From positions 682,001 through 746,000 of the forward strand of contig NZ_SDPQ02000002.1 in assembly GCF_004134905.2 (NCBI RefSeq): a DNA stretch of 64,000 nucleotides, in the 5' to 3' direction. Each line of letters begins with the position of its first letter. The first letter of the stretch is position 1. Shown one piece after another: positions 1-64,000 of this stretch. A program made the position numbers and the translations under genes. This stretch comes from Aeromicrobium ginsengisoli (GTDB lineage Bacteria > Actinomycetota > Actinomycetes > Propionibacteriales > Nocardioidaceae). The notes under the pieces are model-generated. The model ran no database searches. It saw nothing but the letters and a program-made list of their open reading frames with translations, and was not told where the DNA came from.

Positions 1-2
1 GT

Positions 3-617
3 GCTGTCGGCTGCTTCAGCTTCTACCCGGGCAAGAACCTCGGGGCGTTCGGCGATGCCGGAGCCGTGGTCACCTCGGACGAGGGCATCGCCGAGCGCAT
101 CCGCTCGATGCGCGACCACGGGCGGCCCGGAGGCGCTGAGGACCGGCACTACAACCATGTCCGCATCGGGACCAACAGCCGGCTCGACACGGTTCAGGCC
201 GTGACGCTGTCCGCCAAGCTGCGGCACCTCGACCACTGGAACGCGGATCGTCACCGCGTGGCGCGGCTCTACGCAGAGGAGCTTCCTTCGACGGCTGTGC
301 CGCTGCGTCAGCTCGAGCACTCCCACAGTGCGTACCACCTGATGGTGGTCAGGGTCCCGGATCGAGACCGCGTGCGGGCCGAGCTGGCCGCCCTCGGCAT
401 CGGCTCCGGCATCCACTACCCGACGCCGTGCCACCAGCTGGAGCCGTACCTGCACTGGTCTCCTGGTGAGCTGCCGAACGTGGAGACTCTGGCCGGACAG
501 ATCCTGTCCCTGCCGATGTATCCGAGCCTGCCCGACACCGACGTGCTGCGCGTCTGCGAAGCGCTCTCCCACATCACCGCCGACCTGGAGCCTTTCGGTG
601 ACCGGCCCGGAGAGTGA
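3..617 (+). CDS. DegT/DnrJ/EryC1/StrS-family sugar aminotransferase, 5' end outside window
   Basis: This is the C-terminal ~200 residues of a PLP-dependent aminotransferase that transfers an amino group to a keto-sugar nucleotide. The reading frame is open from position 3. It begins in the PLP-lysine region (FYPGKNLGAFGDAGAV, Lys codon at 33-35) and continues with the family-typical N-R-L-D (TNSRLDTVQA) segment and the conserved HYPTP stretch. The family places it in amino-sugar synthesis for a surface glycan. The next gene overlaps its end and encodes an acetyltransferase, so an N-acetylated aminosugar is the likely joint product (inference). The exact sugar cannot be told. Confidence 0.9.
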   Translation, partial: AVGCFSFYPGKNLGAFGDAGAVVTSDEGIAERIRSMRDHGRPGGAEDRHYNHVRIGTNSRLDTVQAVTLSAKLRHLDHWNADRHRVARLYAEELPSTAVPLRQLEHSHSAYHLMVVRVPDRDRVRAELAALGIGSGIHYPTPCHQLEPYLHWSPGELPNVETLAGQILSLPMYPSLPDTDVLRVCEALSHITADLEPFGDRPGE

Positions 618-1242
618 GCCCCGGCAGGTCTACCTCGCCGAGGAGGATGGCGCGGCCTACGGCCCATGGGGTCGGGGCTTCCTGCGCTGCGGAACCGTCG
701 TGTACAGCGGGTGCAGCATCGGCGAGCGGCTGGAGACCGGCCACAACGTCGTGATCCGTGAGGACTGCGAGCTCGGCGACGACGTGTCGATCTGGAGCAA
801 CACCGTGATCGACTACGGCACGGTGATCGGTGACGGTGTGAAGATCCACTGCAACTGCTACGTGGCTCAGTACACCGAGATCGGCGACGGCGCCTTCCTC
901 GCGCCCGGGGTGAGCATCGCGAACGACCTCTACCCGGGTCAGGAGAGCTCGCGCGAGGTGATGTCCGGACCGTTCATCGGTGCGGGTGCCCAGCTCGGTG
1001 TGAACGTGACAGTCCTGCCCTTCGTACGGATCGGGGACGGCGCGATCATCGGCGCCGGCTCGGTCGTGACCCGCGACGTGGAAGCCGGGGCGGTGGCGTT
1101 CGGCAACCCGGCACGGGTCCGCGGAAGGGTCGAGGACCTGGTGCCGGTCGAGGATCGCGTCGACGGTGCCGTACGTCCCGCTGGCCACCGCTTCTCCCTC
1201 CGCAAGCGCGCTGCCGCCTCCGACGAGGAACCGGTGCCGTGA
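598..1242 (+). CDS. left-handed beta-helix (hexapeptide) acyl/acetyltransferase
   Basis: A 214-residue protein made almost entirely of hexapeptide repeats of the [LIV]-G-x4 type (for example IGERLETG, LGDDVSIWSN, IGDGVKIHCN, IGAGSVVTRDVEAG), which fold as a left-handed beta helix. The closing VAFGNPARVRG signature is typical of WbbJ/WlbB-type sugar O- or N-acetyltransferases. I chose the GTG at 598 because a GGAG lies about 8 bases upstream and the gene then overlaps the aminotransferase by 20 bases. It probably acetylates the amino-sugar made by that neighbour. Acceptor and linkage (N or O) are not visible. Confidence 0.88.
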   Translation: MTGPESEPRQVYLAEEDGAAYGPWGRGFLRCGTVVYSGCSIGERLETGHNVVIREDCELGDDVSIWSNTVIDYGTVIGDGVKIHCNCYVAQYTEIGDGAFLAPGVSIANDLYPGQESSREVMSGPFIGAGAQLGVNVTVLPFVRIGDGAIIGAGSVVTRDVEAGAVAFGNPARVRGRVEDLVPVEDRVDGAVRPAGHRFSLRKRAAASDEEPVP

Positions 1243-1922
1243 ACGCGTGGCTGGCTGAGCATGTGCGTCCGCCGCGATCGCGCCGACAGCCACGGCACGA
1301 GGTGCGCCAGTACGCGGGCAAGCGGACCTTCGACGTCGTGATGGCATCGGTCCTGCTGCTCGTGCTGGCACCCGTGATGGTGCTGGCCTTCGTCGCGGTG
1401 CGTGCGACCAGTCCGGGCGGCGCGGTCTTCCGCCAGGTCCGGGTCGGAGCGCTGCAGCGACCCTTCGTCCTGCTGAAGTTCCGGACCATGGTGCGGGACT
1501 GCTCGCACGAGGCGCACGAGGCCTTCGTGCGACAGATGATGTCCGGTGACGACCCGCGGTCGCGCGACGGACTCTACAAGCTGGACAACGACCCGCGCGT
1601 GACGCGGGTGGGACGCATCCTCCGGCGCACCAGCATCGATGAGCTGCCCCAGCTGGTCAACGTGCTGCGGGGCGACATGTCCTTGGTCGGACCGCGTCCC
1701 GCCCTGCCGTGGGAGGTCGAGCTGTTCCCGGCCTCGGCCTCGTCCCGTTTCCTCGTGCGACCCGGGCTGACCGGTCTGTGGCAGATCAGCGGCCGGAACC
1801 GGCTCACGATGCTCGACGGATTGCGCCTTGACGTGGAGTACGTCACGAGGCCTGCGTTGTGGACCGACCTGAGGATCCTGCTCGTCACCCCGCTGACGAT
1901 GCTGCGCGGAGGCGCTCGATGA
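1239..1922 (+). CDS. bacterial sugar transferase (initiating undecaprenyl-phosphate glycosyl-1-phosphate transferase)
   Basis: A 227-residue short-form priming transferase. It has one N-terminal membrane segment (about residues 32-54), then the family blocks KFRTM, DELPQLVNVLRGDMSLVGPRP and RPGLTGLWQISGR, which form the catalytic domain of the WcaJ/WbaP/PglC superfamily. It moves a sugar phosphate from a nucleotide sugar to undecaprenyl phosphate at the inner face of the membrane and so starts repeat-unit assembly. The GTG start overlaps the previous stop (GTGA) and is preceded by GAGGAA. Only the C-terminal catalytic part of the long WbaP type is present, as in most actinobacterial and Gram-positive versions. 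Confidence 0.92.
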   Translation: MNAWLAEHVRPPRSRRQPRHEVRQYAGKRTFDVVMASVLLLVLAPVMVLAFVAVRATSPGGAVFRQVRVGALQRPFVLLKFRTMVRDCSHEAHEAFVRQMMSGDDPRSRDGLYKLDNDPRVTRVGRILRRTSIDELPQLVNVLRGDMSLVGPRPALPWEVELFPASASSRFLVRPGLTGLWQISGRNRLTMLDGLRLDVEYVTRPALWTDLRILLVTPLTMLRGGAR

Positions 1923-3538
1923 GCCGCGTCGTGGACGCTCCGCCGTTCGCCTCGGACGACCTCTCCATGGGTGCCGGTGCGGCGCGGGACACGATGACGG
2001 TCGCGGTCTGGACCATGATCAGCAGGGTCACGGGGCTGGCACGGGTCATCGTGATCGGCGCCGTCCTCGGGCCGACGTACTTCGGCAACTCGTACCAGCT
2101 GACGAACGTGCTGCCGAACCTTGTCTTCTACGGCTTCCTGGCCGGGTCCTTGCTGTCGTCACTGCTGGTTCCCGCGCTCGTGCGGCACATCGACGCCGGC
2201 GACGGCGACGAGACCGGACGGGTCGCGGGCGGCTTCCTCGGCGTCGAGTGGTCGATCCTCGTGGTCGCGGCCCCGGTGGCCGTCATCGCAGTGCCGATGT
2301 TCCTCCCGAACGGGCAGTCCACGCTGGCCCTGGCCGTGCTCGCTATCCCGCAGGTCTTCTGCTACGCGATGGTCGCATCGGCCACCGCCGTGATGTACGC
2401 GCGGCGCCGCTATCTGCTCGCCGCTGCAGCACCCGCGCTGGAGAACCTCGGCGTGATCGCGGTCCTGGTCCTGGCCGGCGCGCTGTACGCGGATCCGGGG
2501 GACGGGCCGGTGCCGGCGGGTGCCGTACTGCTGATCGGCGGCGGATCCACCCTCGCCGTGGTCGTGCACGCGGGCGTCCAGTGGTGGGGCGCACGCCGGT
2601 GCGGTGTGATGCTGCTGCCGCGAGCCGGCTGGCGGGATCCCGACGTCCGAAAGGTCGTACGCCGGGCGGTCTCGTCGATGGCCCAGGCCGGTCTGCTGGC
2701 CGCCCAGATCCTCCTGCTGCTCGTCGTGGCCGGGCACGTGGCAGGCGGCACGGTGGCCCTCCAGATGTCCCTCAGCTTCTACCACCTGCCACTCGCCATC
2801 GCGGCCGCCCCCGTAGGCCTGGCGCTGCTGCCGAGGCTGTCCAGGATGACCAGTGAACGGGACGCGACCGCGTTCGCTGACGCCTATCAACGCGCCCTCG
2901 GGCTGGCGCTGTTCCTGATGATTCCGGCCGCTCTGGGCTACCTCGTGCTCGCGGTTCCCTTGGCGAACATCGTCGCGGCCGGGCAGATGTCCACCGATGC
3001 CGGCGTCGCCATGGTGGCCGGGTCGCTGAGCGCTCTCGCGCTCGGGCTCATCGGCGAGACACTGTTCGTGATCTCGACCCAGGCGGCATACGCCCGGGGG
3101 GACGCGAGCTCGCCCCTGCGGTCGATGATGCTGCAGGCCGGCGTGTGCGTGGCACTCGTCGTGCCGGCCTCCTTCGTCGATGGTCGCGCGTTGATCTCCG
3201 CCCTGGGCGGCGCCTTGGCGGTTGCCTCGGTGGTCGGCGGCGTCGACCTGTCGCTCCGGGTGCGTCGCGAGCTCGCCCCGGCGACGGACCGTTTGCTGCC
3301 CTCGGTGGCCCGCACCTGCTTTGCCAGCCTCACGATGGCGGCGGTCGCGTTGACCGTGGCTGCCGTCGCGATGGCCATGGTGCCCGGGACGGCCGGTCTG
3401 CTGACGGCCAGTGCCGCTGGCACGCTCGCCGGTGCCGTGGTCTATCTCGGAGTCCACCGATCGCTCGGATCGATGGAGCTGACGTGGCTGCGCGACGGAG
3501 CGCGCGGCCGAGTCGTTCCAGAAGCGAGCCCGGCATGA
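1919..3538 (+). CDS. MurJ/Wzx-like lipid-linked oligosaccharide flippase (MOP superfamily)
   Basis: A 539-residue polytopic membrane protein with about 14 hydrophobic segments. The N-terminal block SRVTGLARVIVIGAVLG followed by YQLTNVLPNLVFYGFLAG is the MviN/MurJ signature. In this cluster the likely job is to flip the lipid-linked repeat unit made by the neighbouring transferases, so it would act as a Wzx equivalent rather than the housekeeping lipid II flippase (inference from context). The ATG overlaps the upstream TGA in ATGA. A chromosomal murJ is expected elsewhere, which would confirm the specialised role. Confidence 0.85.
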   Translation: MSRVVDAPPFASDDLSMGAGAARDTMTVAVWTMISRVTGLARVIVIGAVLGPTYFGNSYQLTNVLPNLVFYGFLAGSLLSSLLVPALVRHIDAGDGDETGRVAGGFLGVEWSILVVAAPVAVIAVPMFLPNGQSTLALAVLAIPQVFCYAMVASATAVMYARRRYLLAAAAPALENLGVIAVLVLAGALYADPGDGPVPAGAVLLIGGGSTLAVVVHAGVQWWGARRCGVMLLPRAGWRDPDVRKVVRRAVSSMAQAGLLAAQILLLLVVAGHVAGGTVALQMSLSFYHLPLAIAAAPVGLALLPRLSRMTSERDATAFADAYQRALGLALFLMIPAALGYLVLAVPLANIVAAGQMSTDAGVAMVAGSLSALALGLIGETLFVISTQAAYARGDASSPLRSMMLQAGVCVALVVPASFVDGRALISALGGALAVASVVGGVDLSLRVRRELAPATDRLLPSVARTCFASLTMAAVALTVAAVAMAMVPGTAGLLTASAAGTLAGAVVYLGVHRSLGSMELTWLRDGARGRVVPEASPA

Positions 3539-5010
3539 GCGCCCTCATCGCCGACGACTTCGCGTCGCTCCTGGCTCGGGCCGACCGGTCCGATCGGCGT
3601 CGAGCCTGCGCCGTCCTCGTGGTGGGTGTCATCGCCGCGGCCGGAGCAGGTCTGCTCGCGGTGAGGGCACCCGTGGCATGCCTCGGGCTGCTGGTCGGCG
3701 GTGCCCTGGCCGCGGCTGTCTGGCGGCAGCCGGCGGTCGCGGCGTACGCGATCATCGGGATCACTCCCTTGGTCGTCGGGATCGACCGTGGCCGGCTGGT
3801 TCCCCAGATGCGGGTCAATGAGGCCCTGACGCTCTTCCTCGTGGGGGTCCTGTGCATGCGGGCTGTGTTGCAGGGCCGGCCGTGGCGTCTGCGCGACCTG
3901 CGCCTCGACTCGGTGTCCCGGGCGTTTGTGTGGTTCGCGATCGCCTCGTCACTGATCCCGATCGTCTTCATGGTCGCTCGCGGCCGGCCGTTGGAGATGG
4001 ACGACCTGACGTACGCCGTGGTGATGTGGAAGTTCCTGCTCCTGTACGTGGTCGTGCGGCTCACCGTCCGCAGCCAACGCGAGGTCACGATCGCCCTGTG
4101 GGTGTCGATGATCGCCGGCGTGCTGGTGGGGGTCATTGGCATCCTGCAGTCGCTCGACCTGCTGGGCGTCCGCGCGCTGCTCGAGCCCCTGTTCGCCCCG
4201 TTCGGCTACACCGATGTCGTCTCGTCGGCCCGCGCCGGCTCAACGGTCGGCCTGCCCGCCGCGACGGCGGACCTCATGGTGCTCAACCTGGTGATCGCCC
4301 TGGGCATGCTCTACCGCAAGCCGGCCCTCGCCTGGTGCCTCGCTCCGATGACGCTGGTCTTCGTCGTGGCCGTGTTCTCGGCCGCTGAGTTCTCCAGCGC
4401 ACTCGGCCTCGTGATCGCCCTCGTGTGCGTGGCGGTCCGGCTGCGCCGGCTCGATCTGCTCAGGTGGTCGGTCCTGGCCCTGCCGGTGGCGGTGGCGGGA
4501 CTGTGGCCGACCATAGCGCCGCGTATCGCGGACTTCTCGTCGCTGCACGGCATGCCGACGAGCTGGTTGGTGCGCTACCACAACCTGACGACGTACTTCT
4601 GGCCACAGATCGTCGACGGCAGCAACTTCCTGGTCGGGGTCAGGCCCGCAGCGCGCGTGCCGGTCGACGAGGGAGCGTTCGGCTTCATCTGGATCGAGAG
4701 CGGCTACCTGTGGCTGCTCTGGGGCGGTGGGCTGCCGCTGTTCGCCGCGTTCTGCTGGTTCGTGTGGCGGAGCCTCAAGGCCACCGGGCCGCCCGCGCGC
4801 CTGCTGGCGACCCCGTCGGCCGTCGCAGCCTTGGCCGCCTACACGGGTCTGGTCTCGTGCGTCGTGCTCATGATCTTCGACCCGCACATCACCTATCGCG
4901 GCTCGGCCGACGCGTTGTTCGGTCTGCTGGCCCTGTCCGCCTGCGGACACCAGGTCGTCCAGAAGAACCGGCGACAACAGCATCGAACTAGTCAAGGAGC
5001 AGGATCGTGA
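3535..5010 (+). CDS. O-antigen polymerase/ligase-like membrane protein (Wzy-like)
   Basis: A 491-residue protein with 10-12 hydrophobic segments and a long extracytoplasmic loop between about residues 320 and 400, the layout of Wzy/WaaL proteins. Family sequence identity is usually low, so the call rests on topology and position: it lies between the flippase and the chain-length protein, overlapping both (ATGA at the start, GTGA at the end). It would join repeat units on the outer face of the membrane. The start is the ATG at 3535 because upstream in-frame sequence lies within the flippase gene. Confidence 0.8.
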   Translation: MSALIADDFASLLARADRSDRRRACAVLVVGVIAAAGAGLLAVRAPVACLGLLVGGALAAAVWRQPAVAAYAIIGITPLVVGIDRGRLVPQMRVNEALTLFLVGVLCMRAVLQGRPWRLRDLRLDSVSRAFVWFAIASSLIPIVFMVARGRPLEMDDLTYAVVMWKFLLLYVVVRLTVRSQREVTIALWVSMIAGVLVGVIGILQSLDLLGVRALLEPLFAPFGYTDVVSSARAGSTVGLPAATADLMVLNLVIALGMLYRKPALAWCLAPMTLVFVVAVFSAAEFSSALGLVIALVCVAVRLRRLDLLRWSVLALPVAVAGLWPTIAPRIADFSSLHGMPTSWLVRYHNLTTYFWPQIVDGSNFLVGVRPAARVPVDEGAFGFIWIESGYLWLLWGGGLPLFAAFCWFVWRSLKATGPPARLLATPSAVAALAAYTGLVSCVVLMIFDPHITYRGSADALFGLLALSACGHQVVQKNRRQQHRTSQGAGS

Positions 5011-6509
5011 AGGCATCGACACTTCCGAGTGACCGCGAGACGGGCATGTTCCGTCTGTACGCCTGGGTCATGATCGTGACCGTCGGCCTGGCCGTCGGCG
5101 TCGCGGTCCTCGGCACCCGGACCACGCCGCAGTACTCGGCCACCGCTGAGATCTTGATCGACCCGACGCTCACACCGAGCGGCAACTACATCGAGCCGTC
5201 GATGCCGACCGAGCAGCGCGTGGCGACCTCCGCCGACGTGGTCGGCAACGCCGCCGCCAAGCTCGGCATCACGTCCAAGGAGGCAGCGGAGCACCTGTCG
5301 GTGACGGTCCCCGTGGACACCAAGATCCTGGTGATGTCGTACACCGACAACACCCCAGCGGCGGCGCTGACCGGAGCCAAGGGCCTCGTCGACTCCTACC
5401 TGCGGGCCCGCAACCCGGAGGACGGCAAGAATCCGGTCGCGAGCCTCGTCAGCCCTCCGGAACGGCCGTCCTCACCGGTGGGGACCAACTACCCGGTGAT
5501 CCTGGGCGCGGCGGTCATCGCCGGCCTCCTGGTCGGTTTCGCCGTGGCGCGGGCCTGGGACCGGGTGCGTGGCCGGATCCGCACGGTCGCCGACGCCGAG
5601 CGATGCGCGGGCCTGGATGCGCTGGTCGTGACGCCGCCCCTGCCGCGTACGTCGATCGACCGGCATCCGCGCTTCCTGGCGGGCCGCTCACAGGTCACCT
5701 CGCTGGCCGCACGGGTGCTGGGGCAGGTCGAGGACGGGCCCAGGTCCTGCTTGCTGGTGACCGGGGCTGCGGCCGACTGCGGCAGCACGGCGGTCGCCGC
5801 GACGACGGCGGTCGCCCTGGCGCGGATGGGGCGGGTCGTCGTGCTGGTGACCGCGGACGACGAGGTGGTCACACGGATGTCCCGTGAACGCGCTCCCGAG
5901 CACAAGAACGCTCGGGCCCAGCGAGACGTGTGGCCCGACACGCGGCCGGCCGAGCAGGAGGGACTGCATCTCGTCTCCGTGGCCGAGTGGGACAGCGCCG
6001 GACTCGCCGCGGCGAGGCTGACGAACCTGCTGCCAGAGCTTCATCACCGCCTGCCGGAGGCACTGATCGTCATCGACGGCCCCCCGGCCTGGTCCAGCGC
6101 TGGGATCGCCCTGCGGGTCGACAAGATCCTGCTCGTCGTCGCACTGGGGCGTGGATCACGCAAGTCGTTGGCCACGGCCGTGCAGGCGCTCGATCACTGC
6201 GCCGAGAAGATGATGGGCCTCGTGATCACCCCGCGAGGTGGGCGCAAACGCCGCCAGCACTCGTCGGTCCGGGAATGGGCCTCCCGTCAGCTGAGGAAGG
6301 TCGTGTTCCGCATAGCGCCGCCGGCGATGGATCCTGAGCCGTCACCCGACCGCCGGTCGAGTGCGACGGCGGTTCTGCCCGTCTGGAAGGAGAAGAACGG
6401 CACCCTGGCTGCCGGCTCGGGGGTCGCCAAGGCCGACCGGTCCGCAGATGTCGCTCGTCGCCCCAAGCCCAAACCCAGTGGAGAACCGACGAGCTCTGTG
6501 GCGTCGTGA
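5007..6509 (+). CDS. Wzz/Wzc-like polysaccharide co-polymerase with a degenerate P-loop domain
   Basis: A 500-residue protein. Residues ~15-40 and ~165-185 are membrane segments enclosing a Wzz-like extracellular domain that carries the usual sequence YSATAEILIDP. The cytoplasmic part resembles a BY-kinase ATPase with a Walker B-like ALIVIDGPPA at about residue 352. The Walker A region at about residue 250 reads TGAAADCGSTAVA, so the canonical GKS/T lysine is absent, and no tyrosine cluster is seen at the C terminus. It therefore probably sets chain length without kinase activity (inference). The GTG start overlaps the previous gene (GTGA) and follows AAGGAG. Confidence 0.8.
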   Translation: MKASTLPSDRETGMFRLYAWVMIVTVGLAVGVAVLGTRTTPQYSATAEILIDPTLTPSGNYIEPSMPTEQRVATSADVVGNAAAKLGITSKEAAEHLSVTVPVDTKILVMSYTDNTPAAALTGAKGLVDSYLRARNPEDGKNPVASLVSPPERPSSPVGTNYPVILGAAVIAGLLVGFAVARAWDRVRGRIRTVADAERCAGLDALVVTPPLPRTSIDRHPRFLAGRSQVTSLAARVLGQVEDGPRSCLLVTGAAADCGSTAVAATTAVALARMGRVVVLVTADDEVVTRMSRERAPEHKNARAQRDVWPDTRPAEQEGLHLVSVAEWDSAGLAAARLTNLLPELHHRLPEALIVIDGPPAWSSAGIALRVDKILLVVALGRGSRKSLATAVQALDHCAEKMMGLVITPRGGRKRRQHSSVREWASRQLRKVVFRIAPPAMDPEPSPDRRSSATAVLPVWKEKNGTLAAGSGVAKADRSADVARRPKPKPSGEPTSSVAS

Positions 6510-7486
6510 TGTCGGCGCAGGCGTCCGCAGGAAAGGGCCGGCTGTGGGCCGTCCTCGTCGGGCTGCTGCTGCTTGCCGCCCTCATCGCGCTGCTGGCCGT
6601 CAGCATCCGGGACGCCACGGTGGCCTCGGACCGGAGAGATCCCCCGTACGCGACGCTGGCCCCCGATCCGGACGGATACTTCAAGACGAAACCGGCCGGC
6701 GCGTGGAAGAGCCTGCCGTCGGACGCGGAGTGCGCCCGGGAGGTCCATCGCTCGCCGTGGGAGCCGCGGCCGAGCAATGCCAAGCCAAACCGCACCGAGC
6801 CCGACCGCGCCGCGGTCCGCGAGTCGTTGACGTCGCGGCCCCGGGGCAACGGAGAGACGTACGCGGCCCGCTACAACACCTGGCTGCTGGCACGGGTGAG
6901 TGGGCAGCACACCGGGACGACGGACGAGAACATCCAGTGGGCGGCCTGCAAGTGGGGGATCTCCGACAACGTGCTCAGGGCGATGGCAGCCGCGGAGTCG
7001 ACGTGGTACCAAGGCCTGCACGAGGCCGACGGCAGCTGTGTCGAGAAGCGGGGCTGCGGCGACACGGTGGAGAAGGCGACACCGGCCTCCCGGACGTTCT
7101 GCGCCGAGGTGAACCGGTTCGGCCACGACTACAGCCGCGACTACGGCGAGGGGATCTGCCCGAGGACGTTCTCGATCATCGGGGTCATGTCGTGGCAGGA
7201 CCCGGACTGGGGTCCGATGGCGAAGAACCAGAACGGGACGTTCCCCTTCAACCGTGACTCGACGGCCTTCGCGCTGGACTACGCCGCCGCGCACCTGCGG
7301 GGGTGCATGGAGGGCTGGATCGTCTGGCTGAGCAACCGCGACGGCTTCGAGCGGGGAGACCTGTGGGGATGCGTCGGAGTCTGGTACGCGGGTGACTGGG
7401 AGATCCCGGCGGCCCGTGAGTACGCGGCTCGGGTCAAGTCCCTGATGGACGACCGGGTCTGGCTGCAGCCGAGCTTCGCGGAGTAG
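6509..7486 (+). CDS. membrane-anchored lysozyme-fold (SLT-like) protein
   Basis: A 325-residue protein with an N-terminal membrane anchor (about residues 12-32) and an external domain. The stretch GISDNVLRAMAAAESTWYQ has the shape of a soluble lytic transglycosylase active-site helix with its Glu-Ser pair, followed further on by FSIIGVMSWQ. Several cysteines suggest disulfides outside the cell. It is the last gene of the polysaccharide operon, so it may cut peptidoglycan or the polymer to let the glycan through (inference). The start may be GTG 6506 or ATG 6509. I prefer the ATG in GTGATG. Its 3' end overlaps the convergent glycosyltransferase gene by 53 bases. Confidence 0.68.
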   Translation: MSAQASAGKGRLWAVLVGLLLLAALIALLAVSIRDATVASDRRDPPYATLAPDPDGYFKTKPAGAWKSLPSDAECAREVHRSPWEPRPSNAKPNRTEPDRAAVRESLTSRPRGNGETYAARYNTWLLARVSGQHTGTTDENIQWAACKWGISDNVLRAMAAAESTWYQGLHEADGSCVEKRGCGDTVEKATPASRTFCAEVNRFGHDYSRDYGEGICPRTFSIIGVMSWQDPDWGPMAKNQNGTFPFNRDSTAFALDYAAAHLRGCMEGWIVWLSNRDGFERGDLWGCVGVWYAGDWEIPAAREYAARVKSLMDDRVWLQPSFAE

Positions 7487-8696
7487 GCACCTTCTGCAGG
7501 CGCTCACCGATCAGCCCGGCGACGGTGTCCAGGTAGACCTCGCACTGGCGTTCCCAGGCGAGGTGGAGCTGGATCCGTTCGCTGCCCACCCGACCGAGCC
7601 TGGCGCGCTCCGTCGAGTCGTCGAGCAGGCCGACCACCTCGCGGGCCAGCGTCTCGGTGTCGCCGGGCGTGACCAGGATCCCGGCGCCCTCGGCCAGCCG
7701 CCGGGTCTCCTGCACGTCGTACGCCACCAGTGGCAGTCCGACGCCGAGGTACTCCATCGCCTTCACCGGGGTGACCTCCGGCTGCAAGGACGTGTCGATG
7801 CCGACATCGGCTGCCGCGAGATGGCGATAGAGGTCCACCTCGCCGAGCCAGCCGGGGAACCAGACGTTGTCGCCGAGGCCGAGCTCGTCGACCATGAGCC
7901 GCAGCTCGTCGAGGCACTCGCCGTTGCCGATCAGCATGAAGCCGACGTCGTCGCGTCCCCACTCGCGGACGACGAGCTGGGCCACCCGCACCACGTCGTC
8001 GACCCGGTCCTGGCGACCCATCTTGCCGGCCCACGTCACGACCGAGGAGAAGGACCGCACCCGCGAGGCGATCGGGAGGGGAGTGGCCTCGCGGGCGCGG
8101 CCGAGCCGTGCCAGCACGGGTCCGTTGCGGACCACGTGGATGCGTTCAGGAGCGCCGCCGGCGGCGATCAACCGCTCGCGCAAGTGGTCATTGACGGTCA
8201 CGCTCGCGTCGACGTTGGCCTGGGTGCGGGTCTCCAGCCAGTGCAGCACCCGCAGCGCCCGCGCGGGTGGGGAGGAATACCTCTGCGCGAAGACCTCCGG
8301 CATCAGGTCGCGTTGGTCGAGCAGCACCTTCACGCCGAGCCGGCGAGCCAGAGCCGTCACGGGGAAGTAGAGATCGGGAGGTTGGCAGATCTGCAGGACG
8401 TCGATGCGATCGCGTCGATGCAGCCGGACGAGCCGGGGAATCTGCCGCCACAACGAGGTCGCGTACTCGCGAACATGGCCCATCGTTGATGCGCCGTCGA
8501 CCGGTGCCCGGTACTCGATCAGTGTCAGGCCCGGATGGCTTCGCCACGGCTCGTTGGCGTCCGCCCGGCGGGTGATGACCGAGACCCGGTGTCCCGCCGA
8601 GCAGAGCGCCTCGACCTGCTTGCACAGGCGGTTGTCCTCGGCGAGCGACACGTTCTGCACGACCACGGCGACGTGGGCGCCGCCGACGTCCGTCAT
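7434..8696 (-). CDS. GT4-family glycosyltransferase
   Basis: A 420-residue GT-B fold retaining glycosyltransferase. The N-terminal domain starts VAVVVQNVSLAEDNRLCKQV and contains VSVITR. The C-terminal donor domain contains EVTPVKAMEYLGVGLPLVAYD, the E-x7-E type motif of GT4 that binds the nucleotide sugar. It transfers a sugar, probably onto a lipid-linked or extracellular glycan. It is the last gene of a leftward four-gene operon and its ATG overlaps the deacetylase stop (ATGA). An in-frame upstream extension exists but lies inside the deacetylase gene, so I use the ATG at 8696. Confidence 0.9.
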   Translation of the reverse strand: MTDVGGAHVAVVVQNVSLAEDNRLCKQVEALCSAGHRVSVITRRADANEPWRSHPGLTLIEYRAPVDGASTMGHVREYATSLWRQIPRLVRLHRRDRIDVLQICQPPDLYFPVTALARRLGVKVLLDQRDLMPEVFAQRYSSPPARALRVLHWLETRTQANVDASVTVNDHLRERLIAAGGAPERIHVVRNGPVLARLGRAREATPLPIASRVRSFSSVVTWAGKMGRQDRVDDVVRVAQLVVREWGRDDVGFMLIGNGECLDELRLMVDELGLGDNVWFPGWLGEVDLYRHLAAADVGIDTSLQPEVTPVKAMEYLGVGLPLVAYDVQETRRLAEGAGILVTPGDTETLAREVVGLLDDSTERARLGRVGSERIQLHLAWERQCEVYLDTVAGLIGERLQKVPTPRSSAAARPGRPSGT

Positions 8697-10189
8697 GCCC
8701 AGCCGCTGACGCGTCGGTGACTGTGCTCGGTCGGTCGATCGACCACTGGTGACGACCACGCGACCACGGCCTCGCCGGCGGCAGGGCCACGCACGGCCCA
8801 GCCACCGACGGTCCTCACCGGTGTCGACTCCGCTCGCCGGCGCCACCACGCGGCGACTTCTCGAGGAAGCGCGTGCCACGCACCGGAGTCGGCGCAGAGC
8901 TGGTCCAGCAGTGCCTCCCACGCCGGCAGCATCCCCGGGCAGTCGACATAGTCCGGGTGGGCGATCATCAACACCATGCCGCCCCGAGCCCGGAGGGCCT
9001 CGACCTTGGAACGCCACACAGACCCGTCGGTCATGCCGAGGATGTCGAACAAGGTGTGATCCTGCGGCAGCGTCAGCGGGAGCTCGACCAGGTTGTCGAT
9101 GAAGAACGGCAGATAGGTGCAGCAGCCGCCCGGGCGCGGCTCGTGGGGAGCGCTGTCGGTGTACGACGAGTCGTAGTCGAACCCCAGCAAGGGCATCAGG
9201 TCCCACGATCGCTGGGTGGCCGGTGACCGGAAGCCGACGGCACCCCACCGGTCCGCCCACGCCCGGATGGCCGGAAGCCGCTTGCGCAGCATGCGCTTCG
9301 ATGCCAGGTCGCGACCGTCGTGGCGCAGCCCGTGCACGCCGATCTCGCAGCCCTCGGAGCGCAAGCCGTCGAGCAACTCCTCGGCAACCTCGTAGCGCTC
9401 GGGCACCAGGTTCCACGACGACCGCAGGCCGCGGACCCGCTCCGGTCCGCGCAGCGCCTCGATGGCGTCCCGCCCCGCCGCGGTCTCGACGTCGTGCGTC
9501 AGCACGAACGCCGAGGTGTGGCCGTTCGGCCACGGGTGAACGTAGGGAACGGGCTCTCCGGCAATATCCTCGAGCCGCTGCAGGAGCCAGTCGTAGAGGT
9601 CGTGGAGCGCGTGCTCCTCGGGCCATCCGGGGAAGTCCGGGTAGGTCTGCCGGGCGGCGTGGCCGCGGCGAAGGCGGAGCTGGAGCTTGCGGGGCAGCAG
9701 CGGTCTGATCGCGTAGTAGAGCCTGACCGCGGTGTGACGGAGCCGGCTGTGCAGACCTGCCCGGCCCAGCGTCGTGTATCGCTCCGACCACAGCCACGAC
9801 ATCGCCTCTCCCGGATCGAACGGGAGGAACAGGCTGCCCTGATCGTTGGTCCAGACCTGCGCCACGGCGTTACCGTGAAGGTTCTGGACGGGGGTGAGGG
9901 GCCGCCACCCCTCACCCCCGGTCCATCGACGACATCCGATCTCCTCGGGTGTCCCGGTGAAGACCGGGCACACGAGATCGATGCCGGCGAGCGTGTGGTG
10001 CCCCGTGCGGGTGCCGGGCACGTGCCGGCCGTCCTCGGAGCGGGCCCAGAGCAGTCTTGGCCCCAAAGGTGACGACGTGGCGTGCAGGGCGCCGACGTGA
10101 CGGGGCAGCACGCGGCGCATCGTGCGGTCCACCGTGATGGGGATCCGCAGGTAGTCGGCGAACGCGAACGGGGCCGATGACGTGAACAT
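8693..10189 (-). CDS. NodB-like polysaccharide deacetylase domain protein
   Basis: A 498-residue protein in which the C-terminal half (about residues 220-440) carries NodB-homology motifs: THDVE in place of TFDD, HGLRHDGR as the metal-binding H-x3-H, and GFRSP. The family removes N- or O-acetyl groups from glycans. The ~200 N-terminal residues match nothing I recognise, although they include a hydrophobic RLYYAIRPLLPRKLQ stretch. No signal peptide is visible, unlike secreted deacetylases, so it may act on a lipid-linked intermediate in the cytoplasm (inference). An acetyltransferase is encoded in the facing operon, so a cycle of acetylation and deacetylation is possible. Confidence 0.8.
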   Translation of the reverse strand: MFTSSAPFAFADYLRIPITVDRTMRRVLPRHVGALHATSSPLGPRLLWARSEDGRHVPGTRTGHHTLAGIDLVCPVFTGTPEEIGCRRWTGGEGWRPLTPVQNLHGNAVAQVWTNDQGSLFLPFDPGEAMSWLWSERYTTLGRAGLHSRLRHTAVRLYYAIRPLLPRKLQLRLRRGHAARQTYPDFPGWPEEHALHDLYDWLLQRLEDIAGEPVPYVHPWPNGHTSAFVLTHDVETAAGRDAIEALRGPERVRGLRSSWNLVPERYEVAEELLDGLRSEGCEIGVHGLRHDGRDLASKRMLRKRLPAIRAWADRWGAVGFRSPATQRSWDLMPLLGFDYDSSYTDSAPHEPRPGGCCTYLPFFIDNLVELPLTLPQDHTLFDILGMTDGSVWRSKVEALRARGGMVLMIAHPDYVDCPGMLPAWEALLDQLCADSGAWHALPREVAAWWRRRAESTPVRTVGGWAVRGPAAGEAVVAWSSPVVDRPTEHSHRRVSGWA

Positions 10190-10204
10190 GTGGCACCTCC
10201 TGGC

Positions 10205-11416
10205 CTAGAGCCCGCGACTGAGGGCGAGGCGGGGCAGAATTCCGAGCTCGGCGAGCGCCGGCAGCGGATCGTCGAGCGCCCAGACGGCGCCCACGTCGAT
10301 CCCGCGCAACGACCGCAGGTAGTCCCAGAGGCGGAGCTGGCGCCGACTGATGTCGCGGAGTGCGTTCGGGACGTCGGTGGCGAGGCGTACCCATCGCACG
10401 CCGGCGCTGGCGCGGCAGGGCTGGACCGGCAGTCCCATCTGGTCCCGGTGCAGGAGCGCCGGGAAGTCGACGCCGGCTGCGGCACCGAGACCGTGGTAGC
10501 CCCACGTCCGGGCGTTGACGTCGAGCAGCTTGACCGCTCCGGTGCGCTCGTCGCGCTTGAACTCCAGCTCGACCAGGCCGTAGTAGTTCATCTCCCGAAG
10601 GAGTCGCAATGAGGGGGCTTCCAGCTCCGGCAGCTCGACCGTCTCGACGAACGTGCTGGCCCGGCCGAAGTCGGACGGGTGCTGACGCCGCCGTACGACT
10701 GTCATGCTGCCGACCGGTTCGCCGTCCTTGACGAACGCGCAGTAGGCGAGCTGTCGATCTCCGGCGCCGGGAACCAGCTCCTGGACGATCACTTCCTCGG
10801 CCGGGATGATCGCCGTGGCCTCGCGGAACTTCTGCACCAGCTCGGCCCGGTCGTTCGCGCGCCACGCCTTCGCTCCGGTGTCGTAGAAGAAGTGCTCCTT
10901 GATGGCGGGCTTGATGATCACCGGGCTGTCCAACGCGATCTCGGACAGGTCGGACTCGCTGCGCGGGAACCAGCACCGCGGCACCTCGATGCCGAGCCGC
11001 TCGGCCACCTGGTACGTCTGGCGCTTGTCCCAGGCGACCCGAACTGTCTCCCACGAGGGGGTCGGGACCCGGAAGGTGCGCGCCAGATCGTCCCGGTGCT
11101 GCGCGATCGCGGCCACGGTCTCCTCGCGCGTCGGGAACAGCACCCACCCGTCCAGCCCGAAGCGCCGCGCCGCTTCGTGCAGCGCGTCCGCCGTGGCCTC
11201 CGGGCTGCGCAACGTCGGCACCCGCATGGAATGTCGGACGTACCGTGATCTGGGGGCGATCGAGACCTCGTCGTCGAGGACCGCGACAGAAATGCCTCGT
11301 CGGCCCAGGCTTCGGGCGATACCGAGCCCTTGGTAGTCGCCGCCGATCACCAAAGCGCCCGGCGCGCCGCGGGGTCGGTCGTGCCGGCTGGACCGTCCGG
11401 TCTGCGTCGTGGTCAT
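10205..11416 (-). CDS. ATP-grasp carboxylate-amine ligase-like protein
   Basis: A 403-residue protein. The N terminus ALVIGGDYQGLGIARSLG resembles the pre-ATP-grasp domain, followed by PVIIKPAIKEHFFYD (the ATP-grasp lysine region), VIVQELVPG, ELEFKRDERTG and LLDVNARTWG, the metal-binding end of the fold. The pattern recalls D-aspartate ligase-like enzymes of cell-wall or capsule modification, which join an amino group to an ATP-activated carboxylate. The substrate is unknown. Its ATG at 11416 shares one base with the stop of the upstream monooxygenase gene (TGATG), so the two are translationally coupled. Confidence 0.82.
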   Translation of the reverse strand: MTTTQTGRSSRHDRPRGAPGALVIGGDYQGLGIARSLGRRGISVAVLDDEVSIAPRSRYVRHSMRVPTLRSPEATADALHEAARRFGLDGWVLFPTREETVAAIAQHRDDLARTFRVPTPSWETVRVAWDKRQTYQVAERLGIEVPRCWFPRSESDLSEIALDSPVIIKPAIKEHFFYDTGAKAWRANDRAELVQKFREATAIIPAEEVIVQELVPGAGDRQLAYCAFVKDGEPVGSMTVVRRRQHPSDFGRASTFVETVELPELEAPSLRLLREMNYYGLVELEFKRDERTGAVKLLDVNARTWGYHGLGAAAGVDFPALLHRDQMGLPVQPCRASAGVRWVRLATDVPNALRDISRRQLRLWDYLRSLRGIDVGAVWALDDPLPALAELGILPRLALSRGL

Positions 11417-12627
11417 CAGGCCGCAGCCGCGTGGCGTGCCGAGCGTCGACTCGGTCGCCGCCGATCCTGCAACGCGACGGTCTTGGCGACCGCCTTGGAG
11501 CTGAACCAGCTGCCGGCCACGAAACGCATCACGGGCCCGAAGGAGCGGGCGGCAGGCGCACCCAGGAAGTGGAGGCCAGGCACGGACGACTCGAGACCGC
11601 GCCGGAGCACGGGATAGCCGTCGACACAGCGGACCTGTTCTGCCAGTGCGCGATCGAGGAACGAGTATCGCCGGATGTCGACGTCGTAGCCGGTGGCGAA
11701 CAGCAGGTGGTCCACGCGACGACGGGTGCCGTTCGAGATCTCCAGGTCGAGCTGGTCGTGATGCGGTGTAGCGCGGGTCACCACCGCGCCCGGGGTGATG
11801 TGGGACAGGGGGAGGCGCGGCTTGAGCCACGATGCGCCGGCCGGCCGGATCGCTCGAGCGGCGATGACGTCGAACAGTGGTCGCGGGAACCGACGGAACA
11901 CCTCCGGCGTCGCGACGAGCCGTGAGATGCCGATCGGTCCCACGTCGGTGGGCGCGTAGAACAGCGGAGCGAGGCGACCGAGGCCGTCGATCAAGCCGTC
12001 GCCGTGCAGCCAGTGCACTTGCGGATGCCTCGCGAGCACCTCGACATCGGCGCCGCCCTCGCGCATGAGAGCGGCTGATTCGAGCGCGCTCTGACCCGCC
12101 CCGATGATCGCGACGCTCTTGCCGCGGAACCTCTCGTAGTCACCGTGGTCGGCGACATGCGAGGCGAGCTCGCTCGGCAGCTGCCGCAGCATCGCCGGAC
12201 GACGGGTGAACTCCGCGATACCGGTGGCCGCGAGGACGCGGGCCGCCCGCATCTGGGTGCCGTCGTCGAGCGTGAGCAGGAACCCGGATCCCTGGCGCTC
12301 GAGCCTGATGACGTGGCGGGGAATGACGTCGGGGGCGACGCGCTCCTGGTACCAGTGGCCGTACTCGATAAAGGTCGTGAGCTTCAGGTGCCGGTCGACG
12401 ACGGCTTGGGTGTCGGCAGTGTAGCCCTCCATGGACAGGGGTCCGGTGACCTCACCGATCGACGAGCCGTTGCGGCGCGAGCGCATCCAGAGGCCCTTCG
12501 GCATGGTGTGCCAGAACGACATGGGGTCGCCGAGCACGCACACCTCACGGCCGGCGGCGCGCAGTCGCTCAGTCGCCCCCAGTCCGTGGGGACCGGCCCC
12601 GATCACCGCAATTTCTGTCTCGTCCAT
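11416..12627 (-). CDS. FAD-dependent, NAD(P)-binding monooxygenase-like protein
   Basis: A 403-residue flavoprotein with two Rossmann signatures: IAVIGAGPHGLGATERL at residue ~6 for FAD and VAIIGAGQSALESAAL at about residue 170 for NAD(P)H. Together with LLFATGYDVDIRRY (an ATGY motif) this fits class B flavin monooxygenases and the lysine/ornithine N-hydroxylase-like group. It is first in a leftward operon with an ATP-grasp ligase, a deacetylase and a glycosyltransferase, which suggests it oxidises a small molecule or amino sugar that is then attached to a glycan (inference). The 186 bases upstream up to the permease gene must hold the operon promoter, but I could not define its boxes. Confidence 0.82.
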   Translation of the reverse strand: MDETEIAVIGAGPHGLGATERLRAAGREVCVLGDPMSFWHTMPKGLWMRSRRNGSSIGEVTGPLSMEGYTADTQAVVDRHLKLTTFIEYGHWYQERVAPDVIPRHVIRLERQGSGFLLTLDDGTQMRAARVLAATGIAEFTRRPAMLRQLPSELASHVADHGDYERFRGKSVAIIGAGQSALESAALMREGGADVEVLARHPQVHWLHGDGLIDGLGRLAPLFYAPTDVGPIGISRLVATPEVFRRFPRPLFDVIAARAIRPAGASWLKPRLPLSHITPGAVVTRATPHHDQLDLEISNGTRRRVDHLLFATGYDVDIRRYSFLDRALAEQVRCVDGYPVLRRGLESSVPGLHFLGAPAARSFGPVMRFVAGSWFSSKAVAKTVALQDRRRPSRRSARHAAAA

Positions 12628-12813
12628 CGCCGACTCCGTCCTGATGTGAGGTGTCGTGGAGACAGGGCCTCACAGGTCTGTTTGGAGCGACGTTAGGCGC
12701 GGGCACAGGACGGCAGAATCCCACCATGGGACCATCTTTCCGACGCAATTGGCCCGATGACGAAAATTCGAACGAACGGCATTCGAGGAGCCTCGGCACG
12801 GCTGATCTGGGAC

Positions 12814-13737
12814 CTAACCCTTCACCGCCCCCGCCGTGAGGCCGGCGATGACGTGTCGTTGGAACACGGCGTAGATGACCAGTTGTGGGAGCAGCACCAA
12901 GGTCGCGGCGGCCATCATGCCGCCGTAGTCGACGGTGTACTGCCCCTGGAACTTCGAAACCGCCAAGGAGACCGTTGCCAGGTCCGGGTTGTTGATCAGG
13001 ATCGAGACGAACGGGAACTCGTTGAAGACGTAGACGACGTTGAAGATCAAGATCGTGGCGATCACGGGTCGCATGGTCGGCAGCACCACCGACCAGCAGA
13101 TGCGGAACAGGCCGGCTCCGTCGATGATCGCGGCTTCCTCCAGCTCCTTCGGGAACTCGCGCAGGAACCCCGTCAGGAGCAAGGTGTTGAACGGGATCGA
13201 TACCGCGATGTACGGCAGGATCAGCGCCGCGTAGGTGCCGAAGATGCCCAGGGCGAGGTCGATCCGGTAGATCGGGAACAGCAGGACGTAGACCGGTACG
13301 GCGAGGCCGGCGAGAAAGTAGAACCGAAGCGACGACCGGGCCGTGGGATGACGGAACACCATGCGAGTCAGCGCGTAGGACGCCATGAACGAGACGATCG
13401 CGCCGATGGTCACCGAGGCGAGCGCGACGATCAGCGTGTTCTTGTACATCTGCAACAGCGGGAGTGACGCCACGGCATTGCGGTAGTTGTCGAACGTCAG
13501 GGTCTTGATCGAGAACGGGTCCGACAGGATCGTGTCGCTCGGCTGCAGCGACAGGACCGTCACCCACAGGATCGGCAGCACGATGAGGAACGTGACCAGG
13601 TAGGCCGCCAGCCCCGTGAAGATCAAGCCTCGGCGTCGACGCGGCCGGGTGACCGGGCGAGGCCCGGCTGGGGGCGTTGAGATGGTCACGTCGCTCCTTG
13701 TTGTGTCGGGGGTGGCCGTGGGTGATGGGGTGATCAC
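12814..13737 (-). CDS. carbohydrate ABC transporter permease, MalG type
   Basis: A 307-residue inner-membrane permease with six hydrophobic segments. The EAA loop reads ELEEAAIIDGAGLFRICW, the site that docks the ATPase. It is the second permease of a sugar importer and its GTG start at 13737 overlaps the first permease's stop (GTGA). An N-terminal cytoplasmic tail of about 35 residues is rich in Pro, Thr and Arg. No ATPase gene lies nearby, which is common in actinobacteria where a shared MsiK/MalK-type ATPase serves many importers. By context the substrate should be fructo-oligosaccharides or difructose anhydrides. Confidence 0.93.
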   Translation of the reverse strand: MITPSPTATPDTTRSDVTISTPPAGPRPVTRPRRRRGLIFTGLAAYLVTFLIVLPILWVTVLSLQPSDTILSDPFSIKTLTFDNYRNAVASLPLLQMYKNTLIVALASVTIGAIVSFMASYALTRMVFRHPTARSSLRFYFLAGLAVPVYVLLFPIYRIDLALGIFGTYAALILPYIAVSIPFNTLLLTGFLREFPKELEEAAIIDGAGLFRICWSVVLPTMRPVIATILIFNVVYVFNEFPFVSILINNPDLATVSLAVSKFQGQYTVDYGGMMAAATLVLLPQLVIYAVFQRHVIAGLTAGAVKG

Positions 13738-14603
13738 GCGAGGCTCCGGCGTCGCGCGGCGGCCAGGTACGCGAGCGAGGTGAGCGCGCCGAGCACGAAG
13801 ATCACGACTGCGATGGCCATCCCGGAGCCGTAGCGCTGGTTGGTGAACGTGACGAAGTACATGTAGCTCACGAGCGTCTCCGAGCGGTGCACGGGCCCGC
13901 CGCCGGTCAGCATGTAGACGAGCTCGAAGATCTTGAAGACGTTCGTGATCAGCAGGACGGTGACGATGGCAAAGGTCTCCCGCATCATCGGAATGGTCAC
14001 GTGCCGCAGCTGCTGCCAAGACGTGGCGCCGTCCAGCTTGGCGGCCTCGATGACATCGTTGGGGACGAGCTGGAGACCCGCGTAGAAGATGGTCATCGCG
14101 AAGCCGATGCTGCTCCAGACGAACACCAACGAGACCGAGTACGGAGTCAGGGAGTTGCCGCCGATCCATTGAATGGGTCCGACTCCGAGCGGCTCGAGGA
14201 GACGATTCAGCAGACCGATCTTCGGGTCGAGAATGAACACCCACATGAGTCCCACCAGGATCGGCGCGATGATCGCCGGCCCGAAGACCAGCGCTCGGAG
14301 GCCGCCGGCGAACGCGATCCTGCGACGAAGCAGCAGCGCGAGCGCGAAGGAGGACGGGATGAGGATGACCAGGCTGACGACGAGAATCACGACGGTGTTG
14401 CGCAGCGACTGCCAGAAGAACGGGTCATCCAGGAGTGCCGTGTAGTTGTCGATTCCGACGAACTTGGCGCCGCCGAATCCGGCGGAGTTGGTGAAGCTGT
14501 ACGCGATCGCGTACCCAACTGGATAGACGAAGAACGCCGTGAAGAGTGCCAGTGCCGGCGCGAGCATCAGGGCGATCTTCCAACGGGAACTGACCCAGAC
14601 CAT
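13734..14603 (-). CDS. carbohydrate ABC transporter permease, MalF type
   Basis: A 289-residue permease with six membrane segments and the EAA loop EAAKLDGATSWQQLRHVTIP. It pairs with the downstream MalG-type permease (four-base overlap) and with the binding protein encoded upstream. The ribosome site is weak (GGAATGAG before the ATG). A perfect hairpin at 14647-14682 separates it from the binding-protein gene, which probably makes permease mRNA scarcer than binding-protein mRNA. Confidence 0.93.
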   Translation of the reverse strand: MVWVSSRWKIALMLAPALALFTAFFVYPVGYAIAYSFTNSAGFGGAKFVGIDNYTALLDDPFFWQSLRNTVVILVVSLVILIPSSFALALLLRRRIAFAGGLRALVFGPAIIAPILVGLMWVFILDPKIGLLNRLLEPLGVGPIQWIGGNSLTPYSVSLVFVWSSIGFAMTIFYAGLQLVPNDVIEAAKLDGATSWQQLRHVTIPMMRETFAIVTVLLITNVFKIFELVYMLTGGGPVHRSETLVSYMYFVTFTNQRYGSGMAIAVVIFVLGALTSLAYLAAARRRSLA

Positions 14604-14646
14604 GTGAACTCATTCCATGTCTTGATGCCGCCGGGGCGGCGCGTGT

Positions 14647-14682
14647 CTCGGGGTGCGCCCGGCCATCCGGGCGCACCCCGAG
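14647..14682 (-). terminator. 16-bp perfect hairpin between binding protein and permease genes
   Basis: The arms at 14647-14662 (ctcggggtgcgcccgg) and 14667-14682 are perfect inverted repeats around a 4-base loop (ccat). No T-run follows on the transcribed strand. Such stems after the binding-protein gene usually stop part of the transcription and protect the upstream mRNA from 3' decay, giving an excess of binding protein. Confidence 0.75.
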
Positions 14683-14687
14683 AATTG

Positions 14688-16004
14688 TCACTCGGCGTCG
14701 AGCGCTTTCTGGACCAGATCAACCGCCTGCCTGGGGGAGAGCTGATCCTGGATCACGCCGTAGATGCTGTCGTACATGGCGCTCGAGACCGCGGTCGACA
14801 CCAGCAGGTCGGGCTGCGACTGTGGGCTCGCCAGCTTCGGGTCCCGGGCCACGTCCAGGGCCGACTTCAGCACGCTCTGCTTGGTGGCGTCGATCTTCGG
14901 CTCGTAGTCCGTGACCGGGGGCTGCCCGTTGTCGACCAAGAGCTGCTGTGCTGCGTCGCTGTAGTAGAAGCCGAGGAACTTCTTCACGGCCGCGAGCTTC
15001 TTGCTGTTGCCGGCGACCTTGTGGTCGACGACGAGCGGCGCCGACGCGACATTCATGACGATGTTCTGGTCGCCGACACCGTCGGCAAAGGTGGCGCCGT
15101 TCCAGAAGACGGTGTCGGCGGCGACCTGGGAGTCCTGGATGGCGCTGGACGCCCAGACGCCCGCGTCGAGCATCGCGGCCTTGCCCTTGAGGTACTGGTC
15201 GACGGCCTGCTGGTAGGTCTGCGTGGAGACGTTCGAGGCGAACGCGCCGGCATCACGGAGCTGGGCGATGTGCTCGTACATTCGCACGAAGTCGGCGTTG
15301 TCGTAGCTCTCAGATCCGTCGAGGATGGCATCGATCTTGTCCTCGAAGCCGAAGCGGTCGAGCCACACCAGGAAGGACCACACGCTGAAGGACGACTGGT
15401 TGGCACCGTCGGAGATCGTGACGATCCCTTTGCTCTTGAGCTTCTTCGCGACGTTCACGAGGTCGTCGAACGTGGTCGGTTGCTCCAGGCCGTTGTCGCT
15501 GAGGATCTTCTTGTTCACCCAGAGGCCGGTGAGCAGGCCCTGGTAGGGGACGCCGTAGATCTTGTCCTGGGCCGTGAAGTTGCTGACCGTGCTCTTCGGC
15601 AGATGTGGCGTGATGCCCAGGTCGTCGAGCGTCGGCTTGAGGTTCATGAGCTTGCCGGCCTTCAGCATGTCCTCGGCGGTCGCCTTGTAGACCCAGAACA
15701 CGTCGGGCAGTGTGTCACTCTGAGCCGCGATCGAGAGAGCCTGGAGGTGCTCTGCGACGGCTTGGCCGCTGACCTCGACGTGGATGTCGGGATTGGCCTT
15801 CTCGAACGCTTTGACGATGGCCCACGTGGCAGGGTCGGCGGTCTTGACGTTCGGATTCTGCATCGACAGCGTGATCGTGGTCTTGCCGTCCTTGCTCTGG
15901 GCGTCGGTGGCGCTGCTGCACGCAGCGAGCGCGACGAGTGACGACACAGCCAGCACAACACCGGCAAGACGTTGCCGCCGGCCGGTGAACTTGCGACCAA
16001 ACAT
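14688..16004 (-). CDS. extracellular sugar-binding lipoprotein of ABC importer
   Basis: A 438-residue substrate-binding protein of the MalE-like family 1. The signal peptide ends in the lipobox LAAC, with the lipidated cysteine at residue 29. The mature part shows ITLSMQNPNVKTADPATW and PDIHVEVSGQAVAEHLQAL, typical of the first lobe. The ATG at 16004 follows AAAGGAAA. A longer upstream frame exists but it would put the signal peptide in the middle of the protein. Two LacI-type palindromes lie 50-80 bases upstream, so the importer is probably repressed without fructan. The predicted ligand is a fructose oligomer or anhydride, by context only. Confidence 0.92.
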   Translation of the reverse strand: MFGRKFTGRRQRLAGVVLAVSSLVALAACSSATDAQSKDGKTTITLSMQNPNVKTADPATWAIVKAFEKANPDIHVEVSGQAVAEHLQALSIAAQSDTLPDVFWVYKATAEDMLKAGKLMNLKPTLDDLGITPHLPKSTVSNFTAQDKIYGVPYQGLLTGLWVNKKILSDNGLEQPTTFDDLVNVAKKLKSKGIVTISDGANQSSFSVWSFLVWLDRFGFEDKIDAILDGSESYDNADFVRMYEHIAQLRDAGAFASNVSTQTYQQAVDQYLKGKAAMLDAGVWASSAIQDSQVAADTVFWNGATFADGVGDQNIVMNVASAPLVVDHKVAGNSKKLAAVKKFLGFYYSDAAQQLLVDNGQPPVTDYEPKIDATKQSVLKSALDVARDPKLASPQSQPDLLVSTAVSSAMYDSIYGVIQDQLSPRQAVDLVQKALDAE

Positions 16005-16054
16005 GGCGTTTCCTTTACACGAGGTGGGTCGAGACGAGCGAAATCGAGTTCTGA

Positions 16055-16081
16055 TCGAAACGTTTGCGCGAATCGTTTCGC
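16055..16081. promoter_or_regulatory. tandem LacI-family operators before the importer operon
   Basis: Two adjacent palindromes, tcgaaacgtttgcg (16055-16068) and gcgaatcgtttcgc (16068-16081), have the central-CG layout of LacI-family operators. They lie between the importer operon and the 3' end of the repressor gene, upstream of the binding-protein start. Similar sites precede the other fructan genes, so the LacI protein encoded at 16128-17138 is the natural candidate regulator. Confidence 0.78.
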
Positions 16082-16127
16082 ACAATGTAGGTGACCCCCG
16101 TCACAGGTGTCAAGAGCCCTCGATCGA

Positions 16128-17138
16128 TCAGTCCGCGGCCGCCGCGAAGACGTAATCCTCGCTCGACGAGCGCAGTTCCAGCCGTTGATTGAGCCGGGTG
16201 GTTCGTGGACTCGTTCCGGGCGTGGCCAGGCGCTCGATGAGCATGCCGACAGCAGCCATTCCCATCTCGAACGCGGGTTGCCGGACCGTGGTGATGGAAG
16301 GCCGGAACAGGTCCGAATGATTGAACCCGTCGAAGGTGGCGAAGGCGATGTCACCAGGCACCGAGATCCCAGCGTCCCGCAGTGTTTCGAGAGCGGCAAC
16401 GGCGAGCGGGCTGCTGGCCGCGATGACACAGGTGGGATGCCCGTCCACCACTGCGGCTCGAAGAGCTTGCCGGATCTGAGTGTTGTCAGACCCCTCCAGG
16501 ACGACGCTTTCGGCTGCTTCGGGGCCCGTCACCGCGTCCCGGAAGCCGGCGAGTCGCTCGATCAGCGTGGGCACGCGCGTGTCGCCGGCCACGACGACGA
16601 AGCTGCGGTGCCCCTGCGAGAGAAGGTGCGTCGCCAGTCGTCGCATGCTCTCGCGGTTGTCGGCCCCGACCTGATCACACGAAGCGCCGTCGAAGACTCG
16701 GTCGAGCAGCACAACCGGCGGCGTGTCAGCAGAAATCGCCTTCATGACTTCGGCCGATGACTGTGCGCACCGGGCGAGGATGAGCCCGTCGACTCGGCGG
16801 CCCAGCAACGTGTGGACGGCGCGGGTCTCGCGTTCCTGGTCCTCGGCAGAATTCGCAAGCACCAGGGTCAGGCCCTGTGCGGCGGCGGCCTGCTCCACAC
16901 CGTGCACCATCTCGGCGAATGCCGGCTCGCCGGCGTCCGACACCACGAGACCGATGCTGTCCGTACGCGACCGACGCATCGCGCGGGCCAGCGTGTCTTG
17001 CCGGTAGCCGGTCTTCTCGATCGCGTCGAGCACCCTCTTGCGGGTCGCCGGCTGGACCTTTCGCGTGCCGTTCAGGACGTGCGAAACGGTTGAGGTCGAC
17101 ACCTGGGCCAGGCGGGCGACTTCCACGATCGTGGCCAT
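16128..17138 (-). CDS. LacI-family transcriptional repressor of the fructan module
   Basis: A 336-residue regulator. The N-terminal helix-turn-helix is TIVEVARLAQVSTSTVSHVLNG with the hinge helix TLARAMRRSRT, followed by a periplasmic-binding-protein-like effector domain (IGLVVSDAGEPAFAEMV and later IAFATFDGF). The start at 17138 puts the HTH at the N terminus as in all LacI members. An operator copy lies only 11 bases upstream of the ATG, which suggests autorepression. The effector is probably fructose, an anhydride or a fructo-oligosaccharide (inference). Confidence 0.93.
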   Translation of the reverse strand: MATIVEVARLAQVSTSTVSHVLNGTRKVQPATRKRVLDAIEKTGYRQDTLARAMRRSRTDSIGLVVSDAGEPAFAEMVHGVEQAAAAQGLTLVLANSAEDQERETRAVHTLLGRRVDGLILARCAQSSAEVMKAISADTPPVVLLDRVFDGASCDQVGADNRESMRRLATHLLSQGHRSFVVVAGDTRVPTLIERLAGFRDAVTGPEAAESVVLEGSDNTQIRQALRAAVVDGHPTCVIAASSPLAVAALETLRDAGISVPGDIAFATFDGFNHSDLFRPSITTVRQPAFEMGMAAVGMLIERLATPGTSPRTTRLNQRLELRSSSEDYVFAAAAD

Positions 17139-17148
17139 ATGTCTCCGT

Positions 17149-17160
17149 TCAAACGTTTCG
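17149..17160. promoter_or_regulatory. LacI-type operator before the repressor gene
   Basis: The sequence tcaaacgtttcg is a near-copy of the palindrome found before the other fructan genes and sits 11 bases upstream of the repressor start codon, consistent with autoregulation. Confidence 0.7.
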
Positions 17161-17262
17161 GTCGTGGTCGCGGCAGCGCCGGCGGCCTTGATAGCGGTCA
17201 ACATAGCGCGGAAGCAGCCGACGTTGCGTCGAGACGTTCGTCGTGTCTAGTATGCATCGACG

Positions 17263-17275
17263 CGCAAACGTTTCG
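17263..17275. promoter_or_regulatory. LacI-type operator before the GH172-GH32-kinase operon
   Basis: The sequence cgcaaacgtttcg lies about 50 bases upstream of the GH172 start, where it would overlap a promoter or the initial transcribed region. It matches the other sites of the module at the core AAACGTTT. Confidence 0.76.
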
Positions 17276-17327
17276 ATGCGCGCGTTCATACTCTCCGGGG
17301 GCTGCCCGCCCGCATGAAAGGACGATC

Positions 17328-18683
17328 ATGACTGCAGAATTCGCTCCCAGCGGCCTCTTGGGGGACCTCACCAGGGCCCGCCCGGGGCGCTCCGCGCGGG
17401 CTTCGAGCTTCGACCAGACCGGACGCAACCGGGACAACTGGATCGTCATGCCCGGTGAGGAGCGGACGCTCGCCGACCTCGAAGGCCCCGGATTCATCAC
17501 GCACATCTGGATGACGCAGTCCTGCCGGGTCCAGCCCGGACCCGGCCAGATCGACCCGACCGTCGTCGGGGTGCCGATGCTCGAGATCCACAACGCACTC
17601 GGGGTCAGCTGGGAGGTCGTCGACCCGGACTACTACCGCAAGGTGCTGCTCAAGATCTACTGGGACGACCAGGACGCCCCGAGTGTCATCGCGCCGCTGG
17701 GCGACTTCTTCGGGCTGATGAATTCGCTGTCGGGGAGCTACGACTCCCTCCCACTGTCGGTCTCGGCCAAGGAGTCAGAGCTCAACACCTTCGGGGGCAG
17801 CGCGGCGTTCAACAGCTACTTCAGGATGCCGTTCGGCAAGCGCGCTCGCGTCGTCGTGGAGAACCAGAACGACATCCCGTACCTGCAGTACTTCTACATC
17901 GACTACGAGCTGTCGCCGACCCCGTTGCCCGAGGACACGGTCTACTTCCACTCGCACTGGCGCCGGGCGCTGCCCAACGCGGGGTGGGGACCCGACCTTC
18001 AGGCCAACAGCATCGAGACCACGGTCGCCAACCTCGACGGCGCCGACAACTACGTCGCACTCGAGACTGAGGGCCGCGGCCACTATGTCGGCTGCACCCT
18101 CGCCGTGCGGCACTTCCAGGGCTCATGGTGGGGCGAGGGTGACGACATGATCTTCATCGATGACGACACGTGGCCGCCCAGCCTCCACGGCACCGGCATG
18201 GAGGACTACTTCGGACACGCCTGGGGCATGCAGCGCAACGCGTACCAGTTCAACGGCACGATCGTCCACGAGGAAGACGTGCCTGGCTTCCACCACAGCT
18301 ACCGGTTCCACATGGTCGACCCGATCCGTTTCGAGAAGCGCATCAAGGTCACCTTCGAACACGGCCATGGCAACCACCTCTCCGACGACTGGTCGTCGAC
18401 GGCGTACTGGTATCAAACTCTGCCTTCACCGGTGCTGCAGGTGCCTGACGTCGACCAGCGACTCCCGCTACGCCCGATCGACCGGATCATCGAGGCGCCG
18501 CTGCCGCCTTTGAACGACGAGCAGCGTGCCGCCCGCCAGCAGGCTGCGGAGCGGATGAGTACGTTCGTTGCCGCGCGGGATGCGCTTCGGGAGGAGCGTC
18601 GGGCGCAGATCGACGAGTGGGAGCGTGGCAACCTCGCCCAGGCTCGGGCCATCCGCCGCGCCTACGACGCGGGACGGGAGTGA
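17328..18683 (+). CDS. GH172 (DUF2961) glycoside hydrolase, putative difructose-anhydride hydrolase/synthase
   Basis: A 451-residue protein of the DUF2961/GH172 family. The founding member, from Bifidobacterium dentium, interconverts inulobiose and difructose dianhydride I. Visible family blocks are GPGFITHIWMT near residue 61, SWWGEGDDM with Glu270, and HGTGMEDYFGHAW with Glu292. These two glutamates sit where the nucleophile and acid/base were reported in that enzyme, as I recall it. There is no signal peptide, so it acts in the cytoplasm. ATG 17328 follows AAGGA. It overlaps the GH32 gene (GTGA) and shares an operon with a sugar kinase. Opening of imported anhydrides is the natural role. 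Other GH172 members cleave arabinofuranosides, so the specificity is inferred from the neighbours. Confidence 0.82.
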   Translation: MTAEFAPSGLLGDLTRARPGRSARASSFDQTGRNRDNWIVMPGEERTLADLEGPGFITHIWMTQSCRVQPGPGQIDPTVVGVPMLEIHNALGVSWEVVDPDYYRKVLLKIYWDDQDAPSVIAPLGDFFGLMNSLSGSYDSLPLSVSAKESELNTFGGSAAFNSYFRMPFGKRARVVVENQNDIPYLQYFYIDYELSPTPLPEDTVYFHSHWRRALPNAGWGPDLQANSIETTVANLDGADNYVALETEGRGHYVGCTLAVRHFQGSWWGEGDDMIFIDDDTWPPSLHGTGMEDYFGHAWGMQRNAYQFNGTIVHEEDVPGFHHSYRFHMVDPIRFEKRIKVTFEHGHGNHLSDDWSSTAYWYQTLPSPVLQVPDVDQRLPLRPIDRIIEAPLPPLNDEQRAARQQAAERMSTFVAARDALREERRAQIDEWERGNLAQARAIRRAYDAGRE

Positions 18684-19933
18684 CGGACGTGCGACCCTCA
18701 CTCCATTTCACCGCGCAGCGTGGCTGGATCAACGACCCGCACGGCTTGACGTTCCACAACGACACGTATCACCTGTTCCACCAGTACGTGCCGGACAGCA
18801 TGGTCTGGGCGCCGAACTGTCACTGGGGCCATGCCACGAGCCCGGACCTGGTGAATTGGACGCACCATGATGTCGCGTTAGCGCCAGGCGACGGCGACGA
18901 CGGCATCTGGACCGGTTGCCTCGTCAAGGACGGGGCGGAGACCCGCGTTCTCTACACCTCTGTCGCCGAGCCGAATCTCGGTCTTGGTCGAGTCCGAGTG
19001 GCCACTCCCAATGACGAGACCTGGGACTCGTGGACGAAGGGGGACATGGTCGTACGTGCCCCGGAAGACATGGACCTCATTGCCTATCGCGACCCGTTCG
19101 TCGCCCGTGACGGGTCGGGTTGGCGCATGTACATCGGCGCCGCCACTAGGGACGGTCAGGCTCTCGCCCTCACCTACACCAGCGACGACCTGCAGGCGTG
19201 GGCCTACGACGGTGTGGCACTTTCCCGCTCGACGCACGAGACCGATCCCGTCTGGATGGGTGCGCTGTGGGAGTGCCCGCAGATCTTCGAGGTCGACGGG
19301 CACTGGGTCATGGTGAGCTCGGTGTGGGACGACGACGTCCTTCACTACGTCGGATACGGCATCGGTGGTGCCGACTCGCAGGCCGACGGAAGATTCACTC
19401 CCGCGGACTGGGGCCAGCTGAGCTTCGGTGAGTCGTACTACGCTCCGTCGTTCTTCCGCGACCGAGAGCAACGACCGTGTTTGATGTTCTGGATGCGGGG
19501 CGTCAGTGACGTCGACCAAGGTTGGGCGAGCTGCCTCAGCGTGCCCTATCTTCTGTCGGCCCGGGACGGACGAATCGTCGCCGATCCTCATCCGGAGATC
19601 GCCGGGCGTCGCACCACGCGTCTTGGCGCGCGCGAGGCGGCTTCGGCGTTCGACCTTGAGTGGCTGCCGGCTCCGGCCGGCGACCAGCTGGTCCTGGCCG
19701 CCGATGCGGGCAAGACCGCATGTCTGACCGTCACCGACGGGGCTGTGACCTTGGAGCGCCCAGGCCGTGACGTCTGGTCGATGCCATGGTCAGGCGAAAA
19801 GCTGCGGGTGCTCGTCGACGGCTCGGTCATCGAGGTCTCGTCGACCGTGGGTGTCCTGGGCGGTGCCATCGAGCCCAGCACCACCTGGCACTCGGTCGTG
19901 GGGGAGTGCACGGCCTGGAGCCTCGGAGAATGA
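18680..19933 (+). CDS. intracellular GH32 beta-fructosidase
   Basis: A 417-residue GH32 enzyme without signal peptide. The three acidic motifs are present: WINDPHG with the nucleophile Asp19, YRDPF with the transition-state Asp138, and WECPQ with the acid/base Glu198. A short C-terminal beta-sandwich follows. It releases terminal fructose from sucrose or fructo-oligosaccharides, and in this operon probably from the inulobiose or levanbiose formed by the GH172 enzyme. The GTG start at 18680 overlaps the GH172 stop and puts the WINDP motif at its usual place near the N terminus. Confidence 0.92.
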   Translation: MTDVRPSLHFTAQRGWINDPHGLTFHNDTYHLFHQYVPDSMVWAPNCHWGHATSPDLVNWTHHDVALAPGDGDDGIWTGCLVKDGAETRVLYTSVAEPNLGLGRVRVATPNDETWDSWTKGDMVVRAPEDMDLIAYRDPFVARDGSGWRMYIGAATRDGQALALTYTSDDLQAWAYDGVALSRSTHETDPVWMGALWECPQIFEVDGHWVMVSSVWDDDVLHYVGYGIGGADSQADGRFTPADWGQLSFGESYYAPSFFRDREQRPCLMFWMRGVSDVDQGWASCLSVPYLLSARDGRIVADPHPEIAGRRTTRLGAREAASAFDLEWLPAPAGDQLVLAADAGKTACLTVTDGAVTLERPGRDVWSMPWSGEKLRVLVDGSVIEVSSTVGVLGGAIEPSTTWHSVVGECTAWSLGE

Positions 19934-20892
19934 ACGCGAGTCCGCCCACGACTGCTGGCGATCAGCCGACCATCCTGGTTGTCGGCGAGGCGCTCGTCGA
20001 TGTCGTCGTCCGCCATGACGGCAGTCGTAGCGAGCATCGGGGCGGCAGCCCGGCGAATGTGGCGGTCGGACTCGGCAGGCTGGGGCATCCGGTCACACTC
20101 GCGACGTCACTTGGCGATGACCCGCACGGCCGAATGATCGACGCCGAGCTCACGGCGAGCGGAGTCGCCCTGGCGCCTGGTCTCTTCAACGATCGACCGA
20201 CGTCGACGGCCACGGCCTGGCTGGACTCGCGCGGGTCAGCCCGGTACGACTTCGACATCGTCTGGGAGCCGCGCAGCCTGGACGTCCTGCCGAAGGCGTC
20301 GTTCGTTCATGCAGGCTCGATCGCCGCATTCCTCGAACCTGGTGCGGATGCGGTCGAGGCGCTGATCGGGAGTGTCGCAGCCTCGACGATCGTGACGTTC
20401 GATCCCAACATCAGACCACGACTCCTTCCAGACCGCGCGGCCGTGCTGGCGCGGATGGATCGTCTGCTCCCGCGATGCGACGTCGTCAAGGTCAGCGATG
20501 AAGACCTGGACTGGCTGCACCCGGGCGTGCCTCCGACTGAGGTCGCGCGACGGTGGATCAGCCTCGGTGTTCGGCTGGTCGTGCTCACCGCCGGGGCACG
20601 CGGATCGTTCGCTGTCCACGAGGCCGGGGAGGTCCAGGTCGCGTCCTCAGTCACGCAGGTGGTCGACACGATCGGCGCCGGAGACGCGTACATGTCGGGG
20701 TTGCTGGATGCCTTCGTGGCCGGGGCCCTGACGGGACGGGAGCCGAGCGAATCAGTTCGGAATCTGACCCTGGCTCAGGTGCGAATCTGCATGCAGCACG
20801 CCAACACGTCCGCGGCGATCACCGTGGGCCGGATGGGCTCCGAGCCACCCCTGCGGCATGAGCTTCCCAGCTTGATCCCCGCGAAGGTCTGA
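19930..20892 (+). CDS. PfkB-family carbohydrate kinase, probable fructokinase
   Basis: A 320-residue ribokinase-family enzyme. The N-terminal substrate part includes ILVVGEALVDVVV and RGGSPANVAVGLGRLG. The C-terminal catalytic motif is DTIGAGDAYMSGLLDAF with the base Asp252 in GAGD. It should phosphorylate fructose released by the preceding GH32 enzyme to fructose-6-phosphate. The ATG overlaps the GH32 stop (ATGA), so the hydrolase and kinase are made together. Nothing resembling a terminator is seen before the next unit. Confidence 0.9.
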   Translation: MNASPPTTAGDQPTILVVGEALVDVVVRHDGSRSEHRGGSPANVAVGLGRLGHPVTLATSLGDDPHGRMIDAELTASGVALAPGLFNDRPTSTATAWLDSRGSARYDFDIVWEPRSLDVLPKASFVHAGSIAAFLEPGADAVEALIGSVAASTIVTFDPNIRPRLLPDRAAVLARMDRLLPRCDVVKVSDEDLDWLHPGVPPTEVARRWISLGVRLVVLTAGARGSFAVHEAGEVQVASSVTQVVDTIGAGDAYMSGLLDAFVAGALTGREPSESVRNLTLAQVRICMQHANTSAAITVGRMGSEPPLRHELPSLIPAKV

Positions 20893-20933
20893 CCACAGCT
20901 CTCGCGAATGTCTTCCGGCCTGAGCGTTCGTCT

Positions 20934-20945
20934 GCGAAACGTTTG
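20934..20945. promoter_or_regulatory. LacI-type operator upstream of the GH91 unit
   Basis: The sequence gcgaaacgtttg matches the fructan-module palindrome. It lies 42 bases after the kinase stop codon and upstream of the putative promoter for the leader ORF and GH91. Confidence 0.75.
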
Positions 20946-20976
20946 TCTCGAATCGTGAGCAGTCTCAACCCCGTAC

Positions 20977-21006
20977 TTGTGATCCAGGCCACAGCGGTTG
21001 TACGTT
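20977..21006 (+). promoter_or_regulatory. putative promoter of the leader-GH91-GH32 unit
   Basis: A TTGTGA (-35-like, 20977-20982) and TACGTT (-10-like, 21001-21006) are separated by 18 bases. Transcription would start about 7 bases later, on or next to the ATG at 21013, so the leader ORF may be read from a leaderless mRNA. An operator copy just downstream (21024-21036) could block the polymerase. This is inferred from spacing only. Confidence 0.45.
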
Positions 21007-21012
21007 CTTCGC

Positions 21013-21213
21013 ATGGAGAACGTCGAAACGTTTGCGCCATCACCTGGCGGCCCTGCCCACCTGTCTCGGCGTCGCCTGATCCAGGCCTTCGCCGCGACGC
21101 TGGTGGTGGCTCAGATCGGCGGCATGGGCGTCGGCGGGCCCGAGACGGCAACTGCGGTTGCTGCCACGACCCAGTCGCCGCCTGCGTACGACGACATCGT
21201 GGGCCTGCTCTGA
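21013..21213 (+). CDS. short ORF consisting of a twin-arginine signal peptide
   Basis: A 66-residue ORF beginning MENVETFAPSP and containing SRRRLIQAF followed by a hydrophobic stretch, the layout of a Tat signal peptide with its twin arginines. It stops about 28 residues after the hydrophobic part. The GH91 gene that follows lacks a signal peptide and starts 52 bases later in another frame. Both frames carry stops between them, so one simple frameshift would not fuse them. It may be a decayed export signal, a regulatory leader peptide or a small membrane peptide. An operator palindrome lies inside codons 4-8. Confidence 0.45.
   Translation: MENVETFAPSPGGPAHLSRRRLIQAFAATLVVAQIGGMGVGGPETATAVAATTQSPPAYDDIVGLL
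21024..21036. promoter_or_regulatory. LacI-type operator inside the leader ORF
   Basis: The sequence cgaaacgtttgcg matches the module palindrome and lies 18-30 bases beyond the putative -10 box, a position suited to blocking elongation or initiation. Confidence 0.7.
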
Positions 21214-21265
21214 CCAGTCCTCTGAAGCCCGTTCTGCTCTCAATGTTCGATGAAAGGACCTCCCC

Positions 21266-22441
21266 ATGGCACCCACCGTCTATGACGTGACGACCTGGCC
21301 TGCGAGCGTGTCGCCCTACAGCGACATCGGACAGGTGATCAACGAGATCATCGCCGACATCCACAGCGTGCAGACCAGCCCGACGACCCGGCCCGGTGCG
21401 GTGATCTACATCCCGCCGGGCCACTACACCCTCGAGACGACGGTGAACATTGACGTCGGGTTCCTGACCATCAAGGGGTCGGGGCACGGATTCATGTCCG
21501 AGGCCGTCCGGGACGGCACGGATCATTCGGCCTGGGTGGAGACCCTGCCCGGCTCGAGCCACGTGCAGATCGCGAACAGCGACCAGGTGGGCTTTCTGGT
21601 CAATCGGGCGACCGACCCGGGCGCGAACGGTCGGCTGAACTCGATCGTCTTCCAGGACTTCTGCATCGACGGGGTCAGTGCCAGCAAGCCGTACCTGCCC
21701 GGGAACGGCAAGACCGGCATCAAGGTGCAGTACGACTCCGACTCGCTGCGAGTCGAAGGCATGGGGTTCGTCTACCTCGCGAATGCGTTGGTGGTGCGCA
21801 ACGCGGACGCGTTCAACATCACCAACAACTTCATCACCGAGTGCGGCAACGCGATTCAGCTCGTCAATGGCGCCATCGTCGGCAAGATCACCAACAACTA
21901 CCTGATCACCCCGTGGGCCGGGAACTCCATCTTTCTGGAGAACAACGACAACTGCCTCATCAGCGGCAACAGCCTGCTCTGGGGCGCGCGGATCCAGCTC
22001 AAGAACGCCCACCGCACGCTGATCACCGGCAACAAGTTCGTCAGCAACTTCTCCGGGATGATCGTCCAGGAGGCTTCGTGCCACGAGCACCTCATCTCTG
22101 GAAACCATTTCAGGCGGATCTTCGGTGACGGAGGCCCCGCTCGCAACGACGATCTCTACGGGATGGTTCAGCTCAACGGCAATGACAACTCGGTCACGGC
22201 CAACACCTTTTCGTTCGACGTCCCGACGGCTGAGATCCTGCCGTCAGGTGCCACGCCCACGGTCGTGCTGGTGAAGGACGGGGATCGGAACTTCCTGGCC
22301 ACCAACAAGCTCGTGGCGAACGTTCCCGTTCGGCACGTCCTGGACGGGAACTCCAGCGCCACCAAGGTGCTGTGGTCCGCCACGACTTCGCAGCTGCAGG
22401 ACCTGACCGGCGGCGACATGTCCTTCGTTGCCACTCCCTGA
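21266..22441 (+). CDS. GH91 family: inulin fructotransferase or difructose-anhydride III hydrolase
   Basis: A 391-residue right-handed beta-helix enzyme. It shares with known inulin fructotransferases the start YDVTTWPASVSPYSDIG, INEIIADI, RPGAVIYIPPGHYTL, NGKTGIKV, MGFVYLANALVVR, NDDLYGMVQLNGNDN and DVPTAEILPSGATPTVVLV. Family members either cyclise inulin ends to difructose anhydride I or III outside the cell or open DFA III inside it. This copy has no signal peptide, which favours the intracellular hydrolase, yet a detached Tat signal ORF lies directly upstream, which favours a once-secreted fructotransferase. The start has a good site (AAAGGA) and an in-frame TGA at 21251 rules out extension. 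Confidence 0.88.
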   Translation: MAPTVYDVTTWPASVSPYSDIGQVINEIIADIHSVQTSPTTRPGAVIYIPPGHYTLETTVNIDVGFLTIKGSGHGFMSEAVRDGTDHSAWVETLPGSSHVQIANSDQVGFLVNRATDPGANGRLNSIVFQDFCIDGVSASKPYLPGNGKTGIKVQYDSDSLRVEGMGFVYLANALVVRNADAFNITNNFITECGNAIQLVNGAIVGKITNNYLITPWAGNSIFLENNDNCLISGNSLLWGARIQLKNAHRTLITGNKFVSNFSGMIVQEASCHEHLISGNHFRRIFGDGGPARNDDLYGMVQLNGNDNSVTANTFSFDVPTAEILPSGATPTVVLVKDGDRNFLATNKLVANVPVRHVLDGNSSATKVLWSATTSQLQDLTGGDMSFVATP

Positions 22442-22442
22442 C

Positions 22443-24707
22443 ATGAGGCGCCGACTGATCGCGCTCCTGGTGGCGGCGCTCGCGGCCGCCGGACTGGCGG
22501 TCCTGCCCGCGACGTCTCCCGCTGCGCAGGCGGGTACGCCGTCGGACTATCCCGAGTACCCGTACGCCGCCACCGACTACACCGAGGCGTTTCGCGGACA
22601 GTTCCACTTCAGTCCGCAGAGCGGATTCATGAACGACATCAACGCCCCGCTCTACTACCGGGGTGTCTATCACCTGTTCTTCCAGCACAATCCGCACGGG
22701 CTCGGGTGGGACACCATCCACTGGGGGCACGCGACCAGTCCCGACCTGGTGCACTGGACGCAACAACCGATCGCACTGGAGCCGGGCGTGCATGCCGGCA
22801 ACCTCTGGTCGGGAGCGGGCTGGGTCGACGTCGACAACGTCACCGGGCTCAAGAAGGGAAACGACGACCCGATCCTGCTCTTCACCAACACCGAGGGCGT
22901 GAGCATCGCCTACTCGACCGATGGCGCGCGCACGTTCCAGATGTACAACGGCGGCGCCAAGGTCATCACCGACTCGACTGAAAGCCGTGACCCCAAGGTG
23001 CAGTGGGACGCTGCGAACAACCGCTGGGTCATGGTCACGTTCCGCGCCGGCACGGGTGCCGTCTTCTACACGTCCACCAACCTTCTCGACTGGACGTACC
23101 GTGGGACCTACGCCGCGAGCTGGTTCGTCGAGTGTCCCGATCTCTACCGCCTTCCCGTCGACGGGGGTGAGACCGAGAAGTGGGTGCTGCAGGATGCCAG
23201 CGGCGAGTACGTGATCGGCTCCCTGAACGCATCCGGAGTCTTCGTGTCCGACTGGGCGTCGCCTCAGCGGATGGAGTGGGGCAAGTCGGACGCCGCCTTC
23301 GCGCCGTCGGTCTGGTACGCCTCGCAGACCTTCAACCAGCTGCCCGCTGGCCGGGTGGTGCAGATGGGCTGGCAGCCCAGCAACGCCGGTGTCACGTGGA
23401 CGGGCAACGCGTCGTTCCCGGTCGAGCTGGGACTCAAGACCTTCCCGGAGGGCATCCGGCTCACCCGCAACCCGGTCAGCGAGATAGCCGGCATCCGGTC
23501 GTCCACCCAGACCTGGGGCAGTCGGTCGATCACCACGAGCTCGTCGAGCGATCCGCTCACCGGCATCAGCGCGGACACGTACGAGTTGACCGCGGTGTTC
23601 TCGCTCGATGGAGCCACGGCGAGCGAATTCGGGTTCCGGCTGCATGCACGCGCCGATGGAACGAGCGATCGCACCGTGGCCTACGCGACCGCGACCCAGA
23701 GCCTCTATGGGATGGCGCTGCCGCCGATCTCGAACCAGGTCACCATCCGGCTCCTGGTGGATCGCGGTCAGCTCGAGGTGTTCGGCAACGACGGCAAGAT
23801 GGTGTTCAGCGACAACGTCGAGTTCGATTCCTCTGCGGGGAGTCGCGGCATCAAGCTGTATGCGACGGGCGGATCGGTCACGCTGACGTCCCTCTCGTTC
23901 TCGCCCATCGAGTCCACCTGGGCGCCGGCCCCGGCGGGCCTCGCGCCGTCCGCGGCCATCGCGTCGACGGCGCATCAGGACATGTGTGTCGATCGTGACG
24001 TCGCGACCGGAAACGCGCAGCTGTGGAGCTGCCTGGGCAACGCCAACCAGACCTGGGCGCTCGACAGCTATGGGCAGCTGACGACCGGCGGGGTCTGCTT
24101 GCAGCTGCCGTCCGGACAGACCGCCAACCTGACCCTCGTCTCTGTCGCGGCATGCACCGGAGGGACGAATCAGAAGTGGCGCCAGGGCAACTTCGGATCG
24201 CTGATCAATCTCGCGTCGGGACGCTGCCTGGACGTGCCTGAGGCCGACTTCTCGAATGGGCGGCAGCTGCAGGTCTACGACTGCGTCGGCACCCGCAACC
24301 AGAGCTGGGTCGGCCCGCCATACTCGGCCGCGGCCGGACGGATCGCGTGGAACACGTCGACCTCGTGTGCAGATCGGGATGCGGCGACGGACACGGTGCA
24401 GATCTGGTCGTGCAACGGGCTGGCCAACCAGACGTGGCGACTGAATGCCGACGGGACTCTGACCAGCGGAGGAGCCTGCATGCAGCTGTCGCCGGGCTCG
24501 CTGGGCAACGGCGCGCTGGTCGGCAGTGCCGCCTGCTCGCCGACCGCGGCGAACCAGCGATGGAGCCGATTTGCGAACGGTCAACTGCGCAATGTCGCCG
24601 CGGGGAGGTGTCTCGACCTCGACTCGGGCAACACGACGAACGGCCGCCAGTTGATCGTGTGGGACTGCGTGGGCGGGCCCAACCAGACGTGGGCAGGACC
24701 GGCCTGA
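22443..24707 (+). CDS. secreted GH32 fructanase with two ricin-type (CBM13) lectin domains
   Basis: A 754-residue exported enzyme. A Sec signal peptide (RRRLIALLVAALAAAGLAVL) ends near residue 33. The GH32 beta-propeller has GFMNDIN with nucleophile Asp65 (MNDIN instead of the usual MNDPNG), SRDPK with Asp183 and ECP with Glu230, then the C-terminal beta-sandwich. Residues ~505-750 hold two ricin B-type lectin domains with repeated NQTW/NQKW-type Q-x-W motifs and paired cysteines, which bind polysaccharide. It starts one base after the GH91 stop. It degrades extracellular levan or inulin. Whether it is exo-, endo- or transfructosylating is not decidable here. Confidence 0.92.
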   Translation: MRRRLIALLVAALAAAGLAVLPATSPAAQAGTPSDYPEYPYAATDYTEAFRGQFHFSPQSGFMNDINAPLYYRGVYHLFFQHNPHGLGWDTIHWGHATSPDLVHWTQQPIALEPGVHAGNLWSGAGWVDVDNVTGLKKGNDDPILLFTNTEGVSIAYSTDGARTFQMYNGGAKVITDSTESRDPKVQWDAANNRWVMVTFRAGTGAVFYTSTNLLDWTYRGTYAASWFVECPDLYRLPVDGGETEKWVLQDASGEYVIGSLNASGVFVSDWASPQRMEWGKSDAAFAPSVWYASQTFNQLPAGRVVQMGWQPSNAGVTWTGNASFPVELGLKTFPEGIRLTRNPVSEIAGIRSSTQTWGSRSITTSSSSDPLTGISADTYELTAVFSLDGATASEFGFRLHARADGTSDRTVAYATATQSLYGMALPPISNQVTIRLLVDRGQLEVFGNDGKMVFSDNVEFDSSAGSRGIKLYATGGSVTLTSLSFSPIESTWAPAPAGLAPSAAIASTAHQDMCVDRDVATGNAQLWSCLGNANQTWALDSYGQLTTGGVCLQLPSGQTANLTLVSVAACTGGTNQKWRQGNFGSLINLASGRCLDVPEADFSNGRQLQVYDCVGTRNQSWVGPPYSAAAGRIAWNTSTSCADRDAATDTVQIWSCNGLANQTWRLNADGTLTSGGACMQLSPGSLGNGALVGSAACSPTAANQRWSRFANGQLRNVAAGRCLDLDSGNTTNGRQLIVWDCVGGPNQTWAGPA

Positions 24708-24718
24708 GCAGTCGCGCG

Positions 24719-25004
24719 CGCTGGACTCCGTCGGGCGCTGAGCGCCCTCCTCCCCGAATCCTGAACGCCGGGGGAGTTGCGCCGTGACCTCGCGTTTCAG
24801 ACTGCGCCCCCGGCAGGACTCCGTCGGGCGCTGAGCGCCCTCCTCCCCGAATCCTGGACGCCGGGGGAGTTGCGAGGTGATCTTGCGGAAATCTGTGCGT
24901 CCCCGGCAGGACTCCGTCGGGCGCTGAGCGCCCTCCTCCCCGAATCCTGGACGCCGGGGGAGTTGCGAGGTGATCTTGCGGAAATCGGTGCGCCCCCGGC
25001 AGGA
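24719..25004. repeat. 93-bp tandem repeat array ending at a tRNA-like attachment site
   Basis: Three units with a period of exactly 93 bases: a partial one to 24801, 24802-24894 and 24895-24987, plus the first ~17 bases of a fourth (24988-25004) that runs into a tRNA 3' end. Each unit holds a perfect hairpin gggcgc-tga-gcgccc (first copy 24733-24747) and an imperfect larger inverted repeat, ccccggcagg against gaatcctggacgccgggg. Both arms resemble the acceptor and T-arm of the adjacent tRNA remnant. Because 93 is a multiple of three, all frames stay open across it, but I see no reason to call it coding. The hairpins may end transcription from the fructan operon. Confidence 0.85.
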
Positions 25005-25013
25005 TTCGAATCT
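24989..25013 (-). other. tRNA 3'-end remnant, likely attachment site (attL) of the element
   Basis: Read on the minus strand, the segment gives a T-loop TTCGAAT followed by cctgc and the acceptor strand cgggggc plus a discriminator base, the 3' end of a tRNA whose 5' end should read gcccccg. The rest of a tRNA cloverleaf is absent to the right. The integrase gene begins 157 bases away. This is the pattern left when a tyrosine recombinase inserts at a tRNA 3' end. The intact tRNA should lie at the far right end, outside the window. Arg is a guess from the acceptor sequence. Confidence 0.65.
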
Positions 25014-25169
25014 GTCCTTGGACTGTGGTCATAATGCCTGTGTTGTATGTAATTTCAGGCTGAAACGCCGGTCACGAGGCGAATCGGGGGCCGACAAATT
25101 CGGACAGATCCGGACGGCAGGGTACGTATCTCTGCCCACGTTTCTGCCCACGAAAATGGGGGTGCGGAG

Positions 25170-26429
25170 ATGGCAAGGTTGACGGATAAGCGCAAACGAG
25201 ACCTGCGGATTGCGCTTGAGTTGTGGCTCCGTGAGCGAGGCGACGCCTTTGGCACGATTGAGCAACTTCCGTCGGGTCGTCTGCGAGCCCGGTACACCGT
25301 GGACTCTGGAAGATTCTCAGCCCCGACGACATACGACAATCTTACCGATGCTCGAGCGTGGTTGGAGGAACAGCGCAAGGCAGTGCTTGGCGGCTACTGG
25401 GTGGATCCAAAGAGGGTGGAGTCGGATGCCCGGCACGCCTCGACCAGCCTTAATGAGCTCTTTGAGATGTACATGGCGGAAGGTGATCTGAAGCCGCGGA
25501 CAAGGGACCTGTACACGTCGCAATGGCGACGTCTCATCGAGCCGACTATAGGCGCCAAATCGGTCGTCACCCTCACGGCGTTGGACGTTGCGGAGTGGCG
25601 TAATGCACTGCCGCCAGCCCCGCGTCAGCGTGAGCAGGCGAATGATCTGCTGCGTGCGGTCTTGAACTTAGCGATTGAGCATGGCCGAATCGCAACAAAT
25701 CCGGCGGTGACCACTCGTCGCAAGACGGCCGCAAGGCGAACACATCGACGCGATCCCGAGCGAACCTTCCGACTAACGCGCGAACAGGTCGCTGCACTGG
25801 CCGACGCGATGCAGCCGAAGTATCGCTTCGCAGTCCTGTTGTCAGCCGGCACAGGTGTGCGGATCGGCGAGCTAGCCGCTCTGCGGCGCAGCGACCTGAC
25901 GATCATTCGCGACAAGGAAGGCAGGATCGTCCGAGCGCGGGTGCGAGTCGAAAGAGCGGTGACTCAGGCTAAGGGTGAGGACGGCAAGTTGAGGACATTC
26001 GAGGGCACACCAAAGACGGATGCTGGAATCCGCACGATCGCGCTGCCTTCTCGTCTGCACGATGAACTGGAAGCGCATCTGTCAGCACATGCGTTGCCAG
26101 GCAGGGATGGCCTCCTGTTCACCAGGCCAAGCGGCGACCACCTGACGCTGAGTGCGATCTACGGGGAGAAGCCCGGCTTGAAGCGTCACGGACGGGGGCG
26201 GAAGCCCACTCCGACTGAGGGCAGAGGATGGTGGCGAGCGCGCGTCGTGGCCGGCGTCCCCAAAGCGCGGTGGCACCTGCTGAGGCACACAGCAATCTCA
26301 GAGGCCGTCGACGCCGGAGCGCGTCCCGCCGACCTGCTCGCTCGCTTCGGGCACACGGACCTATCCACCTCTGCGATCTATCAGCACTCAGCGACGGAAG
26401 CCGACGACAATCTCGCCGACAGGCTGTGA
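25170..26429 (+). CDS. int: site-specific tyrosine recombinase (integrase)
   Basis: A 419-residue phage-type integrase. An arm-binding N-terminal domain is followed by a SAM-like core-binding domain (LNELFEMYMAEGDLKPRTRDLY) and the catalytic domain with TGVRIGEL (Arg231), KTDAGIRT, HLLRHT and GHTDLSTSAIYQH with the nucleophile Tyr404. It would insert and excise the element at the adjacent tRNA 3' end. Codon use is more AT-tolerant than in the fructan genes upstream, in keeping with acquired DNA. Confidence 0.95.
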   Translation: MARLTDKRKRDLRIALELWLRERGDAFGTIEQLPSGRLRARYTVDSGRFSAPTTYDNLTDARAWLEEQRKAVLGGYWVDPKRVESDARHASTSLNELFEMYMAEGDLKPRTRDLYTSQWRRLIEPTIGAKSVVTLTALDVAEWRNALPPAPRQREQANDLLRAVLNLAIEHGRIATNPAVTTRRKTAARRTHRRDPERTFRLTREQVAALADAMQPKYRFAVLLSAGTGVRIGELAALRRSDLTIIRDKEGRIVRARVRVERAVTQAKGEDGKLRTFEGTPKTDAGIRTIALPSRLHDELEAHLSAHALPGRDGLLFTRPSGDHLTLSAIYGEKPGLKRHGRGRKPTPTEGRGWWRARVVAGVPKARWHLLRHTAISEAVDAGARPADLLARFGHTDLSTSAIYQHSATEADDNLADRL

Positions 26430-26594
26430 AGTAGAGGCTGTGGGCTAACCAATCGGTTCGCGGCGAGGCTAGACGGGTGCAGTGACGCCCGAAAGCTGAG
26501 CGGGCGACGAAGGTGCCGCGGATTGCTAGTGGCTACGTTAGGCAATGCCAGAACGGAAATATGGGTGCCGTTGAAATCGACTTTCCGGCTAGGT

Positions 26595-26792
26595 TCATCG
26601 CCAGTTGCCGACCGGCTCCGAGTCAATAAACCGTTCGATCGACTCGATCTTGATCCGCAATGTCTTGCGACCGAGACGCACGGCCTCGAGTTGGCCGCTG
26701 GCAATGTAGCGCCGGACAGTGCGCGGTGAGACTGCGAGTGCTTCCGCAGCGTCGGCGAGCGACACGAGCCGACGTGTGACGGTACTGGTCAT
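26595..26792 (-). CDS. excisionase-like small HTH protein
   Basis: A 65-residue MerR/Xis-type winged-helix protein: LVSLADAAEALAVSPRTVRRYIASGQLEAVRLGRKTLRI, the HTH_17 pattern of excisionases. It lies next to the integrase in the opposite orientation, facing the double-HTH regulator gene. It probably bends DNA at the attachment site to favour excision. Confidence 0.8.
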   Translation of the reverse strand: MTSTVTRRLVSLADAAEALAVSPRTVRRYIASGQLEAVRLGRKTLRIKIESIERFIDSEPVGNWR

Positions 26793-26978
26793 GGTGATCT
26801 CCTGGGTGGTAGCGACCTGGGCGGTCGCCGATGCTCCCCAAGGCCGAGGAGTGGCCGCGAGCGGCCACGTTCGTCGCCATTTTGTCAGGTTTGCCGACCC
26901 CTTAGCGTCGACGAGAGGTTGTACCTGTCAGCGTGTTTGGGCGTGCAGGATCGCGGGCGAGGCGGTTCACGTCGGCTA

Positions 26979-26993
26979 TACGCTAACTGCGTG
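26979..26993 (+). promoter_or_regulatory. putative -10 box and leaderless start of the double-HTH gene
   Basis: A TACGCT (26979-26984, fitting the actinobacterial TANNNT -10) lies 7 bases before the GTG start at 26991, and no Shine-Dalgarno sequence is present, so the mRNA may begin at the start codon. No clear -35 box was found. Confidence 0.4.
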
Positions 26994-27419
26994 ACGAACG
27001 AGGTGGACCCGACAGCGTTGCGCTCTGCTCGTCTCGCAAAGGGCCTGACTCAGAAGCAGCTGAGCGAGACCATCGGCGTCGCTGTCGAAGGCCGAGTTAG
27101 CACCTGGGAGCGCGGCCGGGCGACCCCCCACCCTCATCAGCTCCGGGCTCTTGCTGACGCACTGGGCGTACCCATCAAATCGATGTTGCGCCCCGTAGCC
27201 GACCAGCAGTACAACCTGCGCCGGCTGAGGATCGAGGCCGGCCTCAACCTCGAGGAGCTGGCTGCGCGGATTGACGTGCCAGTCCCGACGCTCAAGCGTT
27301 GGGAGCAAGGTCTGGTGCGGAAGCTGTCGGATCGAGCGCCGACGCGGGCAATCGCACGAGCGCTCGGCGTAGACATCGATCTCGTGCGCGATGCCTTGGA
27401 CCGCAGCTCGCGGGAATAA
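26991..27419 (+). CDS. regulator with two tandem XRE-type HTH domains
   Basis: A 142-residue protein with a first HTH (LRSARLAKGLTQKQLSETIG, ~10-62) and a second (LRRLRIEAGLNLEELAARID, ~72-130), separated by a short linker. There is no effector or protease domain. Its position beside the integration genes and before the pilus locus suggests control of element maintenance or transfer, as with phage-type repressors (inference). I chose the GTG at 26991 because longer frames would add residues with no family match. It has no Shine-Dalgarno site. Confidence 0.82.
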   Translation: MTNEVDPTALRSARLAKGLTQKQLSETIGVAVEGRVSTWERGRATPHPHQLRALADALGVPIKSMLRPVADQQYNLRRLRIEAGLNLEELAARIDVPVPTLKRWEQGLVRKLSDRAPTRAIARALGVDIDLVRDALDRSSRE

Positions 27420-27643
27420 GCGTTGGGCTACGTCAGCCGTGGCGGTGTTGATACTTCTGCCACTGGTGGTTTAGGATCGAAATGTGAAAGATTGGCCACT
27501 CGCCTCGCCTGTTTCGGCCTTGGTCAATAGGGGCTATGTGTCTTCGCTGTGGATTGGAATGCGAAGCAAAAACCGCTGGAAACGCTCTAGCCCCGGCTGG
27601 CAAATATGAGACAGACTGTGTAATAGCAAGGGGGGATCCACCG

Positions 27644-28390
27644 ATGTCGATTTACTCGTCTGCTCGATGTCACGTAACTCAGGTCCGGGAGTCTGACGCC
27701 TTCTCAGAGCGGTATAGGAGACCCGCGGCTCAACCGCCGCAACCCACGATCGAGCCAACCAGTGCCCGCACCCTCGCCGCCTCCGTCGGGAGATCTAGCC
27801 GCAGGCGTCGCGCACCCATTGCAGTGTCAGTAATCGGGGTGGTCCTGATTGCCACTCTGGCCAGCTGCAACGACAGCGAGCCCGACCCTGTGCCCACCGC
27901 AACGAAGTCCGCCACCACGACACCGACATCTACGAAGGCCGCCTGGGAGTCGAAGTACAACGCGAAGGAGATCGCCGCCTACAAAGAGGCGCTTGCTCGC
28001 TATGAGGCCTACTTGAGCGAGTCGCAACCAGTCTGGGCCGCAGGAAGGGCCACCCCAGGAGCCAAGAAGCTCTTCCAGAAGTACTACATCCCGTGGACGG
28101 TGTACTGGAGGCAGCTGCAGCAGTTCGACAAGAGCGACATCCGTATCGCAAGAAACGCAAAGGTCCTCACTTCTGAGCCGACCAGGGTCAAGTTCGGCGG
28201 GGATGGAGCCACCGTCACCATCGAGCAGTGCGTCGACGCCACCAACATCGGCGCCACTCAAGGCGACAAGCCGCTCAAGAACGCGTTCGACAAGCCGCAG
28301 CTGAACGAAATCATCATGTCTCAGGTAGATGGACGCTGGTACTTAACTCAGCTCCCAGCAGCCCCCAAGGATCGGCCGTGCAACGGCTAG
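27644..28390 (+). CDS. membrane-anchored or lipoprotein-like protein at the head of the pilus locus
   Basis: A 248-residue protein I do not recognise. After ~55 polar, basic residues comes a hydrophobic segment ending LIATLASC, which looks like a lipobox but is far from the N terminus, so it may be a plain transmembrane anchor. A Thr/Ser/Pro-rich linker follows, then a domain of about 140 residues (AWESKYNAKEIAAYKEALARYEAYL...). That domain resembles NTF2-like domains found in similar actinobacterial lipoproteins. ATG 27644 follows AAGGGGGGA. It overlaps the next gene by 13 bases and is probably a surface or assembly component of the pilus. Confidence 0.7.
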   Translation: MSIYSSARCHVTQVRESDAFSERYRRPAAQPPQPTIEPTSARTLAASVGRSSRRRRAPIAVSVIGVVLIATLASCNDSEPDPVPTATKSATTTPTSTKAAWESKYNAKEIAAYKEALARYEAYLSESQPVWAAGRATPGAKKLFQKYYIPWTVYWRQLQQFDKSDIRIARNAKVLTSEPTRVKFGGDGATVTIEQCVDATNIGATQGDKPLKNAFDKPQLNEIIMSQVDGRWYLTQLPAAPKDRPCNG

Positions 28391-29244
28391 CCTTCGCGGC
28401 ATCGGCTTTGCTGGTCGTCACGGCGACCTTTCCTTCGATTGCGCGGGCAGACGGAACCTGCCCTCCAGGGACGACCCCTCAGCCAGGCGGGCCAGCTGGA
28501 ACGATCTGCATTCCTGTTGTCGACCCAGGCGGTGGCGGTGGAGGAGGCGGCGGGGGCGGTGGAGGAGGTGGTGGAGGCGGTGGAGACGACGCCTGCGAGT
28601 ACGACGGAATCAGCCCGCAGCCACCGGCTAGCCATCCCGGCTGGGACGGCCATTCCCCGGACGAGGGGACCCTCTACCTCAAGGTCTGCCCAGGCACGGG
28701 CACGCCGACCTACGTATTCGTGCCGAACAACAACCCCCCACCAGATCCTGCGGACCTCGCGCGGCGTGCACTTGGGCAGATGCAACTCGCGACTCCAGGC
28801 GTGCACATGGCACCCAAGCCGCCAGCCAAGACGTATGTCGGTCTGGCCACATGGCTGTGGATGCCCCAGGCTCAGTGGTCGACTCTCAGGAAGTCTGTCG
28901 CCGCAGGTGCTACGAGAGTGACGGTTACGGCCGTGCCCGAGTCGGTCGCATGGGACATGGGACCGGCCACCAAGACATGCTACTCAGCTGGACGCGAGTG
29001 GACGGTCGGAAAGATGCCGAAAGGTTCCAAGACCAGCTGCTCGTACACCTACAAGCAGGTCTCGGACTTCGAGCCTGACAAGAAGTTCAAGGTCGCCGCG
29101 ACGATCACTTACCAAGTCGACTGGACGTGCGCCGGCAACTGCACCATCGACGAAGGCACCCTCGGTCAGGTTCCCGGTCCGACCGGCAGATCGGCAATCC
29201 GAGTAAGCGAACGACAGTCAGTCGTAGTGGGAGGAAACAGCTAA
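28378..29244 (+). CDS. secreted protein with long polyglycine linker
   Basis: A 288-residue protein with a cleavable signal peptide (VQRLAFAASALLVVTATFP...ARA) and a run of about 18 glycines around residues 50-70 that links a short Cys-containing head to a ~190-residue globular domain. The tail has four conserved-looking cysteines (KTCYS, TSCSY, DWTCAGNC), suggesting disulfides. The GTG at 28378 has AAGGAT upstream and overlaps the previous gene. The stop shares its last base with the next start (TAATG). I do not recognise the fold. Its place inside the Tad locus suggests a pilus-associated or surface adhesin-like protein. Confidence 0.7.
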   Translation: MQRLAFAASALLVVTATFPSIARADGTCPPGTTPQPGGPAGTICIPVVDPGGGGGGGGGGGGGGGGGGGDDACEYDGISPQPPASHPGWDGHSPDEGTLYLKVCPGTGTPTYVFVPNNNPPPDPADLARRALGQMQLATPGVHMAPKPPAKTYVGLATWLWMPQAQWSTLRKSVAAGATRVTVTAVPESVAWDMGPATKTCYSAGREWTVGKMPKGSKTSCSYTYKQVSDFEPDKKFKVAATITYQVDWTCAGNCTIDEGTLGQVPGPTGRSAIRVSERQSVVVGGNS

Positions 29245-29954
29245 TGGCTACTTTGGTGGATCGCAAGAGCGCGAAGCGGGGGAGTGACAGCCCCGCTTCG
29301 ATCCTGGCCGGGAGACGGGTCGACGACCGCTCCCTGCGGACGAGGCCGAAACGAACCGGGTTGCTCGTCGCGGCCGCGCTCATGGTTGTTGTCTTCGGCC
29401 TCGGCTTCGCGTTGCTGCTGTCGCAGGCTGGCGAGAAGACGTCCGTCCTGACGATTCGCGAACCCGTGTCCAAAGGCCAAGTCGTCGAGCGCGAGAACTT
29501 GGCCCCCAAGCAGGTGTCGGGTGCAGCTGGTGCGATTGAAACAGCTGACGCCGGAACCGTGATCGGTAAGACCGCTGCCGTGGACCTAGTTGCGGGGCAG
29601 ATCCTGAACCGCGACATGATCACCGGCGACCCCATCCCAGGCAAGGGCAAAGCCACAGTCGGCCTATCGCTCGATCCGTCCCGGGTCCCTTCAGCCGGTC
29701 TCAAGCCGGGCAGCGTCGTCAACGTGGTCGCTGTGCCAGACGGCGAGAGCGGCGGCCCGGAGGACGCGCTCAACACACCACCATTGTTGGCTGAGGCCGC
29801 GGAGGTCTACTCCGTCGACGGCGCTGCGAAGGAAGGCGGCGGGCTGCTCGTCACGCTCATCGTCGACGCAAGTGAATCGGCCAGGCTCGCCGCCTACTCG
29901 ACCAGCAACCGCGTGGCGGTCGTGGAGACCTCTGCCTCAGATGAGGCTCAGTGA
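29244..29954 (+). CDS. SAF-domain protein, CpaB/RcpC-like pilus assembly component
   Basis: A 236-residue protein with a basic cytoplasmic tail, one transmembrane helix (~40-60) and an external SAF domain (VLTIREPVSKGQVVERENLAPKQV, then GKTAAVDLVAGQIL). In Tad systems CpaB/RcpC proteins with this layout guide pilus export across the envelope. The ATG shares one base with the upstream stop (TAATG). A single-membrane actinobacterium has no secretin, and none is found here. Confidence 0.85.
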   Translation: MATLVDRKSAKRGSDSPASILAGRRVDDRSLRTRPKRTGLLVAAALMVVVFGLGFALLLSQAGEKTSVLTIREPVSKGQVVERENLAPKQVSGAAGAIETADAGTVIGKTAAVDLVAGQILNRDMITGDPIPGKGKATVGLSLDPSRVPSAGLKPGSVVNVVAVPDGESGGPEDALNTPPLLAEAAEVYSVDGAAKEGGGLLVTLIVDASESARLAAYSTSNRVAVVETSASDEAQ

Positions 29955-30724
29955 TGTTGGTTTCTGTCTGCTCGAGCAAAGGAGCGCCGGGTGTCACCTC
30001 GACGGCGCTGACCTTGGCCGCGGTGTGGCCGCGGCCGGTGGTGCTCGTCGAGGCCGATCTCACTGGCGGAGACCTGGCATTCCGTTGCCGCTCTGCTAGC
30101 GGTGGTCCGCTGTCGGCGACGCCGAACCTGCTGGGTGTAGCGGCAGCTGTGGGCGGAACCAGTGGCGGTGTCCTAGTGGAGTTCGGCCAGGAGCTCGCCT
30201 GCGGGGTGCGGATCATCCAGGGTGTCGCCTCAGCTGCCCAAGGTCGCGGACTGGCTAGTCTTTGGGGTCCGATCGCTCATGCGTGCGTTGAGGCCGACGT
30301 CGACGTGATCGCCGACCTGGGACGACTGGACCGCAGTACCGCCACCCTGCCGTTGGCGGCCGCCTCCGACCGGCTCCTGGTTGTCGGAACCCCATCCTTG
30401 GAGTCGGTGATACACACCCGCGAGACGCTCATGGAGCTCGCTGGCGCACTCGGGCCGGACCTGTCGGGCGTACGGTTAGTCCCGATCATCATCGGCGCAT
30501 CCCGTCACGCGCAGGCGGATCGAGCCGACGTCGACCAGGTGATGGCCGCAGCCGGCGTCCTGGCCGGCTCCGCGATGCACCTACCGCTGGACCGCCCAGC
30601 CCTGGCGCGTCTGGAAGGCGGCGACGCCCCGAGCGGCCGACTGGCCAAGACGCTGCTGACGCGCGCAGCTCAGGGCGTCGCAGGCGAGATCTCACAGACC
30701 AGGGCGATGGGAGTTCGCTCATGA
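29954..30724 (+). CDS. TadZ/CpaE-like MinD-superfamily P-loop protein
   Basis: A 256-residue protein of the MinD/ParA superfamily with a deviant phosphate loop, CSSKGAPGVTSTALTLA, in which the signature lysine (KG...) is present but the usual second lysine of GKT is a valine. Other motifs include VVLVEADL and DVIADLGRL. TadZ/CpaE proteins place the pilus machine at the cell pole and many lack a canonical Walker A. The ATG at 29954 joins the upstream stop (TGATG); GTG 29951 is an alternative start. Confidence 0.82.
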   Translation: MLVSVCSSKGAPGVTSTALTLAAVWPRPVVLVEADLTGGDLAFRCRSASGGPLSATPNLLGVAAAVGGTSGGVLVEFGQELACGVRIIQGVASAAQGRGLASLWGPIAHACVEADVDVIADLGRLDRSTATLPLAAASDRLLVVGTPSLESVIHTRETLMELAGALGPDLSGVRLVPIIIGASRHAQADRADVDQVMAAAGVLAGSAMHLPLDRPALARLEGGDAPSGRLAKTLLTRAAQGVAGEISQTRAMGVRS

Positions 30725-32034
30725 TCGACATGGACTTGGTCAGGACCCTTCACCAAGCCGTCGGTGACCGCATCCAGCTGGAGCAGAACCGCCGACGCTC
30801 AAACGGTACGTCCCCCCTCGCCGGCGAAGCTGAACGGCAGTTCGCTCGAGCTGCCATCGGCGACATGGTCCGCGCCCACAACGAAGCCCGGCTCAGCCGC
30901 GGCGAGCAAGTCATGGACCGCGAGGTCGACGCGGAGATCTCCGACGCCATCTTCGCCCGTATCTTCGGAGCCGGCCGGCTGCAGAGGCTCCTGGATGACG
31001 ACGAGATCGAGAACATCGACATCAACGGTTGTGACGAGGTCTGGGTCACCCGCACCGATGGCAAGTTCCGCATGGAAGAGCCGATCGCGGAATCCGATGA
31101 GGAGCTGATCGAGCTCGTTCAGACCCTCGGCTCGTATGCCGGTTTGTCCTCTCGCCCGTTCGACTCGGCCAATCCCACTCTGGATTTGAAGTTGCCTGAC
31201 GGGTCGCGCCTCGCCGCGACCATGTCCGTGACCGCACGCCCCCAGGTGTCTGTTCGCCGTCACCGATTCAAGAAGGTCGAGTTTTCCGACCTCATCGGCA
31301 ACGGCACCCTCAGCGCAGAGGTTGCCGAGTTCCTGACCGCTGTCGTCAAGGCCCGGTTCAATGTGGTCATCGCTGGCAGCATGAACGCGGGCAAAACGAC
31401 GCTGTTGCGGGCTCTCGCTGCTGAGATCGGCCCGGAGGAACGGCTCATCACAGTTGAGAACGCGCTCGAGCTGGGACTGAAGGCCGACGTCGAGCGCCAC
31501 CCCAACTGCGTCGAGCTGGAGACCCGGTCGGCCAACCCAGAAGGCCACGGCGAGATCGCGCTCCCAGAGCTGCTGCGCAGGACGCTTCGCATGAACGCCT
31601 CACGTGTCATCGTCGGCGAGGTCCTCGGGCCGGAGATCGTGGTCATGCTGAACGCAATGACCCAGGGCAACGACGGGTCGCTGTCGACCATCCACAGCCG
31701 CTCGGCACGTGACGTGTTCGGCCGCATCTCCACCTACGCGCAGCAGGCCCACAGCCTGTCCCGCGACGTGGTGCACGAGATGATCGCCGGCGCGATCGAC
31801 TTCGTCGTCTACGTCTCTCAGGACCGGGTCACGGGTCGGCGCACGGTGCAGACAATCCTTGAGGTCAACGGCTATGACGCACAGGTCGGTGTGGCTGCCT
31901 CGGAGATCTTCGCGCCGGACCATGAGGGCCACGCGGTGCGGGTGCCCGACATCGCGATCGCCAGGTCAGCGCAGCTGATGGCCGTTGGTTGGCAGCCACG
32001 CACCGGCTCTACTGAGACCAGGTGGTCGGCATGA
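30721..32034 (+). CDS. tadA: TadA/CpaF-type secretion ATPase
   Basis: A 437-residue type II/IV secretion ATPase. The catalytic domain has Walker A IAGSMNAGKTTLLRAL at about residues 216-231, an Asp-box-like ERLITVENALELGL, and Walker B/His-box segments (ASRVIVGEVLGPEIVVMLNAMTQG, GSLSTIHSRSARD). Preceding sequence DDDEIENIDINGCDEVWV is typical of the N-terminal domain. It drives pilin extrusion. The gene overlaps its neighbours on both sides by four bases, as part of an operon with tadZ, tadB and tadC. Confidence 0.95.
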   Translation: MIDMDLVRTLHQAVGDRIQLEQNRRRSNGTSPLAGEAERQFARAAIGDMVRAHNEARLSRGEQVMDREVDAEISDAIFARIFGAGRLQRLLDDDEIENIDINGCDEVWVTRTDGKFRMEEPIAESDEELIELVQTLGSYAGLSSRPFDSANPTLDLKLPDGSRLAATMSVTARPQVSVRRHRFKKVEFSDLIGNGTLSAEVAEFLTAVVKARFNVVIAGSMNAGKTTLLRALAAEIGPEERLITVENALELGLKADVERHPNCVELETRSANPEGHGEIALPELLRRTLRMNASRVIVGEVLGPEIVVMLNAMTQGNDGSLSTIHSRSARDVFGRISTYAQQAHSLSRDVVHEMIAGAIDFVVYVSQDRVTGRRTVQTILEVNGYDAQVGVAASEIFAPDHEGHAVRVPDIAIARSAQLMAVGWQPRTGSTETRWSA

Positions 32035-32930
32035 CCGATGACGCGCTGCTGGGCCTGTTGCTCGGCGTCGGCATGGCTGGCGGGATCGTCCTGGTGGTCG
32101 CCGCATGGAACGGGTGGCTTTCCGAAAGGAGCGCCCACTCGACCAAGCGCACCGAGCTCCTCTCACGCTGGAGCCGGGAAGTACGTCGACGTGCAGCCAT
32201 CGCCGCGGCGGTCGCGGCCGTGGTCGGCCTGGTCACCAGGTGGCCGATCGCGGTCATCGCGGCCGGTGTGCTGACCTGGTTGTGGCCCGCGATGTTCGGA
32301 GGGGCTAAGGCCAGCGCTGCTCAGCTGGAGCGGTTGGAAGGCGTGGCGACCTGGACTGAGTCATTGCGTGACACCATCGCCGGCAGCATCGGCCTGGAAC
32401 AGGCCATCACCCACTCACTTGACGCCGCGCCTGCGATCGTCCAGGCGCCGTTGCAGAGGCTGGTCGGACGGCTTCGGGCCCACGTGCCCCTGCCGCTGGC
32501 TCTGAGCGGATTCGCCGAAGAGTTTGACGACGCCTCGGTCGACCTGGTCGCCGCGGCGCTGATCCTGAACTCTCGTCTCCGCGGCTCCGGACTCGTGGGC
32601 ACGTTGACGGCACTGGCGGACAGCGCGCGCGAGGAGCTCGAGATGCGCCGCAAGATTGAAGAGGGCCGCAAGGTCCTGCGCCGGGCAGCGGCGATCATCG
32701 TCGGCGTCACCGCGGCGTTCGCCGGCGGGTTGGTCCTGTTCTCGCGCACCTATGTGGAGCCGTACTCCACGCCAGGAGGTCAAGTGATGCTCGCGATCGT
32801 CATCGGCGTCTTCGCCACAGGGTTCATCTGGATCAAGAAGGCATCTGGCGCCAAGACTCCCGAGCGGTTCCTGGCCGGGGCTGACCAGCTCGCGGCAGCT
32901 ACGGCGACTGTGGGGGGTGAGCGCCGATGA
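32031..32930 (+). CDS. tadB: TadB-like inner-membrane platform protein
   Basis: A 299-residue protein of the T2SSF family with membrane segments near the N terminus (~5-27, ~60-95) and the C terminus (~225-270), and a cytoplasmic GspF-like domain between (ESLRDTIAGSIGLEQAITHSL). It forms the platform with TadC on which the TadA ATPase turns. The start is the ATG at 32031 overlapping the tadA stop (ATGA). A few extra in-frame codons upstream lie inside tadA. Confidence 0.9.
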   Translation: MTDDALLGLLLGVGMAGGIVLVVAAWNGWLSERSAHSTKRTELLSRWSREVRRRAAIAAAVAAVVGLVTRWPIAVIAAGVLTWLWPAMFGGAKASAAQLERLEGVATWTESLRDTIAGSIGLEQAITHSLDAAPAIVQAPLQRLVGRLRAHVPLPLALSGFAEEFDDASVDLVAAALILNSRLRGSGLVGTLTALADSAREELEMRRKIEEGRKVLRRAAAIIVGVTAAFAGGLVLFSRTYVEPYSTPGGQVMLAIVIGVFATGFIWIKKASGAKTPERFLAGADQLAAATATVGGERR

Positions 32931-33823
32931 CGCTCGCGATCCTGTGCGGTGCCGGCTTCGGCGTCGCCCTGCTGCTGCTGGTGCTGGTACTCGTCCCGCC
33001 GCGTACCGATCTTGCGGCCGCGGTGGGACGTTGGGAGTCCCAGCGCCAGTACAAACCCACCGCGACAGCCGTCGAGGCCGCAGCGGACCTCAGGGCACGG
33101 TTGGGGGAGTACCTCGTGCGCGAGCTTCGACAGCGCGGGATCTCGATGTCCAAGGTCCGCACCGATCTGGAGCTCGTCGGTAAGACGCTCGAGGAGCACC
33201 TGACCCGCAAGGTTCTCCTCGCCGTGTTCGGACTGGCGCTGCCGACCCTGCTGAACGCCACCTTGGCCCTGGCTGGCCTGCACATGCCCTGGTCCATCCC
33301 GGCACTATTCGGACTCTGCCTCGCCGCGGTGTTCTTCGTGCTGCCCGACGTCGCCGTAGCCCAGGAAGCTCGCGCACGTCGCGACGATCTGCGCCGGGCG
33401 CTGTCGTGCTACCTCGACCTGGTCTCGATGAGCCTCGCCGGCGGCCGCGGCATCCCCGAAGCGCTGCCCACCGCGGCGCAGATCGGCCAGGGCTGGGCAT
33501 TCGAGCTCATCGCCGAAACCATCTCGCGAGCCCGCTACGCCGGCACCACACCGTGGGAGGCTTTCGCCGACCTCGGCACCCGGATCGACCTGCCGGAGCT
33601 TCGAGATCTCGGCGGGGCATTGACGCTGGTGGCCGACGACGGCGCGAAGGTCCGCCAGTCGCTGACCGCCCGTGCAGCCACTCAACGCCGGCGTCAGCTG
33701 GCCGAGGCCGAGGGTCACGCCGAGAAGGGCGACCAGTCGATCGGCATCGCCCAAGTCGTCCTGGCGATCGGATTCCTGCTGTTTCTGTCCTACCCGGCCG
33801 TCATCAACGTCCTAGTTCTCTAA
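32927..33823 (+). CDS. tadC: TadC-like inner-membrane platform protein
   Basis: A 298-residue T2SSF-family protein with an N-terminal membrane helix, two central segments (~85-145) and a C-terminal helix. The cytoplasmic domain contains DLVSMSLAGGRGIPEALPTAAQIG, the conserved GspF-type helix turn. It partners TadB. Four-base overlap with tadB and a 22-base gap before the pilin gene with its own ribosome site (GAAGGGGATC). Confidence 0.9.
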   Translation: MTLAILCGAGFGVALLLLVLVLVPPRTDLAAAVGRWESQRQYKPTATAVEAAADLRARLGEYLVRELRQRGISMSKVRTDLELVGKTLEEHLTRKVLLAVFGLALPTLLNATLALAGLHMPWSIPALFGLCLAAVFFVLPDVAVAQEARARRDDLRRALSCYLDLVSMSLAGGRGIPEALPTAAQIGQGWAFELIAETISRARYAGTTPWEAFADLGTRIDLPELRDLGGALTLVADDGAKVRQSLTARAATQRRRQLAEAEGHAEKGDQSIGIAQVVLAIGFLLFLSYPAVINVLVL

Positions 33824-33845
33824 CACCACCACGAAGGGGATCACC

Positions 33846-34037
33846 ATGATCGAAGTCCAAGTGTTGAAGGCCTGGCTCTTGGCCAAGGCCGACGAACAGG
33901 TGCAGCGGCGTGATGAGCGCGGCGACATCACCCAGACCGTCATCCTCGTCGCGCTGTTTGCCGCCGCGGCGATCGCCATCTCCGCGATCATCATCAACAA
34001 GTTCACCGGCAAGGCCAACTCCATCCCGACTGGCTGA
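33846..34037 (+). CDS. Flp-like small pilin
   Basis: A 63-residue protein with a charged leader, then DERGDITQTVILVALFAAAAIAISAIIINKF. A Gly followed by a long hydrophobic helix is the layout of class IVb pilins, cut by a prepilin peptidase after the glycine. Directly downstream of TadC it is the best candidate for the major subunit of the pilus. No prepilin peptidase gene is seen in the window, so one must be supplied elsewhere. The final residues are short and polar. Confidence 0.82.
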   Translation: MIEVQVLKAWLLAKADEQVQRRDERGDITQTVILVALFAAAAIAISAIIINKFTGKANSIPTG

Positions 34038-34043
34038 ACACTG

Positions 34044-34448
34044 ATGATGAAACAGCGGGTTCGAGACGAGCGTGGGGCGGTGTCGATCGTCCAGGTCGTC
34101 CTCATCGCGCCTGCGCTGCTGCTCGTCCTGATGTTCATCGTTCAGTACGCGCTGGTCGCGCACGCCCAGTCCGTGGCCGAGGCCGCAGCCGAAGAGGGCG
34201 CATCCGTCGCTCGCAGGGCCCATGGCAACGAGGCCGGCGCGCAGGCTGAGACGGTCAGGTACCTCAACGCTCTCGGACCCAAGATGCTCACCGAGCGGTC
34301 GATCTCGGTGAGTCGCACCCAGGTAACCGCCACGGTGACCGTGACCGGGAACGTGATCTCCTTGGTCCCAGGCATCCACCCGAAGGTGCGCGAGACCTCC
34401 TCCGGGCCGGTCGAGCGGTATGTCCCCCCAGTCGAGGACGGGTCATGA
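34044..34448 (+). CDS. TadE-like pseudopilin (first copy)
   Basis: A 134-residue protein beginning MMKQRVRDERGAVSIVQVVLIAPALLLVLMFIVQYAL, the TadE motif in which a charged leader precedes a hydrophobic helix, followed by AHAQSVAEAAAEEGA and an extracytoplasmic beta-rich domain. TadE proteins are minor pilins that help build or cap the filament. Start may be the first or second ATG. It overlaps the next gene by four bases. Confidence 0.85.
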   Translation: MMKQRVRDERGAVSIVQVVLIAPALLLVLMFIVQYALVAHAQSVAEAAAEEGASVARRAHGNEAGAQAETVRYLNALGPKMLTERSISVSRTQVTATVTVTGNVISLVPGIHPKVRETSSGPVERYVPPVEDGS

Positions 34449-34858
34449 AGACGCGTCAGGAGGAGGAGGGGGCCGCTGCGGTCGAGTTCGTGCTGATCGT
34501 GCCGGTACTGGTCTGTGCGTTTCTCCTGGTCGTCGGGCTGGGTCGCATGGCTCATGCCCGCCAACAGGTCGAGAGTGTTGCCGCGGACGCGGCCCGGGCC
34601 GCGTCGCTCGAGCGCAACACCAGCCAGTCGACCGCGGTTGCCCGGTCGACCGCGATCGCGGCGTTGGGTGACCGGGGCGTGTCGTGCCAGAACCTCGACC
34701 TCAATGTCGACATTTCCGACTACAGGCCCGGTGGAACGGTCAGGGTGCGGGTCAGCTGCACCGCGAGCCTGGGCGACGTCGCCTTGTCGGGTCTGCCAGG
34801 GCAACGCGTGTTCACCGCGAACGCGACCGTGCCGATCGAGTCGTACCGATCCAGCTGA
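34445..34858 (+). CDS. TadE-like pseudopilin (second copy)
   Basis: A 137-residue protein with EEGAAAVEFVLIVPVLVCAFLLVVGLG, in which the Glu in AAVEF is the conserved pseudopilin residue. A short domain with two cysteines (VSCQNL, VSCTAS) follows, likely paired outside the cell. It lies in the pilin block with ATGA overlap to its upstream neighbour. Confidence 0.87.
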   Translation: MKTRQEEEGAAAVEFVLIVPVLVCAFLLVVGLGRMAHARQQVESVAADAARAASLERNTSQSTAVARSTAIAALGDRGVSCQNLDLNVDISDYRPGGTVRVRVSCTASLGDVALSGLPGQRVFTANATVPIESYRSS

Positions 34859-34871
34859 AAGGGGAGGGGCC

Positions 34872-35288
34872 ATGAAGCATCGCCAGCGCAAGGAAGAGGG
34901 CGTCGCAGCACTGTTCGTCGTGCTGCTCGCCGTGGCCCTGCTCGTCATGGCTGGCCTGGTGATCGACGGCGGCTACGCAATGGCCGCCAACCGCCGGCTC
35001 ACCGGACAGGCCGAACAGGCCGCCCGGATCGGCGCCGACGCGCTCGACCAGGACAGCCTCCGTGACGGGGGAGTCCCCGAGGTCGAACGAGCCAATGCCA
35101 TCGCAGCGGCACAGAACTACCTGGCGCGGGTGGGTGCGCCTCGCGGGCAGGTGAGCATCGATGGCGGCACCGTGTCGGTGCGCCTGGAGTCGCACTCCAA
35201 CACCGCGATCTTGTCAGCTGTCGGGGTGACACAGCTGCCAACCGGAGGTCACGCGTCGGCCGAGTCGATCGATGAAGACGGGCCGTGA
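34872..35288 (+). CDS. TadG/TadE-like minor pilin
   Basis: A 138-residue protein with KEEGVAALFVVLLAVALLVMAGLVIDGGYAM and ANRRLTGQAEQAARIGADAL, the N-terminal signature of the TadG group (putative Flp pilus-assembly TadE/G-like), but without the long C-terminal von Willebrand-type domain. It ends the pilin block. The RBS is GGGGAGGGG. Confidence 0.83.
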   Translation: MKHRQRKEEGVAALFVVLLAVALLVMAGLVIDGGYAMAANRRLTGQAEQAARIGADALDQDSLRDGGVPEVERANAIAAAQNYLARVGAPRGQVSIDGGTVSVRLESHSNTAILSAVGVTQLPTGGHASAESIDEDGP

Positions 35289-35394
35289 CGACGTCGCCTA
35301 CAGAAGAGCAAAAGACAGCTTGGCCGGCGGTGTCGCGAAACGGCACCTACAGCCACTTTCTCTAGATAGAGGGTCACAACGAAGGGGGACCAGA

Positions 35395-38300
35395 ATGTGG
35401 TGGATCAAAGCGCTCGGGACATTGGGGGTGCTTGCCCTGTTGGTGGTGGGCGTCCCGCTCGGATTGATCGCCTTCGTGGGCAACCCCTGGCCTACTGGCG
35501 GAGTTGACCTCCAACAGGAGCTCTCCGATGAGGCGATCATCGGTGCCCTCGCCGCGGTCGCCTGGCTGCTGTGGGCTCAGCTGCTGGTCTGCATCTTGGT
35601 CGAGACGGTAGCCGCGGCCCGTAACGGCGCCGTCGCCGCCCGCGTACCCGGTGCGTTCGGATTCCAGCAGCAGTTCGCCCGCGTCCTGATCACCTCAGTG
35701 GTGCTGGCCATCGGGTCGGGCACGACGGTCAGCCTGCACACCGAGCCGGCCTCGGCCGCGACCTTCACGCCGGCGACAAGGACCAGCACGATCACGCCTG
35801 CAACCACCACACATGCAGTAGCTGACGTCGTCCAGGTCGCAGCCGAGGTCGAAGACTCCGGCTCCACGATCACAGTTCAGCACGGCGACACTCTCTGGGG
35901 ACTGGCGGAGAAGCACCTCGGTGATGGGGCCAAGTTCGAGGAGATTTCCCACCTCAACGAGGGACAGACCATGAAGGACGGCAAGGTCTTCCGCACCCCG
36001 GACCGGCTCGAGGCCGGCTGGGAGCTGCGGATGCCCGCCGGCGCCACGGGGCTGAACGATGCCGACCAGGCACAAGTCACCGAGGTTCAGGTCGAGGCCG
36101 GGGACAGCCTCTGGAAGATCGCCGAAGAACAGTACGGCGAGGGTTCGGAGTGGCCCAAGATCTGGAAGGCCAACAAGGGCGAGCAGTTCGAGGACGGCCG
36201 GACGTTCACCGACCCCGACCTCATCCAGCCAGGTTGGGAGCTGGACGTACCTGGAACGACAGCGGCAGCCCACACGGAGCAGTTGAAACCGGCCGCTCCC
36301 AACACCGGCGCGGACAACAGTGCCGCGGATTCCGCGAGCAAGCCGTCCACAGCCGAGCCACAGCCCGCCGATGCGCACGACGAAAGCGCGACGAGTCACT
36401 CCGACAGCCGCGCCGACCTGCCGTCGATCTCACCGCGAGCCGTCGAAGGCGGCATCCAGCCTCAGACCACACCGGACCCAACGTCGAACCCGAGCGAGTC
36501 GGTCGAAGTGAGCACCGCGGACGAGAACGACGACCCGCTTCCTGGGTGGATCATGCCAGGCCTGATGGGAGCCGGAACCCTGTTGGCCGGATCGCTGCTG
36601 CTGACGCTTCGCAACCGCCGCGCCAACCAACACCGCACCCGCAGACCGGGCCGCACCATTCCCGTCACTGATCCGCAGCTGGCAGTGGTCGAGAAGTCGA
36701 TCACCGTCGCAGGAGCCACGACCACCACAACCGTGGAGCTCGTCGAAACACTGCTGCGACGTTTGGTCGCTTCGCTCACCGAGCGTTCGCAACCGCTGCC
36801 TGCGCTGGCGGCCGTCGAGGTAACAACCACTGCGGTGGCCATCCACCTAAGGAAGCCCGCAACACCACCGGGAGAACCATGGGTGGTCTCGGACGACGGC
36901 CTCCTCTGGGTCGTCGACAAGGATGTAGACCCGGACCTGGTCGGCGCCGAGCAAGTCGACAGCCCGGCACCATGGCCGCTGCTGGTGACGATCGGCCAGG
37001 ACGACCAGGGCGGCTCCTGGCTGCTCAATACCGAGGACCTGAGCGTCGTCGTGACGGGAGACAGTGTCGCCGTCGGTGACTTTGCCCGATTCGTCGCCGC
37101 CGAAGTCGCCTGCAACCCGTGGTCCAAGCACACTGTCTTGGATGTCGTCGGCATCGCGCGTGAAGTCGCAGTTATGAGTCCAGAACGGATTCATGTACAT
37201 GACACGCCAACCGCGGTCGCAACGCAGGCGGTGGCTGACGCCGTCCACACGATCGACCGGCTCGCGGAGCGCAACGAGGACACCCCGACGGCTCGTGCGC
37301 TCCAGACCGATCCGGACCCTTGGCCGTCTCGGCTGCTCATCGTTGACCACCCGGACATGGTCGACGAACTCGACCAGCTGGTCCGTCTGGTCACAGATCA
37401 CAGCGGCCGGACCGCTACTGCGGTGATGCTGCTGGGTCAGGATCATGCGGAAAGCTTCGAGATCCACATCGACGAGCGCCGACAGCTGACCATCCCGGCA
37501 GTGAACCTCACCGTGCAGGCCGTCGGGCTGACGGCGGCCGAAGCACACGGTTGCGCGGCCCTGCTGGCCCATGCTGACGCCGACACCGACGAGGCCGCCC
37601 CCGACCTCGCCGGAGACCAGACGTGGCAGTCGCTGGCCACGGCAACAGGATCGCTACGGGACCAGTACCGATTCAGTCGTGCCACTTCAACGCTGGAACC
37701 ATCCGGCTCACTGCTTGAAGACGCGGACCACGCCTACACCAGCGTCGCTGCGACCACCAGCGAGGACCTCGAAGCTCTTGCACCAAGAGTCACAGAGACC
37801 GTGCGGGACGACGTAGCCGCAGCTGACCCGACCCTCGACAGTGACCTGGAAGAGTGGACGTCGGAAGACTGCGTCCGGCCACGGCTGACCCTGCTTGGCC
37901 CGGTTGGCGCTCGGACGAGCGGGAACGCGCTGGATCGACGCAAACCCTTCTACACCGAGCTGTTCGCCTACCTCGCCACACGACCCTACGGAGCGACCAC
38001 CGACGAGGTGGCCGCAGCATTCGACATCAACACCTCGAGGGTGCGCACCGACGTCAACAAGCTGCGCGACTGGCTGGGAGTGAACCCCGCGACCGGGGAG
38101 AAATTCATCCCCGATGCCCGCAACGCACCATCTGCACAGCAGCGCGGAATCGGCGTCTACGAAGTCGTCGACGCACTCGTCGACACCGACCTATTCCGCC
38201 GTCTCCGCGTGCGGGGGGAAAGCCGCGGACGAGACGGTATCGAAGACCTCGTGCGCGCACTCCAGCTCGTCACCGGGCGCCCGTTCGAGAAGTTGCGTCC

Positions 38301-38643
38301 CGGCGGCTGGGGATGGCTGCTCGACGGAGACCGGCTAGACCAGCACATGGTGTGCGCTATCGCCGACGTCGCCCACGTCGTCGTCACCCACAGCCTCCAC
38401 GCAGGAGATCTCGACCGCGCACGCACTGCCGCAGGTATCGCGATCATGGCCGCGCCGGACGAGGAGGTCGCCCGCCTGGACCTCGCCGCGGTGCTCGAGG
38501 CGCAAGGTCACGAGCGCGAAGCCGAGCGATTCGTGCGCCAGGACGTGGCCAATCGAAGCGACGACGGGGAAGCCCCGACCGAGCTTTCCGCACGCACTGA
38601 ACAGATCATCGACGCGCGCCGCTGGCTCAACCGGGTCATGTGA
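35395..38643 (+). CDS. large membrane protein: two LysM domains, three TM segments, winged helix and BTAD domain
   Basis: A 1,082-residue multidomain protein. Two N-terminal membrane helices (~5-30, ~45-68) and a third around 100-118 precede two LysM peptidoglycan-binding domains (TVQHGDTLWGLAEKHLG at ~158, VQVEAGDSLWKIAEEQYG at ~230). A Pro/Ser/Asp-rich linker follows, then a membrane helix at ~382-402. The cytoplasmic part ends in a winged-helix DNA-binding region (~830-890, LTLLGPVGARTSG... then ATTDEVAAAFDINTSRVRTDVNKLRDWL) and a BTAD-type bundle (~915-1000). This is a one-molecule link between cell wall and DNA: it could sense the wall or pilus and act on promoters (inference). The start has GAAGGGGGA. 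Such proteins sit beside Tad genes in actinobacteria. Confidence 0.88.
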   Translation: MWWIKALGTLGVLALLVVGVPLGLIAFVGNPWPTGGVDLQQELSDEAIIGALAAVAWLLWAQLLVCILVETVAAARNGAVAARVPGAFGFQQQFARVLITSVVLAIGSGTTVSLHTEPASAATFTPATRTSTITPATTTHAVADVVQVAAEVEDSGSTITVQHGDTLWGLAEKHLGDGAKFEEISHLNEGQTMKDGKVFRTPDRLEAGWELRMPAGATGLNDADQAQVTEVQVEAGDSLWKIAEEQYGEGSEWPKIWKANKGEQFEDGRTFTDPDLIQPGWELDVPGTTAAAHTEQLKPAAPNTGADNSAADSASKPSTAEPQPADAHDESATSHSDSRADLPSISPRAVEGGIQPQTTPDPTSNPSESVEVSTADENDDPLPGWIMPGLMGAGTLLAGSLLLTLRNRRANQHRTRRPGRTIPVTDPQLAVVEKSITVAGATTTTTVELVETLLRRLVASLTERSQPLPALAAVEVTTTAVAIHLRKPATPPGEPWVVSDDGLLWVVDKDVDPDLVGAEQVDSPAPWPLLVTIGQDDQGGSWLLNTEDLSVVVTGDSVAVGDFARFVAAEVACNPWSKHTVLDVVGIAREVAVMSPERIHVHDTPTAVATQAVADAVHTIDRLAERNEDTPTARALQTDPDPWPSRLLIVDHPDMVDELDQLVRLVTDHSGRTATAVMLLGQDHAESFEIHIDERRQLTIPAVNLTVQAVGLTAAEAHGCAALLAHADADTDEAAPDLAGDQTWQSLATATGSLRDQYRFSRATSTLEPSGSLLEDADHAYTSVAATTSEDLEALAPRVTETVRDDVAAADPTLDSDLEEWTSEDCVRPRLTLLGPVGARTSGNALDRRKPFYTELFAYLATRPYGATTDEVAAAFDINTSRVRTDVNKLRDWLGVNPATGEKFIPDARNAPSAQQRGIGVYEVVDALVDTDLFRRLRVRGESRGRDGIEDLVRALQLVTGRPFEKLRPGGWGWLLDGDRLDQHMVCAIADVAHVVVTHSLHAGDLDRARTAAGIAIMAAPDEEVARLDLAAVLEAQGHEREAERFVRQDVANRSDDGEAPTELSARTEQIIDARRWLNRVM

Positions 38644-39246
38644 CGTGGGCGGTCTAGCCATCCAACTTCGTTGGCCGTTGCAGCGGCTGCTGGCGATAGG
38701 CGATTTCCTCGCCGACGACGTCCTTCTTCGGGGAGATCGGACTCCACGGGGTGATCTCATCGGTTCCATTTGTCTTCTCCTCTGGACCGGCACACTTGGT
38801 TAGTTGACCGGGGTCAATGCCGCGGTGATGGCACTATCGCATGGGCGATCCGACACGGATTCTGGCGGAATTTGTCTGAGCTCTGAGGGCGCGGTTGTAG
38901 GTCAGCAGCCACAGTTGCCGCTCGGTTTGTCCATCATCTGGGCACCGATTCGTGGCTAGACATTGTGGTTGCGCCCAGGAAGCAGCTTCCGACGATAGGG
39001 CAAGTGATTGACTGGTCTGCGATCCTTATGTTCGGGCGACGAATGCCGTCATTGCGCGTGGAGACTGGCCACTCAGGAGAATTCGTAGGTGCTGACCCGG
39101 GCGGTTCCGTGTGGTGACCGATTAACGCGACATTGAAAGGTGACCATCCCAGGTGCGGCCAACGCCGGGGGCAATGCACCTGACGATGTCCCCGATGTCC
39201 AATTGGTGACTGACCTAGGCCGCTCCGGCCCGTCGCCATCCGACCG
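38644..39246. other. gene-poor border of the cargo island
   Basis: Between the LysM/BTAD gene and the TIM-barrel gene. Apart from the headless fragment at 38654-38828, I see no supported gene. Base composition falls compared with the pilus genes and short spurious frames appear on both strands. It is the probable left junction of the inserted cargo. Confidence 0.5.
38654..38828 (-). pseudogene. headless 3' fragment of an unknown gene
   Basis: On the minus strand the frame reads HRGIDPGQLTKCAGPEEK... and ends AYRQQPLQRPTKLDG before TAG. Codons carry G or C in third place as expected for coding DNA here, but the frame has no ATG, GTG or TTG before an upstream stop near 38838, so the 5' part is missing. 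It faces the LysM/BTAD gene with a gap of 10 bases. It may be the tail of a backbone gene cut off when the cargo came in. The family is not recognised. Confidence 0.35.
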
Positions 39247-40077
39247 TTAATGCAGTGTTGCCGCGAGGCTGTGCATCGCCGTGCGAGCGATCTGGCGCGG
39301 TGGTTGCTGCCACAGTTGATCGTTGAAGATCTCGATCTCGATCGGCCCGCGATAGCCGGCGTTCTCGACGGCGGCGAGGATGCTTCTGAGTTCGATGATC
39401 CCGTCGCCGGGAAGCGCGCGCGTGAGGAAGGGGCCGTGCTCGTGGTGGCGCGACCAGTCCGCAACTTGAAGGGCCGCGATCCTACTACTACGCCCAGCTC
39501 GGCGGATCTGATCCGCGAGCTCGGGGTCCCACCACACATTGAAGGTATCGAGTACCACACCTGCCCGCTCGGGGGGGAATGGCTCGACTACGTCGAGCGC
39601 CTGGCCGAGAGTGTTCACGACAGATCGGCCCGCAGTGAACATTGGGTGCAGTGGCTCGAGCGCGAGGCGTACGCCGGCTGCCTCGGCGACGATGGCGAGT
39701 TCGCTGAGCGTCTCTGTCATTCGAGCGCGCGCTCCGGCGAGATCCCGGGAGTTGGGCCATAGCCCCCCGGCTAGCACGATCAGAGCTGGGGCACCCAACT
39801 CGTGAGCTTCATCCACCGCCCGCCATGCGTCTTTCATCGACTGAGTGTCGGGCGAGAGTACGCACCGGCACAGGCTCGACACGTGAAGGCCGTGAGCCGC
39901 AACCGCCCGTGCGGCCTCGCCCGCGGTCATCCCGTTGTATGTCTCCCGCCACAGGCCTACGTTCCGCGCTCCGGCGGCGGCGATGGCGTCGAGAGACGCG
40001 TTTAGGGGAGGATTCCCGAGAGTTGCGGTGTTGATCGACAAGCGCGTGTCTTCGACGCGAGGTCTAGGACTGTTCAC
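39247..40077 (-). CDS. sugar-phosphate isomerase/epimerase-like TIM-barrel protein
   Basis: A 276-residue AP-endonuclease-2/xylose-isomerase-like TIM barrel. Likely metal ligands fall in LALEPLHP (Glu), VVLDTFNVWWDPEL (Asp), the DWSRHHEHG histidines and IEIEIF (Glu). The family includes hydroxypyruvate isomerases, keto-sugar epimerases and the C- or O-deglycosylating enzymes that act on 3-keto glycosides. I chose the GTG at 40077, preceded by GAGAGGA; a longer frame to 40167 looks unnatural. It is the leftmost complete gene of the cargo and points away from the monooxygenase genes. Substrate unknown. Confidence 0.8.
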   Translation of the reverse strand: MNSPRPRVEDTRLSINTATLGNPPLNASLDAIAAAGARNVGLWRETYNGMTAGEAARAVAAHGLHVSSLCRCVLSPDTQSMKDAWRAVDEAHELGAPALIVLAGGLWPNSRDLAGARARMTETLSELAIVAEAAGVRLALEPLHPMFTAGRSVVNTLGQALDVVEPFPPERAGVVLDTFNVWWDPELADQIRRAGRSSRIAALQVADWSRHHEHGPFLTRALPGDGIIELRSILAAVENAGYRGPIEIEIFNDQLWQQPPRQIARTAMHSLAATLH

Positions 40078-40539
40078 AACGCGTCCTCTCTCAGCAGCCA
40101 CGCGGGTGGATGCAGCCCCGGCAAGGATCGTGAGCATCGGATTGGCGGCGGCGTTGGTCGTGAGCACTTACCGTCTGATGCGAACCGGTGGGTATGGGCC
40201 TCCCGTTCACACACCTTGGCTGTCCACGACGCTCCCGTCGGCGGGCTCGCTCATTGGCGTGGTCCGACAATCTGGAGGTACGGGTCGGCCACGCGGCCAA
40301 GTCACTCACAGCACCGACGCTAACGAGGAGGATGCGTGGGCTCTCGAAAGGACCCGCGCTAATCGCCAGGTCAAAAATGTGATTGTCACATTGGACGTAT
40401 CGGCAGGCACTACCGGTCGATGCGTCCAGCGACGGCGGCTGGGTTTGGACGCCTGGGACATGTCTGGTCCAGTGAGGCACGTGCTCGTCGTGATTGAGGA
40501 CGGTTCCGTCATTCCGGCGAATCCACGCTATTCCCAAGG
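40078..40539. other. 462-base gap without recognisable gene
   Basis: Only overlapping short frames of poor codon quality are present on both strands. The promoter of the TIM-barrel gene must lie at its left end. I see no repeats or structured RNA here. Confidence 0.4.
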
Positions 40540-41034
40540 TCATGCGAGCTTCCGGAAGCCGCGGTCGAAAAAGATGAGCGGCCGCCGATCTTCCCCCAGA
40601 ATCAGCTCGAGCACGCCTCCGACCGCGATGGTGTGATCGCCGCCCTCGTACAGGGCGACCACCTCACACTCAATCCAAGCGATACATCCGGAGAGATGGG
40701 GCAGGCCTGACCGCCCCGTGGTCCACTCGACATCTTCAAACCTGTCGGTTCCTCGCTTCGCGAAGGCGAGTGCCAACTCCTCGTGCTGCTCGGCCAGGAC
40801 ATTCACGACAAACCGACCTGATCCGACAATCTCGGGCCAGGATGTAGACGACCGTGACACATTCAGCGAAATGAGCGGCGGCTCCAGTGAAAGCGAAGAG
40901 AACGCCTGCAAGGTAAAGCCAACTGGTCCGTCATCGGTGATACCAGTGATTACGGTCAACCCTGTGCCGAAACATGCCATGGCCTCACGCATGGCCGCAG
41001 CGCCGATCATTTCGCGCGTCGCTTCATGTACCAC
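40540..41034 (-). CDS. flavin reductase-like protein (HpaC/RutF type)
   Basis: A ~164-residue FMN-binding split-barrel protein. The family blocks are FGTGLTVITGITDDGPVGFTLQAFSSLSLEPPLISLNVSR, then FVVNVLAEQHEELALAFA and EGGDHTIAVGGV. It reduces free flavin with NAD(P)H and hands it to a two-component monooxygenase, presumably the luciferase-type enzyme encoded 350 bases away on the other strand. I prefer the GTG at 41034, which has GAGGAA just upstream; a TTG at 41046 is the alternative. Confidence 0.88.
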   Translation of the reverse strand: MVHEATREMIGAAAMREAMACFGTGLTVITGITDDGPVGFTLQAFSSLSLEPPLISLNVSRSSTSWPEIVGSGRFVVNVLAEQHEELALAFAKRGTDRFEDVEWTTGRSGLPHLSGCIAWIECEVVALYEGGDHTIAVGGVLELILGEDRRPLIFFDRGFRKLA

Positions 41035-41046
41035 GATTTTCCTCAA

Positions 41047-41380
41047 CTCCTAGATCGCCAACACAATCACCGTGCCATGTGTGAGGATCGCAGCTCAAGG
41101 GCAGAATCATGGAGGAATTGACCGCGTTGCTTGTGAAATACCTACATTCTTCGTATGCCAATTCTGGCTCGTTCGGCTATTGTTCCGGCTCTCGTGGAGC
41201 GCAAGACTGGACTTGTTCGAGCTACTACGGATTGCGCAACAGGAACATTGGTGAGCATGGGCCGCACCACTTTGCAGCGGCGCTCCGCACGACCGACACT
41301 GACGCAATGTCGTTTGAGGCGAAGTACTGGATCCAACGTGTCAGTGATGACTTGGCTGGACAAAGCGAAAGAGATGATGA
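41047..41380. other. divergent control region between flavin reductase and monooxygenase
   Basis: About 330 bases with no supported gene between two divergent genes of one pathway. It should hold both promoters. No clear palindrome of the LacI types used elsewhere in the window was seen. Confidence 0.4.
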
Positions 41381-42589
41381 ATGGTCAACAACGGCTTCAA
41401 GACTGTCGAGACGACAAGCGGTCCCTTCGATCCGGGCGGGCAGCCCGAACTTGAAACTGGGCAGCCATTGCAACTCGGGTTTTTCGGATGGAACGTGCGA
41501 GCAGGTATGACTGCGTCAAAGGCGGTGCTGACTGACGAGCCACGTCTTGCTGACTACTGGGTCTGGGAGCGTTCCAGCAAGCTTATCAAGCTGGCTGAGC
41601 AGATCGGTTTTGATTACCAGGTGCCATTCGGGCGTTGGATCGGCGGCGGCGGCGAGATGAACTTCAACGGCGCGGCCCTGGACTTCTTGGCCAGTGCGGC
41701 GGCGACTGCACCGATTACTGAAAAAATGGGCGTGATCTCGACCGCGCACATTACCTACGGGTTCCATCCTCTGCACATTGCGAAGTTCGGCGCCACAATC
41801 GATCACATATCAAACGGGCGATGGGGCCTTAACATCGTTTCGGGATATCAGGCGCAGGAACGCGCAGCATTTGGCCGTCTCGACCCGCTTGATCATGACG
41901 AAGCGTATGACATGGCGGAAGAATTCGTTGTGCTGATGAAGCACCTGTGGCATGAGAAGGAACGCTTCAATTTCGAGGGCAAATATTACCAGTCCTACGG
42001 TGCGGTGGTCGCCCCGGGACCCTCCCGGAACCCGCGGCCAGTCCTGATGAACGCGGGAGGCTCACCAAAGGGCATTGACTTCGCGGTGCGCAACGTCGAC
42101 GTCGTCTTTACGCTCGCCCCATCGTTGGAGGGATACCGGGAAAAGGTCGCTCATGTTCGAGAGCTGTCTTCGAAGTACAACCGGAAGGTCAAAATCGCCA
42201 CAATGTCATGGGCATCGATCGAGGCGACCGATGAACTGGCGGAGGAGCGTCTTGCATGGTATGAGGATCACATCGACCTCGATGCTGTCTACGCGTACTA
42301 CACGGCTCTGGCCGGTATCGATACGTTCGGCGCAGGAGACTCTTCGCCCAAGGGGGACGACTACCCGGGGTACAAGGGCCTGACCAAGGAGTTTGTCGAG
42401 ACCTTCAGCATCGGCATGACTTCGCCTCGGCTCTACGGCTCCCCTGAGACCGTCGCCGAAAAGATTCGGGCCCTCCATGATGTGGGCATCGAAAGTCTAT
42501 TCATAAACTTCGCTGACCCTCAAAAAGGACTTCACCAGATGCAGGACGACGTGTTGCCGATCCTCCGCAAGATGGGGATTCGTAAGTAG
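41381..42589 (+). CDS. bacterial-luciferase-like (LLM) FMNH2-dependent monooxygenase
   Basis: A 402-residue TIM-barrel flavin monooxygenase. It shows the substrate/flavin region FGWNVRAGM, GVISTAHITYGFHPLHIAKFGATIDHISNGRWGLNIVSGY, RNPRPVLMNAGGSPKGIDFA and LYGSPETVAEKI. This layout resembles RutA (pyrimidine ring opening), SfnG and related enzymes that need FMNH2 from a separate reductase. The flanking flavin reductase and aldolase genes fit a ring-opening or C-N/C-S cleaving route. The rest of the Rut pathway is absent, so uracil is not implied. The ribosome site is weak. Confidence 0.88.
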   Translation: MVNNGFKTVETTSGPFDPGGQPELETGQPLQLGFFGWNVRAGMTASKAVLTDEPRLADYWVWERSSKLIKLAEQIGFDYQVPFGRWIGGGGEMNFNGAALDFLASAAATAPITEKMGVISTAHITYGFHPLHIAKFGATIDHISNGRWGLNIVSGYQAQERAAFGRLDPLDHDEAYDMAEEFVVLMKHLWHEKERFNFEGKYYQSYGAVVAPGPSRNPRPVLMNAGGSPKGIDFAVRNVDVVFTLAPSLEGYREKVAHVRELSSKYNRKVKIATMSWASIEATDELAEERLAWYEDHIDLDAVYAYYTALAGIDTFGAGDSSPKGDDYPGYKGLTKEFVETFSIGMTSPRLYGSPETVAEKIRALHDVGIESLFINFADPQKGLHQMQDDVLPILRKMGIRK

Positions 42590-42783
42590 TCCCCCGCAGC
42601 ACCGCGCCGATTCCAGTTAGGGGTTAATCACCTCGGCGAGTTCGGCGCGCACTAGAGCTGACACCTCAGGTGCCGTCCGCTCGTCGGAGGTGCCCGGTAG
42701 CAGTCACGCCCTCGAATGACGATGCGGGTGCTGGTCGTCGATTCGGGGCCAGCACCCGCCCCGAATACGAAAGAGAGAATACA

Positions 42784-43725
42784 ATGTCCAAGTTTCTCCA
42801 CGGGCTGATCCCCGCCGCCCTCACCCCGTTTGACGCAGACGGTAACATCCACCGCGCGGACCTGCGCAAGCATCTCGAGTATTTGGTCCAGACTGACGGA
42901 GTCACCGGTGTGACCGTGAACGGTCACGCCGGTGAAGTCTCGTCGCTCACCCGCGACGAGCAGAGTCTGATCCTGAGAGAGGCCCGCTCGGTCTTGGGCC
43001 CCGGGCAGCGGCTCGTCGCCGGTGTCTATGCGCACTCGACGCGGGAGGCAGTGGACATCGCCCTCGGTGCCAAGGCCGACGGTGCGGACGTACTCCTCGT
43101 GTTCCCGCCCGAAGTTTGGGAGTTCGGCGTGGCCGACGACCCGAGACTGGCAATCGAATATTACCGGGCGATCGCCGAGAGTGCCGATCTGCCGATGATC
43201 GCGTTTGTCTACCCGACCTACTCGGCGTTGCACCTGGCACCCTCGGTGATCATGCAGTTGTGCGAGCAGATCCCGAACATCGTGGCTGTGAAGGACTGGT
43301 CTAACGACATGGTCCGGTACGAGACAACGTTGCGCGGACTGCGCGAGCAGCATCCGGAAGTGAGCATGCTCTCCAGTTACAGCCGGTCGCTTCTTGGGAG
43401 CGTGAGTCTTGGTGCTGATGGGATCCTTTCGGGACACGCCAGCCTGATCCCCGAGATTCAAGCCGGGTTGATCGCGGCCATCGCCGAGCGCGACGCCGGG
43501 GCGTCGGCAGAGCTCGCTCATGACCTGTTCGAGTTGACTACCACGTTCTACGCGGAGCCCATCGCGGACGGGTTCACGCGCATGAAGTTCGCATCGGTTC
43601 TGCTCGGTCGGATCACGACAGACCGGGTGCGCGAGCCATTGCTCCCGCTGTCCGCCGACGCAAAGGCCGCAGTCGAACGTACGTTGCCGACGCTTCGCAA
43701 GCATGCGCGTGATCAGGGTGCGTGA
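42784..43725 (+). CDS. DHDPS/NAL-family Schiff-base aldolase
   Basis: A 313-residue class I aldolase-like TIM barrel. The Schiff-base lysine is Lys170 in VAVKDWSND and the partner tyrosine is Tyr143 in FVYPTY. The N-terminal GVTGVTVNGHAGEVSSL replaces the usual GTTGE carboxylate-binding loop, so the substrate is probably not aspartate semialdehyde/pyruvate in the standard mode. Family members condense or split 2-keto acids. It follows the monooxygenase gene by 194 bases in the same direction and may process its product (inference). The start has AGAGAG upstream. Confidence 0.87.
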   Translation: MSKFLHGLIPAALTPFDADGNIHRADLRKHLEYLVQTDGVTGVTVNGHAGEVSSLTRDEQSLILREARSVLGPGQRLVAGVYAHSTREAVDIALGAKADGADVLLVFPPEVWEFGVADDPRLAIEYYRAIAESADLPMIAFVYPTYSALHLAPSVIMQLCEQIPNIVAVKDWSNDMVRYETTLRGLREQHPEVSMLSSYSRSLLGSVSLGADGILSGHASLIPEIQAGLIAAIAERDAGASAELAHDLFELTTTFYAEPIADGFTRMKFASVLLGRITTDRVREPLLPLSADAKAAVERTLPTLRKHARDQGA

Positions 43726-44293
43726 TGAGCGAGCGCTCGCTCGCGTGTGGGTCGTACGGAAGTTGTCCGGCGTTGTGCTTGAACGATTATTGGCTGATTG
43801 TCCCGCGTGCAAGGTCTGAAGGTCGTCGCCGCAGCAGCTGCCGCCTGGCGGACCCCATCATGGTGCTACACGAGCGACAAATCCGTTTCCGACGGGTGCG
43901 CTCGATCGGGGCAGCGGGACAACAAGCGCCGACCAGCGGACATCCAGTGGCTGGAGGCTACGGAGAGCCGAGCAAAGAGTCGTTCAACAAGCAGAGTTTG
44001 ACTAAAGGCATGCGGTTTTCGGCCGCGTCTGACCACCCGGGCCGGAAGCATCGGGGCCCTTCCGTCAGACCACAGTAGGCGCGTCGCGTCCTGTCACAGG
44101 GGCCCACCCCTAAGTGGTCACTCAATCCCACCGCCGGCGGATCCCGGCGTATCAGCGGAACGCGTTGATCCATCGTCCATAAGAGTTACAGCTCGCAGTG
44201 AGCATTCCTAAAGTATCCGACGTTGCGAGTTCTACGTGTCGTTCCAGGCAGATGGCTTCAGCACGCTTCGTCCTGCCGCGGTCTTGGCCTTCT
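43726..44293. other. gap downstream of the aldolase gene
   Basis: No frame here has convincing codon use or a recognisable protein. Several short frames overlap on both strands. No repeats or structured RNA were seen. Confidence 0.4.
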
Positions 44294-44587
44294 TCACATG
44301 AGCCCTTCCGGCTCAATAGGCAGGACGATGCCTCGCAGAGCTGTAACGCGCATCGTACGCTCCAGAACGTGCAAGCCGCATTGCCCGTCGTGACGTTTTT
44401 GACAGGCGCGCCTGGGGTTGTCCGCATCATCCCAGAGTCGAGCAGTGCCATCCTCGAGATGAAGATGTTCGTGCGAATCTGTCGAAGGTGAGCCTATCGG
44501 GGTGCGCTTGCGGGCAAGATTGACCATCCACGCGTTCTTAAGCTCGCATGGAGGGACATAGACACCGTCCGATTTTCCGTTCGCCAC
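44294..44587 (-). CDS. small hypothetical protein
   Basis: A 97-residue frame (GTG start at 44587) with sequence SDGVYVPPCELKNAWMV... and CQKRHDGQCGLHVLER. Amino-acid composition and codon use are plausible for the cargo genes but there is no good ribosome site and no family I recognise. The C-x5-H-x-C-x2-H spacing could bind metal or be chance. It may be a gene remnant. Confidence 0.3.
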   Translation of the reverse strand: MANGKSDGVYVPPCELKNAWMVNLARKRTPIGSPSTDSHEHLHLEDGTARLWDDADNPRRACQKRHDGQCGLHVLERTMRVTALRGIVLPIEPEGLM

Positions 44588-44662
44588 AGGATTAGACTTG
44601 TCGCATTGGCGCGTGCTGCCGCGTTGTCGCGTGCCCGCTGCGGCGGGACACAGAAGATGCCA

Positions 44663-44697
44663 GTGGTGAGGGCTCCCAGGCTGGGAGCCCTCACCAC
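44663..44697. terminator. perfect 16-bp stem, 3-base loop hairpin
   Basis: The arms 44663-44678 (gtggtgagggctccca) and 44682-44697 are perfect inverted repeats around the loop ggc. It lies 43 bases beyond the stop of the leftward NCS1 permease gene, so it is probably its terminator. Confidence 0.85.
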
Positions 44698-44739
44698 GTC
44701 GAAGGCGCTGCGAAACTGCGCTGCGCAGCCGTGAGTGAA

Positions 44740-46368
44740 TCAGGTCCTTACAACACCGTGCTGCGGGATTTCCATATCGGCCTCGCGCCGCGCGGCCGCG
44801 CGGAAAACGTGGCTATTGGCGCACATCGAACAGATCGCCTCGTGATCGCTCGAGGGGTCACGATCCATCTCCACGGCGATGTACGATTTCTCGCAACTAT
44901 GGCACTGGACGCGAGTCTCCCAAACGTCTTCCACCTCATCCCGCGGATCGTGAGGTCGCGTCAGGGTAAACCACGACGGCCGAGCAAAGAGCAGCGCGAG
45001 GCCGTAGATTCCTCCGGCAGAGACGAACGCGATGGGCAATGCCCATGTGGTGCCAAACGGTGTGTGCGTCTCGAGCAGTGCGATTCCCACGACCGAGGAG
45101 ATGATCCACGCCCCAAGTCCACCGGGGTTCGCCGCCGGAACTCGACCGGGCCGGAATTCGATGAGCTGACCATCTCGGTGCGCGTCCTTGCGCGACCGAT
45201 ACGCCATTTGGACGAGGGCGATAGCAACCCAGGCGACGATGACGACCCCTTGATAGGAAAGCCACTGAAGGATGAAAGAGAACACATCCATGAACATGAT
45301 GCACAGCATGACGGCTCCGACCACGCCCGCCCAGAGCCAGCGAGGCAGCCTGACCTTAAAGACCTGCGCGAAGAAGCTCTCGAGATAAGACGACGCGAGG
45401 TACAGATTGGCCGTATTGATCTTGGCCTGTGTAGCGAAGATGAAGATCAGACCAAACAAGCCCATCATCTTCACAATGCTCACGACCACTCCGATCTCCG
45501 ACACCCCGTCCTGCGGAATCACCGAGACGAGGTAGATTCCGATGAGGCCATTGACGAAGTACGAAAAGAAGTAGAAGACCGGCCCGAAGGTGATCCAACC
45601 GTTGAACGTGATGTCCTGTGGCCGTCCAAGTCGGGCAAAATCGAACGTATACATCATGGTGGCAAAGATGCCCATATAGATGGTGAAGACGTACAGCCAC
45701 CCTGGACCGGCGAGACTCGACGTGATGGCTGGAGGCGCGGATGCCCAGTTCTGGTCGTACCCGTAAGCCACGGTCGCCCAGATCACTGCCCCGGCCATGC
45801 CTGCCACAAAGATTGGCAGCAACCACTTGTTCACCCGTTCGAGCCAAACCCGCACGCCTCCCAGAACGAGCGGAACGGAAAGGGCCACGACGACCGAATA
45901 CCACAACTCGATCGGGCCGCCGAAATACGTCTGGAGCGCTACTGCGACGACTGAGCCCTCGAACACCGCGAAAAAGATCGCAGTCAGTGCGTACACAATC
46001 GTCACCAGAGCCGCGCCGGAGTAGCCGAAGAGGCTTCGCGAGAACAGTCCCACGGTGAGGCCGGATGTTGTAGCGGTTTTCTGCATGAAGTAGTTGATCA
46101 GCCCGTACGTGGCGCTGGCGACACCAATCCCGATGATCGCATCGGCGGGCCCGACGATCGACGCCGCAGTTGCAGCGAGCACGGGTGTAAACATCGCGGT
46201 CAGCAGTGAGGACCAAGCAAAGACCATGCCCGCTCGACCAATTCTCCATGTTCTGGGGACGACGTGCTCGGCGTAGTCATCGCGGGCGGCGTCTGCCACG
46301 ACGTTCGGGTCGTCCGTGCGGCGGACGAGCAGCGCGGGCAATGGGAGCTCTAGAGGAGTAGTAGACAT
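44740..46368 (-). CDS. NCS1-family permease with C-terminal zinc-ribbon-like tail
   Basis: A 542-residue nucleobase:cation-symporter-1 type transporter with about 12 hydrophobic segments from residue ~45 to ~460 (APLLTAMFTPV..., GPADAIIGIGVASATYG, YLASSYLESFFAQ). NCS1 members import purines, pyrimidines, allantoin, hydantoins, thiamin or pyridoxine. The last ~56 residues are cytoplasmic and carry two C-x2-C pairs (Cys489/492 and Cys513/516) separated by 20 residues, which reads like a zinc ribbon or rubredoxin-like knuckle. This is unusual for the family. ATG 46368 follows AAAGGAGA. It forms an operon with the SRPBCC gene, 37 bases downstream of it. Confidence 0.88.
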   Translation of the reverse strand: MSTTPLELPLPALLVRRTDDPNVVADAARDDYAEHVVPRTWRIGRAGMVFAWSSLLTAMFTPVLAATAASIVGPADAIIGIGVASATYGLINYFMQKTATTSGLTVGLFSRSLFGYSGAALVTIVYALTAIFFAVFEGSVVAVALQTYFGGPIELWYSVVVALSVPLVLGGVRVWLERVNKWLLPIFVAGMAGAVIWATVAYGYDQNWASAPPAITSSLAGPGWLYVFTIYMGIFATMMYTFDFARLGRPQDITFNGWITFGPVFYFFSYFVNGLIGIYLVSVIPQDGVSEIGVVVSIVKMMGLFGLIFIFATQAKINTANLYLASSYLESFFAQVFKVRLPRWLWAGVVGAVMLCIMFMDVFSFILQWLSYQGVVIVAWVAIALVQMAYRSRKDAHRDGQLIEFRPGRVPAANPGGLGAWIISSVVGIALLETHTPFGTTWALPIAFVSAGGIYGLALLFARPSWFTLTRPHDPRDEVEDVWETRVQCHSCEKSYIAVEMDRDPSSDHEAICSMCANSHVFRAAARREADMEIPQHGVVRT

Positions 46369-46405
46369 GTTCGGTCTCCTTTGACCAGATTGGGGGATGA
46401 CGTCT

Positions 46406-46939
46406 TCAGGCATGAGTTCGAGTGGGCACGAAACGGCTTTTGATCTGCGATAGCCCCGCACCGTAGATCTGGTCAGCCAGCAGGTGATCGTTCGCCTCGG
46501 CATCCACGGCGTCGCAGTCGTAGACGCTGCTCCAGTCAACAAAACTGCCACCGGTGTCGGAGATCAAAGTGACGCGCATCGTCGAGTAGTAGTTGGAGAA
46601 GGGAAAGGGCCCCTCCGTCAGGTGATACGTCAGCGAGCGAGCGATGTCGTCGCGCGCAACGAGCGTCTCTTTGACGACGCGCCCATCGGTGAGAGTTATG
46701 ACGCGTTCACAACCAAGGAGGTCCACGGACTGCCCGTCCGTGATGACGCTCTCTGCTACGAGATCGAGGTAAAGAGGCGTTCCGTTGAAGTTCTTCACGA
46801 AATCCCACACCACGCTTGGAGGCGCGTCAATAACGGCGCTTGCGAATGATCTTGGCACTGCAGTTCCTTCCGTTCGGCTCGCGGTCTGTTGACCGAGAGA
46901 CACTTCCGCCGCGCCACCCGAACGCGAGCGATTTTTCAT
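46406..46939 (-). CDS. SRPBCC-superfamily (polyketide cyclase/START-like) protein
   Basis: A 177-residue protein of the SRPBCC helix-grip fold: FASAVIDAPPSVVWDFVKNFNG then CERVITLTDGRVVKETLVARDDIARSLTYHLTEGPFPFSNYYSTMRV and DWSSVYDCD. It forms a hydrophobic pocket for ligands such as aromatic compounds, lipids or cyclic intermediates. The ~28 N-terminal residues are polar and may be an annotation extension. It precedes the permease gene in one operon and probably handles the imported ligand. Confidence 0.85.
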   Translation of the reverse strand: MKNRSRSGGAAEVSLGQQTASRTEGTAVPRSFASAVIDAPPSVVWDFVKNFNGTPLYLDLVAESVITDGQSVDLLGCERVITLTDGRVVKETLVARDDIARSLTYHLTEGPFPFSNYYSTMRVTLISDTGGSFVDWSSVYDCDAVDAEANDHLLADQIYGAGLSQIKSRFVPTRTHA

Positions 46940-47640
46940 CCTTCTCCCCCAATATCGCGACGTAGTAGCGGCCCGGGGATTACTGGAGTTGTCTCAGCAT
47001 GAGACGTTCGAGTGCCCTCGACAATGGATTAATGGCATAGCAATCGCAGCGAGAGTAATGTGGCATTTTCACAGTCCGACGGGCGATTGAACCGGGACGG
47101 GCCCCTCGATGTTAGGCGAATGGCATATCGTCGATGCGAGGGTTGAGAGAGCCGGCTACCGCCGTGGACGGCGTTCCTGCGCTAGCCCTTCAAAGTCGAG
47201 GACTAGAGACGGCAGCATGCTCACCTGGACCCACCTGCCGGCACGAGTGTCCCCGCGGGCGGGTCGAGTCGACAACCTCGTTGGACCTGAGGCCCGGAGC
47301 TCCTTGGATCATCGCTAACTGGAAGGAGCCGCGATTTTCTATGGCCCCCCTGATTCGACGTCGGACCCGGCTAAGGCGTCGAGACGGGCTGGAGGTGGTG
47401 CGCTGTGCACAGACTCGCGGAAAGCGTCGGCCGGAAAGCGAAAACGTCAGTTGCTCACACCGCGGGGCCGTCAGGGAAGCACGCGCGGATGTGGCAGCGC
47501 TCACGAGTTGAGCGATGACAGATCGACGAGCGCCCGTAGTCGAGCATTCCAGATCCCGCACCTACCCCGGTGCAGTCGGGCGGGCCACCGGCCGCGAACT
47601 GCGTCCAGCATAGATGGGGACAGGGAGCTTTCCTTACTGG
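46940..47640. other. 701-base gap before the SRPBCC-permease operon
   Basis: No supported gene. It lies between the 3' end of the PucR-type regulator gene and the start of the SRPBCC gene, both on the minus strand, so it must contain the latter's promoter. Frames here have no family signature. Confidence 0.4.
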
Positions 47641-48822
47641 TCAGCCTTGAAGATCCTCCCACCGGAGGGCAACCGCCATCTCGACAAGATCTCTCAGGTG
47701 GAGAGGATCAAACCCTGTAAGCTCATTGATTTTACGAAGGCGGTTCGCGACAGTATTGATGTGCACGTAGAGTTCTCGAGCCACCCTGGCTTGAGAGAGG
47801 TCGTTGTTGATAAGAGAAACAAGCGTTTCTCGAAGGTGCGGGTGGGCGCTAAGTCCATTGAGGCGGGATGCCGCAAGGATGCTGCTCAGTTGCGGCCGTG
47901 CCTGAAGCAGAAGTTCGATTAGCGCCTCATGGTAAATGACGATGCGCCCCAGTTGGCGAACCCCTGCAACCTTCGCTGCGTCCATGGATTGCTGGCAGCC
48001 GACGCTTGCGCTGCGAAGGTTCTCCGCTGGCTGCCCGACCCCCACGGCGCATCCATCGGGCAGCCGGGCGTCGTCGATGGCCAGCCGTATGGAATGGTCC
48101 TGGAGGTCTCCACGCTCGGACGCAACGACAAGCACGAGGGTCGCGTCCGCCACACTGCCAATCAACACTCGAACCCTGTTGCTCAGCTCAAGACGCGTCT
48201 TGAGTCGTCGCAACGCGCGTTGGGTCTCGAGTTGATCAGCCCCCACCGGCCAGGTGATCGCGATCGAGACGACAGAAGATTCCACATCCACAGAGAGCAA
48301 CCTCCGCCAATCCTCCATTTCCGTGTCATTCACGGTCAAACCGCTGGCAATCGTGGAAACGAGTTGATTCTCAGCCGCCCGCGTGGCTCCCTCGACTGCG
48401 GTAAAGGTCTCGCGATATGAGTTGATGACTTGCTGGGTGAGAGCATCGAAGGTGGCAGTCAGAAGCTCCGCTACCGTGCTCGCGTGAAAATCGAGCGAAT
48501 CGCTTGATCTGCCGAAAAGATCCAGCATGAGGACGCGCTCGGTGAGGCGGTAGGCCTGGATCACCGACTCCAACGGCACGAGCTGTCGCGCCCTCGTCGC
48601 CCCCACGTTCCGGGCGTGAGCAAGTTCCTCGTAAGTCGGCGGCTTCTCCTCCTGCAGCACACGAAGAGCCAAATCCAGGTTCGAACGGGTCGAAGGTATC
48701 AGGTCCGATTGCTGGAAGAAGTCCGAGGAATATCCGGGATACTCGTTCCAGACCTTCTCGGTGATGACCTTTGTCAGCGCTTCCACGTCGGGCGCGTAAC
48801 TCTGCTTGGACTCCGGAGCCAC
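47641..48822 (-). CDS. PucR/CdaR-type transcriptional activator
   Basis: A 393-residue regulator. The central part is GGDEF-like/CdaR type, and the C terminus carries the PucR HTH (LINNDLSQARVARELYVHINTVANRLRKINELTGFDP). The N-terminal ~150 residues hold a RsbT-co-antagonist-like helical region (AEGVIQAYR-type: ESVIQAYRLTERVLM). The family often controls purine or amino-acid catabolism and transport genes nearby, so the NCS1 operon is the likely target. It starts with GTG and is followed by the gap that holds that operon's promoter. Confidence 0.87.
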   Translation of the reverse strand: MAPESKQSYAPDVEALTKVITEKVWNEYPGYSSDFFQQSDLIPSTRSNLDLALRVLQEEKPPTYEELAHARNVGATRARQLVPLESVIQAYRLTERVLMLDLFGRSSDSLDFHASTVAELLTATFDALTQQVINSYRETFTAVEGATRAAENQLVSTIASGLTVNDTEMEDWRRLLSVDVESSVVSIAITWPVGADQLETQRALRRLKTRLELSNRVRVLIGSVADATLVLVVASERGDLQDHSIRLAIDDARLPDGCAVGVGQPAENLRSASVGCQQSMDAAKVAGVRQLGRIVIYHEALIELLLQARPQLSSILAASRLNGLSAHPHLRETLVSLINNDLSQARVARELYVHINTVANRLRKINELTGFDPLHLRDLVEMAVALRWEDLQG

Positions 48823-49237
48823 CCGAGCATCATAACGCTGACGGGGGACTTCGGGCTGACAACCCTGTGGCGGAGATCATCGGGGGAGGGTGCTCTCCCG
48901 GGTAGTTGATCGGGCTCAATCTCAGGCGAACGCACTTAGAAGCTAGAGAAGATTGCTAGGACTCCACGCAATCGTCCTCAAACGTCGAGCACGTCATCCG
49001 ACCGGGCGAACTTTTCCGTTGCGCGAACCGGCAACTCAGAAGCGATGATCTCTTAGCGGTACGCGCCACAAAATGGTCGTATGGAAACGTTTGCCTGACT
49101 GGACTTTCCGCCGCCGCAAATCGTCGCAAATCAGGCGGATTCTGATTCGAGTGACCTTACCTTTAACACGCTAATCAGGGGGTCTGCGTGACCCCTTCTT
49201 GCGGCTTGATATGCCATGGGACTATCATCACCAGACT
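48823..49237. other. divergent control region between PucR gene and GMC operon
   Basis: About 415 bases without a supported gene. It holds an operator-like palindrome at 49082-49095 and a short polar stretch before the GMC small-subunit gene. Promoters of both divergent genes should lie here. Confidence 0.45.
49082..49095. promoter_or_regulatory. LacI-type operator before the GMC operon
   Basis: The sequence tggaaacgtttgcc matches the palindrome seen before the glycerate kinase gene (52274-52289) and the dehydrogenase gene (53455-53470). The LacI gene of the cargo (51189-52223) is the likely source of the repressor. Confidence 0.65.
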
Positions 49238-49633
49238 ATGCAAACGATTTCCAGTGGCTCGGCGAAAAGCATCGGTGCCCGCAAGGATTTGATCGCGTTC
49301 CTCGCAACCGTTTTCCCCCACGTTGAGCTAGATCCCACCGAGTTGTGGGTCGTCGCCGATACCTTGTTGGCCGACCATTCGCACGTCGTCCAAGCGGGGC
49401 TATATGTGCCATTCGTCCCCGACGCGACCGGTGCTGATCCTCGACGCGTGCTCGTCCGCCACGCCGTGAACCTGCTGTATGCGCGGCCGGCCACATGGGC
49501 GCTTACCGGGTTCGAGGGGCCATCGACAGACCTTGGGGGCTACGTCTGCCGTGGCTTTGACGATCTCGATTGGTTACCCGAGCCGCGTGTCACAGAACAC
49601 CCGGCAGAGCGGATCGGCACCGCCCCAGCATGA
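49238..49633 (+). CDS. small subunit-like protein coupled to a GMC oxidoreductase
   Basis: A 131-residue protein with ARKDLIAFLATVFPHVELDPTELWVVADTLLADHSHVVQAGL. Its length and its four-base overlap with the GMC gene match the gamma subunit (gluconate 2-dehydrogenase subunit 3-like) that accompanies membrane or periplasmic sugar dehydrogenases. Unlike most of these it has no Tat signal peptide, so the complex is probably cytoplasmic. The start could be ATG 49238 or ATG 49211. Confidence 0.6.
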   Translation: MQTISSGSAKSIGARKDLIAFLATVFPHVELDPTELWVVADTLLADHSHVVQAGLYVPFVPDATGADPRRVLVRHAVNLLYARPATWALTGFEGPSTDLGGYVCRGFDDLDWLPEPRVTEHPAERIGTAPA

Positions 49634-51192
49634 ACCGGTTCAATCTTGACGACGAAGACGTCGTAGTAATTGTCGGCGCGGGCGCAGGCGGTGGGACCTT
49701 GGCAATGCGCTTGACGCAAGCAGGTCGCAAGGTGGTCCTCCTCGAGGCAGGGAAATACCGAACCAATGATTCGTTCGTCAACAACGAAGCGTGGGCCGGA
49801 TCGCACCTGATCTGGAACGATCCTCGTACGACGTCCGGCGATCACCCGGATGTCCTAGCGTTCCCCGGGGTTCCTGCGACGATGGGTCGCGGCGTCGGGG
49901 GCACCCTGCAGATCTGGACAGGTCTGACCCCGCGGCTCAAGGCGCACGAGCTGAGGACGCGCTCCGTGTACGGCGACGTCGATGGAGCTGGCTTGGCGGA
50001 TTGGCCTATGGACCTCGACGACATCGCTCCGTACTACGAGCGGGCCGAGCAGGAGATCGGTACATCGCATCGACACGGAAGACCGCCGATGCCAGCCAAC
50101 AACAACTACAAGGTCTTCGCAAATGGCGCAAAAGCTCTCGGATACCGGCTCTACGCGACGGGGCCTTACGCGACCAACGTTGAGCCGTTCGACGGGCGCC
50201 CCGGCACGATCCAGGACGGGTTCAACATGCAGGGCGATCGCACCGGGGCGAAGTGGACGACCCTCGTGCGTGAGATCCCACGCGCTATCGCAACTGGCCT
50301 GCTCGACCTGCGGACCGATTGCCAAGCATTGACCATCACCCTGGATGCCGCGGGCCGTGCCGACGGTGTCGTTTACGTCGATCCTGACGGCGTCAGGCGG
50401 CGTCAGCGGGCCAGCGTCGTGGCCATCGCAGGCAACGCGATCGAGACCCCACGGCTTCTCCTCATGTCAGCCGAGAGGCGGCACCCTCATGGGTTGGCCA
50501 ATTCCTCGGACCTCGTGGGGCGGTACTACACACGCCACGTCACCGGATACGTCCTTGGACACTTCGAACGGCCAGTGCACATGAACCGTGGCGAGAACAT
50601 GGCTGGCATTCTCGCGGACGAGGCGAAGCACGAACCGGCGCGAGGCTTCGTCGGAGGCTACTACCTCGAAACCGTCGGGCTAGGGCCCGTCGCCTACGCG
50701 ACACTGCTTGAATCGGTGCACCGAGAAGGTCCGGCATTCACCGAGCGAGTGGAATGGTACTCGCACACGGCCGCGCTATGGATCTGCGGTGAGGACATGC
50801 CGATGCCTGACAACAGGGTGACCCTGGACGAGTCGGCCCGGGACGATTTCGGCAACCCAATCCCCCACATCCATCTCGACCAGCACCCCAACGATGCGGC
50901 CATGCGGAACCACGCCTGGGATCGCGGAACCGCGCTGTACGAGGCGGTCGGCGCCCTCGAGACGACCCGCGCCTACGGACTGCCGTCCGGTCACAACCAC
51001 GGCACGACGCGCATGAGCGCCGACCCGAACACAGGGGTAGTCGACGAGTTCGGCCGCTGTCACGATGTGCCGAACCTCTACGTCTCCGACTGCTCAGTAT
51101 TCGCGACAAGTGCCGCCGCGAACCCGACCTTGACGCTGCTCGCGCTAGTGCACCGTCAAGCCGACCACCTTCTCGGCATTGTCAGTGGCTAG
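49630..51192 (+). CDS. GMC-family FAD-dependent oxidoreductase
   Basis: A 520-residue flavoenzyme. The FAD-binding fold starts VVVIVGAGAGGGTLAMRL, then GRGVGGTLQIWTGL; the C-terminal active-site region has SGHNHGTTRMSADP and AANPTLTLLAL, with the His/Asn pair of GMC enzymes. It resembles gluconate-2- and glucoside-3-dehydrogenases, which oxidise a sugar hydroxyl and pass electrons on through a small subunit. It may also be a C-glycoside 3-oxidase-like enzyme. It overlaps the small-subunit gene (ATGA) and its 3' end overlaps the convergent LacI gene by four bases. Confidence 0.9.
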   Translation: MNRFNLDDEDVVVIVGAGAGGGTLAMRLTQAGRKVVLLEAGKYRTNDSFVNNEAWAGSHLIWNDPRTTSGDHPDVLAFPGVPATMGRGVGGTLQIWTGLTPRLKAHELRTRSVYGDVDGAGLADWPMDLDDIAPYYERAEQEIGTSHRHGRPPMPANNNYKVFANGAKALGYRLYATGPYATNVEPFDGRPGTIQDGFNMQGDRTGAKWTTLVREIPRAIATGLLDLRTDCQALTITLDAAGRADGVVYVDPDGVRRRQRASVVAIAGNAIETPRLLLMSAERRHPHGLANSSDLVGRYYTRHVTGYVLGHFERPVHMNRGENMAGILADEAKHEPARGFVGGYYLETVGLGPVAYATLLESVHREGPAFTERVEWYSHTAALWICGEDMPMPDNRVTLDESARDDFGNPIPHIHLDQHPNDAAMRNHAWDRGTALYEAVGALETTRAYGLPSGHNHGTTRMSADPNTGVVDEFGRCHDVPNLYVSDCSVFATSAAANPTLTLLALVHRQADHLLGIVSG

Positions 51193-52223
51193 CGCGCCGG
51201 CGTGCTCTCCCGCATTTTGACGACTGTTGACACCGTGACATTACCGTCCGTCACGGCAGCTGCAAGACGGGCTGCCGATCTTCCGGCGAGCATTAGCGGA
51301 ACCTCCACCGAGGTGAGCCACGGACGCACGTCGCGCAGCGTCGGGATGTCGTCGAACCCTGCGAGGGCTATGTCGCTTGGCACGGCAACCCCAAGCTCAC
51401 GCCATCGCGCCAGTAGCCCTAACGCTACAAGGTCGTTGACAGCGAAGACCACACGCCGTGGACCTCGCCCCAGTTCGAGAACCTGTTCAGCGACGTCGAA
51501 GCCACCCTGCCACCCGAAGCCCGACTCAACAGTCCGGACGTCGTCTACCACTGCCGCACGCTCGGCAAGCCCGTCGCGAAATCCTTGGACGCGATCCTTG
51601 GCCGTTACATACGTGCTCGGTCCTCCGACGATCGTGAACTCCGTGTATCCCACTTCGAGTAGGGCGGAGGCTAGTTCCTGGCTTCCCTCGCGATTGCCAA
51701 TCAGCACCGATCGGAACGGGAACTGATGATGACTCAGCATCACCACGCGTCCTCCCGCCGTCTCAATGTGCCGCAACTCCTCCATGAGCGCTGCCGCGTG
51801 TGGCTCATCGGTACGACGGCTGCCCACGAGGACGACCGCCGCGGCGCGCTGCCGACGAAACATCCGTACTTGCTCAATCTCGCGAGCGAGGTCGTCCGAA
51901 GTGACCGCGATCGAGACGTGCATGCCCGTGGACTCGAGCTCATCGATGAGGCCCGAGGCGATGCCCGCGAAGTACGGCTCGGCGATGTCGCGCACGATGA
52001 GACCGATGTTATTCGTCCGTCCCCGGACCATGCTTTGAGCGGACTCGTTCGGCAAATAGCCGAGACGCTCGGCGGCTGCCCTGACCCGGTCTGCACTGTC
52101 GGCACTCACAGACCGCTGGCTGCCGTTCAGCGCACGCGACGCCGTGGCGATCGAGACACCGGCAAGCCTTGCCACGTCAGTCAGGGTTGCACTTGTGGAC
52201 GGGACACCGCGCCTGGTCGCCAT
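51189..52223 (-). CDS. LacI-family regulator of the cargo operons
   Basis: A 344-residue LacI-type regulator with the HTH TLTDVARLAGVSIATASRALNG, hinge NESAQSMVRGRT, and the ligand-binding domain (IGLIVRDIAEPYFAGIAS, IALAGFDDI). Three similar palindromes (49082, 52274, 53455) sit before the GMC operon, the glycerate kinase gene and the dehydrogenase operon. One of them is 51 bases from its own start, so autoregulation is likely. The signal ligand is probably a sugar or sugar acid. Confidence 0.92.
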   Translation of the reverse strand: MATRRGVPSTSATLTDVARLAGVSIATASRALNGSQRSVSADSADRVRAAAERLGYLPNESAQSMVRGRTNNIGLIVRDIAEPYFAGIASGLIDELESTGMHVSIAVTSDDLAREIEQVRMFRRQRAAAVVLVGSRRTDEPHAAALMEELRHIETAGGRVVMLSHHQFPFRSVLIGNREGSQELASALLEVGYTEFTIVGGPSTYVTAKDRVQGFRDGLAERAAVVDDVRTVESGFGWQGGFDVAEQVLELGRGPRRVVFAVNDLVALGLLARWRELGVAVPSDIALAGFDDIPTLRDVRPWLTSVEVPLMLAGRSAARLAAAVTDGNVTVSTVVKMRESTPAR

Positions 52224-52273
52224 GGGCCGACTGTACGCGAACAGCTCGGGCGGGGGAGGATTTGGTCAGAATC

Positions 52274-52289
52274 TGGTAAGCGTTTCCAA
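52274..52289. promoter_or_regulatory. LacI-type operator between the regulator and the glycerate kinase gene
   Basis: The sequence tggtaagcgtttccaa is palindromic and lies in the 84-base space between the divergent LacI and kinase genes, where it could control both. Confidence 0.72.
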
Positions 52290-52307
52290 CCGAGAAGGAG
52301 TCGACCA

Positions 52308-53432
52308 ATGCGCAAAAAAGTCGTTGTGGCGATGGACAAGTTCAGGGGGTCAATGGGCGCTCGTGAGGCGACCGCACGCGTCGCGTACACGTTGCGCCGG
52401 GAACTCCCGAATGTCGATATCGTCGAGCTGCCGATCGCGGACGGCGGCGAGGGAACCGCAGACTCAGCAATGGTCGCCGGCGGCAGGCGCGTCCTCGTCG
52501 AGTCGGTCGATGCGCTCGGGCGTCCGGTCTCCACGTCGTACGTGGTGATCGGCGAGGTGGCAGTAGTCGAGCTCGCCGACACTGCAGGCTCGTGGCGTCT
52601 CGACCAGCTCACTGATGAGACCGCTCACCAAGCTTCGACATACGGCGTCGGGCTTGTTGTGGCAGAGGCGGTCCGCAGAGGAGCTACCTCGATCGTGCTC
52701 GGGCTGGGCGGGAGCTGCACGACCGACGGCGGGGCTGGGATGCTTCAGGCCTTGGGAGCGCGATCGGCGGACCTTGATGGACGCCCAATCCCGCAAGGGG
52801 GCGGCGGACTCGGCGTGGTGCACAAGGTCGACTTCACCGCGGTCAATCGCCTCATGGCCGGTGTCGAGGTTGTCCTCGCCTCCGACGTCGAATCGCCCCT
52901 CGTCGGGCCGACCGGGGCTGCTCGCGTCTTCGCCGCCCAAAAGGGCGCGAACGCAAAGACCGTCGACACGCTCGAGCGCAATCTCGAGCATTGGGCTGAA
53001 GTGGTGTCGGACGCCGTGGGCGCAGACCTGAGACACCAACCAGGGGGAGGGGCCGCCGGAGGGACGGGGTTCGCCGCGATGGCTGCACTCGGCGCACAGT
53101 CGCGGTCCGGTGCGGACATGGTGCTGGATCTCCTGTCCTTCGACGACTACGTCGGTCCGGGTGATCTCGTCATCACTGGGGAGGGGTCCCTCGATGAGCA
53201 GTCACTGTCCGGCAAGGCTCCCATCCAGGCCGCGCGGCGCGCCGAGGGGCGCGGAGCTTCCACCATCGCAGTAGTCGGACGGTGTCTGTTGACGCACGAG
53301 CAGCTCGGCTGCACGCCATTCACGTCCGCCCATGCGTTGCGGGACCTCGTACACGACGACGCGACCAGCATGAGATGTGCCACCACCCTGCTCGACAGAG
53401 TTGTCGCTGATATCGCGCAGGGCTTGTCGTGA
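52308..53432 (+). CDS. glycerate kinase (GarK/GlxK family)
   Basis: A 374-residue glycerate kinase type II: VVVAMDKFRGSMGAREATARV at the N terminus (the DSFKGS-like motif), LPIADGGEGTADSA, LGLGGSCTTDGGAGMLQALGA and VITGEGSLDEQSLSGKAP are the family blocks. It phosphorylates D-glycerate with ATP to a phosphoglycerate, feeding glycolysis. The start follows GAAGGAG. It is under the cargo LacI operator and next to a dehydrogenase, so the route may end in glycerate. Confidence 0.93.
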   Translation: MRKKVVVAMDKFRGSMGAREATARVAYTLRRELPNVDIVELPIADGGEGTADSAMVAGGRRVLVESVDALGRPVSTSYVVIGEVAVVELADTAGSWRLDQLTDETAHQASTYGVGLVVAEAVRRGATSIVLGLGGSCTTDGGAGMLQALGARSADLDGRPIPQGGGGLGVVHKVDFTAVNRLMAGVEVVLASDVESPLVGPTGAARVFAAQKGANAKTVDTLERNLEHWAEVVSDAVGADLRHQPGGGAAGGTGFAAMAALGAQSRSGADMVLDLLSFDDYVGPGDLVITGEGSLDEQSLSGKAPIQAARRAEGRGASTIAVVGRCLLTHEQLGCTPFTSAHALRDLVHDDATSMRCATTLLDRVVADIAQGLS

Positions 53433-53454
53433 CACTTGGTGCCGTTGTACGGTA

Positions 53455-53470
53455 TGGAAAGCGTTTACCG
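53455..53470. promoter_or_regulatory. LacI-type operator before the dehydrogenase operon
   Basis: The sequence tggaaagcgtttaccg is a near-match to the other two cargo operators and lies 15 bases upstream of the GTG start of the dehydrogenase gene. Confidence 0.72.
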
Positions 53471-53484
53471 AATGGAGCGGGTTT

Positions 53485-54531
53485 GTGTCTAGGGCGATGA
53501 TGAAGGCAGCGGTTGTGGACTCGTTTGGCGATTTAACTATTCGTGAGGTGCCCCGGCCCATCGTCGCCGACGCGAACGGCGTCTTGATCAAGGTTGCCGC
53601 CTGCGGGGTGTGCAGAACGGACATCGAGACGATCGACGGAGACCTCGCCGGCGTCTACGGCGTGCCCCAGTTCCCTTACATCCCCGGCCACGAGACGACT
53701 GGTGTCGTGGAGTCGGTTGGCGACGGCGTCACCAGCGCGGCGGTGGGCGACAAGGTCATTCTGCACCCGCTGACAACGTGCGGAACATGCACCGGTTGCA
53801 GGTCGGGCAAAGACATGTACTGCTCCTCTTCGACATTCGCAGGCGTCGATGCCGTGACGTGGGGCGGATGGGCCGAGTTCGTCGTGGTCGGCGAGCGTGC
53901 GCTCATCGTCGTACCTCCGGACTCCGACCTCGTCGAGCTAGCTCCGTACACGGATGCCGGGCTCACTGCCTACCACGCTGTCGAGCGCGTGCGGCACCTC
54001 CTGCTCCCAGACGCGGTGATCGTGATCATGGGGATCGGCGGTGTCGGGCACTTCGGCCTCCAGGTCGCACGCACGGCAACTCCCGCCACCATCGTCGCGG
54101 TGGAACCCTCAGCTGAGCGCTCCCAGCTTGCCAAGGAGCTCGGTGCCGATCATCTCGTCACGTCGCTCGGCGACGAAGCCCGCGACGAGGTGCTTGCGCT
54201 TACCTCCGGACGAGGCGCTGACGTCGTCATCGACTTCGCTGGCAACCTCGACAGCCCCAACCTCGGCATCTCGATGCTCGCTAAAGGCGGCACGCTCTCG
54301 ATCGTGGGGGCGTTAGGAGACCTCCAGATCAACACGCTAGCGGCGGTCGTGAAGGAGATATCCATCGTGTTCAACATCGTGGGCAACCATCATGAGCTCG
54401 CCACCTTGGCCTCTATGTCCGCCAAGGGATTGCGCTCGCCCTACGTGGTCTACCCGCTTGACGACGCGCACCGCGCGATCGACGACTTGCGCAACGGCCG
54501 GCTGTCCGGTCGCGCCATCCTCGTTCCCTGA
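53485..54531 (+). CDS. zinc-dependent medium-chain alcohol dehydrogenase
   Basis: A 348-residue MDR-family dehydrogenase. The catalytic zinc site is ACGVCRTD with GHETTG, and the structural zinc site has the closely spaced cysteines of CGTCTGCRSGKDMYC. The Rossmann fold carries IVIMGIGGVGHFGLQ. It oxidises an alcohol or reduces an aldehyde with NAD(P). The GTG at 53485 has GGAG 7 bases upstream; ATG 53497 is an alternative. The downstream genes follow at short spacing. Confidence 0.92.
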   Translation: MSRAMMKAAVVDSFGDLTIREVPRPIVADANGVLIKVAACGVCRTDIETIDGDLAGVYGVPQFPYIPGHETTGVVESVGDGVTSAAVGDKVILHPLTTCGTCTGCRSGKDMYCSSSTFAGVDAVTWGGWAEFVVVGERALIVVPPDSDLVELAPYTDAGLTAYHAVERVRHLLLPDAVIVIMGIGGVGHFGLQVARTATPATIVAVEPSAERSQLAKELGADHLVTSLGDEARDEVLALTSGRGADVVIDFAGNLDSPNLGISMLAKGGTLSIVGALGDLQINTLAAVVKEISIVFNIVGNHHELATLASMSAKGLRSPYVVYPLDDAHRAIDDLRNGRLSGRAILVP

Positions 54532-54555
54532 CGCCCCACACCTAAGGAGCACAGC

Positions 54556-54978
54556 ATGACCAGCACCATGACCCAGTCCGTCCTCACGACCTCCGGCGCT
54601 GATGCCATCTGTGCGGCTGCCGCCGCTCGGGCCGACGAGCTCAGCGTCAACGTCAGCATCGCGGTCCTCGACACGGCAGGTGTTATGAAGGCGTTCACCC
54701 GCCTGGATGGCGCGCCGATGGCATCCGTCAGCGTCGCCCAGGACAAGGCATTCTGCGCGGCTTCCACCTCCACCCCGACGAAGGCATGGACCGACATTGC
54801 GACCGCTGACCCGGTATTCGGCGCCGGCCTGCCATCCCTTCCCCGTTTCACTCTGCTGTTCGGCGGTGTCCCGATCACAGTCGACGGCACCGTAGTGGGA
54901 GCCGTCGGAATCAGCGGTGGCTCGAACGATCAGGACGAGGATATCGCTCAGGCAGGCGTAGCAGCGCTGGCCGGCTGA
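54556..54978 (+). CDS. GlcG/HbpS-like (DUF336) protein
   Basis: A 140-residue heme-degrading/GlcG-type domain: SVNVSIAVLDTAGVMKAFTRLDGAPMASVSVAQDKAFCAASTS and VDGTVVGAVGISGGSNDQDEDIA. Proteins of this family accompany glycolate and alcohol dehydrogenase operons. Function is not well defined; heme or cobalamin binding is known in HbpS. It follows the dehydrogenase by 24 bases with AAGGAG before the ATG. Confidence 0.85.
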   Translation: MTSTMTQSVLTTSGADAICAAAAARADELSVNVSIAVLDTAGVMKAFTRLDGAPMASVSVAQDKAFCAASTSTPTKAWTDIATADPVFGAGLPSLPRFTLLFGGVPITVDGTVVGAVGISGGSNDQDEDIAQAGVAALAG

Positions 54979-55045
54979 GCGCAACGCCCTTACACCCAAG
55001 TTTTCAAACGAGATTGCTCGGGAATCGCTAAAGAGGGGACTGGAA

Positions 55046-55585
55046 ATGACGATCACCAGCTTGGCCAATAGCAACATGCTGGCAAAACCTCTAGCACCGC
55101 CTGAAGAGTTTCTCGAGGCTATGGCCAACGTATGCACTCCCGTCACCATTGTCACCACGGCCACGACTGACGGCGCACCCTACGGCACAACTGTGAGCGC
55201 GTTTGCCTCGCTCTCGCTTGACCCACCCATGGTCAGCATCTCGCTAGGGCGGGAGTCCCGCCTGCTTGCTCATATTCGCAGGAGTGAGACCATCGGCGTA
55301 AACATCTTGGCGGCTAATCAGGCGGACCTCGCCACGTGGTTTGCTCGCAGCCAAGGCGACAAGTTCCAGGAAGCTGTTTGGGCGTGGGATTCGCAGCTAC
55401 CGCGCCTTGATCAGTGCGCCGGTTGGCTCACCTGTACCGTCAACGCACTCATCGATGGAGGGGATCACGTGGTGGTGCTCGCGTGTGTGAACACGGCTCA
55501 GACGTCCAGCGCTCCGCCGCTGGTCTACGCGCGCCGAAAGTTCGGCACTCACTCCGCTCTCAATGCTCAAGTGTGTTCCGATTGA
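55046..55585 (+). CDS. second flavin reductase-like split-barrel protein
   Basis: A 179-residue FMN-binding protein: NVCTPVTIVTTATTDGAPYGTTVSAFASLSLDPPMVSISLG, then IGVNILAANQADLATWFA and LIDGGDHVVVLACV. It supplies reduced flavin to a monooxygenase. It differs clearly from the copy at 40540, so the two were probably acquired separately. It may pair with another oxygenase not in this window or with the luciferase-type enzyme. Confidence 0.87.
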   Translation: MTITSLANSNMLAKPLAPPEEFLEAMANVCTPVTIVTTATTDGAPYGTTVSAFASLSLDPPMVSISLGRESRLLAHIRRSETIGVNILAANQADLATWFARSQGDKFQEAVWAWDSQLPRLDQCAGWLTCTVNALIDGGDHVVVLACVNTAQTSSAPPLVYARRKFGTHSALNAQVCSD

Positions 55586-55961
55586 GACGAGGAAGCGATC
55601 TGGTGAAGGTCAGGAAGCATGATGGTCCGTTAGTGCTGGCCAAGGACGAGTCATACCTCCACGTGGGGGACGCGGGCAGGGACCGATTTTCGGCGGAGCC
55701 TCAGGCAATCTGCGCGTGCGTGTCGGAGACCTGCTCCTACGACGTGGTGAACTATCCGTTGAACACGGATACGTTCGAGCAGATTGACGCCTTGGGTCCG
55801 TCCGTCCTCGAGTTCCTGCTGGGGAGACCACACCTTCACCAGTTCTCGCGGTGGAGTCGGGGCGGAACAAGATCACCTGACAGACCGAAGCCCGGGGAAT
55901 CGGATCGTACATGTGCCATCATTGGCACGATTGCGCACACCTGCGAAAGAAGCTGGTGTTG
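55586..55961. other. 376-base gap between flavin-related genes
   Basis: A plus-strand frame (55603-55962) crosses the gap but has no recognisable family, few good codons and a Cys-rich, disordered look. I do not call it. No strong palindrome was seen. Confidence 0.35.
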
Positions 55962-56537
55962 ATGACCCATTCTCATAAGCTTGATGGTGGTCTCCGGATC
56001 TTGGCCATCAATGCTTCTCCTCGCGGGACGGGCCGCACCACGGTTGCCGTACTTGAGATGCTCGCCGGTGCGAAACTTCTTGGGGCGGCCGTCGAGATTG
56101 TGGACCTGGATAGCCGTGATCACTTCGAACCTGTGGTCGCGCTGATGCAGAGAAGTGATGGAGTGGTCCTGGCATCTCCGACCTATCGAGCACGCCCACC
56201 GGCTCAACTGAAGGCCTTCTTGGATGCGCTGCCGCGGACTTCCGACTCATCGGGAGGCGGTTCCCCGTTTGCGGGCAAGGCTGTCGCCCTTTTGCAGACC
56301 GGGGCTACAGCGCATCACTTCCTAGCTACCGAAGACACACGGGCAGTCCTCAGCTCGTTCTTTGCCGCCCAGGTCATGGCCCCCTCGCTGTACTTCAGCC
56401 ACACAGACTACGAAGATGCGACGAAGTTGACCGTTGCTGCGCAAGAACTTGCCCAGCGACATGGACGGGCTCTTGCGCAGTTTTCTATGGCGCTCAAAAC
56501 TTGTCCTGAGGTGACGAGCTTGCAGCCATTGGCATGA
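55962..56537 (+). CDS. NAD(P)H-dependent FMN reductase-like flavodoxin-fold protein
   Basis: A 191-residue NADPH-dependent FMN reductase: ILAINASPRGTGRTTVAVLEML binds the FMN phosphate and LASPTYRARPPAQLKAFLDAL the isoalloxazine. Enzymes of this group make FMNH2 or reduce quinones and azo compounds. It is the third flavin-reducing type protein in the cargo, ending the group. Ribosome site is weak. Confidence 0.85.
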   Translation: MTHSHKLDGGLRILAINASPRGTGRTTVAVLEMLAGAKLLGAAVEIVDLDSRDHFEPVVALMQRSDGVVLASPTYRARPPAQLKAFLDALPRTSDSSGGGSPFAGKAVALLQTGATAHHFLATEDTRAVLSSFFAAQVMAPSLYFSHTDYEDATKLTVAAQELAQRHGRALAQFSMALKTCPEVTSLQPLA

Positions 56538-56574
56538 CCTTAAGGGTGTCAGTAGCGGACGTTCGGATCGCGGA

Positions 56575-57770
56575 TGTCAAGTGGGAGCTTCGGTTCCTTG
56601 GCCACGTTCTGCGCCGAGCATGAGATCTGTCGCAAGACGTTCTACGCGATCTTGGCCTGGGCCCGCGACGAGGGCCAAGCAGCTGCGTTACAGCCGCGCA
56701 GTCGCCCTCCCTAGGCCCAGCCTGGGCGGATCACCTCCACGGTCAGGGACCAGGCCTTGGGGTGCGGGCGGCATTGGAGTCCTAGGGCCTCGACTATAGG
56801 CCAATCAGCGTCCACGACAAGATGCGCACCTTAGGCATAGACGCACCGTCCGTGGCGTGGTTGGCCAGAATCTTCCGAGAGGCAGGCGTGGCCCGAGTCG
56901 AACCTAAAAAAGGCCCCGGTCAGCGTGGCGCCGGTTCGTCTATTTTGCGCCGAACGCGTGCCGGCAACTCGACTCGACCGAATACGTCCTGACCCAAGGA
57001 CGCACGGGTGTGATCTTCCATCTACTCCTTGGCTTCGCTCGTGGCGCCCGGCGAGACCGTTAGATGCTGCGATCACCGTGGTTAAGGAGGGCATTGGAGC
57101 TCGCCGGTTCCCCAACGGCTACTCACCGACAACGGGCTGGCGTTGAACCCGTCCCGGCGTGGGGTGGTCGGCGAACTCGTCCCCTATCTCACCTCGTTGG
57201 TGTCGAGCCGATCACGGGCAAGCCTTACAAGCTAACCACCCAAGGAGAGAACGAACGGGTTCACCAGACCCTGTTTCCGGTCCTCGACAACCAGCCCCTG
57301 GCCGGCAGCCTCGCCGAGGTCCAGGCGCAGGTCGATACCTTCGACCTCATCTACACCACCGAACGGCCCCGCCAGAGTCAGCCCCGGACGCATCACACCG
57401 CTAATGGCCTGGGCGGCCACAGCCAAGGCCGAGCCACCCCGCCTGGCAGGTCCTGGCGCGGTCCGGCCCATCCAGCCCACCGTCGACGGGGTGCGGACCA
57501 CCAAGGTCAGCCGCAATGGACGATCCGGGCCAGGATCGATTCCATGATGGGCCGCCACTATGCCGGCCAACTCGCCTGCGTCACCTATGGATCCGACACC
57601 ATCGAGATCTTCGATCACCAAGGCGCCCACATCGCCGAGGCCGACTGGCCCGCCCCCGACGTCATCTGCGTCAGGGCCAGCCAACTCCCGCCGAGACCCA
57701 ACCGACACCGATGTCCTGACACCAAGCGTCACCCATGTCCCGATGCGCAATTGTCACCAACGTCCTGAGA
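56575..57770 (+). pseudogene. decayed IS481-family transposase
   Basis: Separate pieces in shifting frames. An N-terminal HTH piece (56575-56710) encodes SLATFCAEHEI then RKTFYAILAWARDEGQAAALQPRSR. A middle catalytic piece (57230-57400) encodes GKPYKLTTQGENERVHQTLF and LAGSLAEVQAQVDTFDLIYT, the conserved IS481 core with its terminal Glu region. A C-terminal piece (57540-57660) follows. Stops and frameshifts break the frame, so no active enzyme is made. It lies exactly between the cargo genes and the resumed conjugation genes and could have brought in or fixed the cargo. I could not define its terminal inverted repeats. Confidence 0.75.
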
Positions 57771-57936
57771 CATCCCACACGCACGAAGCAACTTTCAGGG
57801 GAACGTCGGCTGACGTGCGCGAACGCAACGTTCCCCCTGACGTTCCCCCGACTCAGCGGTCCGAGGGGGAACAAATGCGGTGACATCCAGGCGACACCTT
57901 CCTGCCATGCCCAAGGCAAGCAGGAAGGAACTCGAG

Positions 57937-58806
57937 ATGAGTGTTGCAACGATGCTGGGCGTCGAAGACGTCGAAGGCCCGACGCTGGCCCAGGCTCGAC
58001 GAAAGTGGGATGCGTGGAAGGCCGATGAACGCGACCTGTCGGTCGTCAACGATCTGCTCGGCTTGCGTGTCTGGACCCGGACGGCCGAGTACGAGGACTC
58101 CGACAATGTCCTGCGTGCCTTGGCCAAGCTCGGCTCACCCACCGGAGGTAACGACCCGGCTGCGATCAGCGCCCTGACATGGGCCCTGCTGCCCGGTGCC
58201 ACCCGAATCGCCTACCAGCTTTCGGACCTGGCCAGCAACGTAGATGAGCTCGTCGCCAGCCACCTGTGGACTTCGGCGAGGACCTTCAGGTGGGAGTCGC
58301 GGCGGTCGACCGCCATGTCGATTCTGCGCGACACACGCCGCGGGGTACATGCTGAACTCGGGGTGGGCGACGCCGCGCGGCGCGCGGACCGCACCTGGTA
58401 CCAGACGGTCTGCGTGGAACCGGAATCGCCAACGTGGCACGACTGCATCGTCGGGCCCGCCGACGCCTGGACCGACTCCGCGACTCTCGATCTGCTCGAT
58501 CTTTTTGCCCAAGCCACTCGTGCAGGGGTGATCACACGCTCCGAGCGGACTCTGCTGATTGATCTTGCAACAGTCGCCCACAGTATCGGTGAAAACTACT
58601 CAGTGAACCGCGGCCGGGGCGGGTTGGCCGGTACGGCCCCGGTGGAGGTCGTTGCCAATCGAAACGGTCTCAATTCGCGGACCGTCCGCCGCCGAGCAGC
58701 ACGGTCGCTCGACAAGCTCAAGGCTTTTACGGCAGCACCAACCGCGACGGGCGCGTATCCGACTGGCCGCACGGCACAGATTTCGGGCCTTGGGTACGCG
58801 AGGTGA
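57937..58806 (+). CDS. sigma-like C-terminal HTH protein of the conjugation locus
   Basis: A 289-residue protein with no assigned family. The C terminus (about residues 220-265: GTAPVEVVANRNGLNSRTVRRRAARSLDKL) is a helix-turn-helix like region 4 of sigma factors. The rest is helical (ATRIAYQLSDLASNVDELVASHLW). It may regulate the secretion genes that follow, with the next gene overlapping by four bases. I chose the ATG at 57937 because AGGAAGGA precedes it; an upstream ATG at 57907 is possible. Confidence 0.7.
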   Translation: MSVATMLGVEDVEGPTLAQARRKWDAWKADERDLSVVNDLLGLRVWTRTAEYEDSDNVLRALAKLGSPTGGNDPAAISALTWALLPGATRIAYQLSDLASNVDELVASHLWTSARTFRWESRRSTAMSILRDTRRGVHAELGVGDAARRADRTWYQTVCVEPESPTWHDCIVGPADAWTDSATLDLLDLFAQATRAGVITRSERTLLIDLATVAHSIGENYSVNRGRGGLAGTAPVEVVANRNGLNSRTVRRRAARSLDKLKAFTAAPTATGAYPTGRTAQISGLGYAR

Positions 58807-59009
58807 TAGGCGTGAATGCCAACGACGAAATCGACGCCCTGTTCAACAGCGCCGGCCGAGAGAGCGAAGCCATCGAGGCGCTCGACGGCGCGATGAAACA
58901 ACTCAAAGCCGCCCGAGGGGTCAAAGCCCGTCTCGCGACGTTCGACGCACCCCAGCTCAAGGAAGGGCTGATGCGCCGAAAGGGCGCACTCGGAGGCGGT
59001 CCCTCATGA
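58803..59009 (+). CDS. small helical protein of unknown function
   Basis: A 68-residue protein (NDEIDALFNSAGRESEAIEALDGAMKQLKAARGVKARLATFDAPQL in its core; first residues start at GTG 58803 or 58812). Predominantly helical and charged, with no domain I recognise. It overlaps both neighbours by four bases, so it is translated with the P-loop protein downstream. Confidence 0.65.
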   Translation: MIGVNANDEIDALFNSAGRESEAIEALDGAMKQLKAARGVKARLATFDAPQLKEGLMRRKGALGGGPS

Positions 59010-59800
59010 CCACAGCCGTATCAGTGTCCGAGCTCCAGCGGGCATGGGCTGCGGTGGAAGCAGGAGAGTTCCGAGCTGGCGACTCCTCGAGACGACGCCG
59101 CATAGACACCTGGCGCCCCGCCGAACCCAGCATCATCGTTGCCGGAGCGACTGGACGCGTCGGAGCGTCCACCGTGGCTGTGACGATGGCGACTGGCGCA
59201 CGGCAACGGGTGCGCGTGGTCGAGTGCAGCTCGATGCACGCAACCGGGCTCGCGGCCGCCACCTCCGCCGAGCTCGGTGTCAGCGACACAGGCTGGCGCC
59301 GTGGAATGCGAGACCAGGTCCTCATCGAACGAACCACCGGCACATTCGATCACGTCGACGACGTGCCGGCACCGGACGAAACCGATTCCGATCTGACGAT
59401 CATCGACGCCAGCTGGGACCTCAACCAAATCGCCAACGTCGGATCCTGGCTGACCACCCTGGCCGCCACCGCGCCGCTGGTCATCGTGAGCGTCGCCACA
59501 GCCCCCGGGCTGCGGGCCCTCGACACCGCCTTGCAGCGCATCGCGCGCCCCGACGACATCTGGTGCATCGTCCTGGGTCCCGCGCTGAAGAAGTGGCCAA
59601 AGCCGCTCCACCTAGCCACCACCGCCCGAATCCAAGACGCCATCACACGTGGCCGCCTCACAACCGTCCCCGTCGTGCCGTCCCTGTCTATCACCGGACT
59701 GACACCTGAACCGCTGCCGCCACACCTGGTGACGGCATGCGCACCTGTGTTCGACCAGACGGTCGCACACGCGAAAGGAAACCATCATGATCCGCTCTGA
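59006..59800 (+). CDS. MinD/CpaE-like P-loop protein of the conjugation locus
   Basis: A 264-residue P-loop protein with the deviant loop IIVAGATGRVGASTVAV at about residue 43, the GxxGAST pattern of actinobacterial CpaE/Ssd-like proteins, and LTIIDASWDLNQIA as a Walker B-like strand. It may position the transfer machine as TadZ does for the pilus, with which it shares the loop type. Its 3' end overlaps the small membrane protein gene by 14 bases. Confidence 0.75.
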   Translation: MTTAVSVSELQRAWAAVEAGEFRAGDSSRRRRIDTWRPAEPSIIVAGATGRVGASTVAVTMATGARQRVRVVECSSMHATGLAAATSAELGVSDTGWRRGMRDQVLIERTTGTFDHVDDVPAPDETDSDLTIIDASWDLNQIANVGSWLTTLAATAPLVIVSVATAPGLRALDTALQRIARPDDIWCIVLGPALKKWPKPLHLATTARIQDAITRGRLTTVPVVPSLSITGLTPEPLPPHLVTACAPVFDQTVAHAKGNHHDPL

Positions 59801-60077
59801 ACTCACCGCCCAGCTGGCTGCCGTGTGCCCGAAGGCCCCGCCCGGGGCCCAGACCTATGTCAACGACATCACCGGCTACATCCAGTGGGGTGTCCTGGCG
59901 ATCTTTGGCGCCGGCGTCCTCGTCGCCATTGGGGCCGTCGCCGCGGGTCGCATGTTCGGCATGCCCCATGCATCCAAGGTCGGCATCATCTCGGCAGTCG
60001 TCGTGTTCTTCGCTGCCATCGCCTACATGGTGGTGCCGGCGATGATCGACGGCGTCACGGGCAGCGGCTGCGTCTGA
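59787..60077 (+). CDS. small two-helix membrane protein (VirB2/TrbC-like)
   Basis: A 96-residue protein with a leader of ~30 residues and two membrane helices (~33-55 and ~66-86; GYIQWGVLAIFGAGVLVAIGAVAA, VGIISAVVVFFAAIAYMVV). The size and topology match VirB2/TrbC-type conjugation pilins, although sequence identity is too low to be certain. It sits just before the other membrane transfer genes. Confidence 0.7.
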   Translation: MIRSELTAQLAAVCPKAPPGAQTYVNDITGYIQWGVLAIFGAGVLVAIGAVAAGRMFGMPHASKVGIISAVVVFFAAIAYMVVPAMIDGVTGSGCV

Positions 60078-60895
60078 TGGCCACGCAGGAGACCTCCACC
60101 GAATGGAGCCGCCGCCGACTGCTGGCGATGCTCGCCGGCGTCGTCGCGTTCGCGCTGCTGGTCATCGGTGGGCTCGCGTACGCGGTGGTCGCCGCCTTCA
60201 GCCCCGACCACGCAACCGCCAGCAACGGATCTCCTGACACCCATTGGACCGCCGGGCCCGACGGTGTGCGCGGAGACGCGTACCGCGACGCGCTCGCTGC
60301 CAAGCCCATGCTCGAGGCGAACGAAGACGACATGAAACCTGTCGCCCCTGCGCTCGACACGCCGCGCCGGATGCTGATTGGGCCATCGACCAAGACCGGG
60401 CCTGTCGACGTGCCGTCGGGATTCGCCCACACCCCCGAGGGCGCCGTCGCGCAACTGGCTGCGATCGAGATCGCCGCCCTAACACCAATGTCGGTCCAGT
60501 ACGCCCGCGACGTTCACAACGCGTGGGCCATGGACGGAGCGGAGTTCGACACGTGGGAGATCGCCCAGTCCATCCAGTCGTTCCACGCCAGCGCAGGCAC
60601 GGTCGACGGTGACGGCGCCGTCAGCGTCACCACCACACCCGTTGGGGCGCAGATCAAAGGCACCGACGGACCTGACTGGGTGCTGGCGTGCGTCCAGCTC
60701 GACGTGACCGCCACCGTCGTGGAGCAGACCCGCTTCGGGTTCGGACACTGCGAACGCATGCAGTGGACCGGCGACCGCTGGAGGATCGCCGCCGGGAAGC
60801 CACCCGCGCAGGCCCCCTCCACCTGGCCAGGGTCACAACGCAGCCTCGACGCCGGTTGGCGCCTGTGGGTTGAGGAGGACGATCACGATGAATGA
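60077..60895 (+). CDS. single-pass membrane protein of the transfer locus
   Basis: A 272-residue protein with one N-terminal membrane helix (~15-38) and a ~230-residue extracytoplasmic domain that includes GFAHTPEGAVAQLAAIEIAALTPMSVQYARD. Layout is that of VirB8/TcpC-like assembly proteins, but I do not recognise the fold. The ATG joins the upstream stop (TGATG). It overlaps the VirB6-like gene by eight bases. Confidence 0.7.
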   Translation: MATQETSTEWSRRRLLAMLAGVVAFALLVIGGLAYAVVAAFSPDHATASNGSPDTHWTAGPDGVRGDAYRDALAAKPMLEANEDDMKPVAPALDTPRRMLIGPSTKTGPVDVPSGFAHTPEGAVAQLAAIEIAALTPMSVQYARDVHNAWAMDGAEFDTWEIAQSIQSFHASAGTVDGDGAVSVTTTPVGAQIKGTDGPDWVLACVQLDVTATVVEQTRFGFGHCERMQWTGDRWRIAAGKPPAQAPSTWPGSQRSLDAGWRLWVEEDDHDE

Positions 60896-62342
60896 AGGGC
60901 TGCCCAACCCCGGGGACCTGCTCGGCAAGTTCAACCCGTTCGGCGTCGCCGGCGACATCGCCGGCAAGGCAGTAGCGGACGGCTGGACCGGAATCATGAT
61001 GGCGCTGTGGAAGTCCGGACTCTGGGTGCTCCGATTCGCCCTGGACGTCATGGACCAATGGATGACACCGGACATCTCCGCGGGTGGTCCAGCGGCCGAG
61101 CTCTACCGCACCACGTTCTGGGCTGCCGGGGCTCTGGTGCTCATCATGGCCTTCGTGCAGCTGGGCGTCGCCGCCTTCCGCCGCGACGGGAAAAGCCTCG
61201 CCCGGGTGATCATCGGCGCCATCCAGTTCGCCGGCGTCTGGTCCGTGGCCATCACCTACGGTGTCGCCGTCATCGCCGCCTGCTCGGGCCTGAGCCATGC
61301 CCTGATGGACAGCCTGCTGGACATCAACGAATGGGGCGAGTGGAAGCCCATGACCGACGTCGACGTCGGAAAGAGCGGGATCGAGATCGGGCTGGCGACC
61401 GTGCTGGGCATCTTGGCGCTGTTCCTGTGGATCGCCGCCATCGGACACTTCGTCGTCATGCTGACCCGCGCCGCGGCACTGCTCATCCTCGCCGCCGCCA
61501 CTCCGATCGCGGCCGCCGGCCTGGTCGCGGAGGCAGGCCGATCGTGGTTCTGGAAGTCCATGCGGTGGTTCCACGCAGCAGCACTCACACCCGTGCTGAC
61601 GGTCCTGATGATGGGATTCGGGGTCAAGCTCACCAGCGGTGTCGCGCAAGGTGGGACCAAGACCGCCGAAGCGGCCGTCGGAACGGCCTTTCCCGGCGTC
61701 ATGCTCATCCTGATCTCCGTCGTCGCACCAGTGGCCCTGTTCAAGCTGCTCGCGTTCGTCGACCCGGGCACCAGCTCGGGTGCTTCGATGCGCGCCGGCA
61801 TGTCGTCGGCAGGAGGACTGCAAGGTCTGCTGTCCGGCGGGAGCCAAGGCGGAACGTCCTCGTCGGCATCACAGAGCACCAGCTCGGGACAGTCCCAAGG
61901 CGAGGCGCAGAGCACCGAGGCCACGTCCGGCCGCTTCGGCTCGGCACTGGCAAGCATCGGCGGCAGTGCCGGCTCCCTCTATTCCGCCGGAATGGGCATG
62001 GTCACCAAGGCAGGCGCCACCGCGGCGTCTGTCGGCATAGACGAGATGAACCAGACCGGGGTCGGCGACTCCTCTTACTACCCGGACTACCAGCGCGGCG
62101 GCCAACGGTTCAACCCCGACCAGCGCGACCCGCAGAACGGCGGCGGAGACAAGGGCCCCGATGACGATCCCTCGGGGAGCACGGCACCTTCGGTCCCGGT
62201 GCCGTCCATGCCCGTCGGAACACCGCAGAACGGAAGCCCAAGCGGCATGCCCTCCGGCGCCCCCGGGAAGTCGACCCCAGGTGGCGGCGGGGGAGCCGGG
62301 GGCGCAGCCTCGGCCGCTGCAGAAGTTCCCCCGGTCGTCTAA
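60888..62342 (+). CDS. VirB6/TrbL-like polytopic transfer protein
   Basis: A 484-residue protein with about six to seven membrane segments from residue 40 to 320 (FWAAGALVLIMAFVQLG, VIAACSGLSHALMDSLLDINEWG, FVVMLTRAAALLILAAATPIAAAGLVAEAG). The conserved LVAEAGRSWFWKSMRWFHAAALTPV block is the TrbL/VirB6 signature. A disordered Ser/Gly/Pro/Gln-rich cytoplasmic tail of ~165 residues follows. It forms the channel in the membrane. The start has GAGGAGGA upstream. Confidence 0.85.
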   Translation: MNEGLPNPGDLLGKFNPFGVAGDIAGKAVADGWTGIMMALWKSGLWVLRFALDVMDQWMTPDISAGGPAAELYRTTFWAAGALVLIMAFVQLGVAAFRRDGKSLARVIIGAIQFAGVWSVAITYGVAVIAACSGLSHALMDSLLDINEWGEWKPMTDVDVGKSGIEIGLATVLGILALFLWIAAIGHFVVMLTRAAALLILAAATPIAAAGLVAEAGRSWFWKSMRWFHAAALTPVLTVLMMGFGVKLTSGVAQGGTKTAEAAVGTAFPGVMLILISVVAPVALFKLLAFVDPGTSSGASMRAGMSSAGGLQGLLSGGSQGGTSSSASQSTSSGQSQGEAQSTEATSGRFGSALASIGGSAGSLYSAGMGMVTKAGATAASVGIDEMNQTGVGDSSYYPDYQRGGQRFNPDQRDPQNGGGDKGPDDDPSGSTAPSVPVPSMPVGTPQNGSPSGMPSGAPGKSTPGGGGGAGGAASAAAEVPPVV

Positions 62343-62414
62343 AGAACTCATTCACCAAGTGGCCCCTGGGTCGCTGACGGCGGGCCATAGGGAACCACAG
62401 CGAAAGGACGAACC

Positions 62415-63917
62415 ATGACGATCTACAACGACTACTCCCGAGCCAAGGTGGGGTGGTTCTTCGGGTTGTCCGGCTGGCAGCTGGGCACCGTCTCGTTGTC
62501 CCTGCTGCCGTTCTTCTGGTCGATCCAGCGCCAAGCATGGGGATCGGCACTGGTCTTCCTGATGGTCTGGGCGACTGTGGCCACCATCGTGGTGGTCCCC
62601 GTGCGTGGCCGCTCGGCCACCGGATGGTTCACCGCGATGATGCGCTACTCACTCGGTGGCCTGACCGGACGCACCCGCTACCGTGCCCGCGCCGCGCGCG
62701 GGCAGGTCGAGGACCTCGCCAAGGCCGACCTGCCCGGAGTGCTCAACGCGGTCGAGATCCACGACGGCCCACCCACCGGCCCGGCGCAGACCCGCATCGC
62801 CATCATCCAGAACCACGCCACCAAGACATGGGCTGTCACCGCAGCGGTGATCCACCCCGGCATCGGCATGGCTGACATCGACGAGCGGCACCGTCGCGGC
62901 ACCGGGCTCAGCGACCTGCTCGACCTATGCTCTCGCACCGAGCTCATCGACGAGCTGTTGTTCATGGTCCGCACAGTGCCCGACGACGGCGCCGAACGCG
63001 GGCAGTGGATGAACCGGCACCGCCGCGACGGCGGCCCGACGCTGTCGCGTCAGGTCAACGACGACATGCACGCCGCCCTGTCCAAGGCGTCGGTGCGTAC
63101 TGAGGCGTTCGTGACGATGGTGGTCCCCGAGACCCGCCTGGCCAAAGAAGCCAAGGAGGCCGGGGGTGGGCTCGAAGGCCGGGCGCGCGTGCTGTACCTG
63201 CTGATGGGCGAGGTCGAGGCCCAGCTGCGCGGGGGAGTGGGCATGACCGACGTGACGTGGTTGACCTCGCCAGACCTGGCCGCAGCGTGCCGCACCGGTT
63301 TCGCCCCCGGAGACCGTGCTGGGATCATCGACGCGCTCGCCGCGCGGACAGTCGACCCGGGCGTCAACGCTGAGGTGCCGTGGGCCATGGCCGGCCCGTC
63401 CGGCGCGGACCAGCTGGTCCGCCACTACTCCCACGACGCCTGGAACTCCGTCAGCGCGACCATCAAGCTCCCAGTCAAGGGCGCGGTGATGGGGGCGCTG
63501 GCTCCCATCCTGACCCCCACGGAAACGGGTGAGCGGCGCAGTTACGTCGTCTCCTACCCGATCCTGCGTCAATCGACCGCTGACCGGCAGTCCGCCTCGA
63601 GCGAGTGGGCCGCCGACCTGGGCGAGGCGCTGCGTGAGAAGGCCAAGGTCAAGCAGCGCACCAAAGCCCGCGACGAGGCCGACAAGGTACGTGCGCTGGA
63701 CCGCAAGCTGGCCCGAGGCAACTCGATGACCCAGCCGTACGCGGTGTGCACGGTCACCGTTCCCAAGACGCTGCGGATCTCCGAATTCGGTCGCCGTCTT
63801 GACGCCTCCACCCGTCGAGCCGGGTTCGCGCCCTTGCGCTTGGACGTCGCCCACGACGTCGGCTTCGCCACCTCCACGGTCCCGCTGGGTGTCAGCCTGA
63901 CCCGAGGGACCAACTGA
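62415..63917 (+). CDS. SCO6880-family type IV secretion protein
   Basis: A 500-residue protein with two short N-terminal membrane segments (~15-60; PrgI-like) and a large cytoplasmic domain (AKADLPGVLNAVEIHDGPPTG, then VNDDMHAALSKASVRTEAFVTMVVPETRLAKEA). This is the layout of the SCO6880 family found beside VirB4 in actinobacterial conjugation loci. It is thought to stand in for the N-terminal VirB3-VirB4 part. A 72-base gap separates it from the VirB6-like gene; its stop overlaps the next gene start (TGATG). Confidence 0.87.
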   Translation: MTIYNDYSRAKVGWFFGLSGWQLGTVSLSLLPFFWSIQRQAWGSALVFLMVWATVATIVVVPVRGRSATGWFTAMMRYSLGGLTGRTRYRARAARGQVEDLAKADLPGVLNAVEIHDGPPTGPAQTRIAIIQNHATKTWAVTAAVIHPGIGMADIDERHRRGTGLSDLLDLCSRTELIDELLFMVRTVPDDGAERGQWMNRHRRDGGPTLSRQVNDDMHAALSKASVRTEAFVTMVVPETRLAKEAKEAGGGLEGRARVLYLLMGEVEAQLRGGVGMTDVTWLTSPDLAAACRTGFAPGDRAGIIDALAARTVDPGVNAEVPWAMAGPSGADQLVRHYSHDAWNSVSATIKLPVKGAVMGALAPILTPTETGERRSYVVSYPILRQSTADRQSASSEWAADLGEALREKAKVKQRTKARDEADKVRALDRKLARGNSMTQPYAVCTVTVPKTLRISEFGRRLDASTRRAGFAPLRLDVAHDVGFATSTVPLGVSLTRGTN

Positions 63918-64000
63918 TGCGCACCGGCGCCGCCGGCCGAGACGTCAACCGGCTGATGCGCGACTTCGGCCACGACCTGCCATCGGCACCGGAACCGATC
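63917..64000 (+). CDS. start of the next transfer gene (probable VirB4-like ATPase), truncated by window edge
   Basis: Only 28 residues are visible, beginning MRTGAAGRDVNRLMRDFG. The start codon shares a base with the previous stop. By analogy with actinobacterial transfer loci in which the SCO6880 gene is followed by the VirB4-type ATPase, that is the likely product, but the visible residues do not prove it. Confidence 0.45.
   Translation, partial: MRTGAAGRDVNRLMRDFGHDLPSAPEPI

What the first reader, a model, noticed from the sequence alone, without database searches (positions are those of the whole stretch)
12814..24707. Complete fructan/difructose-anhydride route combining GH91, GH172 and two GH32 enzymes under one LacI
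Seen: importer, GH172, intracellular GH32, PfkB kinase, GH91 and a secreted GH32 with CBM13 in one cluster with shared operators. Known: GH172 was founded on an enzyme acting on difructose dianhydride I, and GH91 acts on inulin or DFA III. Inferred: the cell cuts or cyclises inulin outside, imports anhydrides or oligomers and opens them inside. Pairing GH91 with GH172 in one regulated locus would link DFA formation and use, a route I do not know to be described as a unit.
Basis: partly seen in the sequence, partly recalled or inferred. Interest (0 to 1): 0.75.

Follow-up and report, generated by a model that had tools for sequence, protein, structure and literature searches.

The report
Sugar enzyme exported by separate signal
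This gene cluster probably lets a bacterium turn the plant sugar inulin into a ring-shaped sugar outside the cell and eat it inside, and within it sits an overlooked tiny gene that may carry the signal-less outside enzyme across the membrane, which would explain an old puzzle about how that enzyme gets out.

Summary
The cluster is real, and its chemistry is most likely the difructose dianhydride I (DFA I) route: GH91 cyclises inulin outside; ABC import; GH172 opens DFA I; GH32 and a PfkB kinase follow. GH172 keeps all ten alphaFFase1 active-site residues checked. For 13 of 13 GH91s of this clade (window included) a GH172 lies nearby; 8 of 9 other inulin fructotransferases have a DFA-IIIase gene instead. 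The route is not new: Kashima et al. 2021 proposed it for Streptomyces davawensis.

Of 22 full-length inulin fructotransferases, 19 have such an ORF, 2 a fused signal, 1 neither; 0 of 21 DFA-IIIase-type genes have either. This would explain why a DFA I-forming enzyme was reported extracellular though its gene lacks a signal peptide. Best reading: a minimal Tat escort ('hitchhiker') in trans. Docking and Tat dependence are untested; an AlphaFold model did not place the tail.

The parts
12814..13737 (-). ABC permease (start uncertain: GTG at 13737 or 13689)
   Evidence: PF00528; homologue 64-81% identical in 11 of the 12 other GH172-type loci, 60% in the twelfth, L076
13734..14603 (-). ABC permease
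   Evidence: PF00528, E 6.7e-16
14688..16004 (-). Sugar-binding protein of the importer
   Evidence: PF01547, E 6.8e-28 for the ORF with the upstream start
16056..16066 (+). Operator CGAAACGTTTG upstream of the importer genes
   Evidence: exact match
16128..17138 (-). LacI-family regulator
   Evidence: PF00356/PF00532
17150..17160 (-). Operator before lacI
   Evidence: exact match
17265..17275 (-). Operator before GH172
   Evidence: exact match
17328..18683 (+). GH172, DFA I synthase/hydrolase-like
   Evidence: PF11175 E 3e-81; 7v1v 526 bits; ten of ten active-site residues checked are kept
18680..19933 (+). Intracellular-type GH32 beta-fructofuranosidase (GTG start, overlaps GH172 stop)
   Evidence: PF00251 E 2.2e-58; best solved match 1uyp beta-fructosidase
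19930..20892 (+). PfkB sugar kinase, probably fructokinase
   Evidence: PF00294; best NCBIfam match fructokinase, 129 bits, below its cut-off of 450
20935..20945 (+). Operator upstream of the small ORF
   Evidence: exact match
21013..21213 (+). Small ORF, 66 aa: free-standing Tat-like signal with conserved C-terminal tail PPAYDDIVGLL; proposed Tat escort of GH91
   Evidence: no family match at E 0.01 in NCBIfam, none better than E 0.1 in Pfam
21024..21034 (+). Operator inside the first codons of the small ORF
   Evidence: exact match
21266..22441 (+). GH91 inulin fructotransferase, DFA I-type clade, no signal peptide
   Evidence: PF18835; 8hsn 504 bits; tree
22443..24707 (+). Secreted-type GH32 (exo-inulinase-like) with two ricin-B/CBM13-type stretches
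   Evidence: PF00251, PF08244, PF00652; 8i12 exo-inulinase best solved match

Best explanation
An inulin-use regulon working through DFA I. Outside, GH91 cuts inulin and closes the released difructose into DFA I, and a secreted GH32 takes off fructose. The ABC importer brings DFA I and small fructans in; inside, GH172 opens DFA I to inulobiose, GH32 splits that to fructose (and so pulls an equilibrium that favours DFA I) and PfkB phosphorylates fructose. LacI controls the transcripts through one operator type. GH91 has no signal peptide; it folds in the cytoplasm and leaves by the Tat translocase because a separate 66-aa protein, encoded just before it, supplies the Tat signal in trans and holds GH91 by its conserved C-terminal tail (Y-x-x-I-V-G-L-L-COOH). 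Shown: genes, operators, conservation and association of the small ORF, absence of a signal in GH91, conserved GH172 active site. Inferred: DFA I as product, import, regulation, tail docking, Tat-dependent co-export.
For: Route: GH172 nearest to alphaFFase1 with N31, D33, E85, K147, Y187, W267, E270, E291, D292, W298 all kept (10 of 10; E85 and K147 are +1 subsite residues whose mutants lose inulobiose but keep arabinoside activity in Table 2 of PMC8605356); GH172 near 13 of 13 GH91s of this clade, DFA-IIIase near 8 of 9 other IFTases; full-length GH172 of at least 60% identity in 4 of 197 class genomes including this one. Escort: separate Tat-like ORF before 19 of 22 full-length IFTase-type GH91s, fused signal in 2, neither in 1; 0 of 21 DFA-IIIase type have either. 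Random control: another RR+hydrophobic ORF in 90 of 2520 stretches, with the tail in 0 of 2520. Tail kept in amino acids with silent codon changes, all three stop codons used, gap to GH91 11-179 nt in all three phases in the 19 measured: two proteins, not a frameshifted one. The two fused signals lack the tail. A profile finds one tail-reaching match beside GH91 in 16 of 16 trans genomes (15 contributed to the profile, or are identical to a row; G1337 did not), and in 2 of 101 genomes of genus g25, both with a full-length GH91. Haraguchi 2011 (PMC5448860, part 1 of 2) reports the A. globiformis S14-3 DFA I enzyme in the supernatant though its gene has no signal peptide. TatC is in this genome. 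Precedent: MelC1/MelC2 (PMC2758597 passages).
Against: No experiment and no signal-peptide predictor was run; 'Tat' rests on RR, hydrophobic stretch and alignment. The window's own small ORF does not match the Pfam or NCBIfam Tat-signal models (8 of 19 members match PF10518, 6 of 19 TIGR01409). AlphaFold on an artificial read joining the two ORFs folded GH91 well but left residues 1-85 below pLDDT 50: tail not placed (18 rows, 6 of them with the tail, monomer only). One GH91 (L028; very long branch, genome with 7% contamination) has GH172 beside it but neither kind of signal. The small-ORF rule and the tail pattern were set after the first cases had been seen. DFA I as product rests on clade and partner; 8hsn is named only 'Fructotransferase'. 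The GH172 equilibrium favours DFA I 9:1 over inulobiose (PMC8605356 abstract). A secreted GH32 in the same operon could degrade inulin without DFA I.
Confidence: 0.72

Rival explanations
1. The small ORF is an exported peptide with a job of its own outside the cell (pheromone, inulin sensing), and GH91 leaves by lysis or a non-classical way.
For: The tail, not only the signal, is conserved; enzymes without signals can appear outside through lysis (general knowledge).
Against: Where looked for, the tail-bearing ORF was found only beside IFTase-type GH91 (listed matches; lists capped) and not in the two genomes with a fused signal or before 21 DFA-IIIase-type genes; a 20-30 residue peptide alone has no evident need of Tat, which carries folded cargo.
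Confidence: 0.15
2. The small ORF is a stable subunit that also helps GH91 fold, trimerise or bind substrate, export being only part of its role, as for the FAD-GDH gamma subunit.
For: PMC6719666 passages: the hitchhiker gamma-subunit is needed for proper folding and secretion and stays in the complex.
Against: The two fused IFTases and the 21 DFA-IIIase-type GH91s do without the tail. Whether the 8hsn crystal (97% identical to trans-type L016: 382 of 393 positions) held any other chain was not seen.
Confidence: 0.25
3. The upstream ORF is a decayed piece of an originally fused signal peptide, or a sequencing error, and this GH91 is now intracellular.
For: Both pieces look like the two parts of one precursor; two IFTases on the DFA III side are fused.
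Against: The same split with the same tail before 19 distinct genes, in all three phases; both Arg and the tail Gly invariant in 19 of 19 aligned.
Confidence: 0.03
4. The cluster makes or uses DFA III, not DFA I.
For: GH91 as a family does both (PMC8605356 passage); the product of 8hsn was not read here.
Against: The genome search found one GH91 place, so no second, DFA-IIIase-type gene; the partner is GH172 with the DFA I-type +1 subsite.
Confidence: 0.1

Closest known systems
Three-stage DFA I route proposed for Streptomyces davawensis JCM 4913 (Kashima et al. 2021, PMC8605356)
   Same: Extracellular GH91, intracellular GH172 and GH32 genes with near-by locus tags; same logic. Tags 0187 to 0194 would fit GH91, one extra gene, two permeases, binding protein, LacI, GH172, GH32 if ordered as in L005 (inference; that record was not seen).
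   Different: Section 15 speaks of a transporter only in general and names no regulator, secreted GH32 or Tat ORF for S. davawensis.
DFA III route of Arthrobacter (IFTase III + DFA-IIIase)
   Same: GH91 outside, importer, hydrolase and GH32 inside; 7 of the 9 IFTases on that side of the tree also have the separate Tat-like ORF.
   Different: The hydrolase is a second GH91, not GH172.
MelC1/MelC2 (Streptomyces tyrosinase)
   Same: A Tat-signal protein encoded just upstream of a signal-less enzyme that is exported as a passenger (PMC2758597 passages).
   Different: MelC1 is also needed for copper insertion and is larger (size recalled); GH91 is not known to need a cofactor (recalled). Only 2 of 19 small ORFs match the MelC1 model, weakly (best E 0.032).
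FAD-glucose dehydrogenase gamma subunit; periplasmic [NiFe] hydrogenases; PaoABC
   Same: Tat hitchhiker export (PMC6719666 passages; PMC10924467 passages; PMC4273604 seen in a listing).
   Different: Partners are subunits of redox enzymes, the gamma subunit at least 163 residues long (residue numbers); here the escort has about 20-30 residues after the signal.
TIGR02811 formate_TAT
   Same: 11 of 19 small ORFs match this model, best E 1.6e-7; its name says 'formate dehydrogenase region TAT target'.
   Different: The window's own ORF does not match it; that family is small Tat proteins with another C-terminal motif (recalled).

Membership tests
GH91 inulin fructotransferase, DFA I-forming (EC 4.2.2.17) | GH91 sequence family and Asp/Glu pair 11 residues apart | tested here: met
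   PF18835 E 3.1e-27; D181 and E192 of the window's GH91 (265 and 276 in the joined numbering) invariant in 18 of 18 rows; same spacing as D207/E218, named critical in PMC4640833 (passage); assigned by alignment and spacing only
GH91 inulin fructotransferase, DFA I-forming (EC 4.2.2.17) | groups with DFA I-type rather than DFA III or DFA-IIIase enzymes | tested here: inconclusive
GH91 inulin fructotransferase, DFA I-forming (EC 4.2.2.17) | product is DFA I | not testable with these tools
   needs assay
GH172 DFA I synthase/hydrolase | DUF2961 family with the alphaFFase1 catalytic and +1 subsite residues | tested here: met
   10 of 10 residues checked; above Pfam cut-off
GH172 DFA I synthase/hydrolase | activity on DFA I/inulobiose | not testable with these tools
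   needs assay
Three-stage DFA I pathway (Kashima 2021) | exported GH91, importer, intracellular GH172 and GH32 | tested here: inconclusive
   all genes present with shared operators; export of GH91 only by inference; importer substrate unknown
Tat hitchhiker export | partner with twin-arginine signal co-encoded with a signal-less cargo | tested here: met
   no signal-peptide predictor run, and the window's ORF does not hit the Tat-signal models
Tat hitchhiker export | complex forms before export | tested here: inconclusive
   AlphaFold did not place the tail
Tat hitchhiker export | export of cargo depends on Tat and on the partner | not testable with these tools
   needs mutants
MelC1 apotyrosinase chaperone | matches the MelC1 model | tested here: not met
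   window's ORF no match; 2 of 19 members weakly
TIGR02811 formate_TAT | model match of the window's ORF and place beside formate dehydrogenase | tested here: not met
   window's ORF matches only TIGR01412, E 0.036; it lies beside GH91

The most novel reading that the evidence does not exclude
Inulin fructotransferases are exported by a signal peptide supplied as a separate gene: a minimal Tat 'ticket' of about 60 residues, of which only some 20-30 remain after the signal, grips the folded enzyme by its last five to eight residues. If GH91 is a trimer (recalled for solved relatives; Haraguchi 2011 took the S14-3 enzyme for a monomer), one ticket may serve three subunits. The separate state is on both sides of the unrooted GH91 tree, so it may be the older one, with fusion once in a DFA III-forming branch and loss of export in the branch that became DFA-IIIase. 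The tail could serve as a portable Tat tag.
Probability: 0.5. Interest if true: 0.75.

Novelty: new variant of a known kind. Interest (0 to 1): 0.62.

Why it matters
It offers a directly testable answer to a puzzle in print: a DFA I-forming inulin fructotransferase is extracellular, yet its gene has no signal peptide (PMC5448860). If true, it adds a sugar enzyme to the Tat hitchhiker systems, with an escort smaller than the ones read about here, warns that gene-by-gene signal prediction would call such enzymes intracellular, and gives makers of difructose anhydrides a two-gene cassette for secretion. The locus survey also suggests, without product data, that the partner gene (GH172 or DFA-IIIase) could be used to guess which anhydride a GH91 makes.

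Tried and rejected
Rejected: that the GH91-GH172 pairing is undescribed. Rejected: that the split is a broken or frameshifted gene. Rejected as unlikely: a D-arabinan role for this GH172. Led nowhere: placing the tail by AlphaFold; the small ORF alone gave mean pLDDT 69 with a short helix at 60-65. Mixing small ORFs with GH91 in one alignment failed, MAFFT scattered them. GH91 columns that differ between trans and both other kinds: five (positions 4, 39, 70, 104, 186), no control, a lead only. By eye a TTGTGA-18 nt-TACGTT promoter would put the transcript start on the ATG at 21013, but the consensus scan found 0 promoters there; not claimed. Papers looked at for a trans-signal precedent: nothing in the passages of PMC7317946, only reference-list hits in PMC13323110, nothing of the kind in PMC4148689 (passages). 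Not in print as far as searched: (20 of 1,188 papers listed), 52, 53, 89, 96 and 105 in an open-access library; the one paper holding both 'inulin fructotransferase' and 'twin-arginine' (PMC10991766, passages) uses them apart. Subscription papers were not seen, among them the 1995 cloning paper and the papers of 8hsn/8hui.

Rows dropped before counts: L023 (same gene as L003), L011 and L014 (same genes as L017 and L032), L053 (script returned L044's gene), L051 (no hit), fragments L019/L021, L020, L034, L056. L044 is in the tree but not in alignment A1; L056 is in A1 but not in the tree. The second GH91s of G1337 and of the StoSoilB13 plasmid were not scanned for a signal; of 85 plasmid records with a GH91 three were fetched.


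Full report
Observation. The window holds the cluster described, from a permease at 12814 to the stop of a secreted-type GH32 at 24707. GH172 (17328-18683), GH32 (18680-19933) and PfkB (19930-20892) overlap by four bases each; the importer and lacI genes run the other way. Five exact CGAAACGTTTG sites lie in its regulatory regions; with up to one mismatch there are 7 sites in the window against 0.70 expected and 0 of 100 shuffles as high. The genome search found one GH91 place and one DUF2961 place. Of 197 genomes drawn from the window's own family, 1, this one, has a GH91 match, and G+C is 0.652 in the cluster against 0.699 in the left flank, so the cluster was probably acquired.

Which anhydride. 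The GH172 scores 526 bits to alphaFFase1 (7v1v) and 197, 174 and 100 to the other three matched chains, the last of them named exo-alpha-D-arabinofuranosidase. All ten alphaFFase1 residues looked at are kept, among them E85 and K147, whose mutants in Table 2 of PMC8605356 (passage) lose inulobiose but keep arabinoside activity. The GH91 scores 504 bits to 8hsn (named only 'Fructotransferase'), 308 to a DFA III-forming enzyme (9j4i), 306 to 2inu and 245 to a DFA-IIIase. In a tree of 47 rows (43 genes and 4 PDB chains) it falls in a 100/100 group of 14 rows that holds 8hsn and excludes 2inu, 9j4i and 5zky. The gene next door follows the tree: GH172 lies in the neighbourhood of 13 of 13 GH91 genes of that group, the window included (the other twelve 49-90% identical to the window's), while 8 of 9 other IFTases have a DFA-IIIase-type gene nearby; the ninth (L042) has a distant GH172 of 39%. 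G1371 has both routes side by side. As background, 4 of 197 class genomes, this one included, hold a full-length GH172 of at least 60% identity. DFA I is therefore the likely intermediate, although no product was measured. The alphaFFase1 equilibrium lies 9:1 toward DFA I (PMC8605356 abstract), so the neighbouring GH32 would have to pull it.

Not a new route. Kashima et al. 2021 (PMC8605356; passages, sections 14 and 15) already propose a three-stage route through DFA I for Streptomyces davawensis with GH91 BN159_0187, GH172 BN159_0193 and GH32 BN159_0194.

The overlooked part. GH91 starts at what is the mature end of its relatives (MAPTVYDVTTW...) with no signal peptide. Just upstream lies a 66-aa ORF (21013-21213): a twin-arginine signal (LSRRRLIQA...) and a tail ending AYDDIVGLL-stop. 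I saw the same in Isoptericola, Leifsonia and Streptomyces loci, then in two more loci of genus g25, first searched with a pattern that used the tail (it missed L024 and L026, whose ORFs I then read by eye), and then used a rule that does not look at the tail: ORFs of 40-110 aa with RR followed by a hydrophobic stretch within 420 bp upstream. Result, duplicates and fragments removed: 19 of 22 full-length IFTase-type GH91 genes have such an ORF; 2 (L027, L045) carry such a signal fused to the enzyme; 1 (L028) has neither. Of 21 DFA-IIIase-type genes, whose studied relatives are described as intracellular or without signal peptide (PMC11538131 passages; PMC4640833 passages), 0 have either. The same rule on 2520 random stretches of the neighbourhoods gives another such ORF in 90 and one with a G-[LVM]-[LI]-stop tail in 0; the tail pattern was set after the tails had been seen.

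It is a gene of its own. Over 20 small ORFs (the 19 and that of fragment L056) the tail keeps its amino acids while third codon positions change, all three stop codons occur, the gap to GH91 ranges from 11 to 179 nt and falls in all three phases (19 measured), and a purine-rich, ribosome-binding-like stretch precedes GH91 by eye. In the alignment of 19, both Arg and the Gly of the tail are invariant. A profile of these finds a match reaching the tail once, beside GH91, in 16 of 16 trans genomes; 15 of these contributed to the profile or are identical to a row, G1337 did not. In 101 genomes of genus g25, which I take to be Streptomyces, it finds two at E 1e-8, both in genomes with a full-length GH91 (61 candidates per listed genome were scored). 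The window's own ORF matches no NCBIfam family at E 0.01 and none in Pfam better than E 0.1, the general Tat-signal models included; 11 of 19 members match TIGR02811, a model of small Tat proteins beside formate dehydrogenase, best E 1.6e-7, 8 of 19 match PF10518 and 6 of 19 TIGR01409.

Mechanism. In the two fused enzymes the tail is absent; among full-length genes it is present only where signal and enzyme are separate chains. I take this as the mark of a docking element: the tail holds folded GH91, and Tat, which carries folded proteins, exports both. This is the hitchhiker principle known from MelC1/MelC2 (PMC2758597 passages), [NiFe] hydrogenases (PMC10924467 passages) and FAD-glucose dehydrogenase (PMC6719666 passages). 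[quoted passage not shown] Whether a small ORF precedes that S14-3 gene was not checked. TatC is present in this genome. An AlphaFold run on an artificial joined read placed GH91 well and the small ORF not at all (residues 1-85 under 50); with 18 rows, six of them paired, and a monomer only, I count this as no support rather than as refutation.

Evolution. The separate state occurs in 12 of the 13 genes of the DFA I-type group and in 7 of 9 IFTases on the other side; the two fused genes group with 2inu and 9j4i (100/100), and the DFA-IIIase types form one group with 5zky (100/100) inside the rest. The tree is unrooted, so the direction is inference, but one fusion and one loss of export would suffice, apart from L028, which lies on a very long branch.

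Verdict. The locus is a well-supported example of a route already proposed; the new thing is the probable trans Tat escort, a new variant of a known kind, testable with one deletion.

Noticed in passing
24723-25004 and 25170-26429: A 93-bp unit repeated three times lies between the cluster and a phage-type integrase gene. A secretion-type ATPase ORF (T2SSE, 30721-32034) and an SAF-domain ORF (29127-29954) follow; together with lower G+C this looks like an integrated element abutting the cluster.
   Followed up: partly
L076 (G1034) 6947-8107: A divergent GH91 (38% identity) beside GH172 and GH32 with neither separate nor fused Tat-like signal; very long branch, genome with 7% contamination.
   Followed up: partly
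L077 (G704) 9409-10323: A GH91 of genus g25 that begins only at residue 43 of the query, with no Tat ORF in the 420 bp before it and none of the other cluster genes within about 10 kb: probably a relict.
   Followed up: partly
L056 (G1341): A short 5' GH91 fragment inside a contig still preceded by the small Tat-like ORF.
   Followed up: no
L069/L078 (G1371): DFA I-type cluster and DFA-IIIase cluster side by side in one genome, with the GH91 and a GH32 between them.
   Followed up: partly
L070/L079 (G1380): Trans-type IFTase whose neighbour is a distant GH172 (39%) and no DFA-IIIase within the stretch read: possibly a third pairing.
   Followed up: no
GH91 positions 4, 39, 70, 104, 186 of the window protein: Columns where trans-type enzymes differ from both fused and DFA-IIIase types; the first four could line one face near the N-terminus, a candidate docking surface (no control, no structure looked at).
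   Followed up: no
51189-52223 and 51726-53432: A second LacI-family gene and a glycerate kinase ORF overlap on opposite strands as called mechanically; true starts not worked out.
   Followed up: no
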